Shown: positions 1-64,000 of the stretch, in pieces
How positions within the stretch are numbered: the stretch's first letter is position 1
Layout: each line of letters starts with the position of its first letter
From: a virus
DNA: 64,000 bases
Strand: one strand, 5' to 3'
IMG/VR virus record: IMGVR_UViG_3300028581_000018
Location: 1-64,000 of that record
Notes under the pieces: model-generated
What the model saw: only the letters and a program-made list of their open reading frames with translations
Told to the model about the DNA's origin: nothing
The model's database searches: none
Program-made: the position numbers and the translations under genes

Positions 1-1
1 A

Positions 2-154
2 GATGCTAAGTTTCAAGAGTTTATCAAACAACCAGGGTTTACCTATTCTCAGATTAAATCTAAGTTTGGTAGGGGTACCTTCTATTGTGAGGGTTTATCT
101 AATGAACAAATAACAGAAGTAGAAAACAAAATAACAGAGTTATGCAAAAACTAA
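2..154 (+). CDS. C-terminal end of a hypothetical protein (partial, cut by window edge)
   Basis: An open frame enters from the left edge and ends at TAA 152-154. The visible 50 residues are hydrophilic (for example FGRGTFYCEGLS and EQITEVENKITEL) with a likely C-terminal helix. No family is recognised. Its end overlaps the ATG of the next gene at 142 by 13 bases, the tight packing seen throughout this arm, which supports it being a real gene in the same operon. The start lies outside the window. Confidence 0.6.
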   Translation, partial: DAKFQEFIKQPGFTYSQIKSKFGRGTFYCEGLSNEQITEVENKITELCKN

Positions 155-846
155 TTAAAACAGACGACTATCTACTTGTTGTAGATGATTCTGAAATTAA
201 AGGAGGAGATTATAGAGTTAATATTCAAAGAGGCTATATAAAGCTCGTTGATGATAATCCTGAATACTATAACAAAAGAAACGATGTTTTTAAGAAGGTA
301 ATCGCCCACCTACCACTTAATAACTCACCTATCTTGCAGGGTGTAGATTTACTACCACCACTTGAAGAAGAAACTGATGTTGAGAAGAGAGTTTTGGCAT
401 ACATAGCAGGCTACAACAAAGCCAAAGAAACTTACAAGTACACAGAGGAGATAGAACAAATGCATTTAGATGTTATTCAAAATGATAAGAATATAAGAAA
501 ACAGTTGTGTGTTAATAACTTTGGGACATCTGATTTGGAAAAAACTGTTGCATCCAAATCAGAATGTCTTCCTAAAAAAGAAACGGTTGAAGAAGCTGCC
601 GAAATAATTTATCCAACTCCTAAACCTTACGAACTTTATTCAGATATGGGTAACTCAATGAGAAGAGAAGCATTTAAAGAAGGTGCTAAATGGCAGCAAG
701 AACGAATGTATAGTGAGGAAGATATGATTAAATTTGGTTTTAGCACATACTGTTATATTAGTGAACTTATGGGTGTGCCTTTTAATCTAATGTCAGAGAA
801 TAGGCTAAATGCAGAAGAATGGTTTGAACAATTTAAAAAGAAATAA
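142..846 (+). CDS. Hypothetical phage protein, 234 aa
   Basis: Starts at ATG 142, overlapping the upstream gene. The N-terminal 80 residues (LIKTDDYLLVVDDSEIK, then IAHLPLNNSP and GVDLLPPL) look like a small beta-rich domain that I recall from Bacteroidota phages and gut metagenomes, where it is usually left unnamed. Two later stretches, MRREAFKEGAKWQQERM and a Cys/aromatic C-terminus, are also common in such proteins. No catalytic motif is visible. The next gene starts one base after its stop codon, so the two are probably co-translated. Function unknown. Confidence 0.75.
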   Translation: MQKLIKTDDYLLVVDDSEIKGGDYRVNIQRGYIKLVDDNPEYYNKRNDVFKKVIAHLPLNNSPILQGVDLLPPLEEETDVEKRVLAYIAGYNKAKETYKYTEEIEQMHLDVIQNDKNIRKQLCVNNFGTSDLEKTVASKSECLPKKETVEEAAEIIYPTPKPYELYSDMGNSMRREAFKEGAKWQQERMYSEEDMIKFGFSTYCYISELMGVPFNLMSENRLNAEEWFEQFKKK

Positions 847-847
847 G

Positions 848-1096
848 ATGGAAAAATTTGAAAATGCAATGGAGTGTATAGGTCAAGCAGTTTTTGAAAT
901 GTATGAAAATAATACTCCTGAAAAAGTAAATACATTATTAACTAATGTATCTGATGCTTATGTTTTAGTGCAATGGCCTGAATCTCAGGAATTTATGGAA
1001 GAAGAATGGTTTGAAGAAGAATCTATTCTTGCTTTAGGTAGTGAAGATAAAACAGGAAGTTCTGCTTATTTTATACCATTAAAAAGAGTAATTTAA
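848..1096 (+). CDS. Hypothetical acidic protein, 82 aa
   Basis: I chose ATG 848, just after the upstream TAA, over an ATG at 809 that would overlap the upstream gene. The product is strongly acidic, with clusters such as EEEWFEEES, and has no transmembrane segment or recognised motif. It sits in a run of small accessory genes. Function unknown. Confidence 0.65.
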   Translation: MEKFENAMECIGQAVFEMYENNTPEKVNTLLTNVSDAYVLVQWPESQEFMEEEWFEEESILALGSEDKTGSSAYFIPLKRVI

Positions 1097-1107
1097 AAAG
1101 AAATAAG

Positions 1108-1314
1108 ATGAAACAAACAGCAATAGAATGGTTGATAGATGAATTAGACTATGAAACTATTTCAAAATTTAATTTTAAATTAGAAAAAGCCAAAGAAATG
1201 GAGAAGGAGCAGATAATTGAAGCATTTAAACATGGAGAACTTCCACCACCATTTGTAAATATTAATGCAGAACAATACTACAACGAAACCTTTAACCCCA
1301 AACAAAATGAGTAA
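1108..1314 (+). CDS. Hypothetical small helical protein, 68 aa
   Basis: Begins MKQTAIEWLIDEL and continues with charged helix (KLEKAKEMEKEQIIEAF), ending in FNPKQNE. The MKQTAIEWLxxxL opening followed by a charged helix and a YYNETF-like end is a common pattern in small phage proteins annotated as hypothetical. The stop overlaps the start of the following gene (ATG 1307) by 8 bases, implying coupled translation. No function can be assigned. Confidence 0.7.
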   Translation: MKQTAIEWLIDELDYETISKFNFKLEKAKEMEKEQIIEAFKHGELPPPFVNINAEQYYNETFNPKQNE

Positions 1315-1918
1315 ATTCTATAAACCACCTACACGAGAAGAGCGTTTACAAGATTTGAAGTATTTCTTTTTATTTTGGAAAGGTAGAAAAAAAGGTATAA
1401 TTCATACTCGTGATATTACCTTAGATGATTTTAGGTATATTTTCTTTCCTAAAAGATTTCATGAAATATATGGCTACTTAGGTTCTGTGCCTTATGAAGG
1501 TAATGGAGATGTTTTTAAGGCACTCTATCCTTTGATCTTAGCCATGGACTACAAAGCCAAGCCTAAGTGGTGTCCTAGATGGTTTTTAAGGTTCTTGCAT
1601 ATATTTGGTAGCGACAAATCTATTGTTAGAGTTAGAAACCGCAGATTGCATGATCTACTTAGGAAGCTTACAAAAGGTATTACAATCTATGATTACAAAA
1701 CTAAGTGGCATGATTATGATTTAAGAGCATCAATAGCTGCCCCACAAGATATTTGTGATCTAGAAGATGCTATTACTATTCATTTTTATAATCGAGGTTA
1801 TAGACAAGAACTACTTGATGAGATTAGAGCTGTAGAACCTGATTTTAAATATGATTGGTGGTCTAATCAAAAACTGCAAGACTACAATGATACGCTTAAA
1901 CCAAAAGAAGATGAGTAA
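1307..1918 (+). CDS. Hypothetical protein, 203 aa
   Basis: ATG 1307 is preferred over an upstream ATG at 1265 because it forms the usual short overlap with the previous gene. The protein is basic and aromatic (KYFFLFWKGRKKGI, WCPRWFLRFLHIFG) with many Arg/Lys residues in the middle (RVRNRRLHDLLRKL), suggesting nucleic-acid or membrane-surface contact, but no domain is recognised. The hydrophobic stretches are too short and too mixed with Arg/Lys for a clear membrane helix. Confidence 0.7.
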   Translation: MSKFYKPPTREERLQDLKYFFLFWKGRKKGIIHTRDITLDDFRYIFFPKRFHEIYGYLGSVPYEGNGDVFKALYPLILAMDYKAKPKWCPRWFLRFLHIFGSDKSIVRVRNRRLHDLLRKLTKGITIYDYKTKWHDYDLRASIAAPQDICDLEDAITIHFYNRGYRQELLDEIRAVEPDFKYDWWSNQKLQDYNDTLKPKEDE

Positions 1919-2078
1919 AACTATTAAATGTATTGTAAGACTTCATGGTATCCGGCGCGAGATTATTACTAGTGAATTTGATAGCATAGCTGCTGCTAAA
2001 AGGTGGTTAGATTTATGCTGGTATAGACCATATACTATAGTAAGAATTTCCCAGGATACTTCCCAAAAAAAGAACTAA
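1911..2078 (+). CDS. Hypothetical small basic protein, 55 aa
   Basis: ATG 1911 overlaps the upstream stop by 8 bases in the ATGAGTAA arrangement used repeatedly in this arm. The product is basic (MSKTIKCIVRLHGIRREI) and ends SQKKN. It resembles small single-domain beta-alpha phage proteins, but nothing specific can be said. The gene ends just before the promoter-like site at 2099. Confidence 0.55.
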   Translation: MSKTIKCIVRLHGIRREIITSEFDSIAAAKRWLDLCWYRPYTIVRISQDTSQKKN

Positions 2079-2098
2079 CACTTTTTTAAAATAATCAA

Positions 2099-2106
2099 TA
2101 TCTTTG
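2099..2106 (+). promoter_or_regulatory. Bacteroidota-type -7 promoter box
   Basis: TATCTTTG matches the TAnnTTTG -7 consensus of Bacteroides promoters and lies 11 bases before ATG 2118, in one of the few real gaps (39 bases) of this arm. A clear TTTG -33 box at the usual 19-20 base distance is not visible, so the call is moderate. It would start transcription of the 2118 gene and those downstream. Confidence 0.5.
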
Positions 2107-2117
2107 AAGAAAAAACT

Positions 2118-2363
2118 ATGACAACAATATCATTTACTAATGGCTGGAAAGAAAACTACCAGCATATAAATTTAATCCCGCACACTCAAGTAGTGCGTAA
2201 ACCATTTGGGCCACAAGGATCCTGCTTAAAAGGTTGTATTAACACTCGTATATGCAAAGATCCATTTTGCAAACAAGTTCTTGAGAAGAAAACAGAAGTA
2301 GTTATTAGCTGGCTTGGTTTTACACTAACCATCCTTTCAAAAAATGAAAAACTAAGTAAGTAA
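2118..2363 (+). CDS. Hypothetical Cys-containing small protein, 81 aa
   Basis: Follows the promoter-like box at 2099. Four Cys lie within 24 residues (CLKGCINTRICKDPFC spans the first four), a spacing that could bind one zinc ion, though this is only inference. A hydrophobic strand (VVISWLGFTLTIL) follows. There is no recognised family. Coding potential is supported by a clean frame and short spacing to the next gene (7 bases). Confidence 0.6.
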   Translation: MTTISFTNGWKENYQHINLIPHTQVVRKPFGPQGSCLKGCINTRICKDPFCKQVLEKKTEVVISWLGFTLTILSKNEKLSK

Positions 2364-2370
2364 ATATCTA

Positions 2371-2757
2371 ATGTTTCACGGGATTCTCAAAAAAGAAAAT
2401 GGTAAACTTGTTTATTCTGATACATCTGAGAAACTAAAATATGACATGTTCTTGAAAAACCTCCCAGAAGGAGCTACTATTGAGATCTATGTAGAAACTG
2501 TTAAATCAGATGGTAGTGTAGCACAACTTGCTAAAGTGCACGCGATGATTAGAGAATTAGCAAACTTCTTAGGTTACACCTTTGAAGAAATGAAATACGA
2601 GATAAAAGATAAAGCCGGTTTATGTCTGGTAAAAGACATAAACGGCTCCCAAGTAAAAGTATGTAAGTCTTTTGCAACTTGCTCTAAAGTTGAATTAGGT
2701 ATGGCTATCAACGCCTGCCTAGAAGTCGGTGATATAGTAGGTTTTAACCTTCACTAG
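2371..2757 (+). CDS. Possible NinB-like recombination accessory protein, 128 aa
   Basis: The layout is an N-terminal beta region (MFHGILKKENGKLVYSD, IEIYVE) followed by a helical part (AKVHAMIRELANFLGYTFEEMK, then CSKVELGMAINACLEVGD). This resembles small phage proteins often labelled NinB-like or hypothetical, found near replication genes. NinB (lambda Orf) binds single-strand DNA and helps recombination mediators. The assignment rests on general pattern only. Its stop overlaps by 14 bases the 3' end of the oppositely oriented gene at 2744-3067. Confidence 0.5.
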   Translation: MFHGILKKENGKLVYSDTSEKLKYDMFLKNLPEGATIEIYVETVKSDGSVAQLAKVHAMIRELANFLGYTFEEMKYEIKDKAGLCLVKDINGSQVKVCKSFATCSKVELGMAINACLEVGDIVGFNLH

Positions 2758-3067
2758 TAGGTTCAACATAACCTTCATCACCGGGTTCTAGTACCTCTTT
2801 ATCAGCATACTGTTTTTGATCTATTGATGAATCTTCTATTTCTTTAATTAGAATGAAAAGAGTTTGTATATCAAAAGCTTCTGGATGTTGAGTATAAAAC
2901 TGAGGGTTTTTTTCTACTGTAGTATTATCTAAAAGTTGTTTAACGAGATCTTCACTAACAGTGTTAAGCTGCCGAAACAACATTGATTTAACTCTTTTGT
3001 AGAAGAAACCACTTACTTTAATGGATACTATGTGTTCATCTTGTAATTCTTTTACTATAACCGCCAT
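2744..3067 (-). CDS. Lone minus-strand hypothetical protein, 107 aa
   Basis: This is the only convincing minus-strand gene within the first 24.8 kb. It reads MAVIVKELQDEHIVSIKVSG at the start and has an acidic tail (EVLEPGDEGYVEPTSEG). Amino-acid use is normal and the middle is helical (FRQLNTVSEDLVKQLL). A perfectly formed promoter for it lies at 3092-3123 on the same strand, inside the start of ung, which is the main reason to accept it. Function unknown; a regulator or small virion protein expressed apart from its neighbours is possible. Confidence 0.65.
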   Translation of the reverse strand: MAVIVKELQDEHIVSIKVSGFFYKRVKSMLFRQLNTVSEDLVKQLLDNTTVEKNPQFYTQHPEAFDIQTLFILIKEIEDSSIDQKQYADKEVLEPGDEGYVEPTSEG

Positions 3068-3087
3068 AATTTAAATGTTTAAAGTTT

Positions 3088-3798
3088 ATGACAAATATAG
3101 ATATAGATAACATAAGAGACAAATTATATGCAAAACTTGAACCTTCTGGTTGGTCAACAGTGCTTCGCCATTTTATATATAGTAATGATTTTACTAAGAT
3201 TATACAGAAGTTAGCACAAGACAGCGTAGAAGGTAAACGATTCACTCCTTCACTTAGTAAAATGTTTAGTGCATTTTATGATTGTCCATACAAAGATCTT
3301 AAAGTAGTAGTTATTGGTCAAGATCCCTATCCTTATGCAGGTATTGCAGATGGTAAAGCTTTTTCTGTACAGAGTGGTACAACTAATGTTCCACCATCTC
3401 TTAAATTCATTTTGAAAGAGATTGATGATACTGTTTATAAAGAACGCAGACAGGTAGACCCTGATCTAACACGTTGGTCAGAACAAGGTATATTGTTACT
3501 AAACATTGCTTTAACTACTAGTATCAACAAAATAGGACAACACTATTTGATTTGGCAGCCTTTTCTAGCTTATTTGTTTGATATGCTTAACTGGCATAAT
3601 CCTCAGTTAATTTACGTTTACATGGGTAAAAAAGCTGCAGAATGGCAAGATGCTGTATCAGACAACAATAAAAAGTTGTTAACTTCACACCCCGCATCAG
3701 CAGCTCATAATAAACAAGAGAACTGGGATTCCGGGGATGTATTTAACAAAGTAAATAAATGTCTGGAAGCATTACAGAAACCCCTAATAAAGTGGTAA
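3088..3798 (+). CDS. ung: Uracil-DNA glycosylase, family 1
   Basis: Removes uracil from DNA by cleaving the N-glycosidic bond. The family-1 water-activating motif GQDPY is at residues 77-81 with catalytic Asp79, followed by the conserved GIADGKAFSV segment, a PPSLKFILKEI helix, the LLLN core strand, and the HPAS form of the HPSP minor-groove loop near residue 201. Its 236 residues fit the family size. UDGs recur in crAss-like phages, where the role may be repair or handling of uracil arising during replication. The next gene's ATG (3759) lies 40 bases inside it. The first codons contain an opposite-strand promoter. Confidence 0.95.
   Translation: MTNIDIDNIRDKLYAKLEPSGWSTVLRHFIYSNDFTKIIQKLAQDSVEGKRFTPSLSKMFSAFYDCPYKDLKVVVIGQDPYPYAGIADGKAFSVQSGTTNVPPSLKFILKEIDDTVYKERRQVDPDLTRWSEQGILLLNIALTTSINKIGQHYLIWQPFLAYLFDMLNWHNPQLIYVYMGKKAAEWQDAVSDNNKKLLTSHPASAAHNKQENWDSGDVFNKVNKCLEALQKPLIKW
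3092..3123 (-). promoter_or_regulatory. Complete Bacteroidota promoter for the lone minus-strand gene
   Basis: On the minus strand, TTTG (3120-3123) is followed after 20 bases by TATATTTG (3092-3099), matching the Bacteroides -33/-7 consensus TTTG-N19to21-TAnnTTTG. The -7 box lies 24 bases upstream of the ATG at 3067. It overlaps the first codons of ung on the opposite strand, so firing could interfere with ung transcription. Confidence 0.6.
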
Positions 3799-4268
3799 TA
3801 AACGAAAATTACTATTTTGACTTACAACAAGAGATACACCGCTTTTGCAACAAAATCTCTAAAGTGTATGGAGTTACTGTTCATGTTACAACTCTGGAAA
3901 AAATTGATATTCTGGCAAAACCTACTCTACAAAGAATAGAGGAGGTAATCCTAAATATCATACATGATGAAGATCTACAAGAAGTTCCTAACAAGTTGGC
4001 AGATTTGAACAGAACGTATAGTATTTATAGACAAATCTTCTGTAAAATAGCCAAAGATGTAGGTTATAGAAAAGGAGTAATCGCTGTTTATCTAGGACAA
4101 ACCCACGGGAACGTAATTTACTCTATAAAGACAATAGACAATCTTCTAGAAATAAACGACTACAAAACTTCATATACCTATAAAAAATGTTTGTATGAAC
4201 TTAGAACCAAAGAACAAACTATTGACTTTGTTGCTGGAGACACTGAATCTCAAGATAACACCCAATGA
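3759..4268 (+). CDS. Possible DnaA domain IV-like DNA-binding protein, 169 aa
   Basis: The C-terminal half (about residues 85-150) has the layout of a DnaA domain IV or Trp-repressor-type fold: a helix with RQIFCKIAKDVGY, a turn, RKGVIAVYLGQTHGNVIYSIKT, then a long helix. In DnaA the sequence around D/G-H-x-T-V-x-H reads the DnaA box; here THGNVIYSI occupies that place. The N-terminal half is helical. A role in origin recognition or helicase loading would fit the position just before a winged-helix protein and the helicase. The similarity is my visual judgement, so the function is inferred. The start overlaps ung by 40 bases. Confidence 0.55.
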   Translation: MSGSITETPNKVVINENYYFDLQQEIHRFCNKISKVYGVTVHVTTLEKIDILAKPTLQRIEEVILNIIHDEDLQEVPNKLADLNRTYSIYRQIFCKIAKDVGYRKGVIAVYLGQTHGNVIYSIKTIDNLLEINDYKTSYTYKKCLYELRTKEQTIDFVAGDTESQDNTQ

Positions 4269-4848
4269 GTTATTTGCTTTATTATGCTTTAAAGAAAAAG
4301 TTGCTGTAAGCAGCTCATCTATCAACTTACACTTTGAGATACGCAATCTTAAAGCTTTAGGTTATGTAACTCCAACAGCGTTTGTAGGAATTGATAATTT
4401 AGAGAATGGTTGGGTTATTACTGAAAAAGGTCAAAATCTTTTGAAAGAGATGGATGTGCTGTACAGTAAAATTGTTGAAGATGTTAACACTGCAGTAGTG
4501 GGTACCTCTTATTCAGAAAACATTAAAGCGTATAATCTTTTGTTTCCCCGCGGTAAACTACCTAGTGGTAAACAAGCTCGAGTAAATGAAAAGAATCTAG
4601 AAACTGCTTTTAAGTGGTTCTTTAAGAATTTTGATTACTCTTGGGAAACAGTTCTCGCAGCAACTGCTTTGTATGTAAATGAGTACTTACTACGTAATTA
4701 CTTGTACATGCGAACTTCTCAGTATTTTATACGCAAGATGTCTGGAGATAGATCATTTGATTCAGAGTTAGCCAACTACTGTGAAATGGTAGTTACTGGT
4801 AACTATGATGATGATGAAAACAAACATTTTAGCGACAAGGTAGTTTAG
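4195..4848 (+). CDS. Winged-helix-like replication accessory protein, 217 aa
   Basis: The N-terminal 85 residues suggest a winged-helix domain (ELFALLCFKEKVAV, SINLHFEIRNLKALGYV, then WVITEKGQNLLKEM, the typical wing and last helix). The C-terminal half is helical (FKWFFKNFDYSWETVLAA, YLLRNYLYMRTSQYFIRK) like helicase-loader or replisome-organiser proteins that pair a wHTH with a DnaD/DnaT-type domain. It lies directly upstream of the DnaB-type helicase. The overlap with the previous gene is long (74 bases from ATG 4195); a later TTG start is possible. Loader function is inference from context. Confidence 0.6.
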   Translation: MNLEPKNKLLTLLLETLNLKITPNELFALLCFKEKVAVSSSSINLHFEIRNLKALGYVTPTAFVGIDNLENGWVITEKGQNLLKEMDVLYSKIVEDVNTAVVGTSYSENIKAYNLLFPRGKLPSGKQARVNEKNLETAFKWFFKNFDYSWETVLAATALYVNEYLLRNYLYMRTSQYFIRKMSGDRSFDSELANYCEMVVTGNYDDDENKHFSDKVV

Positions 4849-4864
4849 GATTAAATTTAGTAAT

Positions 4865-5863
4865 ATGGTAAATGGTAAACATGCTTGGAGAAGCCAAAAA
4901 GAAGGGTTTCTTGATTCTCTTAACTATCTTAAAGGTAGACAAGAAGGCTTGATCAAGAGTATCAAGACACCCTGGGAAAAATTTAATGACGCATCTACAG
5001 ATGGCGTTGAGTGGAACTCTATGACTGTAATTGGTGGTAGACCGGGTAGTGGTAAAACTCTTATTGCTGACCAGATAATTAGAAGCGCTTTTACCTTTAA
5101 TAAAGGACAAAAGTTTAGAGTATTACAGTTCCAGTTTGAGATGCTTGCCCGTGTATCTGCTATCCGCGAATACAGTAGTTATCTAGGTAAGTCTTATAAG
5201 TATTTGTGTAGTGCAGATGGTATTTTAGCTCCTGAAGATCTCACAAGATGTTATGCTTATGCCAAGAGTCGTGTTAAGTATCCAATTGATGTAGTAGATG
5301 AACCTTGTACTACATCAACATTCAAAAAGATCATCGAATCTTACATGGAAAAACACACAGAAATTATTGACGAAGAAAAAGTTTTTACAAAAACAATCAT
5401 TACTTTAGATCACTCATTACTAATCAAAAAAGAGAGTTACGAAAAAGATAAATATGAAATGCTTTACAACTTAAGCGAAACAATAACAGATTTAAAAAGA
5501 AGATATCCAATAGCATTTATCATATTAAGCCAACTAAATAGAAGCATTGACTCTCCTGAGCGCAATGAAGATGGTAAATATGGAAACTATATTTTAGAAT
5601 CAGATTTATTTGGCGCAGATGCATTACTGCAGCACGCGGACATGGTTGTTGGTATCAACAGACCAGGTAAACAAAAAATTAGATTTTATGGGCCAGATAG
5701 ATACATTATAGAAGATGACAAGGTTCTTGTCATGCACTTCTTAAAATGTAGAAACGGGGACAACAGAATGAGTTTCTTTAAGGCAGAGTTTGAAAAGATG
5801 CAGATCGTAGAAGCTGATACACCACCAACACAAGAAAAGAGAACACTAACCAAAATCGTTTAA
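4865..5863 (+). CDS. dnaB: DnaB-type replicative helicase (RecA-fold core only)
   Basis: Walker A GGRPGSGKT is at residues 57-65. The Walker B strand is TKTIITLDH, and the SQLNR motif is characteristic of DnaB helicases (AFIILSQLNRSID). A C-terminal HADMVVGINRP and KCRNGDNR correspond to DnaB motifs 3-4. At 332 residues it lacks the usual N-terminal DnaB collar domain, as in many phage helicases. It would unwind the fork in complex with the primase encoded at 7871. It follows the wHTH gene by 16 bases and precedes the next gene by 1 base. Confidence 0.9.
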   Translation: MVNGKHAWRSQKEGFLDSLNYLKGRQEGLIKSIKTPWEKFNDASTDGVEWNSMTVIGGRPGSGKTLIADQIIRSAFTFNKGQKFRVLQFQFEMLARVSAIREYSSYLGKSYKYLCSADGILAPEDLTRCYAYAKSRVKYPIDVVDEPCTTSTFKKIIESYMEKHTEIIDEEKVFTKTIITLDHSLLIKKESYEKDKYEMLYNLSETITDLKRRYPIAFIILSQLNRSIDSPERNEDGKYGNYILESDLFGADALLQHADMVVGINRPGKQKIRFYGPDRYIIEDDKVLVMHFLKCRNGDNRMSFFKAEFEKMQIVEADTPPTQEKRTLTKIV

Positions 5864-5864
5864 T

Positions 5865-6410
5865 ATGTCAAAAACAAGAACAGAAATCGTTAAAGAATTA
5901 AGAGAACATCACCAGTTAGTATTTAATGCGCTTAGAATACCAGATGCTGCATATATTCCTAAGCTTGCGTGGAAACCTCAAGACAAAGATTACTATTGTA
6001 TGGGATTTTTTGCGAATGAACTTAGCAGTGGAGTAGATGTATACACAGAGTATGTAAGTTCTAATTTAGAACCAGAAGATCCTGAGCGCAAACTTTATTG
6101 CTGGAAATACAATCCACACTTTGCTGATGAATATGATACTATTCCAACAAGTGGTGGACATGTTAGATACTTAATTCCTGTTGAAGAGCTTCATGTAGTA
6201 ACCGTAGACTCAAAAATTGAGACTACACCTAATGAGTTACCAAAGCTTAAAACTAAAAGTAAAGTATTTGAGATTATGGATCCTGACAATGACGCTCCTA
6301 TTGATCAGATGACAATTAAGGATCTGGCTGCAATATTGTGGCAAGCTCCTGTTAGTGACAAATCATTTTTAAACCAATTAATTATAGAAAGATGGCCGAA
6401 GCATGCTTGA
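5865..6410 (+). CDS. Hypothetical replication-cluster protein, 181 aa
   Basis: Lies between the helicase and the Sak4-like ATPase, with the last 19 bases overlapping the latter. The sequence begins MSKTRTEIVKELREHH and is rich in aromatic residues in the middle (YCWKYNPHFADEYD, GGHVRYLIPVEEL), then acidic (MDPDNDAPIDQMT). No known motif is visible. The conserved placement next to recombination genes suggests a replication or repair accessory role, by inference only. Confidence 0.65.
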   Translation: MSKTRTEIVKELREHHQLVFNALRIPDAAYIPKLAWKPQDKDYYCMGFFANELSSGVDVYTEYVSSNLEPEDPERKLYCWKYNPHFADEYDTIPTSGGHVRYLIPVEELHVVTVDSKIETTPNELPKLKTKSKVFEIMDPDNDAPIDQMTIKDLAAILWQAPVSDKSFLNQLIIERWPKHA

Positions 6411-7069
6411 TTATTGCTGAATCTGGATCAGGTAAATCTACCAGTATTCGCACATTAGACCCTGCAACAACGTTTATTATCAATGTTGCAAACAAACCTC
6501 TACCATTTAAAGGATGGCGTGAAAAGTACACACTTCTATCTAAAGAGAACCCTAAAGGTAATATGAGTAACACCTCAACACCCGGCGGAGTTGTCAAAGC
6601 ATTAGAGTATGTATCTACCAACAGACCTGAAATTAAAACCATTGTTGTAGATGACTGGCAGTATATGTCAAGTTTTGAGTTCTTTGATAGAGCACTAGAA
6701 AAAGGTTACGAGAAATTTACGCAGATTGGCGCTGGTTTAGCAGCTGTTGCTAAAACACCAAAAGATCTACGTAGTGATTTAGTAGTATTTTTCTTGACTC
6801 ACTCAGAGGATTTCTACGACAGCACTGGTGCACGCAAAACCAAAGCTAAAACAATTGGTAAAATGGTCGACGAGAAATTAACACTCGAAGGTTTATTTTC
6901 AATTGTCTTATTTGGTAAGGTTAAGAAAAGCAAAGATGGTGAACTCCGCTATGTTTTCGAGACTAAAAACTCAGGTGATAACACCTGTAAAGCTCCTTTA
7001 GAAATGTTCGAGGAAGATGAAATATCTAACGACTTAGAACTAGTACGCAAATCAATTATTAACTTCTAA
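6392..7069 (+). CDS. Sak4-like RecA-fold ATPase (AAA_24 type)
   Basis: Walker A AESGSGKST is at residues 9-17 and the Walker B strand is TIVVDDWQYM. A later strand VVFFLTHSED resembles the sensor strand of this class. The Sak4/AAA_24 family are short RecA-core proteins of phages (about 220-250 residues) that pair with an SSB-like protein to promote single-strand annealing. Here the next gene encodes an SSB-like protein, 10 bases downstream, matching that known pairing. The start overlaps the upstream gene by 19 bases. Confidence 0.8.
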   Translation: MAEACLIIAESGSGKSTSIRTLDPATTFIINVANKPLPFKGWREKYTLLSKENPKGNMSNTSTPGGVVKALEYVSTNRPEIKTIVVDDWQYMSSFEFFDRALEKGYEKFTQIGAGLAAVAKTPKDLRSDLVVFFLTHSEDFYDSTGARKTKAKTIGKMVDEKLTLEGLFSIVLFGKVKKSKDGELRYVFETKNSGDNTCKAPLEMFEEDEISNDLELVRKSIINF

Positions 7070-7079
7070 TTTAATCACT

Positions 7080-7805
7080 ATGGCGCTTAGCACAAAAAAA
7101 GTAACCACCGAGGGTGGTGGTAGTTACATCTCAAAAACAATTGAGCCCGGAAATGTAAAAGCAATGATTCACGAGGTAAAACTTGAGCCTTTTACTTTTG
7201 TAGAAAACTCCTATCATATTGTTATGGAGTTAGAAACAGAAGAAATCCCAGGTTTTGAAGGTTTTGCAATTAATCGTGATAAACCAGATGGTCTCAAATA
7301 CAAAGGTCAAGTTGGCAGAGTTAAACTTAGTCAATATGCTTATGTAGATGGTGTAACCAAAACTGGTCGTGAAGTATCCCGCGATACTGAAATCTTGCGG
7401 GGTATTAAAAACATCTGCGAAGCAACAGATTGTGTAGGATGGTTCAACAACCAAGATGAAAAACACGATACTATTGAATCGTTTGTTAATGCTTTTAATA
7501 GCGAGAAGCCTTTCGGTGCTGTGCTAATTAACTTTTGTATAGCTGGTAAAGAGTATCAGAGCCGCGAGGGTTATACTCGATATGAGTTATTCCTACCACG
7601 CACGGGTAAAGGTGAAGTAGCTATGGAATTAGCAGATTTAGATGAAGGTAAAACATCTAGATTAGTAACATTTGATATAAATACACATGTTACTAAGAAA
7701 CCTGGTTCTAAACCTGTAACATCATTTGGTAGTAATGCAAGTAATGATGATATACCATTTGAACCAGGAGATTTCAGTACACCAGCAGGTGATTTTGAAC
7801 TCTAA
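7080..7805 (+). CDS. Single-stranded DNA-binding protein
   Basis: 241 residues. The body has alternating strands and aromatics compatible with an OB fold (FVENSYHIVMELE, VGRVKLSQYAYV). The C-terminus is the typical acidic SSB tail, with DDIPFEPGDF and an ending in aromatic/acidic residues (GDFEL), preceded by a Gly/Ser/Asn linker. Bacterial SSB tails end DDDIPF, and here DDIPF lies near the end. It follows the Sak4-like ATPase and is closed by a strong terminator at 7827, so the two probably share a transcript end. Confidence 0.8.
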   Translation: MALSTKKVTTEGGGSYISKTIEPGNVKAMIHEVKLEPFTFVENSYHIVMELETEEIPGFEGFAINRDKPDGLKYKGQVGRVKLSQYAYVDGVTKTGREVSRDTEILRGIKNICEATDCVGWFNNQDEKHDTIESFVNAFNSEKPFGAVLINFCIAGKEYQSREGYTRYELFLPRTGKGEVAMELADLDEGKTSRLVTFDINTHVTKKPGSKPVTSFGSNASNDDIPFEPGDFSTPAGDFEL

Positions 7806-7826
7806 ACAATAAGTAGGTAGTTAAAT

Positions 7827-7852
7827 AGCCCCTGAGCAATCGGGGGCTTTTT
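7827..7852 (+). terminator. Rho-independent terminator after the SSB gene
   Basis: Inverted repeat AGCCCC...GGGGCT (7827-7848) with an 8-10 base loop is followed by a T run, 22 bases after the stop codon of the SSB gene. It separates the recombination pair from the primase operon. Confidence 0.85.
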
Positions 7853-7870
7853 ACTATGTAACAAAAACCG

Positions 7871-8836
7871 ATGATTAAAACCAAGAATATAGTATTTGAT
7901 ATAGAAAATGTACCTGCTACCTGGGTTTTTGAACACTACTTGTGTTGTGAGCCACTCACTGGTCAAAATGTAAAGATCAACTCTGTATTTAACCCAAATG
8001 ATAAAAATCCTTCAATGTTTCTCTATGTCAACCCAACAGGTAGATATAAATACAAGGATTTTTCTACTGGAGCCCAAGGTGATCAAATTGATTTAGTAGC
8101 AGAACTATTTAGTATATCCCGTGTAGAAGCTATCAACAAGATAATGCACGAGTATTCTAAAAGCAACAACACAGAAAGTCAACAAAGAATAATCAAAAAA
8201 GAAGTTTTTAGGATTGAAGAACACTCAATGCGCCACTGGACTGATCAAGATGCTAAGTTTTGGCAGCGATACCATATTGGTAGCGCAATACTTGACCATT
8301 ATAATGTACAGCCTTTAGAAAGCTATACTTATTCTAAAACAAAAGGTGCTGAGATTAAATATTCTAAGATTTCTAAGAACTATGTATATGGTTATTTTAA
8401 AGAAGATGGTACTCTATATAAGATATATCAGCCATATAGTACCACCGCCAAGTTTTTAAAAGTCAAATCTTACATTCAAGGTCTAGATCAGTTACAAAAT
8501 GACAAAGATGTCTTGTTTATACTGTCTTCACTAAAAGATCTTATGGCTTTTAGAATACTAGGTTTTAACAATGCTACATTTCTGGCACCAGATAGTGAAA
8601 ACTCTGTTATACCAGAAAAAACCATGTCAAAGTTAAAAAGCAGCTTTTCTCAAGTGATTGTTATATTTGATAATGATCAGGCAGGTATAAACTCTATGAT
8701 TAAATATGAGCAGTTATACTCGATTAGAAGTGTGCACTTAACTCTTGATAAGGATGTGGCTGATTGTGTTAAGCGTCACGGTGTAGATACCACCCGGCAA
8801 GCAATTGTAACCTCCTATAAACAGAAATATGGGTAA
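7871..8836 (+). CDS. DnaG-type primase with TOPRIM domain
   Basis: The N-terminal part (about residues 25-90) resembles the primase zinc-domain region without its Cys ligands: NPNDKNPSMFLYV, YKYKDFSTGAQGDQIDLVAE. The TOPRIM core has SLKDLMAFRILGF, then VIVIFDNDQAG with metal-binding Asp267 and Asp269. The Glu expected in the first TOPRIM motif is replaced (ILSSLKD). I recall phage relatives with TKSLKD in that place, so this may be a family trait rather than loss. It would lay RNA primers with the helicase at 4865. It follows a terminator at 7827, and no promoter is obvious in the 18-base gap. Confidence 0.8.
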   Translation: MIKTKNIVFDIENVPATWVFEHYLCCEPLTGQNVKINSVFNPNDKNPSMFLYVNPTGRYKYKDFSTGAQGDQIDLVAELFSISRVEAINKIMHEYSKSNNTESQQRIIKKEVFRIEEHSMRHWTDQDAKFWQRYHIGSAILDHYNVQPLESYTYSKTKGAEIKYSKISKNYVYGYFKEDGTLYKIYQPYSTTAKFLKVKSYIQGLDQLQNDKDVLFILSSLKDLMAFRILGFNNATFLAPDSENSVIPEKTMSKLKSSFSQVIVIFDNDQAGINSMIKYEQLYSIRSVHLTLDKDVADCVKRHGVDTTRQAIVTSYKQKYG

Positions 8837-9023
8837 ACCATTTGATGATTTTAGAACGTATGTTGAAAAAATAGCTAAAGAATTTCCAGAAGAAAGCGAA
8901 AGCCTTTTTATTCTTTATCTTAGTTGTGGTCAAGAAATTGACGACGGCGCACCAGTAGATGAAACAATCTATGAATACATTGCAGAAATTGAAGATATAA
9001 TAAAACAGTTAAAAAATGAGTAA
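8829..9023 (+). CDS. Small acidic hypothetical protein, 64 aa
   Basis: Starts inside the end of the primase gene (ATGGGTAA overlap, 8 bases) and ends overlapping the RuvC-like gene by 8 bases, so it sits in a translationally coupled operon. It is acidic and helical (FRTYVEKIAKEFPEESESLF, YEYIAEIEDIIKQL). No known motif. Confidence 0.65.
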   Translation: MGKPFDDFRTYVEKIAKEFPEESESLFILYLSCGQEIDDGAPVDETIYEYIAEIEDIIKQLKNE

Positions 9024-9519
9024 ATACATAACCGTTGATCCTGGTAAAAAAGGAGCAATCATTTTTAGAGACAGTGATAATAAGATTACAGTTTTTAAAA
9101 TGCCATTGATTAAAGATCAGCTAGATTATTATGAGTTTAACAAACTAATCAAAAGTATTAAACAAGAACATCCTGATGTAAAACTAGTATGCGAAAAAGT
9201 TGGAGTAATCTTTGGTACCAGCAAAACTACTGCATTCTCTATGGGTCACCAATCTGGTGCTATTGAAATGTGTGCTATTGCTAATGATATAATCTACACT
9301 TTAGTACCTCCTAAAACTTGGCAGAAAGTAATGTTTTTAGGAATACCAGCTATTCAAAAAGCAAAAAGCTCTGCTAATGATACAAAAGCTATGGCTCTAA
9401 TCGCAGCTAAAAGATTGTTCCCAGAGGATATGCTAAAAACAAATCCTAAGAATAAACCCCACGACGGAATAGTAGACGCATTATTAATCTCTGAATACGC
9501 ATGTCGAACAAATTTGTAA
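9016..9519 (+). CDS. RuvC-like RNase H-fold nuclease (Holliday junction resolvase type)
   Basis: The three acidic blocks of the RuvC family are visible: VDPGKKGAI with Asp8, the strand ending in VCEKVG with Glu near residue 60, and the C-terminal helix HDGIVDALLISEY with paired Asp near residues 149-154. Length (167) matches RuvC and phage resolvases. It would cut branched DNA before packaging or during recombination. Catalysis is inferred from intact acidic residues. Confidence 0.8.
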   Translation: MSKYITVDPGKKGAIIFRDSDNKITVFKMPLIKDQLDYYEFNKLIKSIKQEHPDVKLVCEKVGVIFGTSKTTAFSMGHQSGAIEMCAIANDIIYTLVPPKTWQKVMFLGIPAIQKAKSSANDTKAMALIAAKRLFPEDMLKTNPKNKPHDGIVDALLISEYACRTNL

Positions 9520-9707
9520 CAACAGAAATAGAAAATAAAGCTCAAGAGCTTATTGAAAATTATAGCCTCGAAGGTGCTATAAAACAAGCTCAACAGGTAA
9601 TATTCTTTGCAGAAGAAAATCCTTTACCTATAGCTGAAAATAAATTAAAAGTCTGGAATAAAACATTAACATATTTACTAAGTAAGCAAAATGACAGAAA
9701 CAAATAG
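9501..9707 (+). CDS. Small hypothetical helical protein, 68 aa
   Basis: Overlaps the resolvase gene by 19 bases and the next gene by 17. It is helical and charged (IENKAQELIENYSLEGAIKQ, ENKLKVWNKTLTYLL). In many Bacteroidota phages such a small protein with a YSLEGAIKxAQ pattern sits in accessory clusters. No function can be assigned. Confidence 0.65.
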   Translation: MSNKFVTTEIENKAQELIENYSLEGAIKQAQQVIFFAEENPLPIAENKLKVWNKTLTYLLSKQNDRNK

Positions 9708-10080
9708 CTATGTTGAAAAGTTAGAGAACATATGTAAAATGCTAAATGGTCAAAAAGAAGACATAACTATCGCAATGTTTTCTTTAAAACAAGAACAAAA
9801 AAACTTACTAGAATTATTAGTCCTTTTAATAAAGCTTAGAGGTATTAAACTAGAATGTGACCAGGTAAATTTTAGTCTAATAGCACAAATTATGAATGAC
9901 CAGCTGAGTATAAACAGTTATACTAAAGCTTTTCATTTAGTATATGATGATGATTCTCTTTATCTATTGATGCATGAAACTATAAGAAATGCAACAACTA
10001 GAATTAATTATGAAATACTAAATAGTTGTTCAGATGTAAAAAAAGTCAAAATACAATTTCAAATCGTAGACAATGAATAG
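9691..10080 (+). CDS. Hypothetical protein, 129 aa
   Basis: Predicted mostly helical, with a Leu-rich central region (LLELLVLLIKLRGI) and an acidic C-terminal third. No recognised motif. Its stop overlaps the start of the split metallopeptidase/VWA gene by 8 bases, so it is probably translated from the same message. Confidence 0.6.
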   Translation: MTETNSYVEKLENICKMLNGQKEDITIAMFSLKQEQKNLLELLVLLIKLRGIKLECDQVNFSLIAQIMNDQLSINSYTKAFHLVYDDDSLYLLMHETIRNATTRINYEILNSCSDVKKVKIQFQIVDNE

Positions 10081-10290
10081 ACATGAAACACTAGCAAAGG
10101 CTGTTAAAAACCTTATGCTAAAAGAACCATTTTATGGCATATTTGCTCTTAGTTTAAACAAAGAGTTTTCTGATGTTGTACCCACAGCAGGTGTAGCAAA
10201 AATGGGTATTAACTACAAGTTAGCTATTAACCCAACATTCTGGGATAGCTTGGAAATGAATGTAAAAGAAGGAGTACTTCAACACGAGCT
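10073..10290 (+). CDS. Metallopeptidase/VWA protein, exon 1 of 3
   Basis: First exon of a gene joined as 10073-10290, 11395-12175 and 13139-13327 (395 residues). It encodes residues 1-73 and ends within codon 73 (CT, completed by A from exon 2). The end reads VLQHEL, and joining to exon 2 gives HELLH at residues 71-75, the zinc-binding motif of the DUF2201-type putative metallopeptidases that are fused to a C-terminal VWA-like domain. If read straight through, the frame stops in the intron at 10327, which would look like a truncated gene. It overlaps the upstream gene by 8 bases. Confidence 0.85.
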
Positions 10291-10496
10291 CAATGTAAGG
10301 GCTCCTCGTATAGGAATATACGTGTAAAATATCTTAAATTGACGGGAACCGCCTTAGAGCTTTGTGCACCAAACATGAGTAGTGATACATTATGTGGCCA
10401 GAATAATTACCTGGGTATGGTAAAAGAAACAAAGATTGGCAAATCCGCAGCGAAATTTTTTGGTTTTATCAATTATTTTTGGTATATTATAACATA

Positions 10497-10504
10497 TATA
10501 TTTA
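10497..10504 (+). promoter_or_regulatory. Promoter-like box before the intron 1 endonuclease
   Basis: TATATTTA differs by one base from TAnnTTTG and lies 3 bases before the ATG at 10508, the same close placement as the boxes before the endonucleases in introns 3 and 4. If active, the transcript would be leaderless or nearly so. Confidence 0.3.
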
Positions 10505-10507
10505 CAT

Positions 10508-11344
10508 ATGCTAAACCCAGAAATAAAAGAACAGATTGTTAAGGAGTATGTTACCTTTAAAAAATCAGCATATACGATAGCTAAGATGTTAAACATCAAT
10601 ATAAAATCCGTATATAGAACGCTAAAAGCAAAAGGAAAATCTTCAAGAACAATGTCACAAGCAGCAATGAGATACACAGACAATACATCTTTTTTCAACA
10701 ATATAAATTGTGAAAAAAAAGCTTATTGGTTGGGTGTATTATATGCTGACGGTAATGTTTCAACTATTAAAAAAGGTTCGGGACAAGTATTTTTAACATC
10801 TTCAGACAAAGAATGGGTAGAAAGTTTTTTAAAAGATTTAGACTCAAACAGAATGTGTCATAAAGAAACACATAACAAGTTTAAATCTGTCATATGGAAA
10901 GCTCAAATTACCTCAAATGAAATGCACCAAGCTTTAGTAAAGTTAGGTTGCGTTCCTAAAAAGTCTTTAGTTATAAGATTGCCTTTATTGTCTTCAAGAC
11001 TTATGCCTCACTTTATCCGAGGATATTTTGATGGAGACGGTAGTGTAGGTGCTTATAAAAACATTCAATCTTCTGAATGGAAAATACTCAAAAGTAGTAT
11101 CTGTTCGGGCTCTGAAGAGTTTATAAAAGATATTCTTAAAATATTACCTGTGAAAAACAAAAAATATAGTTATAAAGGAGTCTACATATTACAGCTTTCT
11201 TTACATGATACACTGAGATTATACAATTACATGTATAACGACGCTACAGTATACTTAGAGAGAAAGAAAAAAGTATTTGATGACTATTTTAAAATCTATA
11301 TTCCAAAAAAGACGTTCAACGACTACAATAGATTACCCAAATAA
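10508..11344 (+). CDS. LAGLIDADG homing endonuclease with N-terminal HTH (intron 1)
   Basis: Would cut the intronless allele of the VWA gene to spread intron 1. An N-terminal helix-turn-helix (EQIVKEYVTFKKSAYTIAKM, then NIKSVYRTLKAKG, residues about 5-40) precedes two LAGLIDADG motifs: AYWLGVLYADG near residue 77 and FIRGYFDGDGS near residue 174. The Asp of each DG pair is intact, so it looks active. 278 residues is typical for a two-motif monomer. It is related to the intron 2 endonuclease (shared INCExKAYWLG and GYFDGDGSV) but has an extra HTH. It ends 5 bases before the S element. Confidence 0.9.
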   Translation: MLNPEIKEQIVKEYVTFKKSAYTIAKMLNINIKSVYRTLKAKGKSSRTMSQAAMRYTDNTSFFNNINCEKKAYWLGVLYADGNVSTIKKGSGQVFLTSSDKEWVESFLKDLDSNRMCHKETHNKFKSVIWKAQITSNEMHQALVKLGCVPKKSLVIRLPLLSSRLMPHFIRGYFDGDGSVGAYKNIQSSEWKILKSSICSGSEEFIKDILKILPVKNKKYSYKGVYILQLSLHDTLRLYNYMYNDATVYLERKKKVFDDYFKIYIPKKTFNDYNRLPK

Positions 11345-11394
11345 GGGTAAAGGTATAGTCTGATCTCATATGAAAGTATGAGTTAACACAAATG

Positions 11395-12175
11395 ATTACA
11401 CATAGCATTCTTTCATCTCTATTTGCAAGATGCATATAATGATAAAGAACTATTTAATGTGGCTGCTGACATGGAGGTAAATCAGTACATTGAACGTGAG
11501 AATCTTCCAGAAGAGGGCATTTTCATAGAAAATTATCGAGAGCTTAATCTTGATAAGAAAGCCGGTAGTGATTACTATTACAAAGCTCTTCAAAAAGCTC
11601 AAGATCAAAAAGATAAAAAGGGCACATGTGGTTGTGGAGCAATGGATGATCTTCTTGACAAAATTAGAAATGGTGAACCATTACCTTGTGATCATCCTAA
11701 CTGGAAAGATTTTGAAGGATTAACAGATGCTGAAAAGCAACTACTCAAAAGGCAAACTACACATTTAATTAAAGATGTACAAAATGCTCTAAAAGGTAGA
11801 GGTACAATGCCTGGTGAAATTGCAGAGCTTATTGAAATGATGAAAGATATACCGCCAAAATTTGACTGGCGCCAATATCTTCGTCGTTTTACTGGTGGCT
11901 CCATTATTCCTTACACTAAAAAACTAAGACGTAAATACAACAAACGCTATGAAGACAATCCAGGTTTAAAGATTAAATACCACAAACATCTATTAGTAGC
12001 TATTGACACATCTGGTTCTGTTAATACAAGTGAGCTCAAAGAATTTGTAAACGAGCTTGTTCACATTCACAAAACCGGTGGTCAAATTACTGTTGCACAA
12101 ACAGACACCGCTATTTCTAAAATGGAAAAATTTAATCCTCGAGAGATTGAATATAAAATTCATGGTCGTGGAGGT
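11395..12175 (+). CDS. Metallopeptidase/VWA protein, exon 2 of 3
   Basis: Encodes residues 73 (last base of codon) to 333. After splicing it supplies the second His of HELLH and the following helix (IAFFHLYLQD), then AADMEVNQYIE, whose acidic residues are likely ligands. A Cys-containing linker (GTCGCGAMDD) and a PPKFDWRQYLRRF segment lead to the VWA-like domain, with MIDAS residues D277-T-S-G-S281 in VAIDTSGSV. It ends at Gly333 in HGRGG. Without joining, a gene caller would start it at a TTG (11423) and run to 12208 in the intron. Confidence 0.9.
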
Positions 12176-13138
12176 AAAATTGGTGCCTCCCTATACAGTA
12201 ATGTATAGAAAAAAATGCTGTAAATTGCGGGAAGTTGCTTAGAGCTTTCATTACCAACTATATATGGTGACATGATATAGGGCTGAAGTAATTACTCAGA
12301 TATGGTAAAAAGATGAAAGATTGCATAATCCGCAGCAAAATCTCTTGTATATAAATATAAATTTCGTATATTGGTTGTATAACAATACCACAATGAAACG
12401 AATTTATAATGTAAACGATGATTATTTTGAGACTATTAATTGTGAACAAAAAGCTTACTGGTTAGGTTTTTTGTGTGCTGATGGCTGGATTAACAAACGT
12501 TCTACTGGACAAGATCGTTTAGTTTTAGATATTTCAATAAAAGACAAAGAACACTTATATATATATAAGAAAGATCTTAGTTTTGAGGGAAATATTAAAG
12601 ACTACATAATAAAGTCTGGAGAATTTAAAGGTTATCAGCATAGTTCTGTATCAATAACTTCACAAAAACTAGTTGATTCATTATCAAAATATGGTTGTAC
12701 ACCAAATAAATCATTGACTCTTACATTTCCAGATATACCTATAAAATGGATAAACCATTTTGTTAGAGGATATTTTGATGGAGATGGTAGTGTATTTATT
12801 TCAAATGAAAAACATTGGAGAAGTAAAAAAATTTCACCGGTAATTCATTATAGATTTATTGGAACTAAAAAGTTTCTTAACGATATAAATACACATATTG
12901 GTCTTGATGGTTATATTTCACAACCTAAAGGTAAAGCTTACGAACTAGCTTATAAAAGGAACAAAAAGTTAATTCCTTTTTATATTTACCTGTATACAAA
13001 TGCTACTGTTTATTTAAAACGTAAACAAGAAATTTTTTCTTCTCATATACAAGAGAGATGTTCAGAGACTATAATCAGCCAACTTAATAAAGTTGAAGGG
13101 ATAGTCCGAGTATAAATGAAAGTTTATACAGAAAATCG
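12176..13138 (+). ncRNA. Group I intron 2 (at the MIDAS Thr of the VWA gene)
   Basis: Exon end GGAGGT (12170-12175) pairs over six bases with guide GCCTCC (12185-12190), the last pair being U-G. The intron ends at G13138. Core elements: AAATTGCGGGAA (12222-12233), AATCCGCAGCAAAA (12327-12340) and GAAGGGATAGTCCGAG (about 13095-13110). Splicing joins Gly333 to ACA GAT TTT, giving GRGGTDFQPV, where the Thr is the MIDAS Thr. The endonuclease frame lies between R and S, and its last codons contain S. Confidence 0.9.
12393..13115 (+). CDS. LAGLIDADG homing endonuclease (intron 2)
   Basis: Start taken at ATG 12393 (MKRIYNVNDDYF), the first Met after the intron core, rather than an in-frame ATG at 12321 that lies in the ribozyme core. 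Two LAGLIDADG motifs are visible: AYWLGFLCADG near residue 22 and FVRGYFDGDGSV near residue 128, both with intact acidic residues. 240 residues. It lacks the HTH of its intron 1 relative. The last codons (GIVRV) double as the 3' strand of P7, so coding and ribozyme sequence overlap. Confidence 0.9.
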   Translation: MKRIYNVNDDYFETINCEQKAYWLGFLCADGWINKRSTGQDRLVLDISIKDKEHLYIYKKDLSFEGNIKDYIIKSGEFKGYQHSSVSITSQKLVDSLSKYGCTPNKSLTLTFPDIPIKWINHFVRGYFDGDGSVFISNEKHWRSKKISPVIHYRFIGTKKFLNDINTHIGLDGYISQPKGKAYELAYKRNKKLIPFYIYLYTNATVYLKRKQEIFSSHIQERCSETIISQLNKVEGIVRV

Positions 13139-13327
13139 ACAGATTTTCAACCAGTAATAGATTATTATAGAGAAAACCTTAAAAAGTACACAGCGCTAAT
13201 CTTCTTTACTGATGGTGAAGCGCCAACCCCACAAGATGCAGCAGGTAAAATCTTATGGGTGTTATCATCAAGTTCAAGAGACTGTGACCATTTACCTGGA
13301 CAAACTGTTAAACTAGAAACAAAATAA
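13139..13327 (+). CDS. Metallopeptidase/VWA protein, exon 3 of 3
   Basis: Encodes residues 334-395. It opens with the MIDAS Thr334 (TDFQPVIDYY) and contains FFTDGEAPTP with Asp358, the last MIDAS residue. It ends LPGQTVKLETK at TAA 13325-13327. The full protein of 395 residues, metallopeptidase (HELLH) plus VWA, pairs in bacteria with MoxR-type AAA+ ATPases. Here the ATPase gene starts 11 bases downstream. The exon has no start codon of its own and is missed unless splicing is considered. Confidence 0.85.
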   Translation, partial: TDFQPVIDYYRENLKKYTALIFFTDGEAPTPQDAAGKILWVLSSSSRDCDHLPGQTVKLETK

Positions 13328-13338
13328 TTTAAACAAAC

Positions 13339-13469
13339 ATGAACAACGTAGTAAAACTAAATCTTGACGAGCTAAAAGACTTTTTACGTCACATTGTAGT
13401 AAATAATCAACATATTCAAAAAGAAGGAAAGATTCCTGTAGCAGTAAATATTGAAGGCGAAGCGGGGCT
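13339..13469 (+). CDS. MoxR-type AAA+ ATPase, exon 1 of 3
   Basis: First exon of 13339-13469, 14557-14851 and 15900-16649 (391 residues). It encodes residues 1-43 and two bases of codon 44. The text reads VNIEGEAGL, and joining to exon 2 gives Walker A GEAGLGKT (residues 40-47). The start ATG is 11 bases after the VWA gene, indicating a co-expressed pair. An uninterrupted reading would end at the TAA at 13480-13482. Confidence 0.85.
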
Positions 13470-13487
13470 TAATTCAAAATAAATGTA

Positions 13488-13495
13488 TATCTTTG
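13488..13495 (+). promoter_or_regulatory. Promoter box of the intron 3 endonuclease
   Basis: TATCTTTG is an exact TAnnTTTG -7 box, ending 4 bases before ATG 13500. The same arrangement (TATCTTTGTAAyATGAA) precedes the intron 4 endonuclease. A start point about 7 bases from the box centre would fall at the ATG, giving a leaderless message. No clear -33 TTTG is visible. Confidence 0.5.
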
Positions 13496-13499
13496 TAAC

Positions 13500-14270
13500 A
13501 TGAAGAAGTTACTTTCGGAGTGTTTACACAAAGACTTAAACCAAAAGTGTGGTATTTACAAAATTACTTGTAATGAACACAGTTATATTGGAAACAGTAT
13601 TAATATTTATTATAGGCTAAAAAGACATATATCTGATTTGTTAAAAAACAAACATGCAAATAGATATATGCAAAATGCTTTTAATAAATATGGAAAGGAT
13701 AGTTTTGAGTTTGATATAATAGAAGAATGTAGTAAAACAGTTTTAATTAAAACTGAAGCTTATTATATACAATCTATGAATCCAGATTTAAACCTAATTC
13801 AAGATCCTGTTGTAGTTATACATAGTAATGAAACATTACTTAAAATTTCTACAACATTGAAAGAAGCATATGCTTCTAAAAGAATTAAGAATCCTATATC
13901 AAAAACTGTTCATCAATATAATATAAATGGTTTTTACCTTAAATCTTATGAATCTTGTACTGAAGCAGAAAAACAATTAGACTTGCCAAAAGGTAAAGTT
14001 TCAAAAGTTGCTTCAGGAAAAGGTTTTTCTTGCGGAAACTATAGATGGTGTTATGAAAAAAAAATTAAACTAGAAAAATCCAATATTACACATAAAGGAA
14101 ATAAGATAGTTTATGCATATAATCATAACAACATATTAGTTGGAGAATGGAAAAGTATTAATGATGTATGTCATCACTTAAAACTAAGTCATTCAGCAAT
14201 GTCAATAAGAATAAAAAAAGGTAATTACTATAACGGTTTAAAATATACATTTAACCCAGGTTCCGGGTAA
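13500..14270 (+). CDS. GIY-YIG homing endonuclease (intron 3)
   Basis: GIYKITCNEHSYIGNS (residues about 19-34) is the GIY-YIG motif, followed by YRLKRHISDL with the catalytic-type Arg, the NxYMQNAFNKYGKDSFEF segment and IIEECSKTVLIKTEAYYI with the metal-binding Glu. The C-terminal half carries NUMOD-like DNA-binding repeats (VHQYNINGFYLKSYESCTEAE, VYAYNHNN...GEWKSINDV). 256 residues. It lies in the P1 loop, and its last codons (NPGSG) contain the intron's guide sequence. It has its own promoter box. Confidence 0.9.
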   Translation: MKKLLSECLHKDLNQKCGIYKITCNEHSYIGNSINIYYRLKRHISDLLKNKHANRYMQNAFNKYGKDSFEFDIIEECSKTVLIKTEAYYIQSMNPDLNLIQDPVVVIHSNETLLKISTTLKEAYASKRIKNPISKTVHQYNINGFYLKSYESCTEAEKQLDLPKGKVSKVASGKGFSCGNYRWCYEKKIKLEKSNITHKGNKIVYAYNHNNILVGEWKSINDVCHHLKLSHSAMSIRIKKGNYYNGLKYTFNPGSG

Positions 14271-14556
14271 AAATTGGGTGAATTGCTGGAAGTTCCTAAA
14301 GCTTTGTTAGCTACAACATAACTGGAAACGGTAAGTGTGAATGCTTGAAAATAACAAAGATTTCCTAATGGATAATCAGCAGCCAAGTCTAGACCTAAAT
14401 GGTCTGGAAAGGTTCAACGACTAGGTATTGAAACTATAGAAATATAGAATATAATATACCCAAGAGTGCCCAACACCAAATAATTGGTGAAGATATAGTC
14501 TGAACTATAGTGAAAGCTATAGAAACAAGGATAAAGAGCCTTGTGATAACAAAATG

Positions 14557-14851
14557 TGGTAAGACATCATCTTTACTGCAGTTAGCTGAAGAGCTAAATA
14601 TGCAAATTGTAAAATTATCACTATCTCAGATTGAAGAGCTTGGTGACCTTGTTGGTTTTCCAGTTAAAGAATTTGAGATGGTAAAAGATGACGGTAAAAA
14701 AGTTTGGATTCAGGATGCAGTAATGCCTATGTATATTCAAGCAAAATACAAACCCACGGGAGAAAAGCGTATGACTCACGCTGCTCCAGAGTGGATTCAA
14801 GGTCGCGGTGAAGGCGGCTTCTTAATACTCGATGATTACACGAGGGCGGAT
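14557..14851 (+). CDS. MoxR-type AAA+ ATPase, exon 2 of 3
   Basis: Encodes residues 44 (last base) to 142. It completes Walker A (GKTSSLLQLAEEL) and contains the segment VKLSLSQIEELGDLVGFPV, typical of MoxR ATPases, and Walker B with its following turn, GGFLILDDYTRAD, ending at Asp142. Reading unspliced would start at an upstream intron ATG near 14510 and stop in the next intron at 14852-14854. Confidence 0.9.
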
Positions 14852-14895
14852 TAACAAAATATGCAGTCTAGTATTGTTTGTGTGAATGTTTCTAT

Positions 14896-14903
14896 TATCT
14901 TTG
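14896..14903 (+). promoter_or_regulatory. Promoter box of the intron 4 endonuclease
   Basis: TATCTTTG is an exact -7 box, with TTG 19 bases upstream (14874-14876) as a candidate -33. The box ends 4 bases before ATG 14908, matching the intron 3 endonuclease promoter. Confidence 0.5.
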
Positions 14904-14907
14904 TAAT

Positions 14908-15657
14908 ATGAAAACATTAACCACAGACAGCATCAAGATTGCATTAAATCGTGTAGGAATCTATAAAATTAAAATTAGTGATAAAGAATACATTGGTAGT
15001 TCTTGTAATATTGGTAGTCGTTTAAAACATCATTTGTGGTCTCTTCAACATTTAAAACATCATAACAGAACAATGCAAAACTTATTCAATAAGTATGGTA
15101 TTAATAATATCTACTTTGAGATTATAGAAGAATGTTCTGAAGAAGTTCTTATTGAAAGAGAAGCTTTTTATATTGAAACACTTAATCCTTATATAAATCA
15201 TATACTTGACCCTCAAAGTTTAGTAAGAGATGACGTATACAGAAAAAGAATAAGTGAATCTAGAAAAAAAGCTTATGCAAATGGTTTAAAACCACATAAT
15301 CTTAAAGCAGTTCATAAGTATTCGCTTGATAAAGGTGAGTATTTAGAAAGTTTTGAGTCTCTTACAGCTGCTGCTAAGTCTATTAATGCTAAGAGTATTA
15401 ATAGTATAAAAGCCGTATGTAATGGAAAACAAACTTCTGCGGGTGGTTATATTTGGTCTTATAATAAAGTTTCTTTAGTATTTTCTAAAGATAAAAAATA
15501 TAAGCTGCAGCCAGTATTACAATATACTATTGATGATATTTTTATCAAGAAATGGGAATCTATAAAACAAGCAAGTAAAGAACTTGGTATCTCTAATATA
15601 AATAGAGCAATATCTAAGAACTTAACTGCAGGTGGTTATAGATGGAAAAAAGCATAA
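14908..15657 (+). CDS. GIY-YIG homing endonuclease (intron 4)
   Basis: ATG 14908 (MKTLTTDSIKIAL) is preferred to one at 14878, which lies upstream of the promoter box. GIYKIKISDKEYIGSS near residues 26-41 is followed by IGSRLKHHL with the conserved Arg, RTMQNLFNKYG and IIEECSEEVLIEREAFYIE with the catalytic Glu. Two C-terminal NUMOD-like repeats end in GGYIWSY and GGYRWKKA. 249 residues. It is closely related in layout to the intron 3 enzyme (MQNxFNKYG, IIEECS) and sits in the same P1-loop position. Confidence 0.9.
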   Translation: MKTLTTDSIKIALNRVGIYKIKISDKEYIGSSCNIGSRLKHHLWSLQHLKHHNRTMQNLFNKYGINNIYFEIIEECSEEVLIEREAFYIETLNPYINHILDPQSLVRDDVYRKRISESRKKAYANGLKPHNLKAVHKYSLDKGEYLESFESLTAAAKSINAKSINSIKAVCNGKQTSAGGYIWSYNKVSLVFSKDKKYKLQPVLQYTIDDIFIKKWESIKQASKELGISNINRAISKNLTAGGYRWKKA

Positions 15658-15899
15658 AGTGGTAGGTTCGCCATAAATCATGTGAACTCAGGGGATATCC
15701 AGAGATGGGCAATCCTGAGCCAAGCCTTATAGGGATATAAGGAAGGTGCAACGACTAGTGTATGGAGTCTAGAACAGACAGTAAAACACCACGAGCGCAT
15801 GACACATATAAATATGTGAAGATATAGTCTGAACTGTGTGTATAATCTAAAACAAAGACACAGAACTACAAGATAAAGAACTTGTAGGATAACATAATG

Positions 15900-16649
15900 C
15901 ACCGCTTTATGCAAGCTTGTATGGAGATCATTGACCGGCAAGAGTATATTTCTTGGCGTCTACCAAAGAACTGGCATGTTGTTCTTACAACCAACCCAGA
16001 CAATGGTAACTATCAAGTTACATCTCTTGACAATGCTCAAAAGACTCGATTCATCACTGTTGAAACTAAATTTGACATTGAAGTATGGGCTCGCTGGGCA
16101 GAGAAAGTAAACATTGATACTCGTTGTATCAACTTTCTATTGTTAAATCCAGAGTTAGTAACTGACAAACTAAATCCTCGTAGTATTACTACATTCTTCA
16201 ACTCAATCTCATGTCTTGAATCATTTGATGATTCATTACCGCTAATTCAAATGATTGGTGAAGGTTCTGTTGGTAACGAATTTGCTAGCATGTTTAGCAT
16301 GTTTATTAACAACAAACTGGATAAGTTGCTTTCTCCAAAAGAAATCTTTACAAAAGATATGGGTTATATATTAGGTGCTATTCGCTCTAATGTTGGTCGC
16401 GGCGATAATTACCGCGCAGACATTGCTAGTGTAATGGGTACTCGTATTGTAAACTATTCTTTGATGAAAGCAGAAGAAGGCCCTATCTCTCCAGATATGA
16501 TTTCAAGAATCATAGCTCTAACAACAGATGAGGAACTCTTCACAAAGGATATTAAGTATTTCATTGTTCGCGCGCTAATTGCTGGCAACAAACAGAAATT
16601 CCAGAAAATCCTTACTAATCCAGAATTAGTGAAGATGACTGCAAGCTAA
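15900..16649 (+). CDS. MoxR-type AAA+ ATPase, exon 3 of 3
   Basis: Encodes residues 143-391. It begins HRFMQACMEII, then sensor-1 strand WHVVLTTNPDNG and the arginine-finger region (SLDNAQKTRFITVETKF), followed by the C-terminal lid helices. The ATG at 15897 belongs to the intron end (intron G is 15899), so it is not the start. MoxR ATPases remodel protein complexes together with VWA partners, and the VWA metallopeptidase is encoded just upstream. A plausible role is chaperone-like assembly or disassembly of a phage complex. The exact target is unknown. Confidence 0.9.
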   Translation, partial: HRFMQACMEIIDRQEYISWRLPKNWHVVLTTNPDNGNYQVTSLDNAQKTRFITVETKFDIEVWARWAEKVNIDTRCINFLLLNPELVTDKLNPRSITTFFNSISCLESFDDSLPLIQMIGEGSVGNEFASMFSMFINNKLDKLLSPKEIFTKDMGYILGAIRSNVGRGDNYRADIASVMGTRIVNYSLMKAEEGPISPDMISRIIALTTDEELFTKDIKYFIVRALIAGNKQKFQKILTNPELVKMTAS

Positions 16650-16710
16650 TACAGCTTCCAGTCTTTTAAAATGCTAGTAAGCACAAAGAAGTAATTAATC
16701 ATGTTTAACC

Positions 16711-16744
16711 AAGCGGGGTAGTTGTTTGCTACCCCGCTTTTAAT
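16711..16744 (+). terminator. Rho-independent terminator after the MoxR gene
   Basis: AAGCGGGGTAG and CTACCCCGCTT form an 11-base stem with a 6-base loop, followed by TTTT, 61 bases after the MoxR stop. The intervening 60 bases show nothing else. It ends the VWA/MoxR transcript. Confidence 0.9.
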
Positions 16745-16757
16745 TATCATCAATATT

Positions 16758-17993
16758 ATGAAACCAAATGCCATAAACGCGTCGCTAAGAATAAGTTATG
16801 AAAATGGTATAACAGAATTTGAATGCCTCGGCCCCGCAATAACTCAAAATAGCGAAATAGATTTATATTCTTTATTTCAAGACACTATTCAATTGTCTAA
16901 ATTTGATACTAGTAACTGCCCTAAAATTTTCATAGGCAAAAGCTGTAAAATTCCTAGAGCTAAATTGGGCTCCCTTAAAGACAACAAAGTTCTAGAAGTT
17001 AAAAGAAACATTAAAGACTGTGAATATTTAGTAATCAATGTAAAAAGTATTGTTTCTAATAATATAGAGCATGACTATTACTCATTTATAGTTGATATCA
17101 GTGAGCTACATAACATTATTAAGTTTGAGCTTAGTCATAGAACCTATAACCAAGACGTTGCAGATAACATTAAAAACGAGTTTGCTAAAATACTAGATTG
17201 TTGCAAAACATATGGTATTACTAAAATACGTTTAGCTAGATTAACCCATGACACCAGAAGAATACTTATATATAAAGATTCAAAAAACAAATACTATGAT
17301 AAACTGCAGCCAGAAGGTTATACTAAACAAAGGTTCATTAACACTTTTAATTTTCTAAATCATCCAGATAGAAAATTTGACAGTGATGGTGATGTTGAAG
17401 ACTATGATAATTCTTTTAATGTAATTCTATTTAGCAATCCCGAAATAGAAGCTCTTTTAAGCAATAATATGAAAATAATAGATTCTTCTGAAATAACTAA
17501 ACTAATAAATACTACACTTATTGATGAAGAACTATTTGAGAATATATCTAACATGTTAGAGAGTAATGATTATAGTAACGTTGATACTGCATTAGAACTA
17601 ATGGCATCTTGTGATTTTGAAGAGTCTATGTTCTACATAGTAATGCTGTTAGATTTGCACTATTATAATATAAGCAATTCAAGTTATTTCAAGCATGTTA
17701 ATTTTCAATCTTTGATACAATATGTAAAAAGTATTTTATTAATTGGTAACGTAGATACTCCAAATAGATTTAAACGAATTATGGGTGGTCAAAGTACAAT
17801 GGAAAGCCACGCAAATGAACTTCTTCAAAAAGGCTATATGTTTCCTGAACATAAATCATTTATCAAGAAACATATGTTCCCTCATCATGATGTAAATTGT
17901 GAATTTATCAGAGCTGAATTTCATATTTCAGAAAGCGTGCTAGATAAAATGGATAAAAACTTAGAAGCTAAACAAAATAATACCGAAGAATAA
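16758..17993 (+). CDS. Hypothetical protein, 411 aa
   Basis: Starts at ATG 16758 (MKPNAINASLRISY), directly after the terminator. The first half is strand-rich (YLVINVKSIV, YYSFIVDISEL), the middle has KIRLARLTHDTRRILIY, and the second half is helical with an acidic ELFENISNMLESNDY part. No signature motif is recognised. The last base overlaps the first base of the nuclease gene (TAATG), so the two are translationally coupled; a partner role to that nuclease is possible but unproven. Confidence 0.7.
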   Translation: MKPNAINASLRISYENGITEFECLGPAITQNSEIDLYSLFQDTIQLSKFDTSNCPKIFIGKSCKIPRAKLGSLKDNKVLEVKRNIKDCEYLVINVKSIVSNNIEHDYYSFIVDISELHNIIKFELSHRTYNQDVADNIKNEFAKILDCCKTYGITKIRLARLTHDTRRILIYKDSKNKYYDKLQPEGYTKQRFINTFNFLNHPDRKFDSDGDVEDYDNSFNVILFSNPEIEALLSNNMKIIDSSEITKLINTTLIDEELFENISNMLESNDYSNVDTALELMASCDFEESMFYIVMLLDLHYYNISNSSYFKHVNFQSLIQYVKSILLIGNVDTPNRFKRIMGGQSTMESHANELLQKGYMFPEHKSFIKKHMFPHHDVNCEFIRAEFHISESVLDKMDKNLEAKQNNTEE

Positions 17994-19030
17994 TGGAATT
18001 TGACTCACTAAAACTAGAAGGAGATTTTTACTCAAAAGATTTTTACTTTAGCTATTCATCACTGAATAAGCTACTATATTCGCCAGCGGCGTTCTATAAA
18101 CATTACGTGTTACAAGAAAGAGAAGATAAAGTAGAGTCTTATCTTATTACTGGTAAAGTTATTCATACTTTGATTCTTGATAAAGGACGATTTGATGAGT
18201 TCTTTGTTGTGGTACCCACAAATTTACCCGGCGACAGCATTCGTAAAATTGTAGACCACATCTTTAAGAACCACTTTTTGATACAAGACAACTATGACAA
18301 AAACTTAGAAGACTTTGATACTGAGATACTTGCATACATGCAAGAAATTAATTTGTACCAAAGTTTGGTTGATGACAAAAAAGATGTAACTTTGACTGGA
18401 GATGCAAAGCGTCTCGAGAAGATTCTCAACGACCAATCCAAACAATACTTTTCATACCTCAAATCAAGCTTAGGTAAAGATTTAATCGACGAGGAGACAT
18501 TGAAAATTTGTGAAGAGGCAGTGGTGGCTGTAAAAGAAAACAAGAAAGCTTGGAGTCTTTTAAACACCGGAGCACAGTTTGAGTTACAAGAAGTTTACAA
18601 TGAGATGTTTATATCTAGGGATTATAGGGCCCAGTATCCTTTTGGCTTAAAAGGTATACTGGACAACATAACCATAGACCATGCTAATAAGACAATCACA
18701 ATCTGTGATCTTAAGACTAGCAGTAAAACACTCTCAGAGTTTCCGCAAACAGTAGAGTTCTACAATTATTGGTTACAAGCAGCAATATACACCCGCATCG
18801 TATTTGATGAGTTTATTCTCAGCAAACCAGATGGTGAAAAATGGAAGATTAACTTTCATTTTGTAGTGGTTGATAAGTTCAACAATTGCTATGTGTTTGA
18901 TGTCCAAGAAGAAACTCTTATTAGTTGGCAGAACCGGTTAACCGACGTACTTAAACAAGCAAGTTATCATTACTCTAATCGCTCATTTAATCTCCCCTAT
19001 GAGTTCTTAGTTGGTAATGTAAAACTTTAA
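17993..19030 (+). CDS. PD-(D/E)XK nuclease, RecB/Cas4-like
   Basis: The protein opens FYFSYSSLNKLLYSPAAFYKHYV, the usual entry of this family. GKVIHTLIL (His near residue 58) is the first motif, GLKGILDNITID holds the Asp near residue 223, and TITICDLKTS gives the DxK near 239-241. The helix VEFYNYWLQAAIYTRIVF is the conserved QxxxY-type motif. 345 residues. Such nucleases in crAss-like phages are thought to act in recombination or end processing. I see no Cys cluster for an iron-sulfur site as in Cas4/AddB. Its reading frame is coupled to the upstream gene. Confidence 0.85.
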   Translation: MEFDSLKLEGDFYSKDFYFSYSSLNKLLYSPAAFYKHYVLQEREDKVESYLITGKVIHTLILDKGRFDEFFVVVPTNLPGDSIRKIVDHIFKNHFLIQDNYDKNLEDFDTEILAYMQEINLYQSLVDDKKDVTLTGDAKRLEKILNDQSKQYFSYLKSSLGKDLIDEETLKICEEAVVAVKENKKAWSLLNTGAQFELQEVYNEMFISRDYRAQYPFGLKGILDNITIDHANKTITICDLKTSSKTLSEFPQTVEFYNYWLQAAIYTRIVFDEFILSKPDGEKWKINFHFVVVDKFNNCYVFDVQEETLISWQNRLTDVLKQASYHYSNRSFNLPYEFLVGNVKL

Positions 19031-19035
19031 CCCCC

Positions 19036-19602
19036 ATGGTAATTGAATCTTTGTACACGGATTATTTCCAAAAATCTAAGGCATTTATGTATCCTGTCTT
19101 AGGTGTAAAAAGAGGCAGTAGTGTAACACCCATAGAGACTTATATGTCTTGGGTGGGACACTACTCTCTCGAAGACATGCGTTTGATATGTAACTATCAT
19201 ATGCGTGAGGATATAGATTTCATTAACTTTGAAAAGTTTACCCTTAGAAGTTCACCTTATTATGAAAGTTTTCACTACTTAAGTGATACATCTGGACTTT
19301 ACATATTTGATATGTCAAAGTTTAAGAGTGATTGGTTCTACTTACTAGCTGGTAAATATTCAAAGTTTAGTGACAAACACAAAAAAATTATCAGTACCTT
19401 TTTTGGCAACAACAGTTCCAGTTCTGTGTACATAGATAGTTTTCTTAACCCCAAAAAGTATTTCAATATCTACGCTAAACTACTAGATGAGCCTAAAAAG
19501 CTTTTAGAAAGCGTTGGAGAACTTTGTTCTATTCCAGATTTAGAGAAGGAGACATTTGTAGCAACAGTTAAAGATTTGGATAGAAGAAGTATTATTGGTT
19601 AA
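19036..19602 (+). CDS. Hypothetical protein, 188 aa
   Basis: Begins MVIESLYTDYFQKSKAF 5 bases after the nuclease. Contains TYMSWVGHYSLEDMRLI and VLGVKRGSSVTP. In many phages a protein of this layout (YFQKSK, FLYPxLGIKRG) follows the nuclease and is left unannotated. No catalytic motif is seen. Confidence 0.7.
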   Translation: MVIESLYTDYFQKSKAFMYPVLGVKRGSSVTPIETYMSWVGHYSLEDMRLICNYHMREDIDFINFEKFTLRSSPYYESFHYLSDTSGLYIFDMSKFKSDWFYLLAGKYSKFSDKHKKIISTFFGNNSSSSVYIDSFLNPKKYFNIYAKLLDEPKKLLESVGELCSIPDLEKETFVATVKDLDRRSIIG

Positions 19603-19621
19603 TTTGAACCAAAATTAAATT

Positions 19622-20044
19622 ATGAGCACATCAATCAAACCAACAATGCTTGCCATTAAATCTACGTGGAATGGTAAGCCCACATTTAAAATGATTCCTG
19701 CGACAATAGATTGTCCATTTGTAGAATGTATTTTAGACCCTGAGAGCAAAGTTTTAGTTGTTATCTCTAAAGTATCTAAACAGACATTACACATGCTACC
19801 ACGACTTGACGACAATGGTGATCCCAGAATGCTGAAGATTACCAAGCGTCCTAGTGGTAAAACTGTAATGGAGGAGCGTAAAACAATTGAAACTTTTCAA
19901 GAGTATTATGTTGACGACGAGACAGCCATGCTTAATATCTTAACCATGCACACGTCTAATGCAGAAGATGTTAGAGAAATTTTTGACAACTTAATGATGC
20001 CAGCAATAGCAAAGGCTCCAGAGATAAAAATCTCTAAAAAATAA
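19622..20044 (+). CDS. Hypothetical protein, 140 aa
   Basis: Conserved-looking small protein: an N-terminal beta region (TMLAIKSTWNGKPTFKMIP, CPFVECILDPESKVLVVIS) and a helical end with INDLMMP-like text (EIFDNLMMPAIAKAPEI). It is followed by a strong terminator at 20072, so it is the last gene of its transcript. Function unknown. Confidence 0.7.
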   Translation: MSTSIKPTMLAIKSTWNGKPTFKMIPATIDCPFVECILDPESKVLVVISKVSKQTLHMLPRLDDNGDPRMLKITKRPSGKTVMEERKTIETFQEYYVDDETAMLNILTMHTSNAEDVREIFDNLMMPAIAKAPEIKISKK

Positions 20045-20071
20045 TCCTCACGGGTTAATTGGTAACAGACT

Positions 20072-20100
20072 GCCGGGGGTAACACCCCGGCTTTTCTGTT
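20072..20100 (+). terminator. Rho-independent terminator before the DNA polymerase gene
   Basis: GCCGGGG...CCCCGGC (20072-20091) with a 6-base loop is followed by TTTTCTGTTTT, 27 bases after the previous stop. The polymerase ATG is 20 bases further on, yet no TAnnTTTG box is visible, so a promoter of another type or partial read-through is implied. Confidence 0.9.
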
Positions 20101-20120
20101 TTAATTCAAAAATTAAGATT

Positions 20121-21308
20121 ATGGCATATGGATATGTAATGGATTATGAAACTATGCAAAATCTTTTCGTAGCTGTATTCGAGGATATCAATACTGAACA
20201 ACAGAATATCTTCGTTATACACAAACTACGTAATGACTTAACTAAGTTTCTAGAGTTCCTAGATGGTAACATCAAAAAAGATGAACGTCATGTGTCATTC
20301 AATGGTCTAGCATTTGACGCTCAGATAACAGAATATTTTCTTAAACATGCTGATAGACTCTTAGAGATTTCAGCTGATGCTGTTGCTAGGGAAATATATG
20401 CCGAGGCGCAGAGAATAATTGAACAGCGAGACGAAGGTGTATTCGCAGATTACAATGAATGGAATATGAAGATTAAACAGCTTGACCTGTTTAAGATGAA
20501 CCATTGGGATAACGCTAAAAAACGCTCTAGTCTAAAATGGATTCAGTATTCTATGAACTGGTATAATATACAAGACATGCCTCACCCACACACACTCGAG
20601 GTTAATAGCATAGATATTATCAGTGAGATTGTTAGCTATTGTATTAACGACGTAAAATCTACTAAAGCTATTTTATTTCTTTCTAGAAACCAGGTAAATC
20701 TGAGAAACAAACTAAGCTTGGAATACAAGATATCCTTATATTCAGCATCCGAGCCCAAGATTTCTAAAGATTTGTTTCTGCTGTTTCTGTCTAAGAAACT
20801 TAAAGTGCCAAAGTATGAGCTCAAGAAATACAAAACTATTAGAAAGTCTATTGAGATCTCCAAGATACTTCTAGATTATATCCAGTTTGAGAGACCCGAG
20901 TTTCAAAGGTTACACAAGAAGTTCAAGAGTTTAGTTATTGACCCCAAGAATACCAAAGGTGCTTTTGAGTACCATATTATGTACCGGGGTGTACAAACAG
21001 ATTTTGGTTTTGGCGGCGTGCATGGCTCTAATAAAAGTGGTGAATACACGGCTGGAGATGGTATGATAATCATAACCTCTGACGTCAAGAGCTTTTATCC
21101 AAACTTGGCAATCAGAAACAAATGGTCTCCTGCGCATATACCTAAAGATATATTTTGTGAGCAGTATGAATGGTTCTTTGATGAGCGTATAAAAATTCCT
21201 AAGAAAGACCCCAAGAACTATGTATACAAGATTATTCTAAACAGTACATATGGTCTAAGCAATGAGGAGAATAGTTTTCTTTACGATCCAGAGTTCACAA
21301 TGAGGATT
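20121..21308 (+). CDS. Family B DNA polymerase, exon 1 of 2
   Basis: Encodes residues 1-396 of a 661-residue protein (joined to 22421-23218). The 3'-5' exonuclease motifs are present: Exo I DYE (Asp8, Glu10), Exo II FNGLAFDAQ, Exo III YCINDVKSTKA. Polymerase motif A is SDVKSFYPNLA with Asp321, and motif B is KIILNSTYG near residue 370-378. It ends FTMRI. Splicing continues with NGQL. The polymerase is short for family B, with little before Exo I. Read unspliced, it stops at 21312-21314. Confidence 0.93.
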
Positions 21309-22420
21309 AAATAAAAGTGGTTCTCAATAAACACGGTTAATTGCTGGAATATCCTAAAGACAAACATGCTACAAAGTAAGTATGAAATATGACTAAGCTT
21401 GAATGCTTGAAAAATGTTTGTATGAGTGTAATGTTCATTGTATATTTACAATAAATAACACAAAATGGACAATCAGCAGCTGAATCCCGAACAGGGAAGA
21501 GTTCAGAGATCATCTCGCAAGAGAGTACTTGACTTGAATAAATATATAGTCTGGGAAACACCGTGCATGATAAATAAAATATATGTATACACACTTTCTT
21601 CAACAGAAGATAACAAAGTGCGTTATGTAGGTATTACTACAGATCCCTTAAGAAGGTTATCACACCATACTTCAAAATCTTATCATAAGAATACTCATAA
21701 GAGTAATTGGATAAGTAAAGAACTAAGAAGTGGTAATCAGATATTAATGACTATAGTTGATTCTTGTATTGATTTAGAAGATGCTTTATTAAGAGAAGAG
21801 GAGTTGATTGCAATATATGATAGTTTAACAAATCATGTATTATTACCAACAAAACCTACTATGAAAACATGTTATTTATATAATATATTTACTTTAGAAA
21901 TTATTGAGTTTAGCTCAATCCAATCTGCGTCAATATACTTAAAAGTAACACCTTCAGCTTTATATGATTCACTTATTTTAAGTAAGTGGCTCATGTCTTT
22001 TAATAAAAACTTTGATGAGTTAGTTAAGATAAAACATAGATTAAAAGGGAAAAATGTAAAAACAGGTGAAATATGCTATTTTCTTACTCAAGAACATGCT
22101 GCTAAACATATTGATTGTTCTATACAATTAATAAATAGTTGTATAATGGGTATTAGAAAATCAGCAAAAAAATGGATATTATGTAAAAAGGATCGTGAAT
22201 TTCCAATTTATATTAATAATCATATTTCACCTGTAGTGTGTGTAAATGATGGAAAACTGCATAATTCAATAAAAGAAGCAGCTACTTATTATAAGCTAGA
22301 TGAATCGAGTATTGCAAAAGTATGTAAAGGTTTACGTAAACACACAAGTAATAAAAATTTTAAATATCAAGAAGATATGATCCACCCCCTTTAGAAATTT
22401 AGGGGAGTAAATGCACTATG
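21309..22420 (+). ncRNA. Group I intron 5 (between polymerase motifs B and C)
   Basis: Exon end GAGGATT (21302-21308) pairs with guide GGTTCTC (21319-21325), with U-G at the splice site. Core elements: TTAATTGCTGGAAT (21337-21350), ACAATCAGCAGCTGAA (21469-21484) and TATATAGTCTGGG (21543-21555). It ends with G22420 in ACTATG, like introns 3 and 4. Joining gives MRI-NGQLTLMMLYE in frame. The endonuclease gene lies downstream of S, in the P9 region. Confidence 0.88.
21567..22394 (+). CDS. GIY-YIG-type homing endonuclease (intron 5)
   Basis: ATG 21567 (MINKIYVYTLSST) is chosen, since the frame upstream to 21465 is the ribozyme core. The fold motif is a variant: IYVYTLSSTED...VRYVGITTDPLRRLSHH, with Arg in PLRRL and the Glu in LLREEELIAIYD. 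C-terminal NUMOD-like repeats follow (CYLYNIFTLEIIEFSS, HNSIKEAATYYKLDESSIAKV). 275 residues. This variant differs from the GIYKI enzymes of introns 3 and 4, suggesting an independent acquisition. Confidence 0.85.
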   Translation: MINKIYVYTLSSTEDNKVRYVGITTDPLRRLSHHTSKSYHKNTHKSNWISKELRSGNQILMTIVDSCIDLEDALLREEELIAIYDSLTNHVLLPTKPTMKTCYLYNIFTLEIIEFSSIQSASIYLKVTPSALYDSLILSKWLMSFNKNFDELVKIKHRLKGKNVKTGEICYFLTQEHAAKHIDCSIQLINSCIMGIRKSAKKWILCKKDREFPIYINNHISPVVCVNDGKLHNSIKEAATYYKLDESSIAKVCKGLRKHTSNKNFKYQEDMIHPL

Positions 22421-23218
22421 AATGGTCAGCTTACACTAATGATGCTCTATGAGATGATTTGTGAGGCTATCCCCGAGGCAATACCAATTATGCAGAACAC
22501 AGATGGTTTAGAAACAATGATTCCTGAAAGTGCTTATAACAAGTACATGGAAGTTTGTAAAAAATGGGAGACTATTACACAGCTAGAATTAGAACATGAT
22601 CAATATTCCAAAATCTTCCTGGGCGACGTAAACAACTATATTGCCTTAAACAAAGAAAAGGAGTGCTCTAAAGATGAGCTTTCTAATATACTTGCAGAGA
22701 ACCCACATTTTCCATATCGCGAGCAAAACAATAAATTCTATTACCAACCAGTAAAATGTAAGGGTAGATTTGAATTTCATGAACTGCCGCTTCATAAGAA
22801 CAAGAGTTATCTAATAATCCGCAAAGCTATTTACAATAATCTGGTATTTGGTACCAGTTTAGAGCAAACTATTAACGATTGTAAAGATATTTTTGAGTTC
22901 TGCGCCGGCGTAAAGATTAAAGGAGACTGGGAGTTTTATCAAACATGTGTTATAAACGGTAAAGTATCAAAAGAAAAAATCCAAAATACTATTAGATATT
23001 ATGTAAGTAACAAAGGTTGTAAGATTATAAAGTTCAATTACACAGATGCCAGAGAGATTCAAGTAGAAAGTGGCCCGTGGCTACAAACAGTATTCGTAAA
23101 GTTTGAAAACAAAAAGTTTGAAGAGTATGATATAAATATCAAATACTACATAACTAAAGCTAATCAGGAGATTAATAAACTAAAAGAGTCAAAATTTAAA
23201 CAACTAAAACTATTCTAA
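22421..23218 (+). CDS. Family B DNA polymerase, exon 2 of 2
   Basis: Encodes residues 397-661. Begins NGQLTLMMLYEMICEAIP, the helix leading to motif C, which here is QNTDGLE with Asp424 in place of the usual YxDTDS; NTDG is a variant I recall in phage polymerases of this type. The rest is the thumb. The ATG at 22418 belongs to the intron end. It overlaps the next gene by one base (TAATGG). The enzyme would be the replicative polymerase, working with the helicase, primase and SSB encoded earlier. Confidence 0.92.
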   Translation, partial: NGQLTLMMLYEMICEAIPEAIPIMQNTDGLETMIPESAYNKYMEVCKKWETITQLELEHDQYSKIFLGDVNNYIALNKEKECSKDELSNILAENPHFPYREQNNKFYYQPVKCKGRFEFHELPLHKNKSYLIIRKAIYNNLVFGTSLEQTINDCKDIFEFCAGVKIKGDWEFYQTCVINGKVSKEKIQNTIRYYVSNKGCKIIKFNYTDAREIQVESGPWLQTVFVKFENKKFEEYDINIKYYITKANQEINKLKESKFKQLKLF

Positions 23219-23898
23219 TGGAAACAGCAGAAATTATAAAACTTAATGACGATCATGAACTTCACATAGTTTATGAGTCAGACCCAGATTCACCAAGAAA
23301 CTGGGATAATCTAGGAACTATGATATGCGTACATAGTAGATATAATCTTGGAGATGTTCACTACAAAAGCAAACTTGAATGTTTAAAACATATTGCAGCT
23401 AGCTTAGGAATAACCGAGATTATAAATGATCTCGATGTGTACGAAGAAGTTTACGAAGATGAAGAGCAACTTCAAGACTGGATTAACTCAAGAGAAGACT
23501 TTGTAATGCTACCGTTATATCTTTATGATCACGGCGGTATTACAATGAGCACAAGCTCTTTTAGTTGTAGATGGGATTCTGGCCAAGTGGGATATATATA
23601 CTGTTCAACAGATAAAATCCTAAAAGAATACGGTAACACTAACATAGATACATTAATCAAAGTTGAATCTAATCTAGAAGGTGAAGTTAAAACATATGAC
23701 CAGTATCTAACTGGTGATGTATACGGGTTTGAACTATACAAAGTAAAAACCTGTAGTGAAGGGCATAAATATCTAGATCTTTTAGATTCTTGTTATGGCT
23801 TTTATGGTGATGATTGGACAGAAAATGGTATTTTTGACCACATTTCAAACGAATTAATCCCAGAAGAATATGCAAAACGAGATCTTCAAAGTCATTGA
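23218..23898 (+). CDS. Conserved phage hypothetical protein, 226 aa
   Basis: Contains phrases I recall from a family spread in phages and plasmids: DPDSPRNWDNLGTMIC, LYDHGGITMSTS, WDSGQVGYIYCS and LDSCYGFYGDDW. The family is uncharacterised. It is acidic (VYEEVYEDEEQLQDW). The start overlaps the polymerase stop by one base, and its end overlaps the next gene by 29 bases. Confidence 0.75.
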   Translation: METAEIIKLNDDHELHIVYESDPDSPRNWDNLGTMICVHSRYNLGDVHYKSKLECLKHIAASLGITEIINDLDVYEEVYEDEEQLQDWINSREDFVMLPLYLYDHGGITMSTSSFSCRWDSGQVGYIYCSTDKILKEYGNTNIDTLIKVESNLEGEVKTYDQYLTGDVYGFELYKVKTCSEGHKYLDLLDSCYGFYGDDWTENGIFDHISNELIPEEYAKRDLQSH

Positions 23899-24262
23899 GT
23901 TTCATCAATGCTTTAGACAACCCTATTCAATGATTCCTACTAACATTACCATGGATGAAGTTACTCTTCGCTATGAGCTAATGAAAGAAGAAAACAGAGA
24001 GTATATTATTGCGTGCGGCGATAAGAACCTAATAGAAATTGCTGACGCTTTAGGTGATCAGCTTTATATACTATTGGGTACCATTATAAAGCACGGCATG
24101 CAAGATGTCATTAAAAAAGTATTTGATGAAATACATAAAAGTAATATGACTAAACTCTCTGAGAGTGGTTTACCTATTCTCCGCGAAGATGGTAAGATTC
24201 TAAAGGGCCCTAATTATCAAAAACCAAACATTCAACAATTTTTTGACAATGAACATAGTTAA
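23870..24262 (+). CDS. MazG-like nucleoside triphosphate pyrophosphohydrolase
   Basis: All-alpha NTP pyrophosphatase signature: KEENREYIIACGDKNLIEIADALGD contains the E-E-x-x-E and E-x-x-D metal-binding pairs. The C-terminal part has VFDEIHKSNMTKL, ILREDGKILKGPNY and KPNI, which is typical of the phage MazG/PRA-PH-like subfamily. 130 residues. It may cleave non-canonical or signalling nucleotides (such as (p)ppGpp) during infection. Substrate is not predictable from the sequence. Confidence 0.85.
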   Translation: MQNEIFKVIEFHQCFRQPYSMIPTNITMDEVTLRYELMKEENREYIIACGDKNLIEIADALGDQLYILLGTIIKHGMQDVIKKVFDEIHKSNMTKLSESGLPILREDGKILKGPNYQKPNIQQFFDNEHS

Positions 24263-24569
24263 ATTAAACGAGGTTAAAGACCTATACACAGATTTGGTTT
24301 ACCGGGATGGTAAACCTTATTTAATTCCTATGAAATTCTTTAATGAAGAGCATGCTCGTGAGTTCTTAACAACAACAGATCAGGTGTTTACTGAAGATAC
24401 TGTTAAAAGTGTTACTGAACATATGCACAGATCTTTACCTGAAATCTACATTGAAGGTAATATCTACACAATTGGTAGACTCATCAATCTGTTAGTTAGA
24501 GAAAAGTACGATGTATTTGATCTAATTGGCGCCGGTGAAGCACTTAACTTATATGATTCTGAAAGTTAA
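24249..24569 (+). CDS. Hypothetical protein, 106 aa
   Basis: ATG 24249 (MNIVKLNEVKDL) is taken; an in-frame TTG lies 6 bases upstream. It overlaps the MazG-like gene by 14 bases. Mixed alpha/beta with VREKYDVFDLIGAGEALNL near the end. No motif recognised. Confidence 0.65.
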   Translation: MNIVKLNEVKDLYTDLVYRDGKPYLIPMKFFNEEHAREFLTTTDQVFTEDTVKSVTEHMHRSLPEIYIEGNIYTIGRLINLLVREKYDVFDLIGAGEALNLYDSES

Positions 24570-24572
24570 GAT

Positions 24573-24791
24573 ATGAGCTTTAACGTAATTTGCATAGATG
24601 CATCTGGACATAATAGTGGATTAGTAAAAGATGCAGTATACACAGTACTAGAAGTAACAGAAAAAAACAATTATGTTTTGGCAGAAACCATACCACCTAA
24701 ACCATTTACGTCATTTGAGGCGTATAGGTTTAAAGTTGTAGTTGAAGAGCCAGCTATTGAAGAAGTAGATAAATGTGTTTATACATCTTAA
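24573..24791 (+). CDS. Small hypothetical protein, 72 aa
   Basis: Begins MSFNVICIDASGHNSGLVKD, then AVYTVLEVTEKNNYVLAE and FEAYRFKVV. This is the pattern of the small beta-barrel (SH3-like) phage proteins whose function is unknown. It is the last plus-strand gene before the convergent terminator. Confidence 0.65.
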   Translation: MSFNVICIDASGHNSGLVKDAVYTVLEVTEKNNYVLAETIPPKPFTSFEAYRFKVVVEEPAIEEVDKCVYTS

Positions 24792-24808
24792 AGATGTAAA
24801 GTTTAAAT

Positions 24809-24848
24809 ATGGGGGATTGAGCTTTTGCTCTTTCCCCCATTTTTTTTT
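24809..24848 (+). terminator. Terminator at the convergence of the two arms
   Basis: ATGGGGGATTGAGC, TTTT loop, GCTCTTTCCCCCAT forms a 14-base stem with a U-U mismatch pair (24809-24840), then a run of eight T's. It lies 17 bases after the last plus-strand gene, and the T run overlaps the TAA of the minus-strand 2465-residue gene. The stem would also work for the opposite transcript, though that side lacks a strong U run. Confidence 0.9.
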
Positions 24849-27800
24849 ACTTACGTGCTTCAACAGACTCTTGTGGCATAATTCCACGACCCACTGGATC
24901 ATAGAATTTACCTTTAACACCCATCATATTAAATAAGTGGTTGTAAATCTTGTAGCTTTCTTTTTCTTGCCAAGGAAATGGGCCTACATTTCTGGTATAA
25001 AGTGCTTTTTCAGAGCCTATTGACATATAAAATATGTCTTTTGCTAATGTTCCCATTTGACCAATAGATCTACCAAATACTAAACTTGTTAAATCTGCAT
25101 TATCACGAATATCCTCTAGCCCTAATTTAGGCAATGGTATAAATGAACTTGTTTCAGCAAACACGTTTTTAGCAAACAAGATAGTATGTTGTGCTAACCA
25201 CCAGTCAATATTAAAGTTATCGCTAAACATATCTCCTGATTTTGCACGTAGCTTCCTATATCTTTCTTCATCATCTGGATCATATCCAAACAATATTGTA
25301 GACATCATATATAATACTACTAGGATAGCTAGCTCCATAGTTATTTTTCTCAAGGCATACTTTTCATCTTTACTCATGAACTGCCAGTACTTGTTAGATA
25401 CATTGAACATCCTTAGTAAAGCAAGAAAACCTTCTACATAATAACCACGTTCTACGTTACTCATTGCCCAATTATATCTATAACCACCAACATTTCCTTC
25501 CCGGGTACTAAAACCAAAACGATTCATAAACATTTCAGTAAAGAACCTCCTCAAGAATGTTGTTACTTTATAGGCATAGTATTTATTGGCCATGGGTAGA
25601 TCAATATCTGAATATGCACCATATAGTTTGTTAGCCACAGACTGAGCAAGAGTTTTAAACTTAGCATACTCAGAACCACCAAGATCATATTTTTTGTCAA
25701 CCCCGTCTTTGAGTTTTAATTTACCGGCGCTATCTAGTTCCCAAGCATCTATATAACGAATATTTACAAGACCCTCACTAGTAGTTCTAGTAATAACTTT
25801 GTGATGCATCATACCAAAGAACAACTCTAGCACAGATTGTCTCTCTAAAAATTTGCGGGGTGACATGAAAAACGATAAACTCGTTACATCACTAATGAAA
25901 CTCCTAGATTGAGTCTTACCAAAGTTTTGACTAAAGTAACTTTGCCCGGGATCAAAATTTAGAAGTAACTGCGTTTCTAAAGAAGGGTTCCCTTTCTCAT
26001 ACCGCTGACCTTGCATGCGCACCATTTGTTGATGTGCCATCTTGCTACCAACAGCTAAACTATACACCGATATATATTTACCTCCCGCGCTTTCAATAAC
26101 GTTTTGAACAATCTGACCACCCCAGTTTTTAGTTGCTGATACTAAGTCTAAAGCAAAGAATCCAAATGAAACCTGCTTCATAAAAAACTTAGTAATCTTG
26201 TTTAGATATGGGTTGTTACCAAAGTCATTGTTTTGTACTCCTAAGAACTCTCTATCATACAAATGAGATATTTGTAATGCACGCAAATCCTGGCGTCTAC
26301 TTTTAGCAAACTTAGTAATACCCTTGGTGCGGTATATATTTCTGTTTACTTTCTTGGTATCTTTTAAAGCGTTTTCTTCTGAAGAGGTAAAATCACGTAG
26401 TGCTCTACCTAGTGGATCCATCTCACTTAGTTGTTTATAGCGCAGCGCGCTGAATAAATACTTGTGAGTAGTTCTTATTACATCAAGAGAAACCTGATCT
26501 ATTTCTAATCTAGACAAACCACCAATTGGAATATACTCTTGTTCTTCACCCAAAGAGTTAACACGAATCATGTTACGTTGAGTGTCATAGTTTACATCCT
26601 CACCAGTTTCTGGAAATAATGGTGCTTCTTCGCGGGCTTCTTTACTAATTAAACCTTTTACTTGAGTCCACGTTCTTAGTGCTTTTTTCTTTATCTCACC
26701 GCGCAGAATTAACTCTTGATTATCTTCAATACCAAACCTTGGTAGATCAAGATACAACTTACCATATGTAGACACAAAACTCTGTGTTTTCAAATGGTAC
26801 TTTTTTATAATCTCAAGAATCTTGGCGATGTCACTATTTTTGTCAAGATTTTGAAAATCCTTGTTCATATACCTGTCATCTTTAGCTGAGTTTGGATCCC
26901 CAGGTTTATAAAGACGAGGTAAAAAGTTTGGATTATCTGATAAGTTAGTATTGTCAATATACACACCAACATACTTTGACCAATCATCTGTTTTTAGAGT
27001 CATGAACTCTTTCTTTACAGATCTTTTATAAAATCTAGAACCGGGAACAGCATCTATTGTCTTTTTTGAACCATCACTCAATTCAACAGTTGTCTTCTTT
27101 AGATACTTTTCATCAGGTTGTATTCGATTCCAGATATAAACCCGCTCGTAATATTCTCCATCTTTATTTTCTCTAACCACATGATTATCTAAGAACCAAT
27201 CTCTAAAATCACCATCAAGACTCATGTAATAGTCAGCAGTATTTTTTTCAGTGAGCTTTTCAGCGCCTTCTTCATCAAGTTCATCAAGACCTAGTTTACC
27301 AGATAACCAATAGTTAACAGTGTCTATATAATCCTGAGTTGGCTTTTTACTTGTTAGCTCAGAAATATCACCTAAAAGTCTGTAGTATGTTTCTTTATCT
27401 GTTTTATTCAAACCTATGCTATCCAACTTATCCCTAAGAAAAGCATACTCATCTGACTCAGTTGGTGTAAACATTGAGGGTTTCTTGCTCAAATAATTAT
27501 ACCGGGCCCATTCATTTGAACTTAAACCTGAAGCATTAACCTGATCTTTTTGAATTTGAATTATTTCTTCTTGTAGATCTTTAATCAAAGTTCTTGTCTC
27601 TTTACTAAGTACAGAGATGTCAATTTGACCACTAGGATCTCTGGCTAATATTAACAGATCTGAAATCTGACGATGTATATCTACAACACGCTGGTTTCGA
27701 GCACCTGCAGGAAACTTAGTAGATATGAAATATTCTAGAGCACTAATAGCATTTTGTTTATCCACAAAATATTGTTCGCTAAACTCTACTCGGGTATTTT

Positions 27801-30800
27801 GGTCTAACCATTCATTGAGGCGTTTATCAATCTCATCCTGTGCTAAACCCTCTGCAATCAATGAGCTCTCAAATGATTGTAAAGCTCTTTGAAATTCACC
27901 TTCAATAAGATTATACTCATAAAACTTTTTGATCCGCTCATTGTACTCTCTATGAGTTAAAGCTTTAGTCTTATCATAGATATTACGAGAGGGATCGTCA
28001 ATTTTATCAGTACCGTCTTCATATGTAAGTTTAGAAAGCTCTTTTAGTTGTCTTTCTAGTGCACGTATTTTAGAGTAGCTGTTGAAACGATCTTGTTCTG
28101 TTTGTAAAGGTGTGCGCTCAATCTTAAGTTCATTAAGGAGAATTTCTTTCTCACGTAGAGCATCCCGGGTAACATCATTTTTATCATAAACATCATACTC
28201 GACATCATAAAATGACTTATCATACTTTTGCCACATGTAATCACGCTTAAACTGGCGTAATTCCATGTAAGCTTTACGTATTGCATCTTGGTCTTTACTC
28301 TCATTAGCTTTAGCTAAAGTGTATTCTAACTGAGATAAGTCATACCGGTAGTTTTGAAACTGATTTAGATAAGACCAAACTTTTCTCGAAACCAGTTCAC
28401 CTTTGTCGTCTAAGTCAGCCACCGTGTCTTCAAATGCAACTGCCTTACCAAGAAGCAAGATCTCATTTTTACTGAGATTTTTAAGATACGGTTGCAACTC
28501 ATTAATCATGTCTGCTGATATACTAGCTGCTTGAGCATCTACCTCGGCATATTTGTTTTTCAAATACGCAAAAAATGGGCCCGAGATCAAACTCTGGCTA
28601 GCACTATATCCTTCTAAGTAAGCATTTAACCAATTCATGTTTGATGTCTCACCTACAAGCTCTGCTCTAATTTTCTCAGGAGTAATATCTACACCTTTAT
28701 ATTCTTTGATTACCTTATTAAGTGCATTTTCAGCACCTTTTGAAATAGCACTTTTCTCTTGAGGTGTTAGATCTTGACGAGCTAATAGTTTTTCTTTTAT
28801 TTTTTCTACCAGAGCTTCGCTAGCACCACCTTTCATAGCAATCTCTTTGAACCTATCACCAAATTTAGCATTGATGTTTTTGTTCATATCTTCTGTAAGC
28901 GCCGTTAAAAAACCAGTAAGTTGTCCTTCAAGAATTTCATTGTGCAAAGATTTAATGTTGTTTATAAGACTCCTAGAAGATCGCAACGCGTCTATAACTT
29001 CTCGTAGTGCTTGTCTGTTTGTAGCAGCTGTAGTTAATCCTGTGCCTGGAACATTTAATGCTTCTTCTAAAACACTTATAAATTCAGTGTCAATATATTG
29101 TGCGAGATCATTGTAGTATAATATTCTAGCAATACTTTCTGGAGTAACAGCCGTAGCACTCAGATTTTGCATTGCATTGACATTAGCATTTATGTTATTT
29201 AAGATTTGTTCATAACCCATCAATGCATATATTACAGATGACGCCTGTTGATTTTTAGCAATAGCATCACCTACAATAGCTGTTACAGATTGTCTAGCTT
29301 GAGAAACTGTTGACTTAATATTTTTTAATACAGGATCATTATCAAGTATTTTCTTAAGCTCTACGTCATTTGAGCGTTTGATAAGTTGTTCAAATTCTTG
29401 CGCCGCTACCTGAGCGGAAGCAATTAAGTTAATAACTTCCTGGCCGTTTCTTTCAACTGCCTCTACAAACAGCCTTTGATCTTCTACTTCAAGTTTTATA
29501 AACTCAGCAACTTCATCTGTAGTAAATACTTCAGAGTTTAGAGCAAATGTTTCACCAGTCATCATATCGACTAAAGTCTTAAGACTGGTATTGGGTGAAA
29601 GTTTTTCAACTGTGATTTTATTACCAAACAGTTTTCTAAGAAACTGTTTAATATGAAACATGATCTTATCTAACCATGTCTTATATGGCTTGGATACTGT
29701 TTTACCGGTACCACTCATCTCAGCTTCAAGGCCAATAGCTGTAACAATAACTTCCTCTTTTAATCTGTCGCCAGTATAATCATAAAGTCTTTGAACACGT
29801 TCTAGTATAGCTTGACCTTCAGGAGTAGATGTTAGTTGATCATACAACTGATTAAACAACTTTGGATTAGATATACGAATAGATTGTATTAAAGGGTGAG
29901 CAAACTCGTGAAATACAATCTCAGCGTTAATTCTGTTTTGAACAAAGTAAACCTTGCCGTTAAAGAAAAAAGCGGGCTCGTTATTATATTCTAAACCAGA
30001 ATCTCTTAATATTTTCGCGGCCTCTTCAGAAGACTCTACAATTTTAAATGGTACCCCTAAATTATCAGAGAGCACCTGCATAAGTGTAGTTATAGCTTCA
30101 TTACCAAAGTTAGAGCTAGATTGTTCTTGACTATAAGTGGCGCCGGGATTATAACTATCCTCAGCATTCTGGAAAAATTCTTCTACTTGTTCATCATAGC
30201 TAGGTAGTTTTATACTAACCTCTTGATCAAGAGTATTTATTGATGTAAATCTAACATCAGGTTTAAAAAAAGATATTCTTCCAGAATCTCGCTTTGTATT
30301 AATAATAACTTCATACCATGTATTACCATATTCATCTGTAATTAATACAGGATTATATCCTAGTTTTTTAAGAATATTAATTACAGTATTTTCATAGAAA
30401 TTATAAATAGGTTTAAGAGCAGCAAATCCTTCTGTTTCTACTCTCTCAAGTTCTTGTTTAAGTTGGTTTATTTCATTGTCAAAATATTTATTATTTTTTT
30501 CTTGTAGGTTTAATGCAGTTTTTTCATCTTTAAAACTATTTTGAAATCCATTTTTATAACTTCTAACTACCCAACTATTTTCTTCTTTTTCTATGTAAGA
30601 TTTTTCAGATTCTAAATCTTTAATCCTATCTTCTTTCTGTTTCTTAAACTCTTCTAAAGTAGCATGCCCTTCAACTTTACTAGCTGTATTACCAGAAGGA
30701 AATAACACTTTCTCATATCCTTTCTTAGCAGAGTCTTGAATGATAGATTTAATAAAAAATGTCACCCAGTTATTATCTTTATTTAGAAGTTGAAGGAATT

Positions 30801-32244
30801 GATTTTTATATTCAAGAGATTTAATAGGTTTACCTGATTTATAATCTTCATATTCCTTAAGACTTTCTTTAGTGTAAGGTTCATAAATACTATCACTTAA
30901 TTCAATAAATTCCCAATACATATCACTTTCCGATTTTTCAACATATATTGGATCATTTGCTTGTCCTGTTAAATCTTCATCACCATAAAAGTTAGTATAA
31001 TCACCTTCTTCTATTTTATTTTTAGTTAAATATTTCTTACTTCTACCCTTCTGAAATAAATCAGATTGAAATTCTAGTATTCTACGTGTTTTAGATTCAG
31101 TAGTACCTAGATCATTACTTCTAACAATTTTGACATCTTTACCTACTTCTTTTGGTTCTATTAAACCTGCTATTAAATCTTCTGTAGTTCCTATTCTATA
31201 TTCAGAAATTGTTTTACTTCCTGTTTTAGTGTCTATTTTTTCATCACTTCTAAACCAACCAATACCATTATCAGTAGCAAATTGAGCATGACCTTTAATA
31301 GAAGGTGTAATTAATGGAGTAGATATTTCTTGTTCTGTATAATTAGTACCACCGGGTACTGTCAGGTTAGAGTAAAAAGAAGAATTTTGTTTAGCCTCTT
31401 TATTTTTATATTCTTCAATAATTTCTATTTCTTCTTTTGTTGCTATTATTCTATCTTGATTTCTATCTTCTTTAAACCATCCATCTCTATAACTAAAATA
31501 AAAAGTTTCTCTTAAAGAAGGTACATATAAATCATCTAATTCTTGAACATCTACACCACCACTATTTACATTAGTTTTAGCAGTATTAATCTCAACACTA
31601 TAATTATATTTACTAGCTAATTCTAAAGCTATTTGTTCTCTATCTGTAATACCTAAATCTAATATAAGTTGTTTTTGCTCTTTAGGTATTTGAAGTTCTG
31701 TTAGTATTTTATTTAAATCCCAATTAGCTTTTTTACCTTTTTCAAATAATTGTTTACCACGTTCTGAATCTAATAAATCAATAGATTTTAAAACATAGTT
31801 AACCTGTTCTAAAGGTGGATCAAAAAATAGATCTTCAGGATAGGGTTGCGGAATATCTTCCTGATAAAAAGATGTAGTAGTAGATTGTTGTGCCAAAGAA
31901 ATATTTTCATCTAAACCCATTAGTTCATTGTTTACTTGATCTAATGACTTAATGCCTAGTTTTACCTCGTATGCTTTGATTAATTTATTCGGCGCCGTAA
32001 AGTTTATTACTACTTTATCTGGGGTTTCATTTACCGTGAACCAGTTGTTGGTAAAGGCCGCAGTTTTATAAGTATCTGTTGACCACTTTTCAACTATACT
32101 AGTTAGTTCTTCTAAAGAAAAATCTTTAGTATCAATAGATAACGTTGTTCCTTCTGGTTTGTATTTACCCGCAGTTTTTACAACTACATTAGTAATGGCA
32201 GATTGTACTGCACTATCTGTCAAGTTTCTAATTTTGCACGCCAT
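24847..32244 (-). CDS. Giant polyvalent virion protein, 2465 aa (zincin and EIQSDW-like domain, membrane segment)
   Basis: Last gene of the late operon. Around residues 310-670 it has a domain I recognise from phage and conjugative-element polyvalent proteins: DNGIGWFRSDE, RRILEFQSDLFQKGR (the EIQSDW place, near 393), FIKSIIQDSAKKGYEKVLFP and NFYENTVINILKKLGYNPVL. A zincin motif VFHEFAHPLIQ is near residue 782, with a likely third ligand in RLKEEVIVTAIG. A long helical, charged middle (about 950-2000) follows, then VSFGFFALDLVSATKN and a hydrophobic helix ELAILVVLYMMSTILFG near 2311, so it may enter the host membrane on ejection. Its start MACKI resembles the MNCAI and MITCAL starts of the two upstream giants. 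Likely packaged in the capsid; inferred. Confidence 0.8.
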   Translation of the reverse strand: MACKIRNLTDSAVQSAITNVVVKTAGKYKPEGTTLSIDTKDFSLEELTSIVEKWSTDTYKTAAFTNNWFTVNETPDKVVINFTAPNKLIKAYEVKLGIKSLDQVNNELMGLDENISLAQQSTTTSFYQEDIPQPYPEDLFFDPPLEQVNYVLKSIDLLDSERGKQLFEKGKKANWDLNKILTELQIPKEQKQLILDLGITDREQIALELASKYNYSVEINTAKTNVNSGGVDVQELDDLYVPSLRETFYFSYRDGWFKEDRNQDRIIATKEEIEIIEEYKNKEAKQNSSFYSNLTVPGGTNYTEQEISTPLITPSIKGHAQFATDNGIGWFRSDEKIDTKTGSKTISEYRIGTTEDLIAGLIEPKEVGKDVKIVRSNDLGTTESKTRRILEFQSDLFQKGRSKKYLTKNKIEEGDYTNFYGDEDLTGQANDPIYVEKSESDMYWEFIELSDSIYEPYTKESLKEYEDYKSGKPIKSLEYKNQFLQLLNKDNNWVTFFIKSIIQDSAKKGYEKVLFPSGNTASKVEGHATLEEFKKQKEDRIKDLESEKSYIEKEENSWVVRSYKNGFQNSFKDEKTALNLQEKNNKYFDNEINQLKQELERVETEGFAALKPIYNFYENTVINILKKLGYNPVLITDEYGNTWYEVIINTKRDSGRISFFKPDVRFTSINTLDQEVSIKLPSYDEQVEEFFQNAEDSYNPGATYSQEQSSSNFGNEAITTLMQVLSDNLGVPFKIVESSEEAAKILRDSGLEYNNEPAFFFNGKVYFVQNRINAEIVFHEFAHPLIQSIRISNPKLFNQLYDQLTSTPEGQAILERVQRLYDYTGDRLKEEVIVTAIGLEAEMSGTGKTVSKPYKTWLDKIMFHIKQFLRKLFGNKITVEKLSPNTSLKTLVDMMTGETFALNSEVFTTDEVAEFIKLEVEDQRLFVEAVERNGQEVINLIASAQVAAQEFEQLIKRSNDVELKKILDNDPVLKNIKSTVSQARQSVTAIVGDAIAKNQQASSVIYALMGYEQILNNINANVNAMQNLSATAVTPESIARILYYNDLAQYIDTEFISVLEEALNVPGTGLTTAATNRQALREVIDALRSSRSLINNIKSLHNEILEGQLTGFLTALTEDMNKNINAKFGDRFKEIAMKGGASEALVEKIKEKLLARQDLTPQEKSAISKGAENALNKVIKEYKGVDITPEKIRAELVGETSNMNWLNAYLEGYSASQSLISGPFFAYLKNKYAEVDAQAASISADMINELQPYLKNLSKNEILLLGKAVAFEDTVADLDDKGELVSRKVWSYLNQFQNYRYDLSQLEYTLAKANESKDQDAIRKAYMELRQFKRDYMWQKYDKSFYDVEYDVYDKNDVTRDALREKEILLNELKIERTPLQTEQDRFNSYSKIRALERQLKELSKLTYEDGTDKIDDPSRNIYDKTKALTHREYNERIKKFYEYNLIEGEFQRALQSFESSLIAEGLAQDEIDKRLNEWLDQNTRVEFSEQYFVDKQNAISALEYFISTKFPAGARNQRVVDIHRQISDLLILARDPSGQIDISVLSKETRTLIKDLQEEIIQIQKDQVNASGLSSNEWARYNYLSKKPSMFTPTESDEYAFLRDKLDSIGLNKTDKETYYRLLGDISELTSKKPTQDYIDTVNYWLSGKLGLDELDEEGAEKLTEKNTADYYMSLDGDFRDWFLDNHVVRENKDGEYYERVYIWNRIQPDEKYLKKTTVELSDGSKKTIDAVPGSRFYKRSVKKEFMTLKTDDWSKYVGVYIDNTNLSDNPNFLPRLYKPGDPNSAKDDRYMNKDFQNLDKNSDIAKILEIIKKYHLKTQSFVSTYGKLYLDLPRFGIEDNQELILRGEIKKKALRTWTQVKGLISKEAREEAPLFPETGEDVNYDTQRNMIRVNSLGEEQEYIPIGGLSRLEIDQVSLDVIRTTHKYLFSALRYKQLSEMDPLGRALRDFTSSEENALKDTKKVNRNIYRTKGITKFAKSRRQDLRALQISHLYDREFLGVQNNDFGNNPYLNKITKFFMKQVSFGFFALDLVSATKNWGGQIVQNVIESAGGKYISVYSLAVGSKMAHQQMVRMQGQRYEKGNPSLETQLLLNFDPGQSYFSQNFGKTQSRSFISDVTSLSFFMSPRKFLERQSVLELFFGMMHHKVITRTTSEGLVNIRYIDAWELDSAGKLKLKDGVDKKYDLGGSEYAKFKTLAQSVANKLYGAYSDIDLPMANKYYAYKVTTFLRRFFTEMFMNRFGFSTREGNVGGYRYNWAMSNVERGYYVEGFLALLRMFNVSNKYWQFMSKDEKYALRKITMELAILVVLYMMSTILFGYDPDDEERYRKLRAKSGDMFSDNFNIDWWLAQHTILFAKNVFAETSSFIPLPKLGLEDIRDNADLTSLVFGRSIGQMGTLAKDIFYMSIGSEKALYTRNVGPFPWQEKESYKIYNHLFNMMGVKGKFYDPVGRGIMPQESVEARK

Positions 32245-32263
32245 GGTACTAATATACTAAATA

Positions 32264-35200
32264 TTAAACTCTAAAACACGTCCCGTCTAGATCTAAACCT
32301 ATTAGATCTTCGCTAACAAGAGTTTCACCAGCAATACCTTCTTGGTTTTCAATAATCAAATCCATTACTCCAAATTTACTTGACCCGGGCACCGGTAAGT
32401 TAAATCTCTTATAAAGTTCACCATATAAGTACTCTGCAATAACTTTAGATCCCGCAATTTGTGGAGTGTTCTGTTTTAATATGTCATTTATCAAAAGAGA
32501 CATATCCATTACAACAGCATTTCTAGGATTGCTCAAAATCTCTTCAATTTGAGATAACTGCTCATTTATACGTTTCTTAGCATCTTCAATGCTGGGAGTG
32601 GTACCTTGAACTACAGGACTAGGTTGAGTAGTGCGTTGTTGAGAGGTTAATTTTGCAGGTGCCGTGGGCATACCTGGTGTTAGGTCTGCAGCTCTTCTGA
32701 ATGTAAGAGTAATAGTATAATTTTCTATAACAGTACCATTAGGTAAAGTAATAGGTGGAAACTTCTGATCTCTTTTTACGCCTTTAGGTGTGTCATGAGC
32801 TAGTTCAAATCTACCTTTACCATCCATACCAAAAGTATAAATAGTTCCATTTTGAGTAGGTATTTCTTTTCTAGAATCTGATCTAAAAGATGGTGAACCA
32901 GGATTATTTTTATCCTCATAAATTCCAATTCCACTATTATTACCTATAGTATATACTACAACTGGATAATTTCTAGCACTCAAACTTTCTGTGGTATCTC
33001 TATGTGTTGCTATGTTCTGACCAGGTAAATAAATATTACCAATTACAGCATCATAGTTAGACATATCTATACCTAGAGTATTCTGAATCTCCTCAATAAT
33101 AGGTTGTAGATTAGATACAGGAGCTAGCGGATTACCATTTTGATCAACTGTATCATATACATAGTTATCTTTTGCCTTAGCATCTGTAGTAGCTAATCCA
33201 GCATTTGCATAGCTCTTATTATTAAGAGGTGCTTTAGCTGTACTTTTTCTAGTCCAACGTAGTCCATACATGAACATGTCATTAGCTGTACCAGAAGCAT
33301 TTTCTTTATAAGCTTGTGCTCTAATCTGTGGTTGGATAATATCTATAAAATCTTGAGTCTTATCAACAGATGGTTTAGTTTCTGCTACTACTACACCATA
33401 AGGTTCTGATACTACTTGCTGATTAGTACTTACAGGAGCTTGGGTGGGTTGAGTAGTAGTTCTTAATTGTTCAACTACTTCAGCTAATGCTGTAGGATGC
33501 ATACCTTGACCTCTAGCTGCAGACTTACCTGCATACAACAATGTAGCACCATCTAGTTTACCTTGATTAATTTGATTTAAAATCCATTCTCTTTGTTTTT
33601 CATTTACATCTTGAAGCAAAGTATCCCTTAATTCCATTTCCTTGCCTGTAGTAGCCACAGAATACTCCATATAATCACTTATAGGTTCATCAACTCCTAA
33701 TAACCAATCTTTATAAGCTCTTACTGCTTCACTAATACCGGCAACTTTTATAGTACCTCCATAACCAGCCTCACTAAAAGGATTACCAAAATGCTCATTA
33801 GGTTTAGCAGCTTCAGTGCGCATAGTATTAACCAACTTTGGATTATTTTTATCATAAACTTCCGCAGTTTTTAAATCACCTTTCCATTCTCTTGATGTAT
33901 CTATTGTAGGTTTAACACTAGTAGATGGTTGAGTAGTTTCTTTTACTTTAATTCTTGAAGTAGCACCTGTATGATAAACAGCAAACTTAGCACCTATTTC
34001 TTGCAAATAATCAATAAACTGAGAATCTACATTAGGCATGTCTCCTACTACAAACTCCATATTAAAATCATCATGATAAAACTTTATCATATCTTTAGTT
34101 TCTTGAAGTAAAGGTTTACCTTTTAAGGAACCATTTCTTGCAAGCATGACTGCTTTACCAGGGTCTGCCAGGTTTTTAGTACTTCTAGCAACTGTCTGTT
34201 CTTTTGTACCTTTTTGTTCTATTATACTTCCTGTTTTTAAAGAAGTTAAAGAAGAACTTGGATTAGTATTAGATACTTCAACAACAAAACTATCAGCAAC
34301 TGCTCTCATTGCTTTATCTTTACCATCACCTTCAGGAGTACCTTTACCAGTATTTTCAAAATCTCCTTTATATCCTTGGAATCCTCCAATACTAGTAGAT
34401 GGTTGAGTAGTGCGTTGTACACTAGAAATACCAGCATTAGCAAGCATCTCTTTAATCTTAGGTAAATTTTCTCTAGTATAATCTTTTCTTACTGTACCTT
34501 GTCTACCAAGATTTACATTTTCTGAAGGTATTACAAGTTTAATATTAGGACTAGCTTGTACTGTTTTAATAAGCAATGGTAAAATTTCTTCTATAGAACC
34601 TTCACCATGACCTAAACCCGCTAAAGGAAGTAAATAAGTTTTAGTTGGGTTTTCTTTAGAAACTTTAATCAAACTTCTTAAACTTTCTTTAAGTAACTCC
34701 ATGTTATTATTCATAGACATGTCATCACTCCATTTTTTCTTAACAGGTAACTGTACTACATCATCAGTAGCTTTAAAATTACCTTCACCTTGTTTAACCA
34801 AACCTTTAGCTTTAGCTGCTTGAGCAAGACCAGCACCATGTACACCACCTAAATTAGTAGTAATAACTGGGATACCAGGTAATGCAAAAATATCACCTTC
34901 TAATACTTTATCATTACTTACAGGAGCTTTGGTGGATTGAGTAGGTTGACCACCTTCTATAAAACCATCACCTACTTCTTTAAAACCAATACTAATTGGA
35001 AGATACTTGGCACGGGTAGTAGTATTTCTTAAATATGGAGACCTTGCTGCTTCAGTTTTATCTAGAGTGGTTGGATATACTACATATACCCCACCCGTTT
35101 GATCTTGCTTAATAACAAGGTCGTAGTAATCATATGGCTTAGAATAACCATATTGTTCGTTGGTAAAGAGCAGATTTCTAAAGTTTTTAGATGGTACATA

Positions 35201-38200
35201 ATTTGATCGTATTGTCTCCCCGCCAGGTAATCTATAACTAAATGCACCAGGAACAAGCTCGCTTCGGTCAATTTTTACAGGTGCCAAGCTGTATTGTCTA
35301 ACAGGAACTGTTGTTTTTCTAGTTTGACCAGAAATAAAACCTTCAGCAAAGTTCAATAATGATTGTTCTGAAAAATTAAAACCTGAAATAGCATCTTGAA
35401 TTGTAGCGTTTACTTCAGACAAATCAACTAGGTTTACTAAATTAGAAACATTTTTACTAAAACCATTTTGTAAAAATGCAATCTGGGGCAGCATAGTAAA
35501 TACATAGTTTATAAGCTTAATATTACTATCTGACAAGTTTGGCATTCTGTTTTTTACCGCCGTAAAATCTTTTAGTTGTTTTAACTGAGAATGGTATGAC
35601 GTTGCAGTAATCTCATCAATAGATTTTCCTATAAAGTCTAATATTACATATCCTGGATATTTTTTAGAATTAGTAAGAAAATAAGATAATACAGGAAACT
35701 GCTCTGTTAGTTCTTCTGAAAAATCTTTCTTTAAAATGTTTCTATAGAACACATTTGCAAATGATGATCCAGGATCTTGAAATAACTTATAGAGATTAAA
35801 GCTGTTAATATACGCCCTGTTTTCTTTTTGAACATCTGTACTATTTGGTTGAGTAAGTTCAACAATCGCGCGCTCTATCAAGAACCTAGTATACTCATGT
35901 ATTGTTGGGAACTCCTTGTTGCGAAAATCATTAGATAAGCTTTCATACTTTCTTTGTATCTCACTAGCACTTATATAGATTTTATCTTTAGTGAGGTAAA
36001 CACCTTTTTTTAAATAATCTACATACTGAACAGGTACTGTTTCTGATACACCAAATCCTTTGTAAGAATCAGATACACCAAGTCTAAAACCACGAACAGC
36101 ATTTTGGTATAATGCTAGAACAAGTTCATCTCTAAATGCAGCATCTAACAACTCCGTGCCGGTAGCTTTATTTGATGTTTGGCTATTTGATAATCTTCTA
36201 TAACCTTCTTGTAAAGAGTTAAACTCAGTGTTATCCGTTTCAATTTTACCACTAAGTTTATTTATAAAGTTATCAATGCGCGCATCAAACCTAAAAGGTA
36301 ATACTGATTTTGTTAAGGCTATAGAAAAGTCTCCAATAAAGAAGCTACCAATCATAGACTTTTCAGAGTTTTGAATAGCGTCAACTAAAGATCTATCAAT
36401 ACGACCATCGTAAAGCAGCTCATTTAATGATGCTTCACGTTCTCTGGTTGATAGATAAGAGTTTTCTCTTGTGGTGTCTACATTTGTTGCCCGGCTAAAC
36501 TTTGTAAATGCTTCAGATATATTTGATATCTCAATAAAATGTCTTAAAACTTTTTCTTGATACTCTTTATCTACTTTAGTAGGTATAAGTTGATCTTTAA
36601 GATCATTTAGTTGAAACTCTTCTTCATTATTTAATGAGTTTAATATGATTACATTCTTATTTTTATTGTTTAAAAGTATTTTATAAGCCTCACTTGCACC
36701 TCTTTCTTTCTTTAATGCTATGAACCTTCTAACAAGTGGTTGTGATACAAAGTAAACAGCATGTTCAACTGGTACTCCTGCCATTAACATATACATTAAT
36801 ACAGGAGTAATCTCTTTGTTACCTTGTATATAGAAGATCCATGGGTTTGCGCCAACGTCAACCCAACCATTAATCATCTGACTAAAAATATCAGATATTC
36901 TTACAAGCGGTGCTTTTTTATCTGTTCTATAACTATAAGTGTTATGTAAAGATATGTTACCCTCTTTTGTTACATTTTTTGGCAACAGCATCCTTATTGG
37001 TACAGTATAATCCTCCTTATTATTTCCACTACCTGTGGATATAACATATTCTTTTGGACTAACACCTTTCAAACTATTCAATAGAATATTATAGGTGGTC
37101 ATAATTGCACCAATACCTAAAGCATCCATGGCTGTCATGTATGCTTCATACTTAGACAAGTTGTAATCAGACTCAAATAATCTAGTAGGGCTTATTACAC
37201 CAGTAGATTCTCCAGAAAAATTTAATAATGGATCATAAGTCTGTGTGAGCCTTTTTAATTTATCAGCAAGATCATCAAAGATATCTGTGCTGTTAGGTGT
37301 TATTAATGACTCATAGTTTTGAGGACTTAATATAATTTCAAGAGATGTTTCTAGTAAATCTGTTTGTAGGGCGCCGACATAATTGTTCTCAACATCTAAT
37401 ACATAAATAATCTCTTTTAGATCTTCAATACTTTCTTCTATTTCTTTATTTAACTGATTTTTATCTTGAAAAGCATTTTTTAGTTCTTTATCTAAGTTAC
37501 CTGATTCATCTTTGAATCTATCAAATTCTTTTATTTGATCAAATAACCTTTTACTAAACTTTTCTAAGATACTCCTAGATGTGTCTTTAGTTAAAATCTT
37601 AGAGGATATGCGAAGAGCTTTAATTATATCCCCGTCAGTATAATCTGGTTTAGAAAGTACTTTTTGTAATGGACTTGGTAAAAATTGAAGCTGTCCGTTT
37701 TCACGATTATCATTAATTATTTTATTAATTTCTTCAATAATAAGCTTTCTACGAACTTTAGCATACTCGAGATTGCGTATGATATTAGAGATTGTCTCTT
37801 TGTTAACTTTCTTATCTGCTTTAAGATCTTTAATTAACATTTTAACTCTTTCTATAACATCTTTCTTATCAAGATTATTTTCTTTTTCAAGTCTTGATAG
37901 TTCATCTAAAAGATCTTGTCTTGTTTTATACTTCTTAGCAGATATTATCTTACCATTTTTATTTATTCTAGGAAATAGTGATGGTAGTTTATCAAAGTCA
38001 AAGTCACCACCAGATTTACCAACAATCTCTGAAGGCAACACAATAATGTTACCCGTGCCAATTGGCAAAAACTCATATACTTCTAATGCATCAATTGAAC
38101 CTTGACCCTGCACAGGTATCCTTACACCAAGAATACTAATTGCCTGGCGGTTGTCATCTTGATGTAACCATTTATCATTTTTGATTAACTGGTTTAGCTT

Positions 38201-41200
38201 AACCCGGCTAGCCTCAATATCAAGTACTCTCTTTTTTGTACCATCTTCTTCTTCAACGATATCATATACAGCAATTATATTACCATTAAGATCTTTACGC
38301 TGAAAAAGATTTATGAAGTCTCCATGTAAGGTAATAGCTACTTTAGCAGCTTGAATCTTTTTAGGATTGTATTTATAAAAGGGTAAAAACTCATTAGTAC
38401 CTAACCATTTCTTTCTTTCACTCTCATTAGCTTTTCTCCAAAATGATCCAGGTACTTGTACCAGTCCTTCACCATATGACTTTTGCTTTATAAGGCGCCG
38501 GCTGATTGTAGAAAACATGATTGCTTCTATAGTCTGGGCATTAGGTAAAGCTGATAAATCATTAGTTAGATTACCATTAGCATCTACAGAAATCTGTTTT
38601 ACTATATGCTCTGGTAAATTTTTCTTTCTCAGTTGAGTTTGTAAAAAAGCAGCAAGTCTTTCTACTGGGCCAGAGTATGTATTACCTTCTTTTACCCAAC
38701 CTATTTCATCTAAGAAATCTTTTTCAAGATTTTTAGTAACCTCATCTACAAGTCTTAAATAGTCTTTTTCAAGTTCTTTTTTGTCCTCTATAATTATACC
38801 ATTTAAGTACAAGTTCTCAACGATAAGCTTCCTCATCTGCGTAGCAAATGTTTGACCCGCTTTCCAAACATTAGTATTGCTGGTAACCTCTTTTAAGTAC
38901 GCTAAGTTTACAGGGTTAACGGTAAACTCTGTAGACATATTTATCTTATTACGATCACCATTCTCGTAAAGATCAGTAGGATTACCAAGATTAGAAATCT
39001 TTGAACCACTAGGATAAGTAATATAATCTATATTATTGATAATCATAAGATTATGAATATCATTTAATAAAGAATCTTCATGTACATTTGGTAGTAATGG
39101 TGATATACTAAACTTGTGTAATGCAGTAATAGGGGCATCTGTCTGAAGATTACCGTACATTTGTAACTTGTAAGTTGGAAAAAATACTTTAGCGTCATTA
39201 GCATCAAGCTTTTCACCATTTACAATCTTTTGGTATAGTGCTTCTTGTTCTGGTAACCAGTTGTTTTGTGCAATTTTAAGGTGTCGGTATGTATCAATAG
39301 TCATATAAGCATGACCATCACCAATTTTCATTTCTTTACCATAAGCTTTCTCAAGAGATTCAACAACTTCTTGTCTAACAGCTTTTTGACTTCTCTTTTC
39401 TCTCGCGGCTTTAAGTTTAACAACAGCTTCAATCATTTCATTAAGACTAACAGATCTTAAGCCTGTATCTTCCTGAATAATTGCTGTATTTAAAATACTA
39501 GTTGTCTCTTTTACAACCCCATCTGGTCTAAGTTCAGACATTACCTTTTCACTGTAAACTTTGGGGTATGCTTTATTAATAGCTTGTAGTACCCATTCAT
39601 CAGAAATAAAACCTGGGCCACCAGAACCAGCACCAGCATTATACTTTGTACCAGCTTCTTTTTTGTGATTGTATTGAGCCATATCACCATAAAAGAAATT
39701 GTTCATTTCAAAACGGTGAATAAAGTAGTTTACTGTATATGCTCTAACTAACGTTTTGTTTAACTCAGCATCCTTTACATTTAAATTAAACTTTCTTAGT
39801 TCTGTTTCATCTACAGGAACAAGTGGAGCTGATTGATCGTATCTATTCTGATTTTGCTTATTAACTTCTGTAAAGTAATATTTTAGATCTTCTTTAATAG
39901 CATCAATGTTTTTCCTTACAGATTCATCAGATGTTAAACCCTTCTCAATGTCTGCGTATAGAGCACCTTTTGTCTTAGGACTTAATATATCATCAAATGC
40001 TGTAAACTTTTCACCGGCGCCATCTTTATTCAACGCTTGGTTTTGTTTGTATGTCTCATTTGTCTTAAACAAAACAATTCTTTCATACTCCGCTTTGATA
40101 TATCTTTGAAGTAATCTAAGAGCATCATCTGGTAAAAGAGTATTCTCAAATAGTTTAGGTTGTAAGTATAATTCAGCAGAACCATTTTTATCTGTTATCA
40201 TAGGAACATAAACACTAGATTTACTTTCGTGAACTAGTGTTGGCATATATCCGTGTAGGATAAAAGAATAAAAGTCAGTTATGAACTTTTGATTTATTGT
40301 TAAATCTGTAGCTGAACTAGCATTTTCTATGTTATCATATTCATCAAGCTGTTGATAACCAACATGAAACATTAACTCTAACTTATTAAGATTGTTTCTG
40401 GATTCATCTTCGTAAAAAAGTTTTTCTCGTATGATACTGTACTTGAAAAATGGATTTAGTTCTTCAGAAAACTCTACGTTAAAGCCAGATGCATCTAATA
40501 AGTTAATGCTCTCATTTAGATACATGATCTTTCGAGTCATTGAGTTATGCAGAGAAATACTACTTACCAGATCACCATTAGCATTTAGAATAATGCTATC
40601 GTTAAAAAGAGGATTATACTTAATCTCTATCTGGGCAATTTTTCTAAGAATAGTTCTTTGATTACTTATTTTAGAATCAGTACTTCTCTCAATAAATGCT
40701 TGTAGAGGATTACTTTTTAGTTTTTTGTTATTAGGATTAATGCGAATATCATCGAGCATTTTATTAGCAGCAGATAATAACTCATTAAGAGTAATTCCAC
40801 TTTTTTGTGCTTGAATTACTTCTTTAGTAGTTTTTGTAAGCTGTACACCGAGCCTTTCAAAAAACTCAAAAGCTTCCTCAAAAGTGTTTACTCTGTTTGG
40901 TAAGTTGTTTGTGTTTAATACTGCTTCGTTATTAACGCGGGGTGCCACGTTAACAAAAATATTCTGCCATCTTCTATAAACATTTCCTACACTATTAGTA
41001 GCTTTACCAGAAGTGAAAGTTTGTTTAGTATCTGTTGTATTTTCATCAACCAGAACGTTACTTTTTGTATTAATTAATGCTTCTACTGATGCTTTATCAA
41101 AGGCTGAATGAAAATTTAATAGCACCTCTAACAAAATCCTTACTCTATTTCCTGTAATATCTTGAGCTAAAGCTCTATTGGTTGTATGCTCTTTAGGTAA

Positions 41201-44200
41201 CAGTTCATATATTACTTTTAATACAGGAAACGCATCACTAGACTTTTTTATAGCATCAAGCATCTCAGTATAAGTCTTAACGCCAACAACTGTTTTTTGT
41301 AATGCATTAAGCGTTGGGCCAAATTCTTGGTTTATAGGAAACCCTAGTTTGTTCTTTATATAAACAAACTTTTCCTCACCTATACTAAAATCATAAGATT
41401 TGCTGTTAATCTCTTTTTGTGTAGCTTTTTTAAAACTAGGAATTATTCTAAGAATTGTTGTAAGCTCTTTTGGTAAATAGTCTTTCATAGGTCGACTATT
41501 TGCTCTCTTATCTCCTCCTTGTTGTAATAACTCAGAATTGTTTGATGTATCTGCGTCAACGTCAATATCAATATCTTCTTCAGCAACTACTAAATTAGTA
41601 ATAGCTGCAGATGAAGTTTGAGCATATGCTGCTAAAATACCATTTGTCTTTTTGTTATTCGCAAATGATTCAATGTCTCCAAAGTTCTCAATAACTATCT
41701 CTAGCAGTCTCTTTTGGTCTAGTAAGTTGTTTGGTTTTTCTTCAAGACTATCAAGCTCCTCATTAATATCAGCAAGTTTATTCTTAAAGGTATTTAGAAT
41801 ACCTTCAAAAATTGTTGTACGTCCTTTTGATGAATACAAGAAAGCTAAGTTGTTAGAGCGAGTTCCGTCTAGTTCTGTGTTAATTAAAGCTTTAGCTACA
41901 AGCCCATCAATAGATTGTCTAATAAGATCAAACTCTTCATCTTCAATGTTCAAAGGTGTTTTATCATCTTTTACACTCTTAGCACGATTCAAGACATCAA
42001 ACATTGAGTTATTAATGTTTGGTTGAAGATTTAGAAGCTTACCAAAGTAAAGTTTCTCAAATGCTTCAGCCACTGCCGGTACACTCATTGCATCTACATA
42101 GACAGCATTTCTATTAGTGCCCCCAAACAAAGCCTTTAAAAGATTCCAGATCTTTCTAAAGATTGTATTTTTTGCAGGAGAACCCTTCTCAGGATTTTGG
42201 AATCGAGCATAATCTCTAAACTGCTCGGCTAAATATTCTTCTATTTGAAAGAAAGAAGCATCGCTAAAACTTACTACCTCACCATTAACAGTTGTAAATA
42301 CACCGGGTTTTTTACGAACCTCTTTATATAGTTTTACTTTTTCTTCAGTGGTTAAGTATAGCTGAGTAAAACCGTGCCATGCTTCGTGGTAAATATCTAC
42401 AGAACTTGATCCTTTATAAAGGGTGATGCCTGATCTTGAAAATGTGGCCCAAGCATTACTATTAACAATACTAAGTAATCTGTTTAAAGGTATTACTTTT
42501 GAAAGGGGACTATTCGCCCACCATTTTTCAGCATCACGAATTTGTTCTTCTGTGACTGCGTTTTCTAGATTTGTTGCCCTAAACAAATCGTCAAAACTTA
42601 AATTAAAAAGATCAGGGTTACCAGGATTTAAATTCTCATTGTCTTGCTCTTCTACAGTTTTTTCTTCTGCAGGTGAAGTTTCTTGTTCAACCTCTGGAGT
42701 TTTTTGTAGAGTATCTAAGTCTGGTAATGTATATCTGAAAAGAGGATTTAATGCAACAATTTGACCTTCTGCATTTGGTTTACTAGCACGTACTTTAATA
42801 TTGTTGTATAACCAGCTATAATAGTTAGAATTGTCCTTAACTTTCAGTTCTCCATTTTCAACTTTAATATTTGTATATATACCATTTGTAAAGTTTGTAA
42901 GATTAATATTTACAAGAATGTTTTGTTTAAACACCTCCTCAAGTGCAGACTTAAGATTTTCATCTCCTATCTTGTATTGAGTTTCCTTACCATCGGCATC
43001 TTTTATAGTAACTGTTTCTGCAGATTTATTATATATAACTTGAGGACGATCTGTAGCCTTAACAGTAGTAAGAAGATTATTTCCAATCTTTACAAAAAAC
43101 GTTTCAAGATACTTATATCTAGTATCAGAGCTTATATTAATATTGTCAACTAGTATATTTTGTTCAGAAAGAAGCATTATTATAGCTTCTGTTAAACCAG
43201 GAACATCTTTAAAATAAGGCTTAACTGCCTCAACATGTTCATCTGATAAGTTTCTAACAAGATTAGTGATCTTTAAAAACTTATCAAAAATACCCTTTCG
43301 ACGAATCCAATCTTCTGAATCTATTTGTTCATCACTTGCATCTATACGTATATCTCTTAGAAGACCTGGTGTATTATCATAGTTAGAACTACCTATTGAT
43401 GTAATAGGCATTGTTACTTGAGTATTGTTTTCTGTTACATACTTTTTAGTTTCTTCTAGTCGCTTAATAAGTTCTAATTGAGCAGCAATTGCTTCTCGGC
43501 TTTTTAGTGTAGCAATTTTATCTTTATTTCTAGTAAAGTTATATATCACACCCCCAGTGCCATCTTCTGTAATGTTTCCTTCATTATCAAACAAATAAGG
43601 TACACCCTTAGCATCTGTTACAATTAAAATTGTAAGGTTTTCTCTCCTATTGTAAAGATTTGATCTTTGAAATCTATTCATTGACGCAAAGTCTCCACTA
43701 CCCAAATATTCTTTATCTAGCTCTATATCTAAATTTTGGTGAGCCATCATTGTATAGTACAATGGCTTACCATTATACATCAAAGGTTGACCAGGAACCG
43801 TTTCTTCATTATTTTTCTGTTGTTTAGAAACTTTCTCTTTGAATTTATAAATTCTATTTTTTACAGGATCTTCTTCATCACGAAGAGTTTGAATTGGTAC
43901 AGTTACTTTTTCTTGTTCAATTTGAAAAGCTTGTTCTCGGGTATCTGTGTTTGGACTACTAGAATAAGTAAAAACCGGTTCTGAAGTATTAAGTTCTATT
44001 TTACGTTTGTTATCTTCTGTTGCTTCGTATTGTCCTAGTACAATTCTTTGTGAATCTATAATCTCTAGAATAGTTTGTAATGAACCAGTTATTGTAGTAA
44101 TTAACTTTTTAACCTCTTCAATATCTTTGAATGTTTCAATTGAAATACTCAGTTTATCTGAGTAATTAATTCTTGCAAGATATCTTTTAACTTCAGGTAC

Positions 44201-44413
44201 AAAATATGATAAACCTGATATTAACTCAGGTACCATCATGGCATATGCTAATGCTGTATTCTCATCATTATTTTTACGAACTAATGAATATATTTTTTGA
44301 GCAAACGGTACCACAGAAAAATTTTTCTGATCTGCAGTAATCATTTTCTGAATGTCTTTTAATAGAAGAGCACTTACTCGTTGTATTTGCTCTTTTGGTA
44401 TAGCACAGTTCAT
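32264..44413 (-). CDS. Giant crAss-like phage RNA polymerase polyprotein, 4049 aa
   Basis: The polymerase signature is GKSGGDFDFDKLPSLF near residue 2135, matching the DxDxD metal motif of the single-chain RNA polymerases of crAss-like phages (phi14:2 gp66 type). YPSGSK near 1800 is the likely lysine-bearing barrel partner. Upstream, DIYHEAWHGF near residue 675 with EEYLAEQF is a zincin-type peptidase motif. The C-terminal 900 residues are separate modules: macro-like (about 3165-3310; GGVHGAGLAQAAKAKG), SLOG-like (3390-3490; FVVGDMPNVDSQFIDYL), DUF4326-like (3520-3650; FGNPFSEAG, MHPTALAEVV) and AlkB-like 2OG-Fe(II) dioxygenase (3685-3910; HRD, AHDTPKG, LTFRRA). TTQPS-type linkers separate them. 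Probably co-packaged with DNA and used for early transcription; the tail modules are discussed under findings. Confidence 0.88.
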   Translation of the reverse strand: MNCAIPKEQIQRVSALLLKDIQKMITADQKNFSVVPFAQKIYSLVRKNNDENTALAYAMMVPELISGLSYFVPEVKRYLARINYSDKLSISIETFKDIEEVKKLITTITGSLQTILEIIDSQRIVLGQYEATEDNKRKIELNTSEPVFTYSSSPNTDTREQAFQIEQEKVTVPIQTLRDEEDPVKNRIYKFKEKVSKQQKNNEETVPGQPLMYNGKPLYYTMMAHQNLDIELDKEYLGSGDFASMNRFQRSNLYNRRENLTILIVTDAKGVPYLFDNEGNITEDGTGGVIYNFTRNKDKIATLKSREAIAAQLELIKRLEETKKYVTENNTQVTMPITSIGSSNYDNTPGLLRDIRIDASDEQIDSEDWIRRKGIFDKFLKITNLVRNLSDEHVEAVKPYFKDVPGLTEAIIMLLSEQNILVDNINISSDTRYKYLETFFVKIGNNLLTTVKATDRPQVIYNKSAETVTIKDADGKETQYKIGDENLKSALEEVFKQNILVNINLTNFTNGIYTNIKVENGELKVKDNSNYYSWLYNNIKVRASKPNAEGQIVALNPLFRYTLPDLDTLQKTPEVEQETSPAEEKTVEEQDNENLNPGNPDLFNLSFDDLFRATNLENAVTEEQIRDAEKWWANSPLSKVIPLNRLLSIVNSNAWATFSRSGITLYKGSSSVDIYHEAWHGFTQLYLTTEEKVKLYKEVRKKPGVFTTVNGEVVSFSDASFFQIEEYLAEQFRDYARFQNPEKGSPAKNTIFRKIWNLLKALFGGTNRNAVYVDAMSVPAVAEAFEKLYFGKLLNLQPNINNSMFDVLNRAKSVKDDKTPLNIEDEEFDLIRQSIDGLVAKALINTELDGTRSNNLAFLYSSKGRTTIFEGILNTFKNKLADINEELDSLEEKPNNLLDQKRLLEIVIENFGDIESFANNKKTNGILAAYAQTSSAAITNLVVAEEDIDIDVDADTSNNSELLQQGGDKRANSRPMKDYLPKELTTILRIIPSFKKATQKEINSKSYDFSIGEEKFVYIKNKLGFPINQEFGPTLNALQKTVVGVKTYTEMLDAIKKSSDAFPVLKVIYELLPKEHTTNRALAQDITGNRVRILLEVLLNFHSAFDKASVEALINTKSNVLVDENTTDTKQTFTSGKATNSVGNVYRRWQNIFVNVAPRVNNEAVLNTNNLPNRVNTFEEAFEFFERLGVQLTKTTKEVIQAQKSGITLNELLSAANKMLDDIRINPNNKKLKSNPLQAFIERSTDSKISNQRTILRKIAQIEIKYNPLFNDSIILNANGDLVSSISLHNSMTRKIMYLNESINLLDASGFNVEFSEELNPFFKYSIIREKLFYEDESRNNLNKLELMFHVGYQQLDEYDNIENASSATDLTINQKFITDFYSFILHGYMPTLVHESKSSVYVPMITDKNGSAELYLQPKLFENTLLPDDALRLLQRYIKAEYERIVLFKTNETYKQNQALNKDGAGEKFTAFDDILSPKTKGALYADIEKGLTSDESVRKNIDAIKEDLKYYFTEVNKQNQNRYDQSAPLVPVDETELRKFNLNVKDAELNKTLVRAYTVNYFIHRFEMNNFFYGDMAQYNHKKEAGTKYNAGAGSGGPGFISDEWVLQAINKAYPKVYSEKVMSELRPDGVVKETTSILNTAIIQEDTGLRSVSLNEMIEAVVKLKAAREKRSQKAVRQEVVESLEKAYGKEMKIGDGHAYMTIDTYRHLKIAQNNWLPEQEALYQKIVNGEKLDANDAKVFFPTYKLQMYGNLQTDAPITALHKFSISPLLPNVHEDSLLNDIHNLMIINNIDYITYPSGSKISNLGNPTDLYENGDRNKINMSTEFTVNPVNLAYLKEVTSNTNVWKAGQTFATQMRKLIVENLYLNGIIIEDKKELEKDYLRLVDEVTKNLEKDFLDEIGWVKEGNTYSGPVERLAAFLQTQLRKKNLPEHIVKQISVDANGNLTNDLSALPNAQTIEAIMFSTISRRLIKQKSYGEGLVQVPGSFWRKANESERKKWLGTNEFLPFYKYNPKKIQAAKVAITLHGDFINLFQRKDLNGNIIAVYDIVEEEDGTKKRVLDIEASRVKLNQLIKNDKWLHQDDNRQAISILGVRIPVQGQGSIDALEVYEFLPIGTGNIIVLPSEIVGKSGGDFDFDKLPSLFPRINKNGKIISAKKYKTRQDLLDELSRLEKENNLDKKDVIERVKMLIKDLKADKKVNKETISNIIRNLEYAKVRRKLIIEEINKIINDNRENGQLQFLPSPLQKVLSKPDYTDGDIIKALRISSKILTKDTSRSILEKFSKRLFDQIKEFDRFKDESGNLDKELKNAFQDKNQLNKEIEESIEDLKEIIYVLDVENNYVGALQTDLLETSLEIILSPQNYESLITPNSTDIFDDLADKLKRLTQTYDPLLNFSGESTGVISPTRLFESDYNLSKYEAYMTAMDALGIGAIMTTYNILLNSLKGVSPKEYVISTGSGNNKEDYTVPIRMLLPKNVTKEGNISLHNTYSYRTDKKAPLVRISDIFSQMINGWVDVGANPWIFYIQGNKEITPVLMYMLMAGVPVEHAVYFVSQPLVRRFIALKKERGASEAYKILLNNKNKNVIILNSLNNEEEFQLNDLKDQLIPTKVDKEYQEKVLRHFIEISNISEAFTKFSRATNVDTTRENSYLSTREREASLNELLYDGRIDRSLVDAIQNSEKSMIGSFFIGDFSIALTKSVLPFRFDARIDNFINKLSGKIETDNTEFNSLQEGYRRLSNSQTSNKATGTELLDAAFRDELVLALYQNAVRGFRLGVSDSYKGFGVSETVPVQYVDYLKKGVYLTKDKIYISASEIQRKYESLSNDFRNKEFPTIHEYTRFLIERAIVELTQPNSTDVQKENRAYINSFNLYKLFQDPGSSFANVFYRNILKKDFSEELTEQFPVLSYFLTNSKKYPGYVILDFIGKSIDEITATSYHSQLKQLKDFTAVKNRMPNLSDSNIKLINYVFTMLPQIAFLQNGFSKNVSNLVNLVDLSEVNATIQDAISGFNFSEQSLLNFAEGFISGQTRKTTVPVRQYSLAPVKIDRSELVPGAFSYRLPGGETIRSNYVPSKNFRNLLFTNEQYGYSKPYDYYDLVIKQDQTGGVYVVYPTTLDKTEAARSPYLRNTTTRAKYLPISIGFKEVGDGFIEGGQPTQSTKAPVSNDKVLEGDIFALPGIPVITTNLGGVHGAGLAQAAKAKGLVKQGEGNFKATDDVVQLPVKKKWSDDMSMNNNMELLKESLRSLIKVSKENPTKTYLLPLAGLGHGEGSIEEILPLLIKTVQASPNIKLVIPSENVNLGRQGTVRKDYTRENLPKIKEMLANAGISSVQRTTQPSTSIGGFQGYKGDFENTGKGTPEGDGKDKAMRAVADSFVVEVSNTNPSSSLTSLKTGSIIEQKGTKEQTVARSTKNLADPGKAVMLARNGSLKGKPLLQETKDMIKFYHDDFNMEFVVGDMPNVDSQFIDYLQEIGAKFAVYHTGATSRIKVKETTQPSTSVKPTIDTSREWKGDLKTAEVYDKNNPKLVNTMRTEAAKPNEHFGNPFSEAGYGGTIKVAGISEAVRAYKDWLLGVDEPISDYMEYSVATTGKEMELRDTLLQDVNEKQREWILNQINQGKLDGATLLYAGKSAARGQGMHPTALAEVVEQLRTTTQPTQAPVSTNQQVVSEPYGVVVAETKPSVDKTQDFIDIIQPQIRAQAYKENASGTANDMFMYGLRWTRKSTAKAPLNNKSYANAGLATTDAKAKDNYVYDTVDQNGNPLAPVSNLQPIIEEIQNTLGIDMSNYDAVIGNIYLPGQNIATHRDTTESLSARNYPVVVYTIGNNSGIGIYEDKNNPGSPSFRSDSRKEIPTQNGTIYTFGMDGKGRFELAHDTPKGVKRDQKFPPITLPNGTVIENYTITLTFRRAADLTPGMPTAPAKLTSQQRTTQPSPVVQGTTPSIEDAKKRINEQLSQIEEILSNPRNAVVMDMSLLINDILKQNTPQIAGSKVIAEYLYGELYKRFNLPVPGSSKFGVMDLIIENQEGIAGETLVSEDLIGLDLDGTCFRV
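32622..32639 (-). repeat. Linker-coding repeat, copy A
   Basis: An 18-base sequence (plus strand GGTTGAGTAGTGCGTTGT) encodes QRTTQP in the linker after the AlkB-like domain of the 4049-residue protein. It is identical to 34401-34418. The shorter core GGTTGAGTAGT also occurs at 33927-33937 and, in another gene, at 56880-56890. Confidence 0.85.
34401..34418 (-). repeat. Linker-coding repeat, copy B
   Basis: Identical to 32622-32639, coding the TTQPS linker after the macro-like domain of the 4049-residue protein. The 5' flank ACTAGTAGAT is shared with the copy at about 33927. Confidence 0.85.
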
Positions 44414-44417
44414 ATGT

Positions 44418-47400
44418 TTAACACTTTGAATTATTACCTATATCGTCTTCTAGACTAGAATCATCTTGATCTAAAAAGGGATTTTCTTCACCAAATGTAG
44501 TTCTAGGTTCACTTTTAATAGCATCTAAGTTTTCATTGGTTAATTCCAGGTTTATCCGTTCTTCTTGAGATAGTACAACAGGTTCATCCTCAACACTTAA
44601 AAGTAGGTCAAATGAATTTTGAAAATCTTTCACACTCATTTTTTCTTTTACTGAAGGATTATTTACCAAAGATATCACTATTTCTCCTCTTGCCTCATTA
44701 TAAGATACAACTTTATAAGCAGTATCTACACTTTGCACATCACTTTTCCTAAAGAAATATGTGTTTTTTGATATGCTTTCTAGATCTGGTAGTAGGGCGA
44801 GCTCCGCGCGCTTTGCTTCAATAGCATCACTGAGCTCTTGATTAAGTGTAGAAGTAGGAAACTGGAATCTGAAATTAAAAGCTTCTTTTACAACACCTGA
44901 AAGCTGGCTTAAATTTGTAACAGCACCAAGCATTCCTAGTATGTTTTGACGTTGTTCTGATGCTCGATTAAAGATTGTAGCATCTGACACGCGCATCCTA
45001 CCAACAACACCATTAGTTTCTGCGTCAACTAGATTAACTACATCTTCATATATTACATCAAAAGCTTCACCCGGTACAACAGATTCTTTTTGAAGACTTA
45101 GCTTTATGATGTCTCCCTGGTTTAAAAGAATGTTTGCGTCTAAGAATACCCCAACCCGTAACGTTTTACCATTTACTTTTAGAATTAAACTTCTAGAACT
45201 TCCATATTCAAAGTATTCGCCGTAGAGTTCTTGTCCAGAATTTAAAAGCTCTCTTACAAGTTTTGCTTTAGCGTCAACACGGTCACTAGGTCTTGAGTTA
45301 TCAATCTTAGTTAGTACAGCTTCTTGTTCTGCTGTAAGACTAACTGTGTTCTCATTAGTAAATGTTGTAGTTTCTCCACCGGTATCTTCACTTTCTAAAA
45401 CAGCTATTTCTTCATCAAATTTCTTTTTTAACTCATTTAATATATCTACTCTTCCTTGATCTTTAGCTGTTTGCATTGCTTTGAAAAATGCTTCTGCTAC
45501 AATTTGACGATCCTCAGATTGTGTATTTTTATCTGGATGTACGAGTTTAGCATATTCTTTAAACAATCGTGCAGCTTCTGCTTTATTTGTTTTTACTACC
45601 TCACCCTTAAGAGTTTTATTGATAGCATCAAACATTTGAGATCCTAAGTTATCAGGTATAAACTCACCTCTAACAACTTTACCTGGTTGATTTTCACTAA
45701 AATCAAATAATGATTCGGATCCAAATACTTTTGATATAGTATCATTAATTCTCTTTATTATATCCCCTTTATCAGAAACAGTAGTACCTTCTAAAGCAGC
45801 TAGTTCTGCATCATATTTAGCATTGATTTCTTTATTTCTTTTTTGAACTTCTGGCATCCATACATTGTCAGGTAAAGAAGCTCTATTATTTTTAGCATAT
45901 TCAGCGACCTGTTCTCTTTCTTCTTGTCTTCTTCTTTCTATAGCAGTAACCTCCTTAAACAATGCTGGATATCTAGTAACTACACTTCCTGCTACTACAG
46001 GCTCTTTAGGATTCTCTAACAAGAATTTTGCAAGTCTTGTTAGCTCTTTAAATTCAGCAGGAGTTATCTTTTGTTTTTCATCTTCTAACGCATCTGCTCC
46101 TTCACCCTCTCCAGTTTCTTCTCCTGATGGCTCTTCTTCTTCTGCTCCTGTTTCTTCTTCTGTTACCTCTTTTAGTCTATTACCTAGTGCTTCATCTACA
46201 ATCTCTTCTAATGTCATTTCTTTCTTGGTTGTATCACTAGGAACATCGCTTGTGAATACTACATGTTTTTCATTGACGTTGATGGTTATAAAGGGCGCAT
46301 CCGCTGTGAGCTTTTGAGTACCTACTTTTGCTGGAGTTTTAATAGACGATATTTTTGCGTCGCCATCATACTCTACCTCAAGAGGTAATATCCCCAGGTT
46401 TATTTTGTCAAGACCAGTAATTTCCTGTAAGATCTTTTTGTAAATAATCTGTTGTAGAGCATTTTTTATATATGTTCTATATGCATCCGCTCCTGTAGAA
46501 TATTTTGACCATTTAGATTTCTTACCGGTTTTTACATCTACAATCCACCACTCTGAGTTTTCGTCAATGAATAGTAAATCCATTTGCCCAGCAACCTTTG
46601 TATTATCAGAATAGATTACATCTGTATTAGAGGCTATTTCTCCAACCGTTTGTTTAAAAGGCTCTAGTATCTTTTGTAGTTGTTTAGCCGCAGCTTCTGA
46701 TAATAAAGACGTTTCTGGAATACTTGTAGCACCAATATCTGCTACAAAATCTCTTACCGCCTCATCAACCTCGTTACCAACATCTCTTGATGCATCATAT
46801 AAACTATTCATTATCTCTTCAGATAATGTATCTAAATAGTTAGTTTGTACCTTAGCCGTTATTGTACTTGATGCTAATACCCCAAGAAAATCAGGCAATC
46901 TTTGAATTGTACGATCTAGTATTTTACCAGCTTTTTCAGAACTAACTTTACCACCAGTTATACTAACAAGCTCTCTTTGCATATGCGCGCGCACATCTGT
47001 AGCACGATCACCTTTTAACGCATTAGCTAATTGTGTAAGGTATAGTGTTACCTCAGCATTTGGCGCTAAACCAAAAGGCTCTTGTCTAAAATACTTTTCT
47101 AGTATTTTTTCAACTATTAAACTCACCCTAGCATACTCTTCTTCTTTAATGATATATGCTTCAGATGATTTTACTGGAGTACCATCAGGATTTTTCTCTA
47201 CACTAGCCATTCTTTGTCTAATAGAATCTAGAACTTTTTCAATTTCTTGTTCTATTAAAAAGATGTCTTTGTTTGTATAGAGAGCATACTGTTTTATAAA
47301 AGCATCCAGCGCGTTTATATCATTTGCTAAAGCTGTGTATTCACGAGTTCTAGTTGTAAGTGTAGCTAGTTTAGATTTTAAAGATTTTAGCAAACTCCTC

Positions 47401-48155
47401 AAATACAATAAAGACATATCTGTAGATATCTCTTCGCCTGTTGTACCAAGTTTTATATTTGCTGGTTTTGTTTTAGCAGGGGTTCCTGTAGATGGCACCG
47501 TGGCAAGTGCTGTGTTGTATTGGCTTATAATACTTACCGCTGTGCTTGTAGATAAAAACTTACTTATATCAGTGTATAACGTTGGATTAGCTCTTTGAGC
47601 ATTTGCAAATGCTGTATCTAATTTAGTTTTTAATTCTCTTAGTGCTTGATAAGTAGCATCAGTATCAGGTAATAACTCAAAATCTTCATAAGTAATATCA
47701 CCAATTGATATTTCTTCATTAGGCACCAGCTTAGTTGTCTTTTCTTCTTCCTCTTCTTCTTCCGCTGGAGTAGGGGTAATAGGTGTTGCACTTGTAGATG
47801 TAGTGCTTAATGTAGTACCTGGTATTTTAAATCCAATATACAAGAACACTTTTTCTAATCCTTCTACAGGACTAGTAAACTTATTGATCATATCTACTAA
47901 CGCCGTTTCACGTATTGGCGTAGCATCAAGCACTGACTTAAATACAGGTATACTTCTACCTTTACCAATAATAGCAAATGCTGTTTGTACAAATAATGCT
48001 GCCCTACTAACACTCCCCGTGCTAGTAGCAACAAGATTGAACAGATCATTCATGTAAACGTCTATGTCAAACGTAGCAGGATCCGCATTAATATGCGCAT
48101 ATACATCATTTGCTAAATCAGAAATCTGCTCTTTAGTTAATGCACAAGTTATCAT
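44418..48155 (-). CDS. Large virion-associated protein with PD-(D/E)XK nuclease and DnaJ domain, 1245 aa
   Basis: A PD-(D/E)XK nuclease core is seen at about 515-575: KVAGQMDLLFIDE (Asp near 526), WWIVDVKTGKK (DxK near 539-541) and a following helix with AYRTYIKNALQQIIYKKIL. A J-domain lies at about 855-905: AARLFKEYAKLVHPDKN carries the HPD tripeptide that stimulates DnaK, then EAFFKAMQTAKD. Acidic, Glu/Thr-rich linkers (EEETGAEEEEPSGEE) join the parts. The N-terminus MITCALTKEQI matches MNCAIPKEQI of the next protein. The start codon overlaps the upstream stop as ATGA, so they are coupled. It may degrade host DNA and recruit host DnaK after ejection; function inferred. Confidence 0.75.
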   Translation of the reverse strand: MITCALTKEQISDLANDVYAHINADPATFDIDVYMNDLFNLVATSTGSVSRAALFVQTAFAIIGKGRSIPVFKSVLDATPIRETALVDMINKFTSPVEGLEKVFLYIGFKIPGTTLSTTSTSATPITPTPAEEEEEEEKTTKLVPNEEISIGDITYEDFELLPDTDATYQALRELKTKLDTAFANAQRANPTLYTDISKFLSTSTAVSIISQYNTALATVPSTGTPAKTKPANIKLGTTGEEISTDMSLLYLRSLLKSLKSKLATLTTRTREYTALANDINALDAFIKQYALYTNKDIFLIEQEIEKVLDSIRQRMASVEKNPDGTPVKSSEAYIIKEEEYARVSLIVEKILEKYFRQEPFGLAPNAEVTLYLTQLANALKGDRATDVRAHMQRELVSITGGKVSSEKAGKILDRTIQRLPDFLGVLASSTITAKVQTNYLDTLSEEIMNSLYDASRDVGNEVDEAVRDFVADIGATSIPETSLLSEAAAKQLQKILEPFKQTVGEIASNTDVIYSDNTKVAGQMDLLFIDENSEWWIVDVKTGKKSKWSKYSTGADAYRTYIKNALQQIIYKKILQEITGLDKINLGILPLEVEYDGDAKISSIKTPAKVGTQKLTADAPFITINVNEKHVVFTSDVPSDTTKKEMTLEEIVDEALGNRLKEVTEEETGAEEEEPSGEETGEGEGADALEDEKQKITPAEFKELTRLAKFLLENPKEPVVAGSVVTRYPALFKEVTAIERRRQEEREQVAEYAKNNRASLPDNVWMPEVQKRNKEINAKYDAELAALEGTTVSDKGDIIKRINDTISKVFGSESLFDFSENQPGKVVRGEFIPDNLGSQMFDAINKTLKGEVVKTNKAEAARLFKEYAKLVHPDKNTQSEDRQIVAEAFFKAMQTAKDQGRVDILNELKKKFDEEIAVLESEDTGGETTTFTNENTVSLTAEQEAVLTKIDNSRPSDRVDAKAKLVRELLNSGQELYGEYFEYGSSRSLILKVNGKTLRVGVFLDANILLNQGDIIKLSLQKESVVPGEAFDVIYEDVVNLVDAETNGVVGRMRVSDATIFNRASEQRQNILGMLGAVTNLSQLSGVVKEAFNFRFQFPTSTLNQELSDAIEAKRAELALLPDLESISKNTYFFRKSDVQSVDTAYKVVSYNEARGEIVISLVNNPSVKEKMSVKDFQNSFDLLLSVEDEPVVLSQEERINLELTNENLDAIKSEPRTTFGEENPFLDQDDSSLEDDIGNNSKC

Positions 48156-51100
48156 TTACAATTAAGATTATTAGATAATTTTTCTCTAGCTGTAAGAACA
48201 TCTGGGCTAAATGTAAAAGTACTATCTACTACACTAGAAACATCACTTACTGTATTATTAGCAAAAGCTCTTTCTTCATCTGTAATATCAGGTGTTTCAC
48301 CACGCTCTTCTGCAGGCACAGCCTCAGAGTTATTTAACTCCCTCGCAATGTTTAAAACTTCAATGTAATTTTCATACTCTAAAGAATCTTCTGTTACTTG
48401 AACACCGCGGCGCACATCAATAAATTCAATAGGTACGTTTTTACCGGGAGGAGAGTTTACATAATTTGTAAACTGTTCCGCGTCAACATATATTTGAAAC
48501 TTATCAGCAAGATAATTCAGAGTAGCATTCTTCTCATGCGCCTTTAAAAAGTTATTTACAATAGTATCAGCATAGGTCTTCTTGTTGTTATAAAGATCCT
48601 GCATAATTAAAAAGTTGCGAGAGTATTGTTCCTCTAATGATGCTGGATCAAACATCGCATCAATATAAGGCTGCATAAATTTTTCATTAGAACTTATTGT
48701 ATGATAATCTAACAACTTATCAATAAACGCCATTGCTTTTTGATCATCTATTTTTGTACCAGATTGTTTAGATAATTTACCTAGTAATTCTTTTGTTTTA
48801 GCATGCACTCTACCTCTTAATGATTGTTGTTCTGCATCAATTTTTGCTTCTTCCTTACGTGTTAAATTTCTTTTTACAGCAGCTGTAGCATTTTTATATG
48901 GAGAAGAAGCTTTTAACAACTGAAGTTTAAGTTGACTATACTTATCAAAACTATTAAGTGTAGTTAACATTTGGATAAGAGAACCTTCTGTGGGTATACC
49001 AAAAATACCAGAGTCAAAAACAGTACCGGTTAATGTTTTTAAAAGATCTTCCTTTTCACTTAAGATTTTTTTATCAGATTCTTTTGTAGATTTTTTTAGA
49101 ATATCAATCTCTTGTTGCAACAGTGAAACCTCATTCTCAGAGTTTTGAGGGTTAAACAACATTGTAAACAAACTATTGGCGCCCCCACCAATTGGTGAGT
49201 CAACAGCCATAGCTTCTGCATAAAGTTTTTCTTTTCTTTCTAGTTGCGCGTCAAAGATAGAACCATTAAATATAGCGTTGGTGATTGTGTGACGATAAGC
49301 ATTCTCTTTTAGTTTAGCTTTTATATACTCTGGTGAGTCTTTAATCATACCTTCTGTTGATGCCTCTGCAGGTAGCTCAAAGTTTTCAGTCATATATTTA
49401 TGACGTTCTCGTATAGCAGCAACTTTTTTCTTGAACTCAGGGACTTCTTGTTTCATCCTCTGAGCTTTTTCTAGAGTTACATTATAAGCATCTGCTACAT
49501 CTTGAGCTTCTTGTTCTTCAATTGTTTCAAGGTTCTCTAGATAGTAATCTAATGTTCCTGTATTGATTGCTGTTAAGATACCGAGAGCTCGCGCGCCATC
49601 TCTCTCATTTTTCTGTTTCCACTCATCATTTCTTAGTTGCGCATCATCCATACCGCGAGCAAACTCATCTTGGGCAGCAACATTAAAAAACCTACTATCA
49701 AACATGACGTCAACATCTTGCATCATCTCAGTAAGAGTCTTAGCTAGTTTTGGCCCGTATTCTTCTTTAGCTTTTAAATAGTTTCCGTATTCAGTTTTAT
49801 CAAAGAAGTAGTTATATGCAATTGGTGCCTTAGCAATAGCCGTATTAATAGGCTTCATGTGAGCACCAATTAAAAACCCTGATAAAAATGTTTCTAACCC
49901 CTGACCACTAAGTTGCTCCTTAGCACCATGAATATATGCAGCTTTGTGAGCAAGAAAGTTTGCAGCAACAGGATTGTTAAAAGCATTGATATAATGTTCT
50001 TTTGCTCCTATAGCAACAGCTTCCTGGAATACTTCCTGGAAACCTTCCATGAAATTTGCAGAGGTATATTTAAGACCTGATAATAATGTCTTGCGCCCTT
50101 CTTTTAAAGATATTTTAGGCAAGAAAGAATCTTTTACCCATTCAACTTTTGGTGCTTTCCCTTTACCACGAATAACATTAAGATAACCACCTTTTCTTTT
50201 TACAACATCTTCTGTAAGTTCACGAATTGGCCTAAACCCTCTAAAGGCATTACCAATAGTAATCCGGTTACTTAAATAGATAATAGGCCAGTTTAATAAA
50301 CCAGCTTCATTACCTGCAGCGCTTGCTTGTTGGTATATCTGTTTTACTTTACCTTCTGAGAGTGGTTGATTATTATTTTTTTCAAGTTCAGTTGCATATA
50401 AGCTTTTGTACACTTCATTATTTACAAAGCCGCCTTCTAAGTTTGATTCTGATAATGCTACAGATACTTCTTTAACATCTCTATAAAAAGCACCACCCGT
50501 TTTAGCAACTTTAGCAAGAGATGTAAGATTCTTTGACTTTCTTAGATCTAAGAACGCCTCTGTAGTTTGACGTAAAGGATTAGCAAAATTTACAAAATCA
50601 TTGCCTGCAGCTTTCCAAAATGTTTTTGCTCGTAATGGGTTTTTAGAAAGAGCTTGTAGAGCTTTTCTGGTTTTATTTATTGCCCCATAAATATCACCAA
50701 CACTACTCACAATTTTACTACCAGATCTAATTGCTGCAGGTACAGCGCCCAATCCTTGTGTAGCAGCGGTAATTAAAGATGCCTCAGCAACAGACTCTGC
50801 AGCAATACCCACAGTATAAGCAAAAGACATCTGGATATTAGATAAACTTGAAAGCATTCCTCCCCTAGATGAGTAACCCATTTCTGTAGCTTTCTCATAT
50901 GCGTCTGCTTGATCTATATTACCGAGAGGTTTATTAGATGAACTTAGCAAATCTGGGATAGACATAAAAGCATCTATGGCTCCTCGAGTTGCAAGAGGCA
51001 TAAAACTCTTAGTCATCATTCTTTTCCAATCATCAAACACAGATGTATTTGCGTTGTATACAGATTCGTTATCGCGAAATGGATTAAAACCTAGTTTGTT

Positions 51101-51433
51101 TTTTACATCACCCAGCGCATAATATCTTTCAAAAGATTGACCACTTAAATCTTTACCACCATATTGAAATAGAGATGCTAGCTTGGGAGAACGTGATGCA
51201 TTGATTGAAGCAACATCCATTTTTTGTTGGAGTTGGTTATTAAACAATTTACCAGGATCTCCTGATGTAGATGTTATTCCTGTTGCTAAAGGATCTGACT
51301 GTGTAGCATATGGATTAGGGCGCCCAACAGCATTTTTATAACCACTATTTAATACAGGATCTTTTAGATTAATGTTTTTTTGAATACCTGCTAGTGGATC
51401 AAAATTATTATTAGGTACTTGTAATTCTTCCAT
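48152..51433 (-). CDS. Large virion/ejection protein, 1093 aa
   Basis: Hydrophobic, Ala/Gly-rich segments at about 205-250 (SFAYTVGIAAESVAEASLIT, QGLGAVPAAI) and about 520-545 suggest membrane-interacting parts. Other regions are charged helices (GFQEVFQEAVAIGAKEHYI). This is the pattern of internal or ejection proteins of podoviruses, in operon order just before the polymerase genes. No enzymatic motif is visible. It is coupled to the 1245-residue gene (ATGA). Confidence 0.65.
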   Translation of the reverse strand: MEELQVPNNNFDPLAGIQKNINLKDPVLNSGYKNAVGRPNPYATQSDPLATGITSTSGDPGKLFNNQLQQKMDVASINASRSPKLASLFQYGGKDLSGQSFERYYALGDVKNKLGFNPFRDNESVYNANTSVFDDWKRMMTKSFMPLATRGAIDAFMSIPDLLSSSNKPLGNIDQADAYEKATEMGYSSRGGMLSSLSNIQMSFAYTVGIAAESVAEASLITAATQGLGAVPAAIRSGSKIVSSVGDIYGAINKTRKALQALSKNPLRAKTFWKAAGNDFVNFANPLRQTTEAFLDLRKSKNLTSLAKVAKTGGAFYRDVKEVSVALSESNLEGGFVNNEVYKSLYATELEKNNNQPLSEGKVKQIYQQASAAGNEAGLLNWPIIYLSNRITIGNAFRGFRPIRELTEDVVKRKGGYLNVIRGKGKAPKVEWVKDSFLPKISLKEGRKTLLSGLKYTSANFMEGFQEVFQEAVAIGAKEHYINAFNNPVAANFLAHKAAYIHGAKEQLSGQGLETFLSGFLIGAHMKPINTAIAKAPIAYNYFFDKTEYGNYLKAKEEYGPKLAKTLTEMMQDVDVMFDSRFFNVAAQDEFARGMDDAQLRNDEWKQKNERDGARALGILTAINTGTLDYYLENLETIEEQEAQDVADAYNVTLEKAQRMKQEVPEFKKKVAAIRERHKYMTENFELPAEASTEGMIKDSPEYIKAKLKENAYRHTITNAIFNGSIFDAQLERKEKLYAEAMAVDSPIGGGANSLFTMLFNPQNSENEVSLLQQEIDILKKSTKESDKKILSEKEDLLKTLTGTVFDSGIFGIPTEGSLIQMLTTLNSFDKYSQLKLQLLKASSPYKNATAAVKRNLTRKEEAKIDAEQQSLRGRVHAKTKELLGKLSKQSGTKIDDQKAMAFIDKLLDYHTISSNEKFMQPYIDAMFDPASLEEQYSRNFLIMQDLYNNKKTYADTIVNNFLKAHEKNATLNYLADKFQIYVDAEQFTNYVNSPPGKNVPIEFIDVRRGVQVTEDSLEYENYIEVLNIARELNNSEAVPAEERGETPDITDEERAFANNTVSDVSSVVDSTFTFSPDVLTAREKLSNNLNCK

Positions 51434-51435
51434 GG

Positions 51436-54400
51436 TTATTCAGAATCTACTGGTTCAGGGCTAATAATATTTTTTAGATTTGCTGTAGTTACATTAGCCA
51501 TAATATCATCAAACTGACTAAGAATTTGGCTAAACGAAGCGCCATTTGCAAGTACATCATTATCTATTGGTACAGATACACTATTTGTTCTATAAATACT
51601 TTTAAGAGGATCAAAATATTTATAGTCTACAGTTCCATTATATACCTGCATTATAGGATCAAAGCCAATGTTTAATTCAGCATCTCCCCGGCGATTTTTT
51701 TCTTGGTATGAAAATCTACCATTATTATCTGTATTTGATAAAAATAAATTATATCTAGGATCTACATCATATGTATCAAACAACGATGATTCAAAATCAT
51801 TAGAATTACTGTAAATAACAAATCCATCATTTACAATTTTTTCTTTTAAAGACTTAGCTTCTTCTTCATTAGTTGTAAACTGATTAACTACACCATTTAC
51901 AACTTCAGATGATATATTGTTAAACCAATATCCTCTTTTATCAATGTTACCACCAATTTGAACTAAAGGAGATAACTCAAAAGATTTACTACTTTTTGGA
52001 TTAGTTGCTTCATTATATAACTCTTGAGTAATAGCTTTTATAACTTCAACTTCAGTATTAGTTGCTAGGTTTTTAGGATTATAACCAATAGATATTTTTG
52101 GGGCACCTTTTAAGTCCTGATCTACTCTTGTAAGTATAGGTTGAATATCTGTTTGATAAGCTCCATAAAAACTCATATTTATAGGTGTTTGTTTATAATC
52201 ACCTTGAATTTTAAAGTTATTAACAGAAAGCTTTCCATCTTTACTAGTAGCAAACATACCTAAACCAGAAACTAAAGGATTTCCAGGATTTATTTTTAAA
52301 CCAATTTGTGGATCAGATACCATTTGTGCTGCAACTGTATTCAGTCCATCAAAAGATTGTTCACCTATAGATTCAAAGAATTGTTTTTTTGAAAGTTCAT
52401 TTGAAGGAACACCACCTGCTGGTGCATCTAAATCATCTTGTATTAATTGACCTTTATAATAAACTTTCATTTTACGTTTTGGTACTTGATAACCACTTAC
52501 ATAATATTCAATATTTATATCTTTTCCATATTTAGCATTTAAAGAAGTTGCTATTTCACCAGGTGAGCGTAATCCACCATCAGGATCTAATAAAGATGTC
52601 TTAAGCATTTCTGATTTAACTTTAGCTGATTCTTTACTTTCTTGATCAGGTTTTAATAACCAACCTACAGATTTATGAAGAAGCACAGAAAATATACCTG
52701 CTTCTGCAGGAAGATTTTTAAGATCATACATATCTTGTCCTTGTTTTTCTAACCAAGTAATTGCACTTTCTTCTTCTAATCTTCTTAGTACATTATCTAC
52801 AACTCTTTGGTTAAACTGTTTAGTTTTACTAACCTCTACTTTAGCTGATTGTATACTTTGGTCTATTTTACGCAATTGACCAGCATAACTTTGTAAAGCA
52901 TTACCAAGTGATGTTTTTAATAAACCTTCATTACCTTCTTTCAAAGGATCAATAGCTGTTAAAACGTCATTAATTGCAAATGTTCCAGTACTTCCTGAAC
53001 GTTCTCTGTTATTTTTAATATTGGCTAATATAACTTTAGCAGTTGCTGCATCAGGAGTATTAGTTCTAGAAACTTCATTTAGATATTTAACAGCGCCATT
53101 AACTGTATTTGCTTGTACTGATTGAATATTTTGTTCAGTTTCATTTACAGTTTTAGAATATTCAACTTGTTTAGCATCTTCATCTGGAAATTCTGCTTTT
53201 ATATCTTTTGTACCAAACTGTAACTGATATAATCTAAGAGCTTCTTCAGTTTTTTCTTTTTCTTCAAGTTCTAATTTTTTTAGAAATCTAGCATTTTCAT
53301 TTTTTTCACGCGTTTCAGCTCTAGCATTAGCACCTGCTTCACGCATTCTAGCTAAAGCAACAGGATCTGCTTTTATCTTAACTTCTGCACCCATTGCTGA
53401 ATTAGAAATAGCAGCTTGCATAAAGTCACCATTCATTTTATAAAAAGCAACTATTGCATCTGCACCTTGAGGTGTATATTGAGGAGATGTAGGAGTTGAA
53501 GAAAGACCAGATGGAGTAGTTATTGCATACCCATTATTAATGTTATTTGCAATGTCTGTTACAGACCGGCGATTAACTTCATTAACCTGAATTTGTTGTT
53601 CTAAGTTTTGTTTAGTTTGAACAAGTGGATGATTTTCATTTACATTGGGGATGCTTTCTAAAAACTGATTAACACGTTCTAGTTGATTTTGTAATGATGC
53701 ACCTTGGGTCTCCGCCATTTTTTTGCTATCATCAACTAATAACTGGTATTTTTCGTATTTGTCTTTTGCGTAAATCTGATCAGCTTCTTCTCTAGAAATA
53801 CCTTTACTTTCAGAGGTGCGAATAAAATTTTCTCTTTCTACATATGCCTCTACTGCATACATTCTCTTAACTGCAGGATCTTCTCCAATAAGAGCTTTGA
53901 AGTGTTCATAAAGGGGCACCTGCACAAGTTGACCATTCTTCCTAGTAACAATATACATCCCTTGAGATGTTTCTTGAACTACTGGTTTAAACTCTTTTGC
54001 CAGCTCATTTGCTCTACCCATTACATCAATCATAGGTACCGCATCTGGAGCACTCATATTTAATGCTTCATCTGCAGACGCCCGTTTGTACTCATCTAGT
54101 TTATACTGGATAAATAGTTGACCTTCATTCCAATATTTACCATCACATTTTTCTCCAACACAAGATTTTAATGAATCTAGTTTAGAAAAATTCTCCATAG
54201 CTTTTTTAGTAAGACTCATGTCATGTATAAGATTCTTGTCATTATACAATGGTGAAAAAACTTGAAGAGCTTGCTGGACATTTTGATCTAATGATAAATC
54301 CATGCTGGTTATCTTTTGTATCGCAGCTACAGATTGTTTATAGTATTGATCTCTGTTTTTAATATTATCCTCTCTAGTAAGAGGAGCATTTAAAAACTTA

Positions 54401-54543
54401 CCATAAAGACTATTTAATTTTGACCAGTTTTGATCATATTGCTGTTGCTTCTTTTGGATAACACCCGCAAAGAAATTAAAATCAGGCTGAAAAGGCTGAT
54501 ATTGTGGTATATAATCGGTCACACCACTTATGTAGGTTGCCAT
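51436..54543 (-). CDS. Large helical virion protein, 1035 aa
   Basis: Begins MATYISGVTDYIPQYQPFQP, then a Gln-rich helix (VIQKKQQQYDQNWSKLN) and long coiled-coil parts (about 390-560: ARMREAGANARAETREKNEN, LEEKEKTEEALRLYQ). The second half is strand-rich. There are two Cys close together (SCVGEKCDGKYW, near 122-128), otherwise Cys-poor. This composition suits a structural or cargo protein of the ejection set. No known motif. Spacing is 2 bases to the next gene and 2 to the endonuclease upstream. Confidence 0.65.
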   Translation of the reverse strand: MATYISGVTDYIPQYQPFQPDFNFFAGVIQKKQQQYDQNWSKLNSLYGKFLNAPLTREDNIKNRDQYYKQSVAAIQKITSMDLSLDQNVQQALQVFSPLYNDKNLIHDMSLTKKAMENFSKLDSLKSCVGEKCDGKYWNEGQLFIQYKLDEYKRASADEALNMSAPDAVPMIDVMGRANELAKEFKPVVQETSQGMYIVTRKNGQLVQVPLYEHFKALIGEDPAVKRMYAVEAYVERENFIRTSESKGISREEADQIYAKDKYEKYQLLVDDSKKMAETQGASLQNQLERVNQFLESIPNVNENHPLVQTKQNLEQQIQVNEVNRRSVTDIANNINNGYAITTPSGLSSTPTSPQYTPQGADAIVAFYKMNGDFMQAAISNSAMGAEVKIKADPVALARMREAGANARAETREKNENARFLKKLELEEKEKTEEALRLYQLQFGTKDIKAEFPDEDAKQVEYSKTVNETEQNIQSVQANTVNGAVKYLNEVSRTNTPDAATAKVILANIKNNRERSGSTGTFAINDVLTAIDPLKEGNEGLLKTSLGNALQSYAGQLRKIDQSIQSAKVEVSKTKQFNQRVVDNVLRRLEEESAITWLEKQGQDMYDLKNLPAEAGIFSVLLHKSVGWLLKPDQESKESAKVKSEMLKTSLLDPDGGLRSPGEIATSLNAKYGKDINIEYYVSGYQVPKRKMKVYYKGQLIQDDLDAPAGGVPSNELSKKQFFESIGEQSFDGLNTVAAQMVSDPQIGLKINPGNPLVSGLGMFATSKDGKLSVNNFKIQGDYKQTPINMSFYGAYQTDIQPILTRVDQDLKGAPKISIGYNPKNLATNTEVEVIKAITQELYNEATNPKSSKSFELSPLVQIGGNIDKRGYWFNNISSEVVNGVVNQFTTNEEEAKSLKEKIVNDGFVIYSNSNDFESSLFDTYDVDPRYNLFLSNTDNNGRFSYQEKNRRGDAELNIGFDPIMQVYNGTVDYKYFDPLKSIYRTNSVSVPIDNDVLANGASFSQILSQFDDIMANVTTANLKNIISPEPVDSE

Positions 54544-54545
54544 AT

Positions 54546-55181
54546 TTAGATATATTTAAATGTTGTTTTATTTATTCTTTTTCCTAATAGGATTCTTGAA
54601 AGAGAACCTTTGGTCATTCCAATTAACTCACAAACTTCAGCTAATGAGCTATATATAACGCCTGTTGTAATATCTATAATTTTTTTTCCTCTTTTTTCCC
54701 TATGTAGCTTTGTATAGTTTATACCTTCTCTTGATCTTTTTAAAAGTTCTTTATGTTGACAAGAAAGTGTCCTTTGTTTTAAAGCTTCAATACAGGCTTG
54801 AGATGGTTTTTTGCCTTTATTTGCTTGTCTTAATTTTTCTATTGTTGCTTCTGAATGTATAGAGCAACCATTTGGATTTGTAGGTTTTATATTATAACCA
54901 GTTGATCTGTCCAAACAATTTAATTCATTAACCCAATAGTGTTCTCTAGCATGTAAATTACTGATGTCACATTTTTCAATCATCTCGAAAATAAAATTTT
55001 CTTCACCGTACTTAGTCCATGCTCTTTGCAAATAACTATTATTATGTTTGTCTTTTCTTAAATCATAGAGATGTCCATTTATTCTAGTTCTTACATTGGA
55101 AGCACAACCAATATATATTTTACCGTTAGTTATACTAGTAATTTTATATATTCCAGGAGTTGATTGTATATAAGTAGCCAT
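54546..55181 (-). CDS. Free-standing GIY-YIG endonuclease inserted in the late operon
   Basis: PGIYKITSITNGKIYIGCAS near residue 9-28 is the GIY-YIG motif; RTRINGHLYDLRKDKHNN and FIFEMIEKCDISNLHAREHYW supply the conserved Arg and Glu. A NUMOD-like C-terminus ends GMTKGSLSRILLGKRI. 211 residues. It lies between two structural genes with 2- and 5-base gaps and no sign of an intron around it. Its first five residues, MATYI, equal those of the gene downstream (51436-54543), as if it had been inserted at that gene's start. It can cut DNA for its own spread; target unknown. Confidence 0.85.
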   Translation of the reverse strand: MATYIQSTPGIYKITSITNGKIYIGCASNVRTRINGHLYDLRKDKHNNSYLQRAWTKYGEENFIFEMIEKCDISNLHAREHYWVNELNCLDRSTGYNIKPTNPNGCSIHSEATIEKLRQANKGKKPSQACIEALKQRTLSCQHKELLKRSREGINYTKLHREKRGKKIIDITTGVIYSSLAEVCELIGMTKGSLSRILLGKRINKTTFKYI

Positions 55182-55186
55182 ATCTT

Positions 55187-58100
55187 TTAACTAAATAAAC
55201 CTTTGTATTGTGTATAATAATTAGGATCTACTCCTGTATTTTGAGTCTTTGACTTGTACTCACGATCATATTGTTCTTTTGCAAATTGTGCAGCTTTATT
55301 ATCATCAACACCCATTTGTGACTTAATTTTTTCTTTTCTTTTTGCAATCTCATCCCAGTCATATTCTGCAGAAGCAGTTTGTGAACCGTCAAATGGTTTA
55401 GATACACCTGTTGGTAATACAAAACCACTACTTGGATCAACTTGATATTGTGGATTTAAAACATTTAACGCTTGCGTTTTCCCCCGGTTGGTAAGTGCAT
55501 TAGTGTAAGCTTGTGTATACTGCTGCCGTGCTTGATTTTTAGCATTCTCAAATTGTTGATTAGCTACTGTAGTTTTATCAAATATATTTGTAGCCCTATC
55601 AGCAGCCGCTTTTCTACCAGCATCTATTAAACCAACATTTATTTGGTTGGCTTGGTTATAGATATTTTGGTTAGCGTTATTAACAGATGATAATGTATCA
55701 GCTATACTTTTAGCAGCGTTGCCTTGTAAATCAGACATTCTAGCAGAAAAAGCTTGTGGCCCACTATATGAAGTTAAACCTTGTACAGCTTGTCCAGCAG
55801 ATTCATTAATTGCAGCAATTTGACGATCCGGGTCTATATATGATGCAAACATTTGTGGTGGTTCATATGGTGCTACAAAAGGTAACTGTTTGTTTATGTT
55901 ATACAAGTTACCAAAGGTAGCAAGATTAAGAACTTCATCCTGCGCCCACCATGGAGTAAATCCTGGTACACCAGGAATATTTTGATTTGTTTGCGTAGGT
56001 TGATCTGTTTCAGTTTCAGTAGTTGTACTTGGTTCTGTAAACTCTTCTTCAGCATATTTACCAGGATCATATCCAGCTAATTGACCACGAGTAGTATTAG
56101 CAAGTACATTATCAGCTCTAGAAATAGAGCCTGCCTTATCTCCTGTAATTTTATCATTAAACTTACCAGCTTGTTGTATGCTGTAAGGCTTAAGTTTTTC
56201 TTTCAGTGCTGGAGGTGCGTCTTTATCATCACGATACTTTAATAGATCTCTATAAGCAATGTAAGATAACTGTTGACCAATACCTGAAGTTCCAGATGGT
56301 GGTGTAATACCAATCTGTTTAAGTTTTGTATTTATATCTGCACCTGTTTCACCTGCTTTACTAACATCATAACCATGTGCCTGTAAAGCAAGATTAGCTT
56401 TTTCAAATTCTAAAAACTGTTGAACTATTTCATCAGGAGAAAGATTCCGCAGCTCATTTTTTTGAGCTTCTGTAATTTTTTCACCAAAATAGTCATTGTT
56501 GTCCAAACCCTTTTTAAACTGTTCAACAAATGCATCTTTAACATCAGTGTCACTAAATGTTTCTTCTATAGCAGCATATTGTTGAGCAAATCCTTTATTA
56601 TTATTAAAGATCTTCGTAAAATCATTAGACTGTTCATCAAGTGTAAATTGTCTTGGTTGAGATGTAACCTTTCTTAATTTACCATCTGCTGTTTCATAAA
56701 TATCACCAACATTTAAATTATTCTTATCAAAACCAGCATCTTCTTCTTTAGGATAGTTTGATTTTTTACCAGCATTATCAGATGCTGTAACTGGCGTAGT
56801 TTCAGTTTTAGTAGTTGTAGGAGAAGGAGTAGCTTCAGAGGATGTTTGATTAGTTGCAGATTGAGTAGGTGTAGTGGATGGTTGAGTAGTTGCAGGTTGC
56901 GTTTGAGTTACTGGAGTTGCAGTTGCAGGAGTATACTCAGATAAAGTTTTATCAAATGCAGCACCTTGATTTTTTTTGTTGTATGCGTCTTTTGCAAATG
57001 TAGGTTCGTAGTTATACTGTTGTGGGTTCTCAGTATAAAATTCGCGTGGTGTTTCAGTTGTCTTAGGAGCATTGTTATTAAAGTCAAAATTATTCCACAT
57101 CAAAGATCTAGGAACAAAATTATCTTTAAAGTTCTTAACATATACATCAGGTTCAGCATCTAAATTTTTTCCTGTTTGATATGAACCATTAATTTTAGCT
57201 TCATCAATAGAAGCAAAACTATTAGGGTTAGTTAAAAAAGAATTGTAATCAAAGTTTGGTACATCTTTAACTGTACCACCCATAGTAGAAGGATCTACAC
57301 TTCCACTAGCAACTAAAACTAAATCTTTAATTGAGCGACCAGTATTAAATTTATAATCAACAAGCCTTACTTGCATTTCAGGTTTTAAAGAATTATAATC
57401 TACACCTAACTTGGTAAGCTCATCAACTGTTTTTTGTATATGTTCTTTCATTTTAGTCTTATTACTACCAGTCCAGTTATCATCTGAATACTTACTTTGA
57501 TAAGACGTATTACCTTGTGTGGCTGCTTTACCACCTTTCATGCCAGCATCTCTTTCATGCTTAAGTATATACTTTGTCCAGTTATCATTCCAGCTATTAA
57601 ATGCTGTATCAATTGGATCTCCACTATTAGCTTGTGCTTGGCTATTAGCTGCATTTTGTAATGCTACTGCGTCATTTCCACGATATGTGCCAGATTGAGC
57701 ATCTGACTTTAAGATATTTATTAGACCTTCTTGATTAGAATCAAGATTAACTGCATTACCTGTTTGAAAAATAGGTAATGAAATACGTACACGAGATCTT
57801 GATTGTCCACCTTCACGCATATATGGCATGCCACCATATTCCATTACAGGGTTATAGTAAGATCCTCCATACATCATCATCATCTCTGGTGATACTCCTT
57901 GCATCATTTGTGGATCAACAGGTTGTTGATCTGGAGCCATCATTTGTTGAGCTTCTGGTTCTTCTTGAATTGGCCCTTGATTATATGACTCTGTTGGTAC
58001 ATCTTGTATGTTTTCTTCACCAGGTTGAGTTTGTGGTAAAAGCATTTCTGGTTTAATACCTTTGGACTCTAGGTAAGGCATCGCAATTACAGGTATCCCC

Positions 58101-58657
58101 TGGGGGAAACCTTTAATAGATTCTTGTGCTAAAGCTAAAGAACCTAATTTAAGATTAATGTTTTTAAGCATCATCTCTGCGGTGCGTACTTGTAAGGTGT
58201 CGCTGTTCTTATCTTGCAACATCTTACGATACTCATTACCTTTTTTGTTTATGTGGTTTGATATTTCCGCGGGGGTATATGCTTTCTTACCCTTCTTAGT
58301 AGGCATACCAAAGTATGCTAACAAATCAGGATCTTTTATAAGCATTGCCCTAGTATCAGAAAAGATAAAAGTGTTTTCAGGTAGATTAAGTGGTACGCCA
58401 CCGCTTGAGTGGCGGGGCCCAGATATCTTGTAGAACTCAGCCATGCCATCTTTGTTGATGTCACCCATGGCTGTTTCACCACCTTCAGCTTCTAAGTTAG
58501 CTTCATTTCTAGGAACACGAGTAAGTGCTTTACGAGATGTTAAGTCAGGAGTTTTAAACTCATTAACATTGGCACCACCCCACATGCTCATTTGACGAGC
58601 ATTTGCGGTAACCTCATTTCCGTATTGTGCTTTAGGTAATGTAACGCGAACTTTCAT
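55187..58657 (-). CDS. Virion protein with possible peptidoglycan-degrading domain, 1156 aa
   Basis: Begins VRVTLPKAQYGNEV, a motif that recurs near residue 283 (VRISLPIFQTGNAV). The N-terminal 120 residues hold GPRHSSGGVPLNLPENTFIFSDT, which I recall in gut-phage virion proteins. A Met/Gln/Gly-rich part (AQQMMAPDQQP, MMMYGG) follows. About 340-440 is a candidate lysozyme-like domain (YILKHERDAG, VRLVDYKFNTGRSIKDL), though the catalytic residue is uncertain. A Thr/Pro/Gln linker (about 575-620) includes TTQPSTTPTQS, shared with the 4049-residue protein. The C-terminus is rich in Asn/Gln/Ala. Probably a tail or ejection component; inferred. Confidence 0.65.
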   Translation of the reverse strand: MKVRVTLPKAQYGNEVTANARQMSMWGGANVNEFKTPDLTSRKALTRVPRNEANLEAEGGETAMGDINKDGMAEFYKISGPRHSSGGVPLNLPENTFIFSDTRAMLIKDPDLLAYFGMPTKKGKKAYTPAEISNHINKKGNEYRKMLQDKNSDTLQVRTAEMMLKNINLKLGSLALAQESIKGFPQGIPVIAMPYLESKGIKPEMLLPQTQPGEENIQDVPTESYNQGPIQEEPEAQQMMAPDQQPVDPQMMQGVSPEMMMMYGGSYYNPVMEYGGMPYMREGGQSRSRVRISLPIFQTGNAVNLDSNQEGLINILKSDAQSGTYRGNDAVALQNAANSQAQANSGDPIDTAFNSWNDNWTKYILKHERDAGMKGGKAATQGNTSYQSKYSDDNWTGSNKTKMKEHIQKTVDELTKLGVDYNSLKPEMQVRLVDYKFNTGRSIKDLVLVASGSVDPSTMGGTVKDVPNFDYNSFLTNPNSFASIDEAKINGSYQTGKNLDAEPDVYVKNFKDNFVPRSLMWNNFDFNNNAPKTTETPREFYTENPQQYNYEPTFAKDAYNKKNQGAAFDKTLSEYTPATATPVTQTQPATTQPSTTPTQSATNQTSSEATPSPTTTKTETTPVTASDNAGKKSNYPKEEDAGFDKNNLNVGDIYETADGKLRKVTSQPRQFTLDEQSNDFTKIFNNNKGFAQQYAAIEETFSDTDVKDAFVEQFKKGLDNNDYFGEKITEAQKNELRNLSPDEIVQQFLEFEKANLALQAHGYDVSKAGETGADINTKLKQIGITPPSGTSGIGQQLSYIAYRDLLKYRDDKDAPPALKEKLKPYSIQQAGKFNDKITGDKAGSISRADNVLANTTRGQLAGYDPGKYAEEEFTEPSTTTETETDQPTQTNQNIPGVPGFTPWWAQDEVLNLATFGNLYNINKQLPFVAPYEPPQMFASYIDPDRQIAAINESAGQAVQGLTSYSGPQAFSARMSDLQGNAAKSIADTLSSVNNANQNIYNQANQINVGLIDAGRKAAADRATNIFDKTTVANQQFENAKNQARQQYTQAYTNALTNRGKTQALNVLNPQYQVDPSSGFVLPTGVSKPFDGSQTASAEYDWDEIAKRKEKIKSQMGVDDNKAAQFAKEQYDREYKSKTQNTGVDPNYYTQYKGLFS

Positions 58658-58659
58658 AA

Positions 58660-61600
58660 TTATAAGTATTCAATTGTACCACCCATGCGTTGAATATAAG
58701 CAACTTCTTCAGGTGTCAAATCCATTTCATAAGTACCACCCATTTTCATCATACCCCCAAATTTAGCAAATCCACTTGACACACCGGGACTAAACTGTTG
58801 ACGTTGACCCATAAATGATTGATATGGTCTTGACATATCATATGTGTTTATGTTAATGCCCTCATCTGGGTTAGCATAAGTTTGTGCAAAGTAGTTATAA
58901 GGATCTGTTTCACGGTTTAACATTTCAGCTTGAGCAAGCTCCTGATCTGCACGATTTTTCAGATTAGTAATTAAATTGGCACCAGCATATCCTATGTCTC
59001 CATACTGTGTAACACTTAAAGGATCTTTTCTAAAATTAAGACCAAATGTTTTCATTGAAGCATCTGGATCAACTTCTTGAGCACGTTCTTTAGCTGTCTT
59101 AGTAGGTAACTGCATTGGTTGTGGGCGCGCCCCAACTAAAGCACTATTATCAAATGGCTCCATAGCAAATTCAGTGTCACCAAATGTTTTAGCAGACTGA
59201 CCAGGGTTAGAAATTGAACGTGGTGCTAAAGTTACTTCACTTGCATCAGGGCCTTGGAATCTAGGTAATCCACCATTTTTATAAAGATATAGTTGTCCCC
59301 CGTTTTGTTTATTTTTAAGAGGTGGTGCAACAGGAAAGTTTTCAATAAACTTTTTATCTTCTGGATTTCGAGAATCAATATAAACTGCAGTATCTCCTTC
59401 TGTACCAAATCTTTCAGTTAAACACTCTAAAGAATATGGTTCAAAGTTTGTACATCCATAGCTACCAAATCTATTATCAGGTTGACTAAACCTTTTAAGT
59501 CTTGATTGATATTCTACTGGATCATGATGTGGTTTTGCACCTATACCCTGTGAAGGATCCCACGTATAACCAGGTTTTGCTCCTGCACCATATACAACAT
59601 GCATTGCTAAAGGAGTTGTAGCAATAGGCGCATCTTCTCCAAAAGCAGCAATAGGTTTTTGATAATATCCAGGATAACCATAAATACTCTTATCGTATTT
59701 CATGTTATATGTTCCTGTTGGAGTAGATCTTGCCGCAGGATTGTCTTTTAAATATGATACTGGATAAGGATTGGCATTAGGATCTGTTTCATAATTTTTA
59801 CCAGCTAATCCCGTTAATACGGGAAACTTTTGATCAATTTTACCAGCTCTTACAAAATTGATAGTTCCTGTTGCCTTATCAACAATAACTCCAGATTCAA
59901 GATTGCTTCTTAAATCTTTATTTTCATAATAACCATCACCTTGAAATGGACTATTACCAGTATTTTTAAAATCAATACCATTTCTTCTTTGTAACAAAGG
60001 TGGTATTTTAACTTTTACATTGTTAACCTCTTTAGCATTTTGTTTTTTTGCTTGGTTAACTACTTTAGGAGTACTTGGCTTTTGATTATTAGATTGATCT
60101 ATTTGAGAACTTCTAGATGAAACATTAGTAGTTTTTGGTTGTTGAACCGTTTTAAAATCTTCAGTATTTTTTTTACGATTTATATCATTAACCAGTTGAA
60201 TATTTCCAGAAAGAAGTTCTTTTTTTAATGTAGAATTTTGTTCATAAGTACCAGTATAAGGTTCATCAAAATAATCTTGGAATATTTTTTTTCTAGATTC
60301 AAAAGATGGATCATACCCTTTACTCTTTACTATATCATAAAGTGTTGATCCACCAGTTTGATATGAATCTTCTTGATAAAAAGATTGTTTATTTCTTGGA
60401 TTAGGTTGACTAACTTTAAAACTCTCTTCTCTCTTCAATGCATCTACTTCACTTTGGTTAGTAAGATTAATTGGGCCAGCACCACTTAAATCAATTGGTG
60501 TTAGTGATTGTCTCATGTAATTTATAGCATCACTATTAGGTGCAAAATTGTTGTCAGCTTCCTGACCATATGCACCAGTATAAGAAGGATCTCTTGGTAT
60601 AGATTGGTTAATACTTTGAGTAGGTAAACCAGTAATACTGGTAGGAGGAATTTGTTGTATACCTGGCGTATACTGTGATGGTGGAGTTACTGAATAATCT
60701 CTTATATTAGTTTGTTGTGGAGGTGATATATTGTTTGGATCTAATAGAGGTGGTACACCAATTCTAGCGGGTTTATTAGAAGATGTAGTGCCAGATGTAG
60801 TTGATGTTTCTTGTGGAAAATTAAGTGGAGGTAACGATCTACTAAACTGCATTGACAAGGTTCTAGGATTATTAATATTTCCTAAAAAACCTTTTTTAGC
60901 TTCTACGTTAGATAAATAAGATCTGTCTAATGGTATAGTGCCATATACTTTTTGAGCATCTGCAAAATCTCTAGCGCTTTTTCTTGTAAGACTATACCCA
61001 CGCGGTTGAAACCAATCATTAGAAATTGGCGCCGCGCCAAACATGCTTAACAAGTTACTCATATTTACACTCCTACCTATTCCTGGATATTGTGGAGTAG
61101 CACCCCTATTTTGAGCAGCTAGTAGCTGATTAAACTGTTCAGGAGTAAGTGATATGTTACCCGTATTAGACGTATTACCTGTTTGACTATTCTGAGTGCC
61201 TTGAAAAGTTGGTAAACCACCATATCTCATCATAGGGGGTTGGCTAAAGTAATCCATACTTTGTTCAACTGCTTCGTCAGCCATTGTATTAGCTACATTG
61301 CGCTGTATGCCAGCGACGAATTTTTTGAGACGCTCACCGCCATATGAAGAATCACCAGTAGGTAAACCATCTGTGTTTACCATTTCCTGTGCCATACCGC
61401 GCGCAGCTTTTTTAAGCTGAGATGTAAATTTATTACGCCCACGCTTTGAACCACCATACATATAATCTTCCTCACCATAATCTGCAGTGGCTGCCTCAAC
61501 AGCAGCGTTATACTGTTCTTCTTCAGCTTCTAAACCTGCAAGCTCTTCTGGAGTTGGTGTATTGTAAGATTTTTGATATTGAGCTGGTTGTGCAGATTCA

Positions 61601-61971
61601 TCTTCTTCATCATACATACTTTGTTGTTGCTCATCAACCATTTGATTTTGTTGACGAGATTGTTGCATAGTATAGTATTTCTGAACAGTACCAACCATTT
61701 CTTGTAATGCAGCCTGTTGATCTTCTTGACTCATTGAAGAAATTTGGCTCATTACTTCTTCAGGATCTGATTCTGTAATCTCAGAATACATTTGAATGTA
61801 TTGCATTATTTCATCATCACCACCACCACCTTGTTGCTGTTGCTGTTGTTGTTGACCCCAAGGCATACCACCCACTTGAAAACTAGATAACATTGCATTA
61901 TCGTCAGTTTGCATAGGCCCGTAAAAAGCATAGTCATATAAGTTGGCGCCGGGAGTATATTCTGGTAACAT
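58660..61971 (-). CDS. Virion protein with L,D-transpeptidase-like domain, 1103 aa
   Basis: A poly-Gln tract of eight with four Gly follows VGGMPWG near residue 42, then an acidic Gln-rich region. A YkuD-type (L,D-transpeptidase) domain lies at about 680-880: a strand with TGTINFVRAGKI, RSTPTGTYNM, MHVVYGAGAKPG, and the catalytic motif FGSYGCTNFEP (S-x-G-C-T/I-N) near 838. In bacteria this fold forms or cleaves peptidoglycan cross-links with the Cys as nucleophile. Here it may remodel the cell wall during entry. GG-P-F/Q motifs recur (YGGLPTFQ, NGGLPRFQ, FGGMMKMGG). The next gene begins 2 bases away. Confidence 0.75.
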   Translation of the reverse strand: MLPEYTPGANLYDYAFYGPMQTDDNAMLSSFQVGGMPWGQQQQQQQQGGGGDDEIMQYIQMYSEITESDPEEVMSQISSMSQEDQQAALQEMVGTVQKYYTMQQSRQQNQMVDEQQQSMYDEEDESAQPAQYQKSYNTPTPEELAGLEAEEEQYNAAVEAATADYGEEDYMYGGSKRGRNKFTSQLKKAARGMAQEMVNTDGLPTGDSSYGGERLKKFVAGIQRNVANTMADEAVEQSMDYFSQPPMMRYGGLPTFQGTQNSQTGNTSNTGNISLTPEQFNQLLAAQNRGATPQYPGIGRSVNMSNLLSMFGAAPISNDWFQPRGYSLTRKSARDFADAQKVYGTIPLDRSYLSNVEAKKGFLGNINNPRTLSMQFSRSLPPLNFPQETSTTSGTTSSNKPARIGVPPLLDPNNISPPQQTNIRDYSVTPPSQYTPGIQQIPPTSITGLPTQSINQSIPRDPSYTGAYGQEADNNFAPNSDAINYMRQSLTPIDLSGAGPINLTNQSEVDALKREESFKVSQPNPRNKQSFYQEDSYQTGGSTLYDIVKSKGYDPSFESRKKIFQDYFDEPYTGTYEQNSTLKKELLSGNIQLVNDINRKKNTEDFKTVQQPKTTNVSSRSSQIDQSNNQKPSTPKVVNQAKKQNAKEVNNVKVKIPPLLQRRNGIDFKNTGNSPFQGDGYYENKDLRSNLESGVIVDKATGTINFVRAGKIDQKFPVLTGLAGKNYETDPNANPYPVSYLKDNPAARSTPTGTYNMKYDKSIYGYPGYYQKPIAAFGEDAPIATTPLAMHVVYGAGAKPGYTWDPSQGIGAKPHHDPVEYQSRLKRFSQPDNRFGSYGCTNFEPYSLECLTERFGTEGDTAVYIDSRNPEDKKFIENFPVAPPLKNKQNGGQLYLYKNGGLPRFQGPDASEVTLAPRSISNPGQSAKTFGDTEFAMEPFDNSALVGARPQPMQLPTKTAKERAQEVDPDASMKTFGLNFRKDPLSVTQYGDIGYAGANLITNLKNRADQELAQAEMLNRETDPYNYFAQTYANPDEGININTYDMSRPYQSFMGQRQQFSPGVSSGFAKFGGMMKMGGTYEMDLTPEEVAYIQRMGGTIEYL

Positions 61972-61998
61972 AGTATCTGTATTAAGGTTAAAATACGA

Positions 61999-63468
61999 TT
62001 ATTTTTTGGATTTAGAAAATCTAGGGGACTGGCGTTGTATGAAGTTTAGTACTGGGTCTCCTGCTGTTGGTAGAGAACCGCCAAATTGCTTAGACATATA
62101 TTGCAACTGGTTTTCTCCAAAATATCCTTCTGGATTATAGGTAACATTGTAATTGTTATAAACTTCTGGATTTAACTGATAACCATACATTGATTCCATC
62201 CAAGCTGTAGGATGTTGTTTAGATTTTAACCACATACCTGTTTCTTCATCTACTGAAGGATAATGTCCTGCTTCATCTGGAGTGTAACCTAGCTCTGATG
62301 CTCTTTTCATATTGTAGTCACCACCCTTTTGAAAGTTTAGATTACCACCAAATCTTTGCATAGGTTGTGCATCTTGCATTTGATTTACTCCGTATGCTCC
62401 TGCTCCTATACCCATAACTGGTGCTAATGCTTTATATATATTAGGATTAGTCATGTCAAAAAATCCTACATTACCTGTTGCTGATTTAAGTTGTTTGTTT
62501 TTAGGAATACTCTGTTCCCATGCATATTTACCTGTTAAAGGATTAGGTCTAGCTAACTGTGGATTAAACTGACCCTCGTATTGAAATCTTGGTAACGCTC
62601 CGCCTAGTTGTTTAAAACTATCATATCCTTTTTGTATAGATTTATCTTTAGCTTTCTGTACGCTTGTTCTAAAACTTCCCCTATTTTCACCTTTTTCTAT
62701 CTTTTTATGACCTTGTAACCATAAATCTACTAATGGCAATTTATTATCAGCATAATCTTTAAGCTTTGCACTTGACTCAGATAAGTTTATTAAGAATAAA
62801 GAGTATTGTTGTTCTGGAGAAAGTTCAAGTGCAGACTTAGCACTTAGTATTTTAGGATCCGGTTTAAGGTTTAATCTATCAGATATTCTCTGATATCTAT
62901 TTTGAGCAGTTATTAAAGAAGGAGCTTCAAATTGAAATATTCCTCTTCCAGGGCCTCCACTATTTTGCATTTGTAAAGGATCCATTGTGTGACCAGATTC
63001 ATGATAACCAATAGTGTCAGCCATGTGTCCCCATAAATCTCTAGTACCACCTCTGGTTTCTACTAAATAATCTAGTGTGTTATCTAAATCTAGAACATCA
63101 GATTTTTTCTTTTCCATGTACTCTGCATTAGGATTAATGTTCATATGAACTCTTAATGCATCTGGTTGTTGAATAGGTACTTGTAATCCTACTTGAGCCA
63201 TGGGTAACTCTAGAACATTCTTACCAGGAAACTGATACTCTTGATTGGGATACATCATTTGACCATATCCTGTTTCATCTTGACCATATACTGGATAAGG
63301 GACTCCACGCATCGTAATTCTACCATCATCTGTTGGCACCATTGTATTCATACCTGGAAAATCCCACTGACCCCTTTGAGAAACTATAATATTTTTTACT
63401 TTCTCAAACATTTCATTAGGCCCACCTGGTAAGCCTTGTCTAGAATTTTTTGAATAAGTCTTTTTCAT
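61999..63468 (-). CDS. Virion protein with lysozyme/transglycosylase-like domain, 489 aa
   Basis: A lysozyme-fold domain is likely at about 135-290: MADTIGYHESGHTMDPLQ has a Glu placed as the catalytic acid (HESG), and PGRGIFQFEAPS matches the G-x-x-QF strand of transglycosylases, followed by AQNRYQRISDRLNL. Later parts carry the GG-P-F/Q repeats (LGGALPRFQYEGQF, FGGNLNFQKGG, FGGSLPTAGD). The start MKKTYSKNSRQGLPGG is basic. It overlaps the upstream gene by 4 bases. Inferred role: cell-wall digestion at entry. Exact cleavage unknown. Confidence 0.7.
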   Translation of the reverse strand: MKKTYSKNSRQGLPGGPNEMFEKVKNIIVSQRGQWDFPGMNTMVPTDDGRITMRGVPYPVYGQDETGYGQMMYPNQEYQFPGKNVLELPMAQVGLQVPIQQPDALRVHMNINPNAEYMEKKKSDVLDLDNTLDYLVETRGGTRDLWGHMADTIGYHESGHTMDPLQMQNSGGPGRGIFQFEAPSLITAQNRYQRISDRLNLKPDPKILSAKSALELSPEQQYSLFLINLSESSAKLKDYADNKLPLVDLWLQGHKKIEKGENRGSFRTSVQKAKDKSIQKGYDSFKQLGGALPRFQYEGQFNPQLARPNPLTGKYAWEQSIPKNKQLKSATGNVGFFDMTNPNIYKALAPVMGIGAGAYGVNQMQDAQPMQRFGGNLNFQKGGDYNMKRASELGYTPDEAGHYPSVDEETGMWLKSKQHPTAWMESMYGYQLNPEVYNNYNVTYNPEGYFGENQLQYMSKQFGGSLPTAGDPVLNFIQRQSPRFSKSKK

Positions 63469-64000
63469 CGTGATGAAAACTGTAATTTTTCATTAAATGA
63501 TCTGAGTATCATGTTTACATTACCAGACACTCGCTTCCTTAAAAGTACATAATTTATATAATGCCTAAACTTTTTACGCTGTGTTTGAAGCTTGTTGTAA
63601 TTTAAGTTGTTAGGATTTAATGTTTTTAGATAACCATTTGGTTGTGTATTCCATATTTGCCTTTGGGCAATAGGGTTAAATTCGCCGCGATCATCTGTGA
63701 TATCCCAGAACTGATTAAATCTTATCTTCTGTTCTTCTTTAGCGTATAGTATATCAATAAAACCTGGGTTAATAATTGGGTAAGCAAGATTTGCAATACC
63801 ATTATTTTTAGACTGAAGATTTAATCTTAGCAACCCTGATGTTTGCTCTGTATTCCAGATTATTGCTTCGTCGAAGTTGTAATCTAAAATTTGAAAATCA
63901 TCTGTGCAGTTGTTTAAATTTCTAGCAACAAAAGATTCTACTGTATATTCTAAACTTCTCAATGTAAATACTTGCTGGCCGCTAGCTACAGGTATCTCAA
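63465..64000 (-). CDS. Partial virion protein, first part beyond the window edge
   Basis: The frame runs through the right edge: upstream of the TTG at 63960-63962 the codons read EIPVASGQQVFT and continue open, so TTG is probably not the start. The visible part includes LNNCTDDFQILDYNFDEAIIW, NPIAQRQIWNTQPNGYLKTL and a basic end (RKKFRHYINYVLLRKRVSG). It belongs to the structural/tail block by position, possibly a tail tube or ring component. No motif is decisive. Confidence 0.65.
   Translation of the reverse strand, partial: EIPVASGQQVFTLRSLEYTVESFVARNLNNCTDDFQILDYNFDEAIIWNTEQTSGLLRLNLQSKNNGIANLAYPIINPGFIDILYAKEEQKIRFNQFWDITDDRGEFNPIAQRQIWNTQPNGYLKTLNPNNLNYNKLQTQRKKFRHYINYVLLRKRVSGNVNMILRSFNEKLQFSSR

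Follow-up and report, generated by a model that had tools for sequence, protein, structure and literature searches.

The C-terminal region of a giant virion-type RNA polymerase from a crAss-like phage appears to consist of interchangeable enzyme cassettes. As judged from comparison with relatives, modules of this kind are acquired, dropped and traded separately from the polymerase, recur in many unrelated virion RNA polymerases (vRNAPs) and are in many cases joined at a conserved DNA sequence. This interchangeability is the main point that was absent from the initial annotation of the DNA. The reading preferred here, with a probability of about 0.7, is that the vRNAP serves as a swappable payload bay for injected counter-defence enzymes, which would remove ADP-ribose and alkyl adducts and act on NAD-derived signals. 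The window analyzed is a stretch of 64,000 nucleotides, positions 1-64,000 of the virus record IMGVR_UViG_3300028581_000018, which spans 109 kb in full.

A Giant Virion-Type RNA Polymerase

The polymerase, P0001, comprises 4049 aa and is encoded by a single ORF of 12.15 kb on the minus strand (32264..44413). The reference segment of its RNAP core (residues 1912-2170; 37904..38680, minus strand) contains the catalytic motif DFDFD (residues 2137-2141; 37991-38005, minus strand). In tblastn searches, the core matched g066 of Cellulophaga phage phi14:2, the catalytic RNAP subunit (E 3e-8), and likewise other crAss-like phages, and a core profile matched phi14:2 gp66 at 4e-38. The phi14:2 record annotates gp66 (g066) as a virion protein by MS/MS proteomics, and the RNAP proteins gp47, gp49 and gp50 of crAss001 were detected in virions by mass spectrometry (PMC10172136). 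Given the homology to gp66 and the detection of gp66 and gp50 in virions, P0001 can be regarded by homology as a crAss-like vRNAP with the DxDxD motif in a giant single chain. The same homology to phi14:2 gp66 and crAss001 gp50 suggests that P0001 is packaged and injected together with its modules, and the earlier claim of packaging stands as far as homology carries it. A zincin-type metallopeptidase motif, HEAWH, lies at residues 676-680 (42374..42388, minus strand), so that P0001 unites many conflict-related domains and a zincin in one chain, as is characteristic of polyvalent proteins.

The last ~900 aa form, as initially described, a train of separate modules within the one ORF, connected by linkers rich in T/Q/P/S. 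The whole 900-aa tail found no match among phage records (tblastn), and no relative was found for the C-terminal end of the protein (residues 3930-4049; 32267..32626, minus strand). Of the four domain names that had been proposed for the tail, macro and AlkB were borne out, whereas SLOG and DUF4326 were not.

Further giants adjoin P0001: the 2465-aa P0002 (24847-32244, minus strand), which carries its own zincin motif, HEFAH, and had no Pfam or PHROG match, and a 1245-aa protein with a PD-(D/E)XK nuclease domain (44418-48155, minus strand). GIY-YIG/HNH homing endonuclease genes are located at 54546-55181 (minus strand) and at 13500-14270, 14878-15657 and 21465-22394 (plus strand); one of these genes sits between giants of the RNAP block and another between two ORFs matching DNA polymerase (20121-21314 and 22418-23218).

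The Four Cassettes

Cassette 1 (residues 3166-3338; 34400..34918, minus strand), which overlaps the first joining site described below, is a predicted macrodomain of the DarG/TARG1 type. Its matches to NCBIfam A1S_2505 (2e-6) and DarG (4e-4) both lie below the curated cut-offs, and PADLOC gave a DarG match of 0.003. An AlphaFold2 model built from 12 sequences (pLDDT 82, pTM 0.81) matched the DarG and TARG1 macrodomains in the PDB (Foldseek; prob 1.00, E 1e-5, TM about 0.5-0.67), with DarG as the top PDB matches. While a sequence-profile search of the PDB with the macrodomain returned nothing significant, the A9 macro profile gave a weak alignment to M. tuberculosis DarG (E 0.32), in which VVQLPVKKKWSD is set against IINFPTKKHWRA and VITTN against NTVN. 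On the basis of this alignment and of the fold match, K3225 (34739-34741, minus strand) is equated with DarG K80 and N3187 (34853-34855, minus strand) with DarG N22, the two positions at which mutations cut DarG turnover most (PMC5179494). Both residues are invariant in the window and four close relatives, and the Trp of the DarG PTKxHW motif is present in the window as well. The macrodomain may therefore work like DarG; it is not filed as DarG, since it scores 19.7 bits against the 250 bits of the DarG equivalog. A single macro sequence retrieved no relatives from IMG/VR, which were recovered with a four-row alignment as the query. Macrodomains were also observed in giant ORFs (L102, L103 and L106; 1546-4021 aa) in which no RNAP core was matched, in L102 possibly as two tandem copies.

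Cassette 4 (residues 3666-3925; 32639..33418, minus strand) is an AlkB-like 2OG-Fe(II) dioxygenase. The Pfam family 2OG-FeII_Oxy_2 was matched at residues 3736-3867 with E 2e-5 (25.3 bits against a cut-off of 31.2), and the relatives of the module scored between 19.8 and 59.1 bits, the best (9e-16) above the cut-off. The HxD...H iron triad, formed by H3804/D3806 (32996-33004, minus strand) and H3873 (32795-32797, minus strand), is kept in 64 of 64 AlkB sequences, and the late strand (FRR) with the 2OG-binding Arg, here R3906-R3907 (32693-32698, minus strand), reads R/R in 61 of 61; these are the residues and positions that had been pointed out initially. E. coli AlkB possesses a second 2OG-contacting Arg six residues upstream, a position occupied by Thr3900 in P0001. 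A sequence-profile search of the PDB with the module yielded nothing significant, and no relative of the family was found in 84,980 bacterial and archaeal genomes (tblastn, E<=1e-3). An alignment-based scan identified 56 AlkB loci, nearly all of them inside ORFs with an RNAP core. The exceptions are a standalone 265-aa AlkB gene of the same subfamily (49% identical) on a 368-kb phage contig (L055, 9995-10789) and three AlkB ORFs without a visible core (L058, L069 and L080), each of which starts or stops at the edge of the available stretch. Loss of catalytic residues in relatives, which the initial annotation had named as evidence against itself, was not seen; because the residues of both the macro and the AlkB modules are kept in the aligned relatives, the earlier reading stands on this point.

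Cassettes 2 and 3 are real conserved families whose proposed names are unsupported. The ‘SLOG-like’ cassette 2 (residues 3342-3492; 33938..34390, minus strand) belongs to a family of 16 loci that are 46-81% identical. It was modelled as an alpha/beta fold (pLDDT 81) of unproven identity, with no Foldseek match at E<=1e-3 in the PDB or BFVD. Pfam SLOG families matched none of 14 members, HHalign gave no link to the cpYpsA cassette found in relatives, and a PDB sequence-profile search with the family returned nothing significant; the SLOG name is thus a lead only. The ‘DUF4326-like’ cassette 3 (residues 3500-3653; 33455..33916, minus strand) has relatives at 12 loci, 60-67% identical. PF14216 (DUF4326) was absent from 11 members and from the genome of the window phage, and a single match below the cut-off (E 0.004) overlaps the module in L022. 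A PDB sequence-profile search with this family gave nothing significant, and no relative was found in the 84,980 bacterial and archaeal genomes (tblastn, E<=1e-3). In another relative (L018, residues 3331-3582), a DUF7831 module is nested inside the DUF4326-like module.

Exchange of Modules Between Polymerases

Apart from these four families, vRNAP tails were found to contain cpYpsA SLOG, DUF7831, NADAR and Pif1/UvrD-type helicase domains. Among 38 non-redundant AlkB-carrying vRNAPs, AlkB identity was uncorrelated with RNAP-core identity (Mantel rho 0.02, P 0.26), whereas control regions of the same proteins followed the core closely (0.85 and 0.87 for RNAP segments, 0.81-0.83 for the zincin region, which evolves together with the polymerase). 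Identity within the macro, DUF4326-like and SLOG-like families was likewise uncorrelated with the core. Where cores are at least 60% identical, AlkB falls below 45% in 16 of 31 pairs, and pairs with 82-88% identical cores carry AlkB modules that are only 27-30% identical (L008/L093: core 88%, AlkB 27%). Such pairs of similar cores with dissimilar AlkB are unbiased, since finding loci through their modules cannot produce them. The opposite situation is exemplified by L057/L061, with 22% identity in the core, 97% in AlkB and dS values of 1.58 and 0.17, respectively, and by the window and L001, whose cores are 35% and whose AlkB modules are 90% identical, with a similarity that stops in the linkers and a dS of 0.36 (0.25-0.48) for AlkB vs. 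1.61 (1.27-2.25) for the core.

Module order varies as well. It is macro, SLOG-like, DUF4326-like, AlkB in the window, DUF4326-like, macro, AlkB in L016, and AlkB followed by DUF4326-like in L008, while L005 (cpYpsA-AlkB) and L060 (AlkB-cpYpsA) show opposite orders on cores that are 86% alike. In five proteins (L015, L030, L031, L054 and L109), a module precedes the core. A small domain occurs both at the polymerase end and at the extreme C-terminus of the tails of L049, L033, L062, L086 and L093, bracketing the bay. This twofold repeat was considered as a recombination substrate and rejected; as its copies are only about 30% identical, it is taken to be an old duplication rather than an exchange site.

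Many of the loci are metagenome assemblies, and cultured isolates agree with them. The ‘putative RNA polymerase’ of Kehishuvirus (crAss001 gp50 and its orthologues), called only slightly variable among the PhiCrAssBcn isolates (PMC10354031), is 96.7-100% identical over the aligned parts of its first 3.8 kb. At one site in this protein, PhiCrAssBcn1, 2, 3, 20 and 25 carry a cpYpsA SLOG module, PhiCrAssBcn4-12 another insert of about 115 aa (L116 = PhiCrAssBcn4) and the uncultured relative cr112_1 an A1S_2505 macrodomain. crAss001 has nothing at this site, and PhiCrAssBcn13-19 and 21-24 have the same length as crAss001; Bcn1, Bcn4, crAss001 and cr112_1 were aligned and the rest judged by match length and coverage. 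Similarly, a macrodomain is inserted in the Kolpuevirus ‘frurule’ (host B. cellulosilyticus), while cr126_1, cr106_1 and DAC15 are without one there. Because isolates and independent contigs give the same pattern, assembly chimerism was rejected as its main cause.

A Conserved Joining Site

The linkers on either side of the SLOG-like module are identical over 21 bp, with 0 such repeats expected by chance even if three mismatches are allowed. The two exact copies of ACTACTCAACCATCTACTAGT (TTQPSTS), at 34391..34411 and 33917..33937 (both minus strand), form a direct repeat 474 bp apart, and a diverged copy with three mismatches lies in frame in the neighbouring giant ORF 55187-58657 (56870..56890, minus strand). 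The consensus of the site, CTACTCAACCATCTACTAGTGTT, is read as TTQPSTSV; written as CTACTCAACCATCTACTAGTGTTaAA, the consensus has poorly conserved flanks. When only loci retrieved through protein similarity are counted, 21 of the 26 occurrences of TQPST use one and the same 15-base spelling (P 1.5e-28 relative to codon usage), despite CCT being the more frequent Pro codon.

The exact 21-mer was found in 20 IMG/VR stretches, three of which hold two copies spaced by 480, 480 and 813 bp, i.e., by about one module. With up to three mismatches, 59 non-redundant sites were present in the collected loci, all 59 in one reading frame, 35 within 20 aa of a recognised module and none inside a module; many module edges are without a site. 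As unrelated module families follow it, the site is a property of the joint and not of any one module. It may act as a recombination point for cassette exchange. That Crassvirales in this way shuffle enzyme cassettes on an injected polymerase through the in-frame recombination site CTACTCAACCATCTACTAGTGTT, and thereby maintain a rapidly changing kit against DNA adducts and NAD-based immunity, is a tentative proposal that we rate at somewhat less than even odds. The window also contains an exonuclease VIII (RecE)-like gene (17993-19030); no recombinase could be tied to the joining site.

Proposed Function and Alternative Explanations

In the proposed model, the vRNAP would double as a delivery chassis that takes self-contained enzyme domains as in-frame plug-ins, with the cassette bay located behind the polymerase or, in some relatives, ahead of it or inside it. 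The joining site would provide short homology, through which phage recombination could trade cassettes. Packaged and then injected with the vRNAP, the modules would counter host defence within the first minutes of infection: the DarG-type macrodomain and, in relatives, NADAR would strip ADP-ribose from phage DNA and reverse DarT-type modification, AlkB would reverse base alkylation, and SLOG, macro and NADAR modules would act on NAD-derived signals. Together, the modules could clean the template that the attached polymerase must read. DNA ADP-ribosylation of the DarT type is known to defend against phages, and other phages possess specialised proteins to overcome it (PMC11481870). Guanosine-ADPr on DNA is a substrate hydrolysed by NADARs, among them one from an E. 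coli phage (PMC11125620).

The main rival holds that the cassettes act on small molecules only, degrading or binding NAD-derived immune signals, with the DNA template uninvolved. Action on soluble ADPr derivatives, which is not exclusive of DNA cleaning, is argued for phage Macro/NADAR/SLOG/DUF4326 fusions in the available passages of Iyer et al. (2022, PMC9503650), and cpYpsA SLOG and NADAR cassettes do share the same bay. However, the window macrodomain is nearest to DarG/TARG1 with DarG K80 and N22 kept, NADARs have a known DNA substrate, and AlkB, a common module in vRNAPs, does not fit, which leaves a purely soluble role unlikely, if worth serious consideration. It is improbable that the modules are not enzymes but sensors, gating or tuning the attached polymerase on host signals. 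SLOG domains can sense ligands, and fusions to nucleic-acid enzymes are so read in the same passages (PMC9503650), but the invariant catalytic residues of AlkB and the kept K and N of the macrodomain speak against such a role, as do modules that lie at either end, occur in any order or are missing from a nearly identical vRNAP.

Cassettes could also be selfish in-frame insertions without benefit, the conserved site being their scar. Clean pairs of insertion and empty site exist, and homing endonucleases are plentiful in the genome of the window phage; yet the recognised modules contain no nuclease or recombinase, their catalytic residues are strongly constrained and unrelated families follow the same site, so that this explanation appears quite improbable. 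Finally, that there was no exchange and the modules have merely changed less than a polymerase that evolves fast, as the very fast divergence of crAss RNAPs (PMC7886860) might suggest, is contradicted by synonymous divergence, which is likewise low in the modules and has reached saturation in the core, by the dissimilar AlkB modules on 82-88% identical cores and by whole insertions separating relatives, and has next to no probability.

Relation to Known Systems

crAss-like phages dominate the human gut virome. If the payload-bay reading is correct, a swappable payload could partly explain why phages of the same host differ in their sensitivity to defence, the 21-bp site at cassette edges could be used as a search key for unknown anti-defence enzymes, and the vRNAP would represent an unusual case of DNA-adduct erasers fused physically to an RNA polymerase. 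Kehishuvirus isolates in culture, which differ by one cassette but hardly at all over the part of the gene that was compared, offer a natural experiment.

Parts of this picture are already known, namely giant multidomain transcription proteins of crAss-like phages (PMC7886860), injected polyvalent proteins and viral Macro/SLOG/NADAR/DUF4326 fusions. No paper was found on AlkB or the other modules as exchangeable vRNAP parts or on the joining site, most subscription papers lying outside the search. With the virion proteins phi14:2 gp66 and crAss001 gp50, P0001 shares the DFDxD core and the giant single chain; gp66 (2180 aa) is without any module by profile, and P0001 adds about 900 aa of apparently exchangeable modules. 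The likeness to DarG (of DarTG) and TARG1 is confined to the macrodomain part and consists in the predicted fold, the catalytic Lys, the binding Asn and the PTKxHW Trp, at a score far below the DarG equivalog. In the tail-fibre adhesins of T-even phages, short conserved coding motifs have been suggested to be the points at which recombination swaps modules in frame. Those swaps change receptor binding, whereas vRNAP cassettes would change the enzymes on an injected polymerase and exchange unrelated folds.

The same or similar module types are fused in several viruses of the Macro/SLOG/NADAR/DUF4326 network, though, except in RNA-virus polyproteins, these domains usually stand alone (Iyer et al., 2022, PMC9503650, available passages); the text available of that paper contains neither ‘crass’ nor ‘AlkB’, and its passages describe no exchange site. 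Polyvalent proteins (Iyer et al., 2017, PMC5512222) are also large and multidomain, are thought to be injected and combine a metallopeptidase with varied conflict enzymes; that text makes no mention of crAss, AlkB or SLOG. In contrast to them, the chassis here is an RNA polymerase, and many of the joints share a conserved DNA sequence. In the N-terminal part of the L001 giant ORF, upstream of the zincin, an ADP-ribosyltransferase-like stretch of the ART-PolyVal type, YHGSPEYFEKFDISKLG, was noticed by eye.
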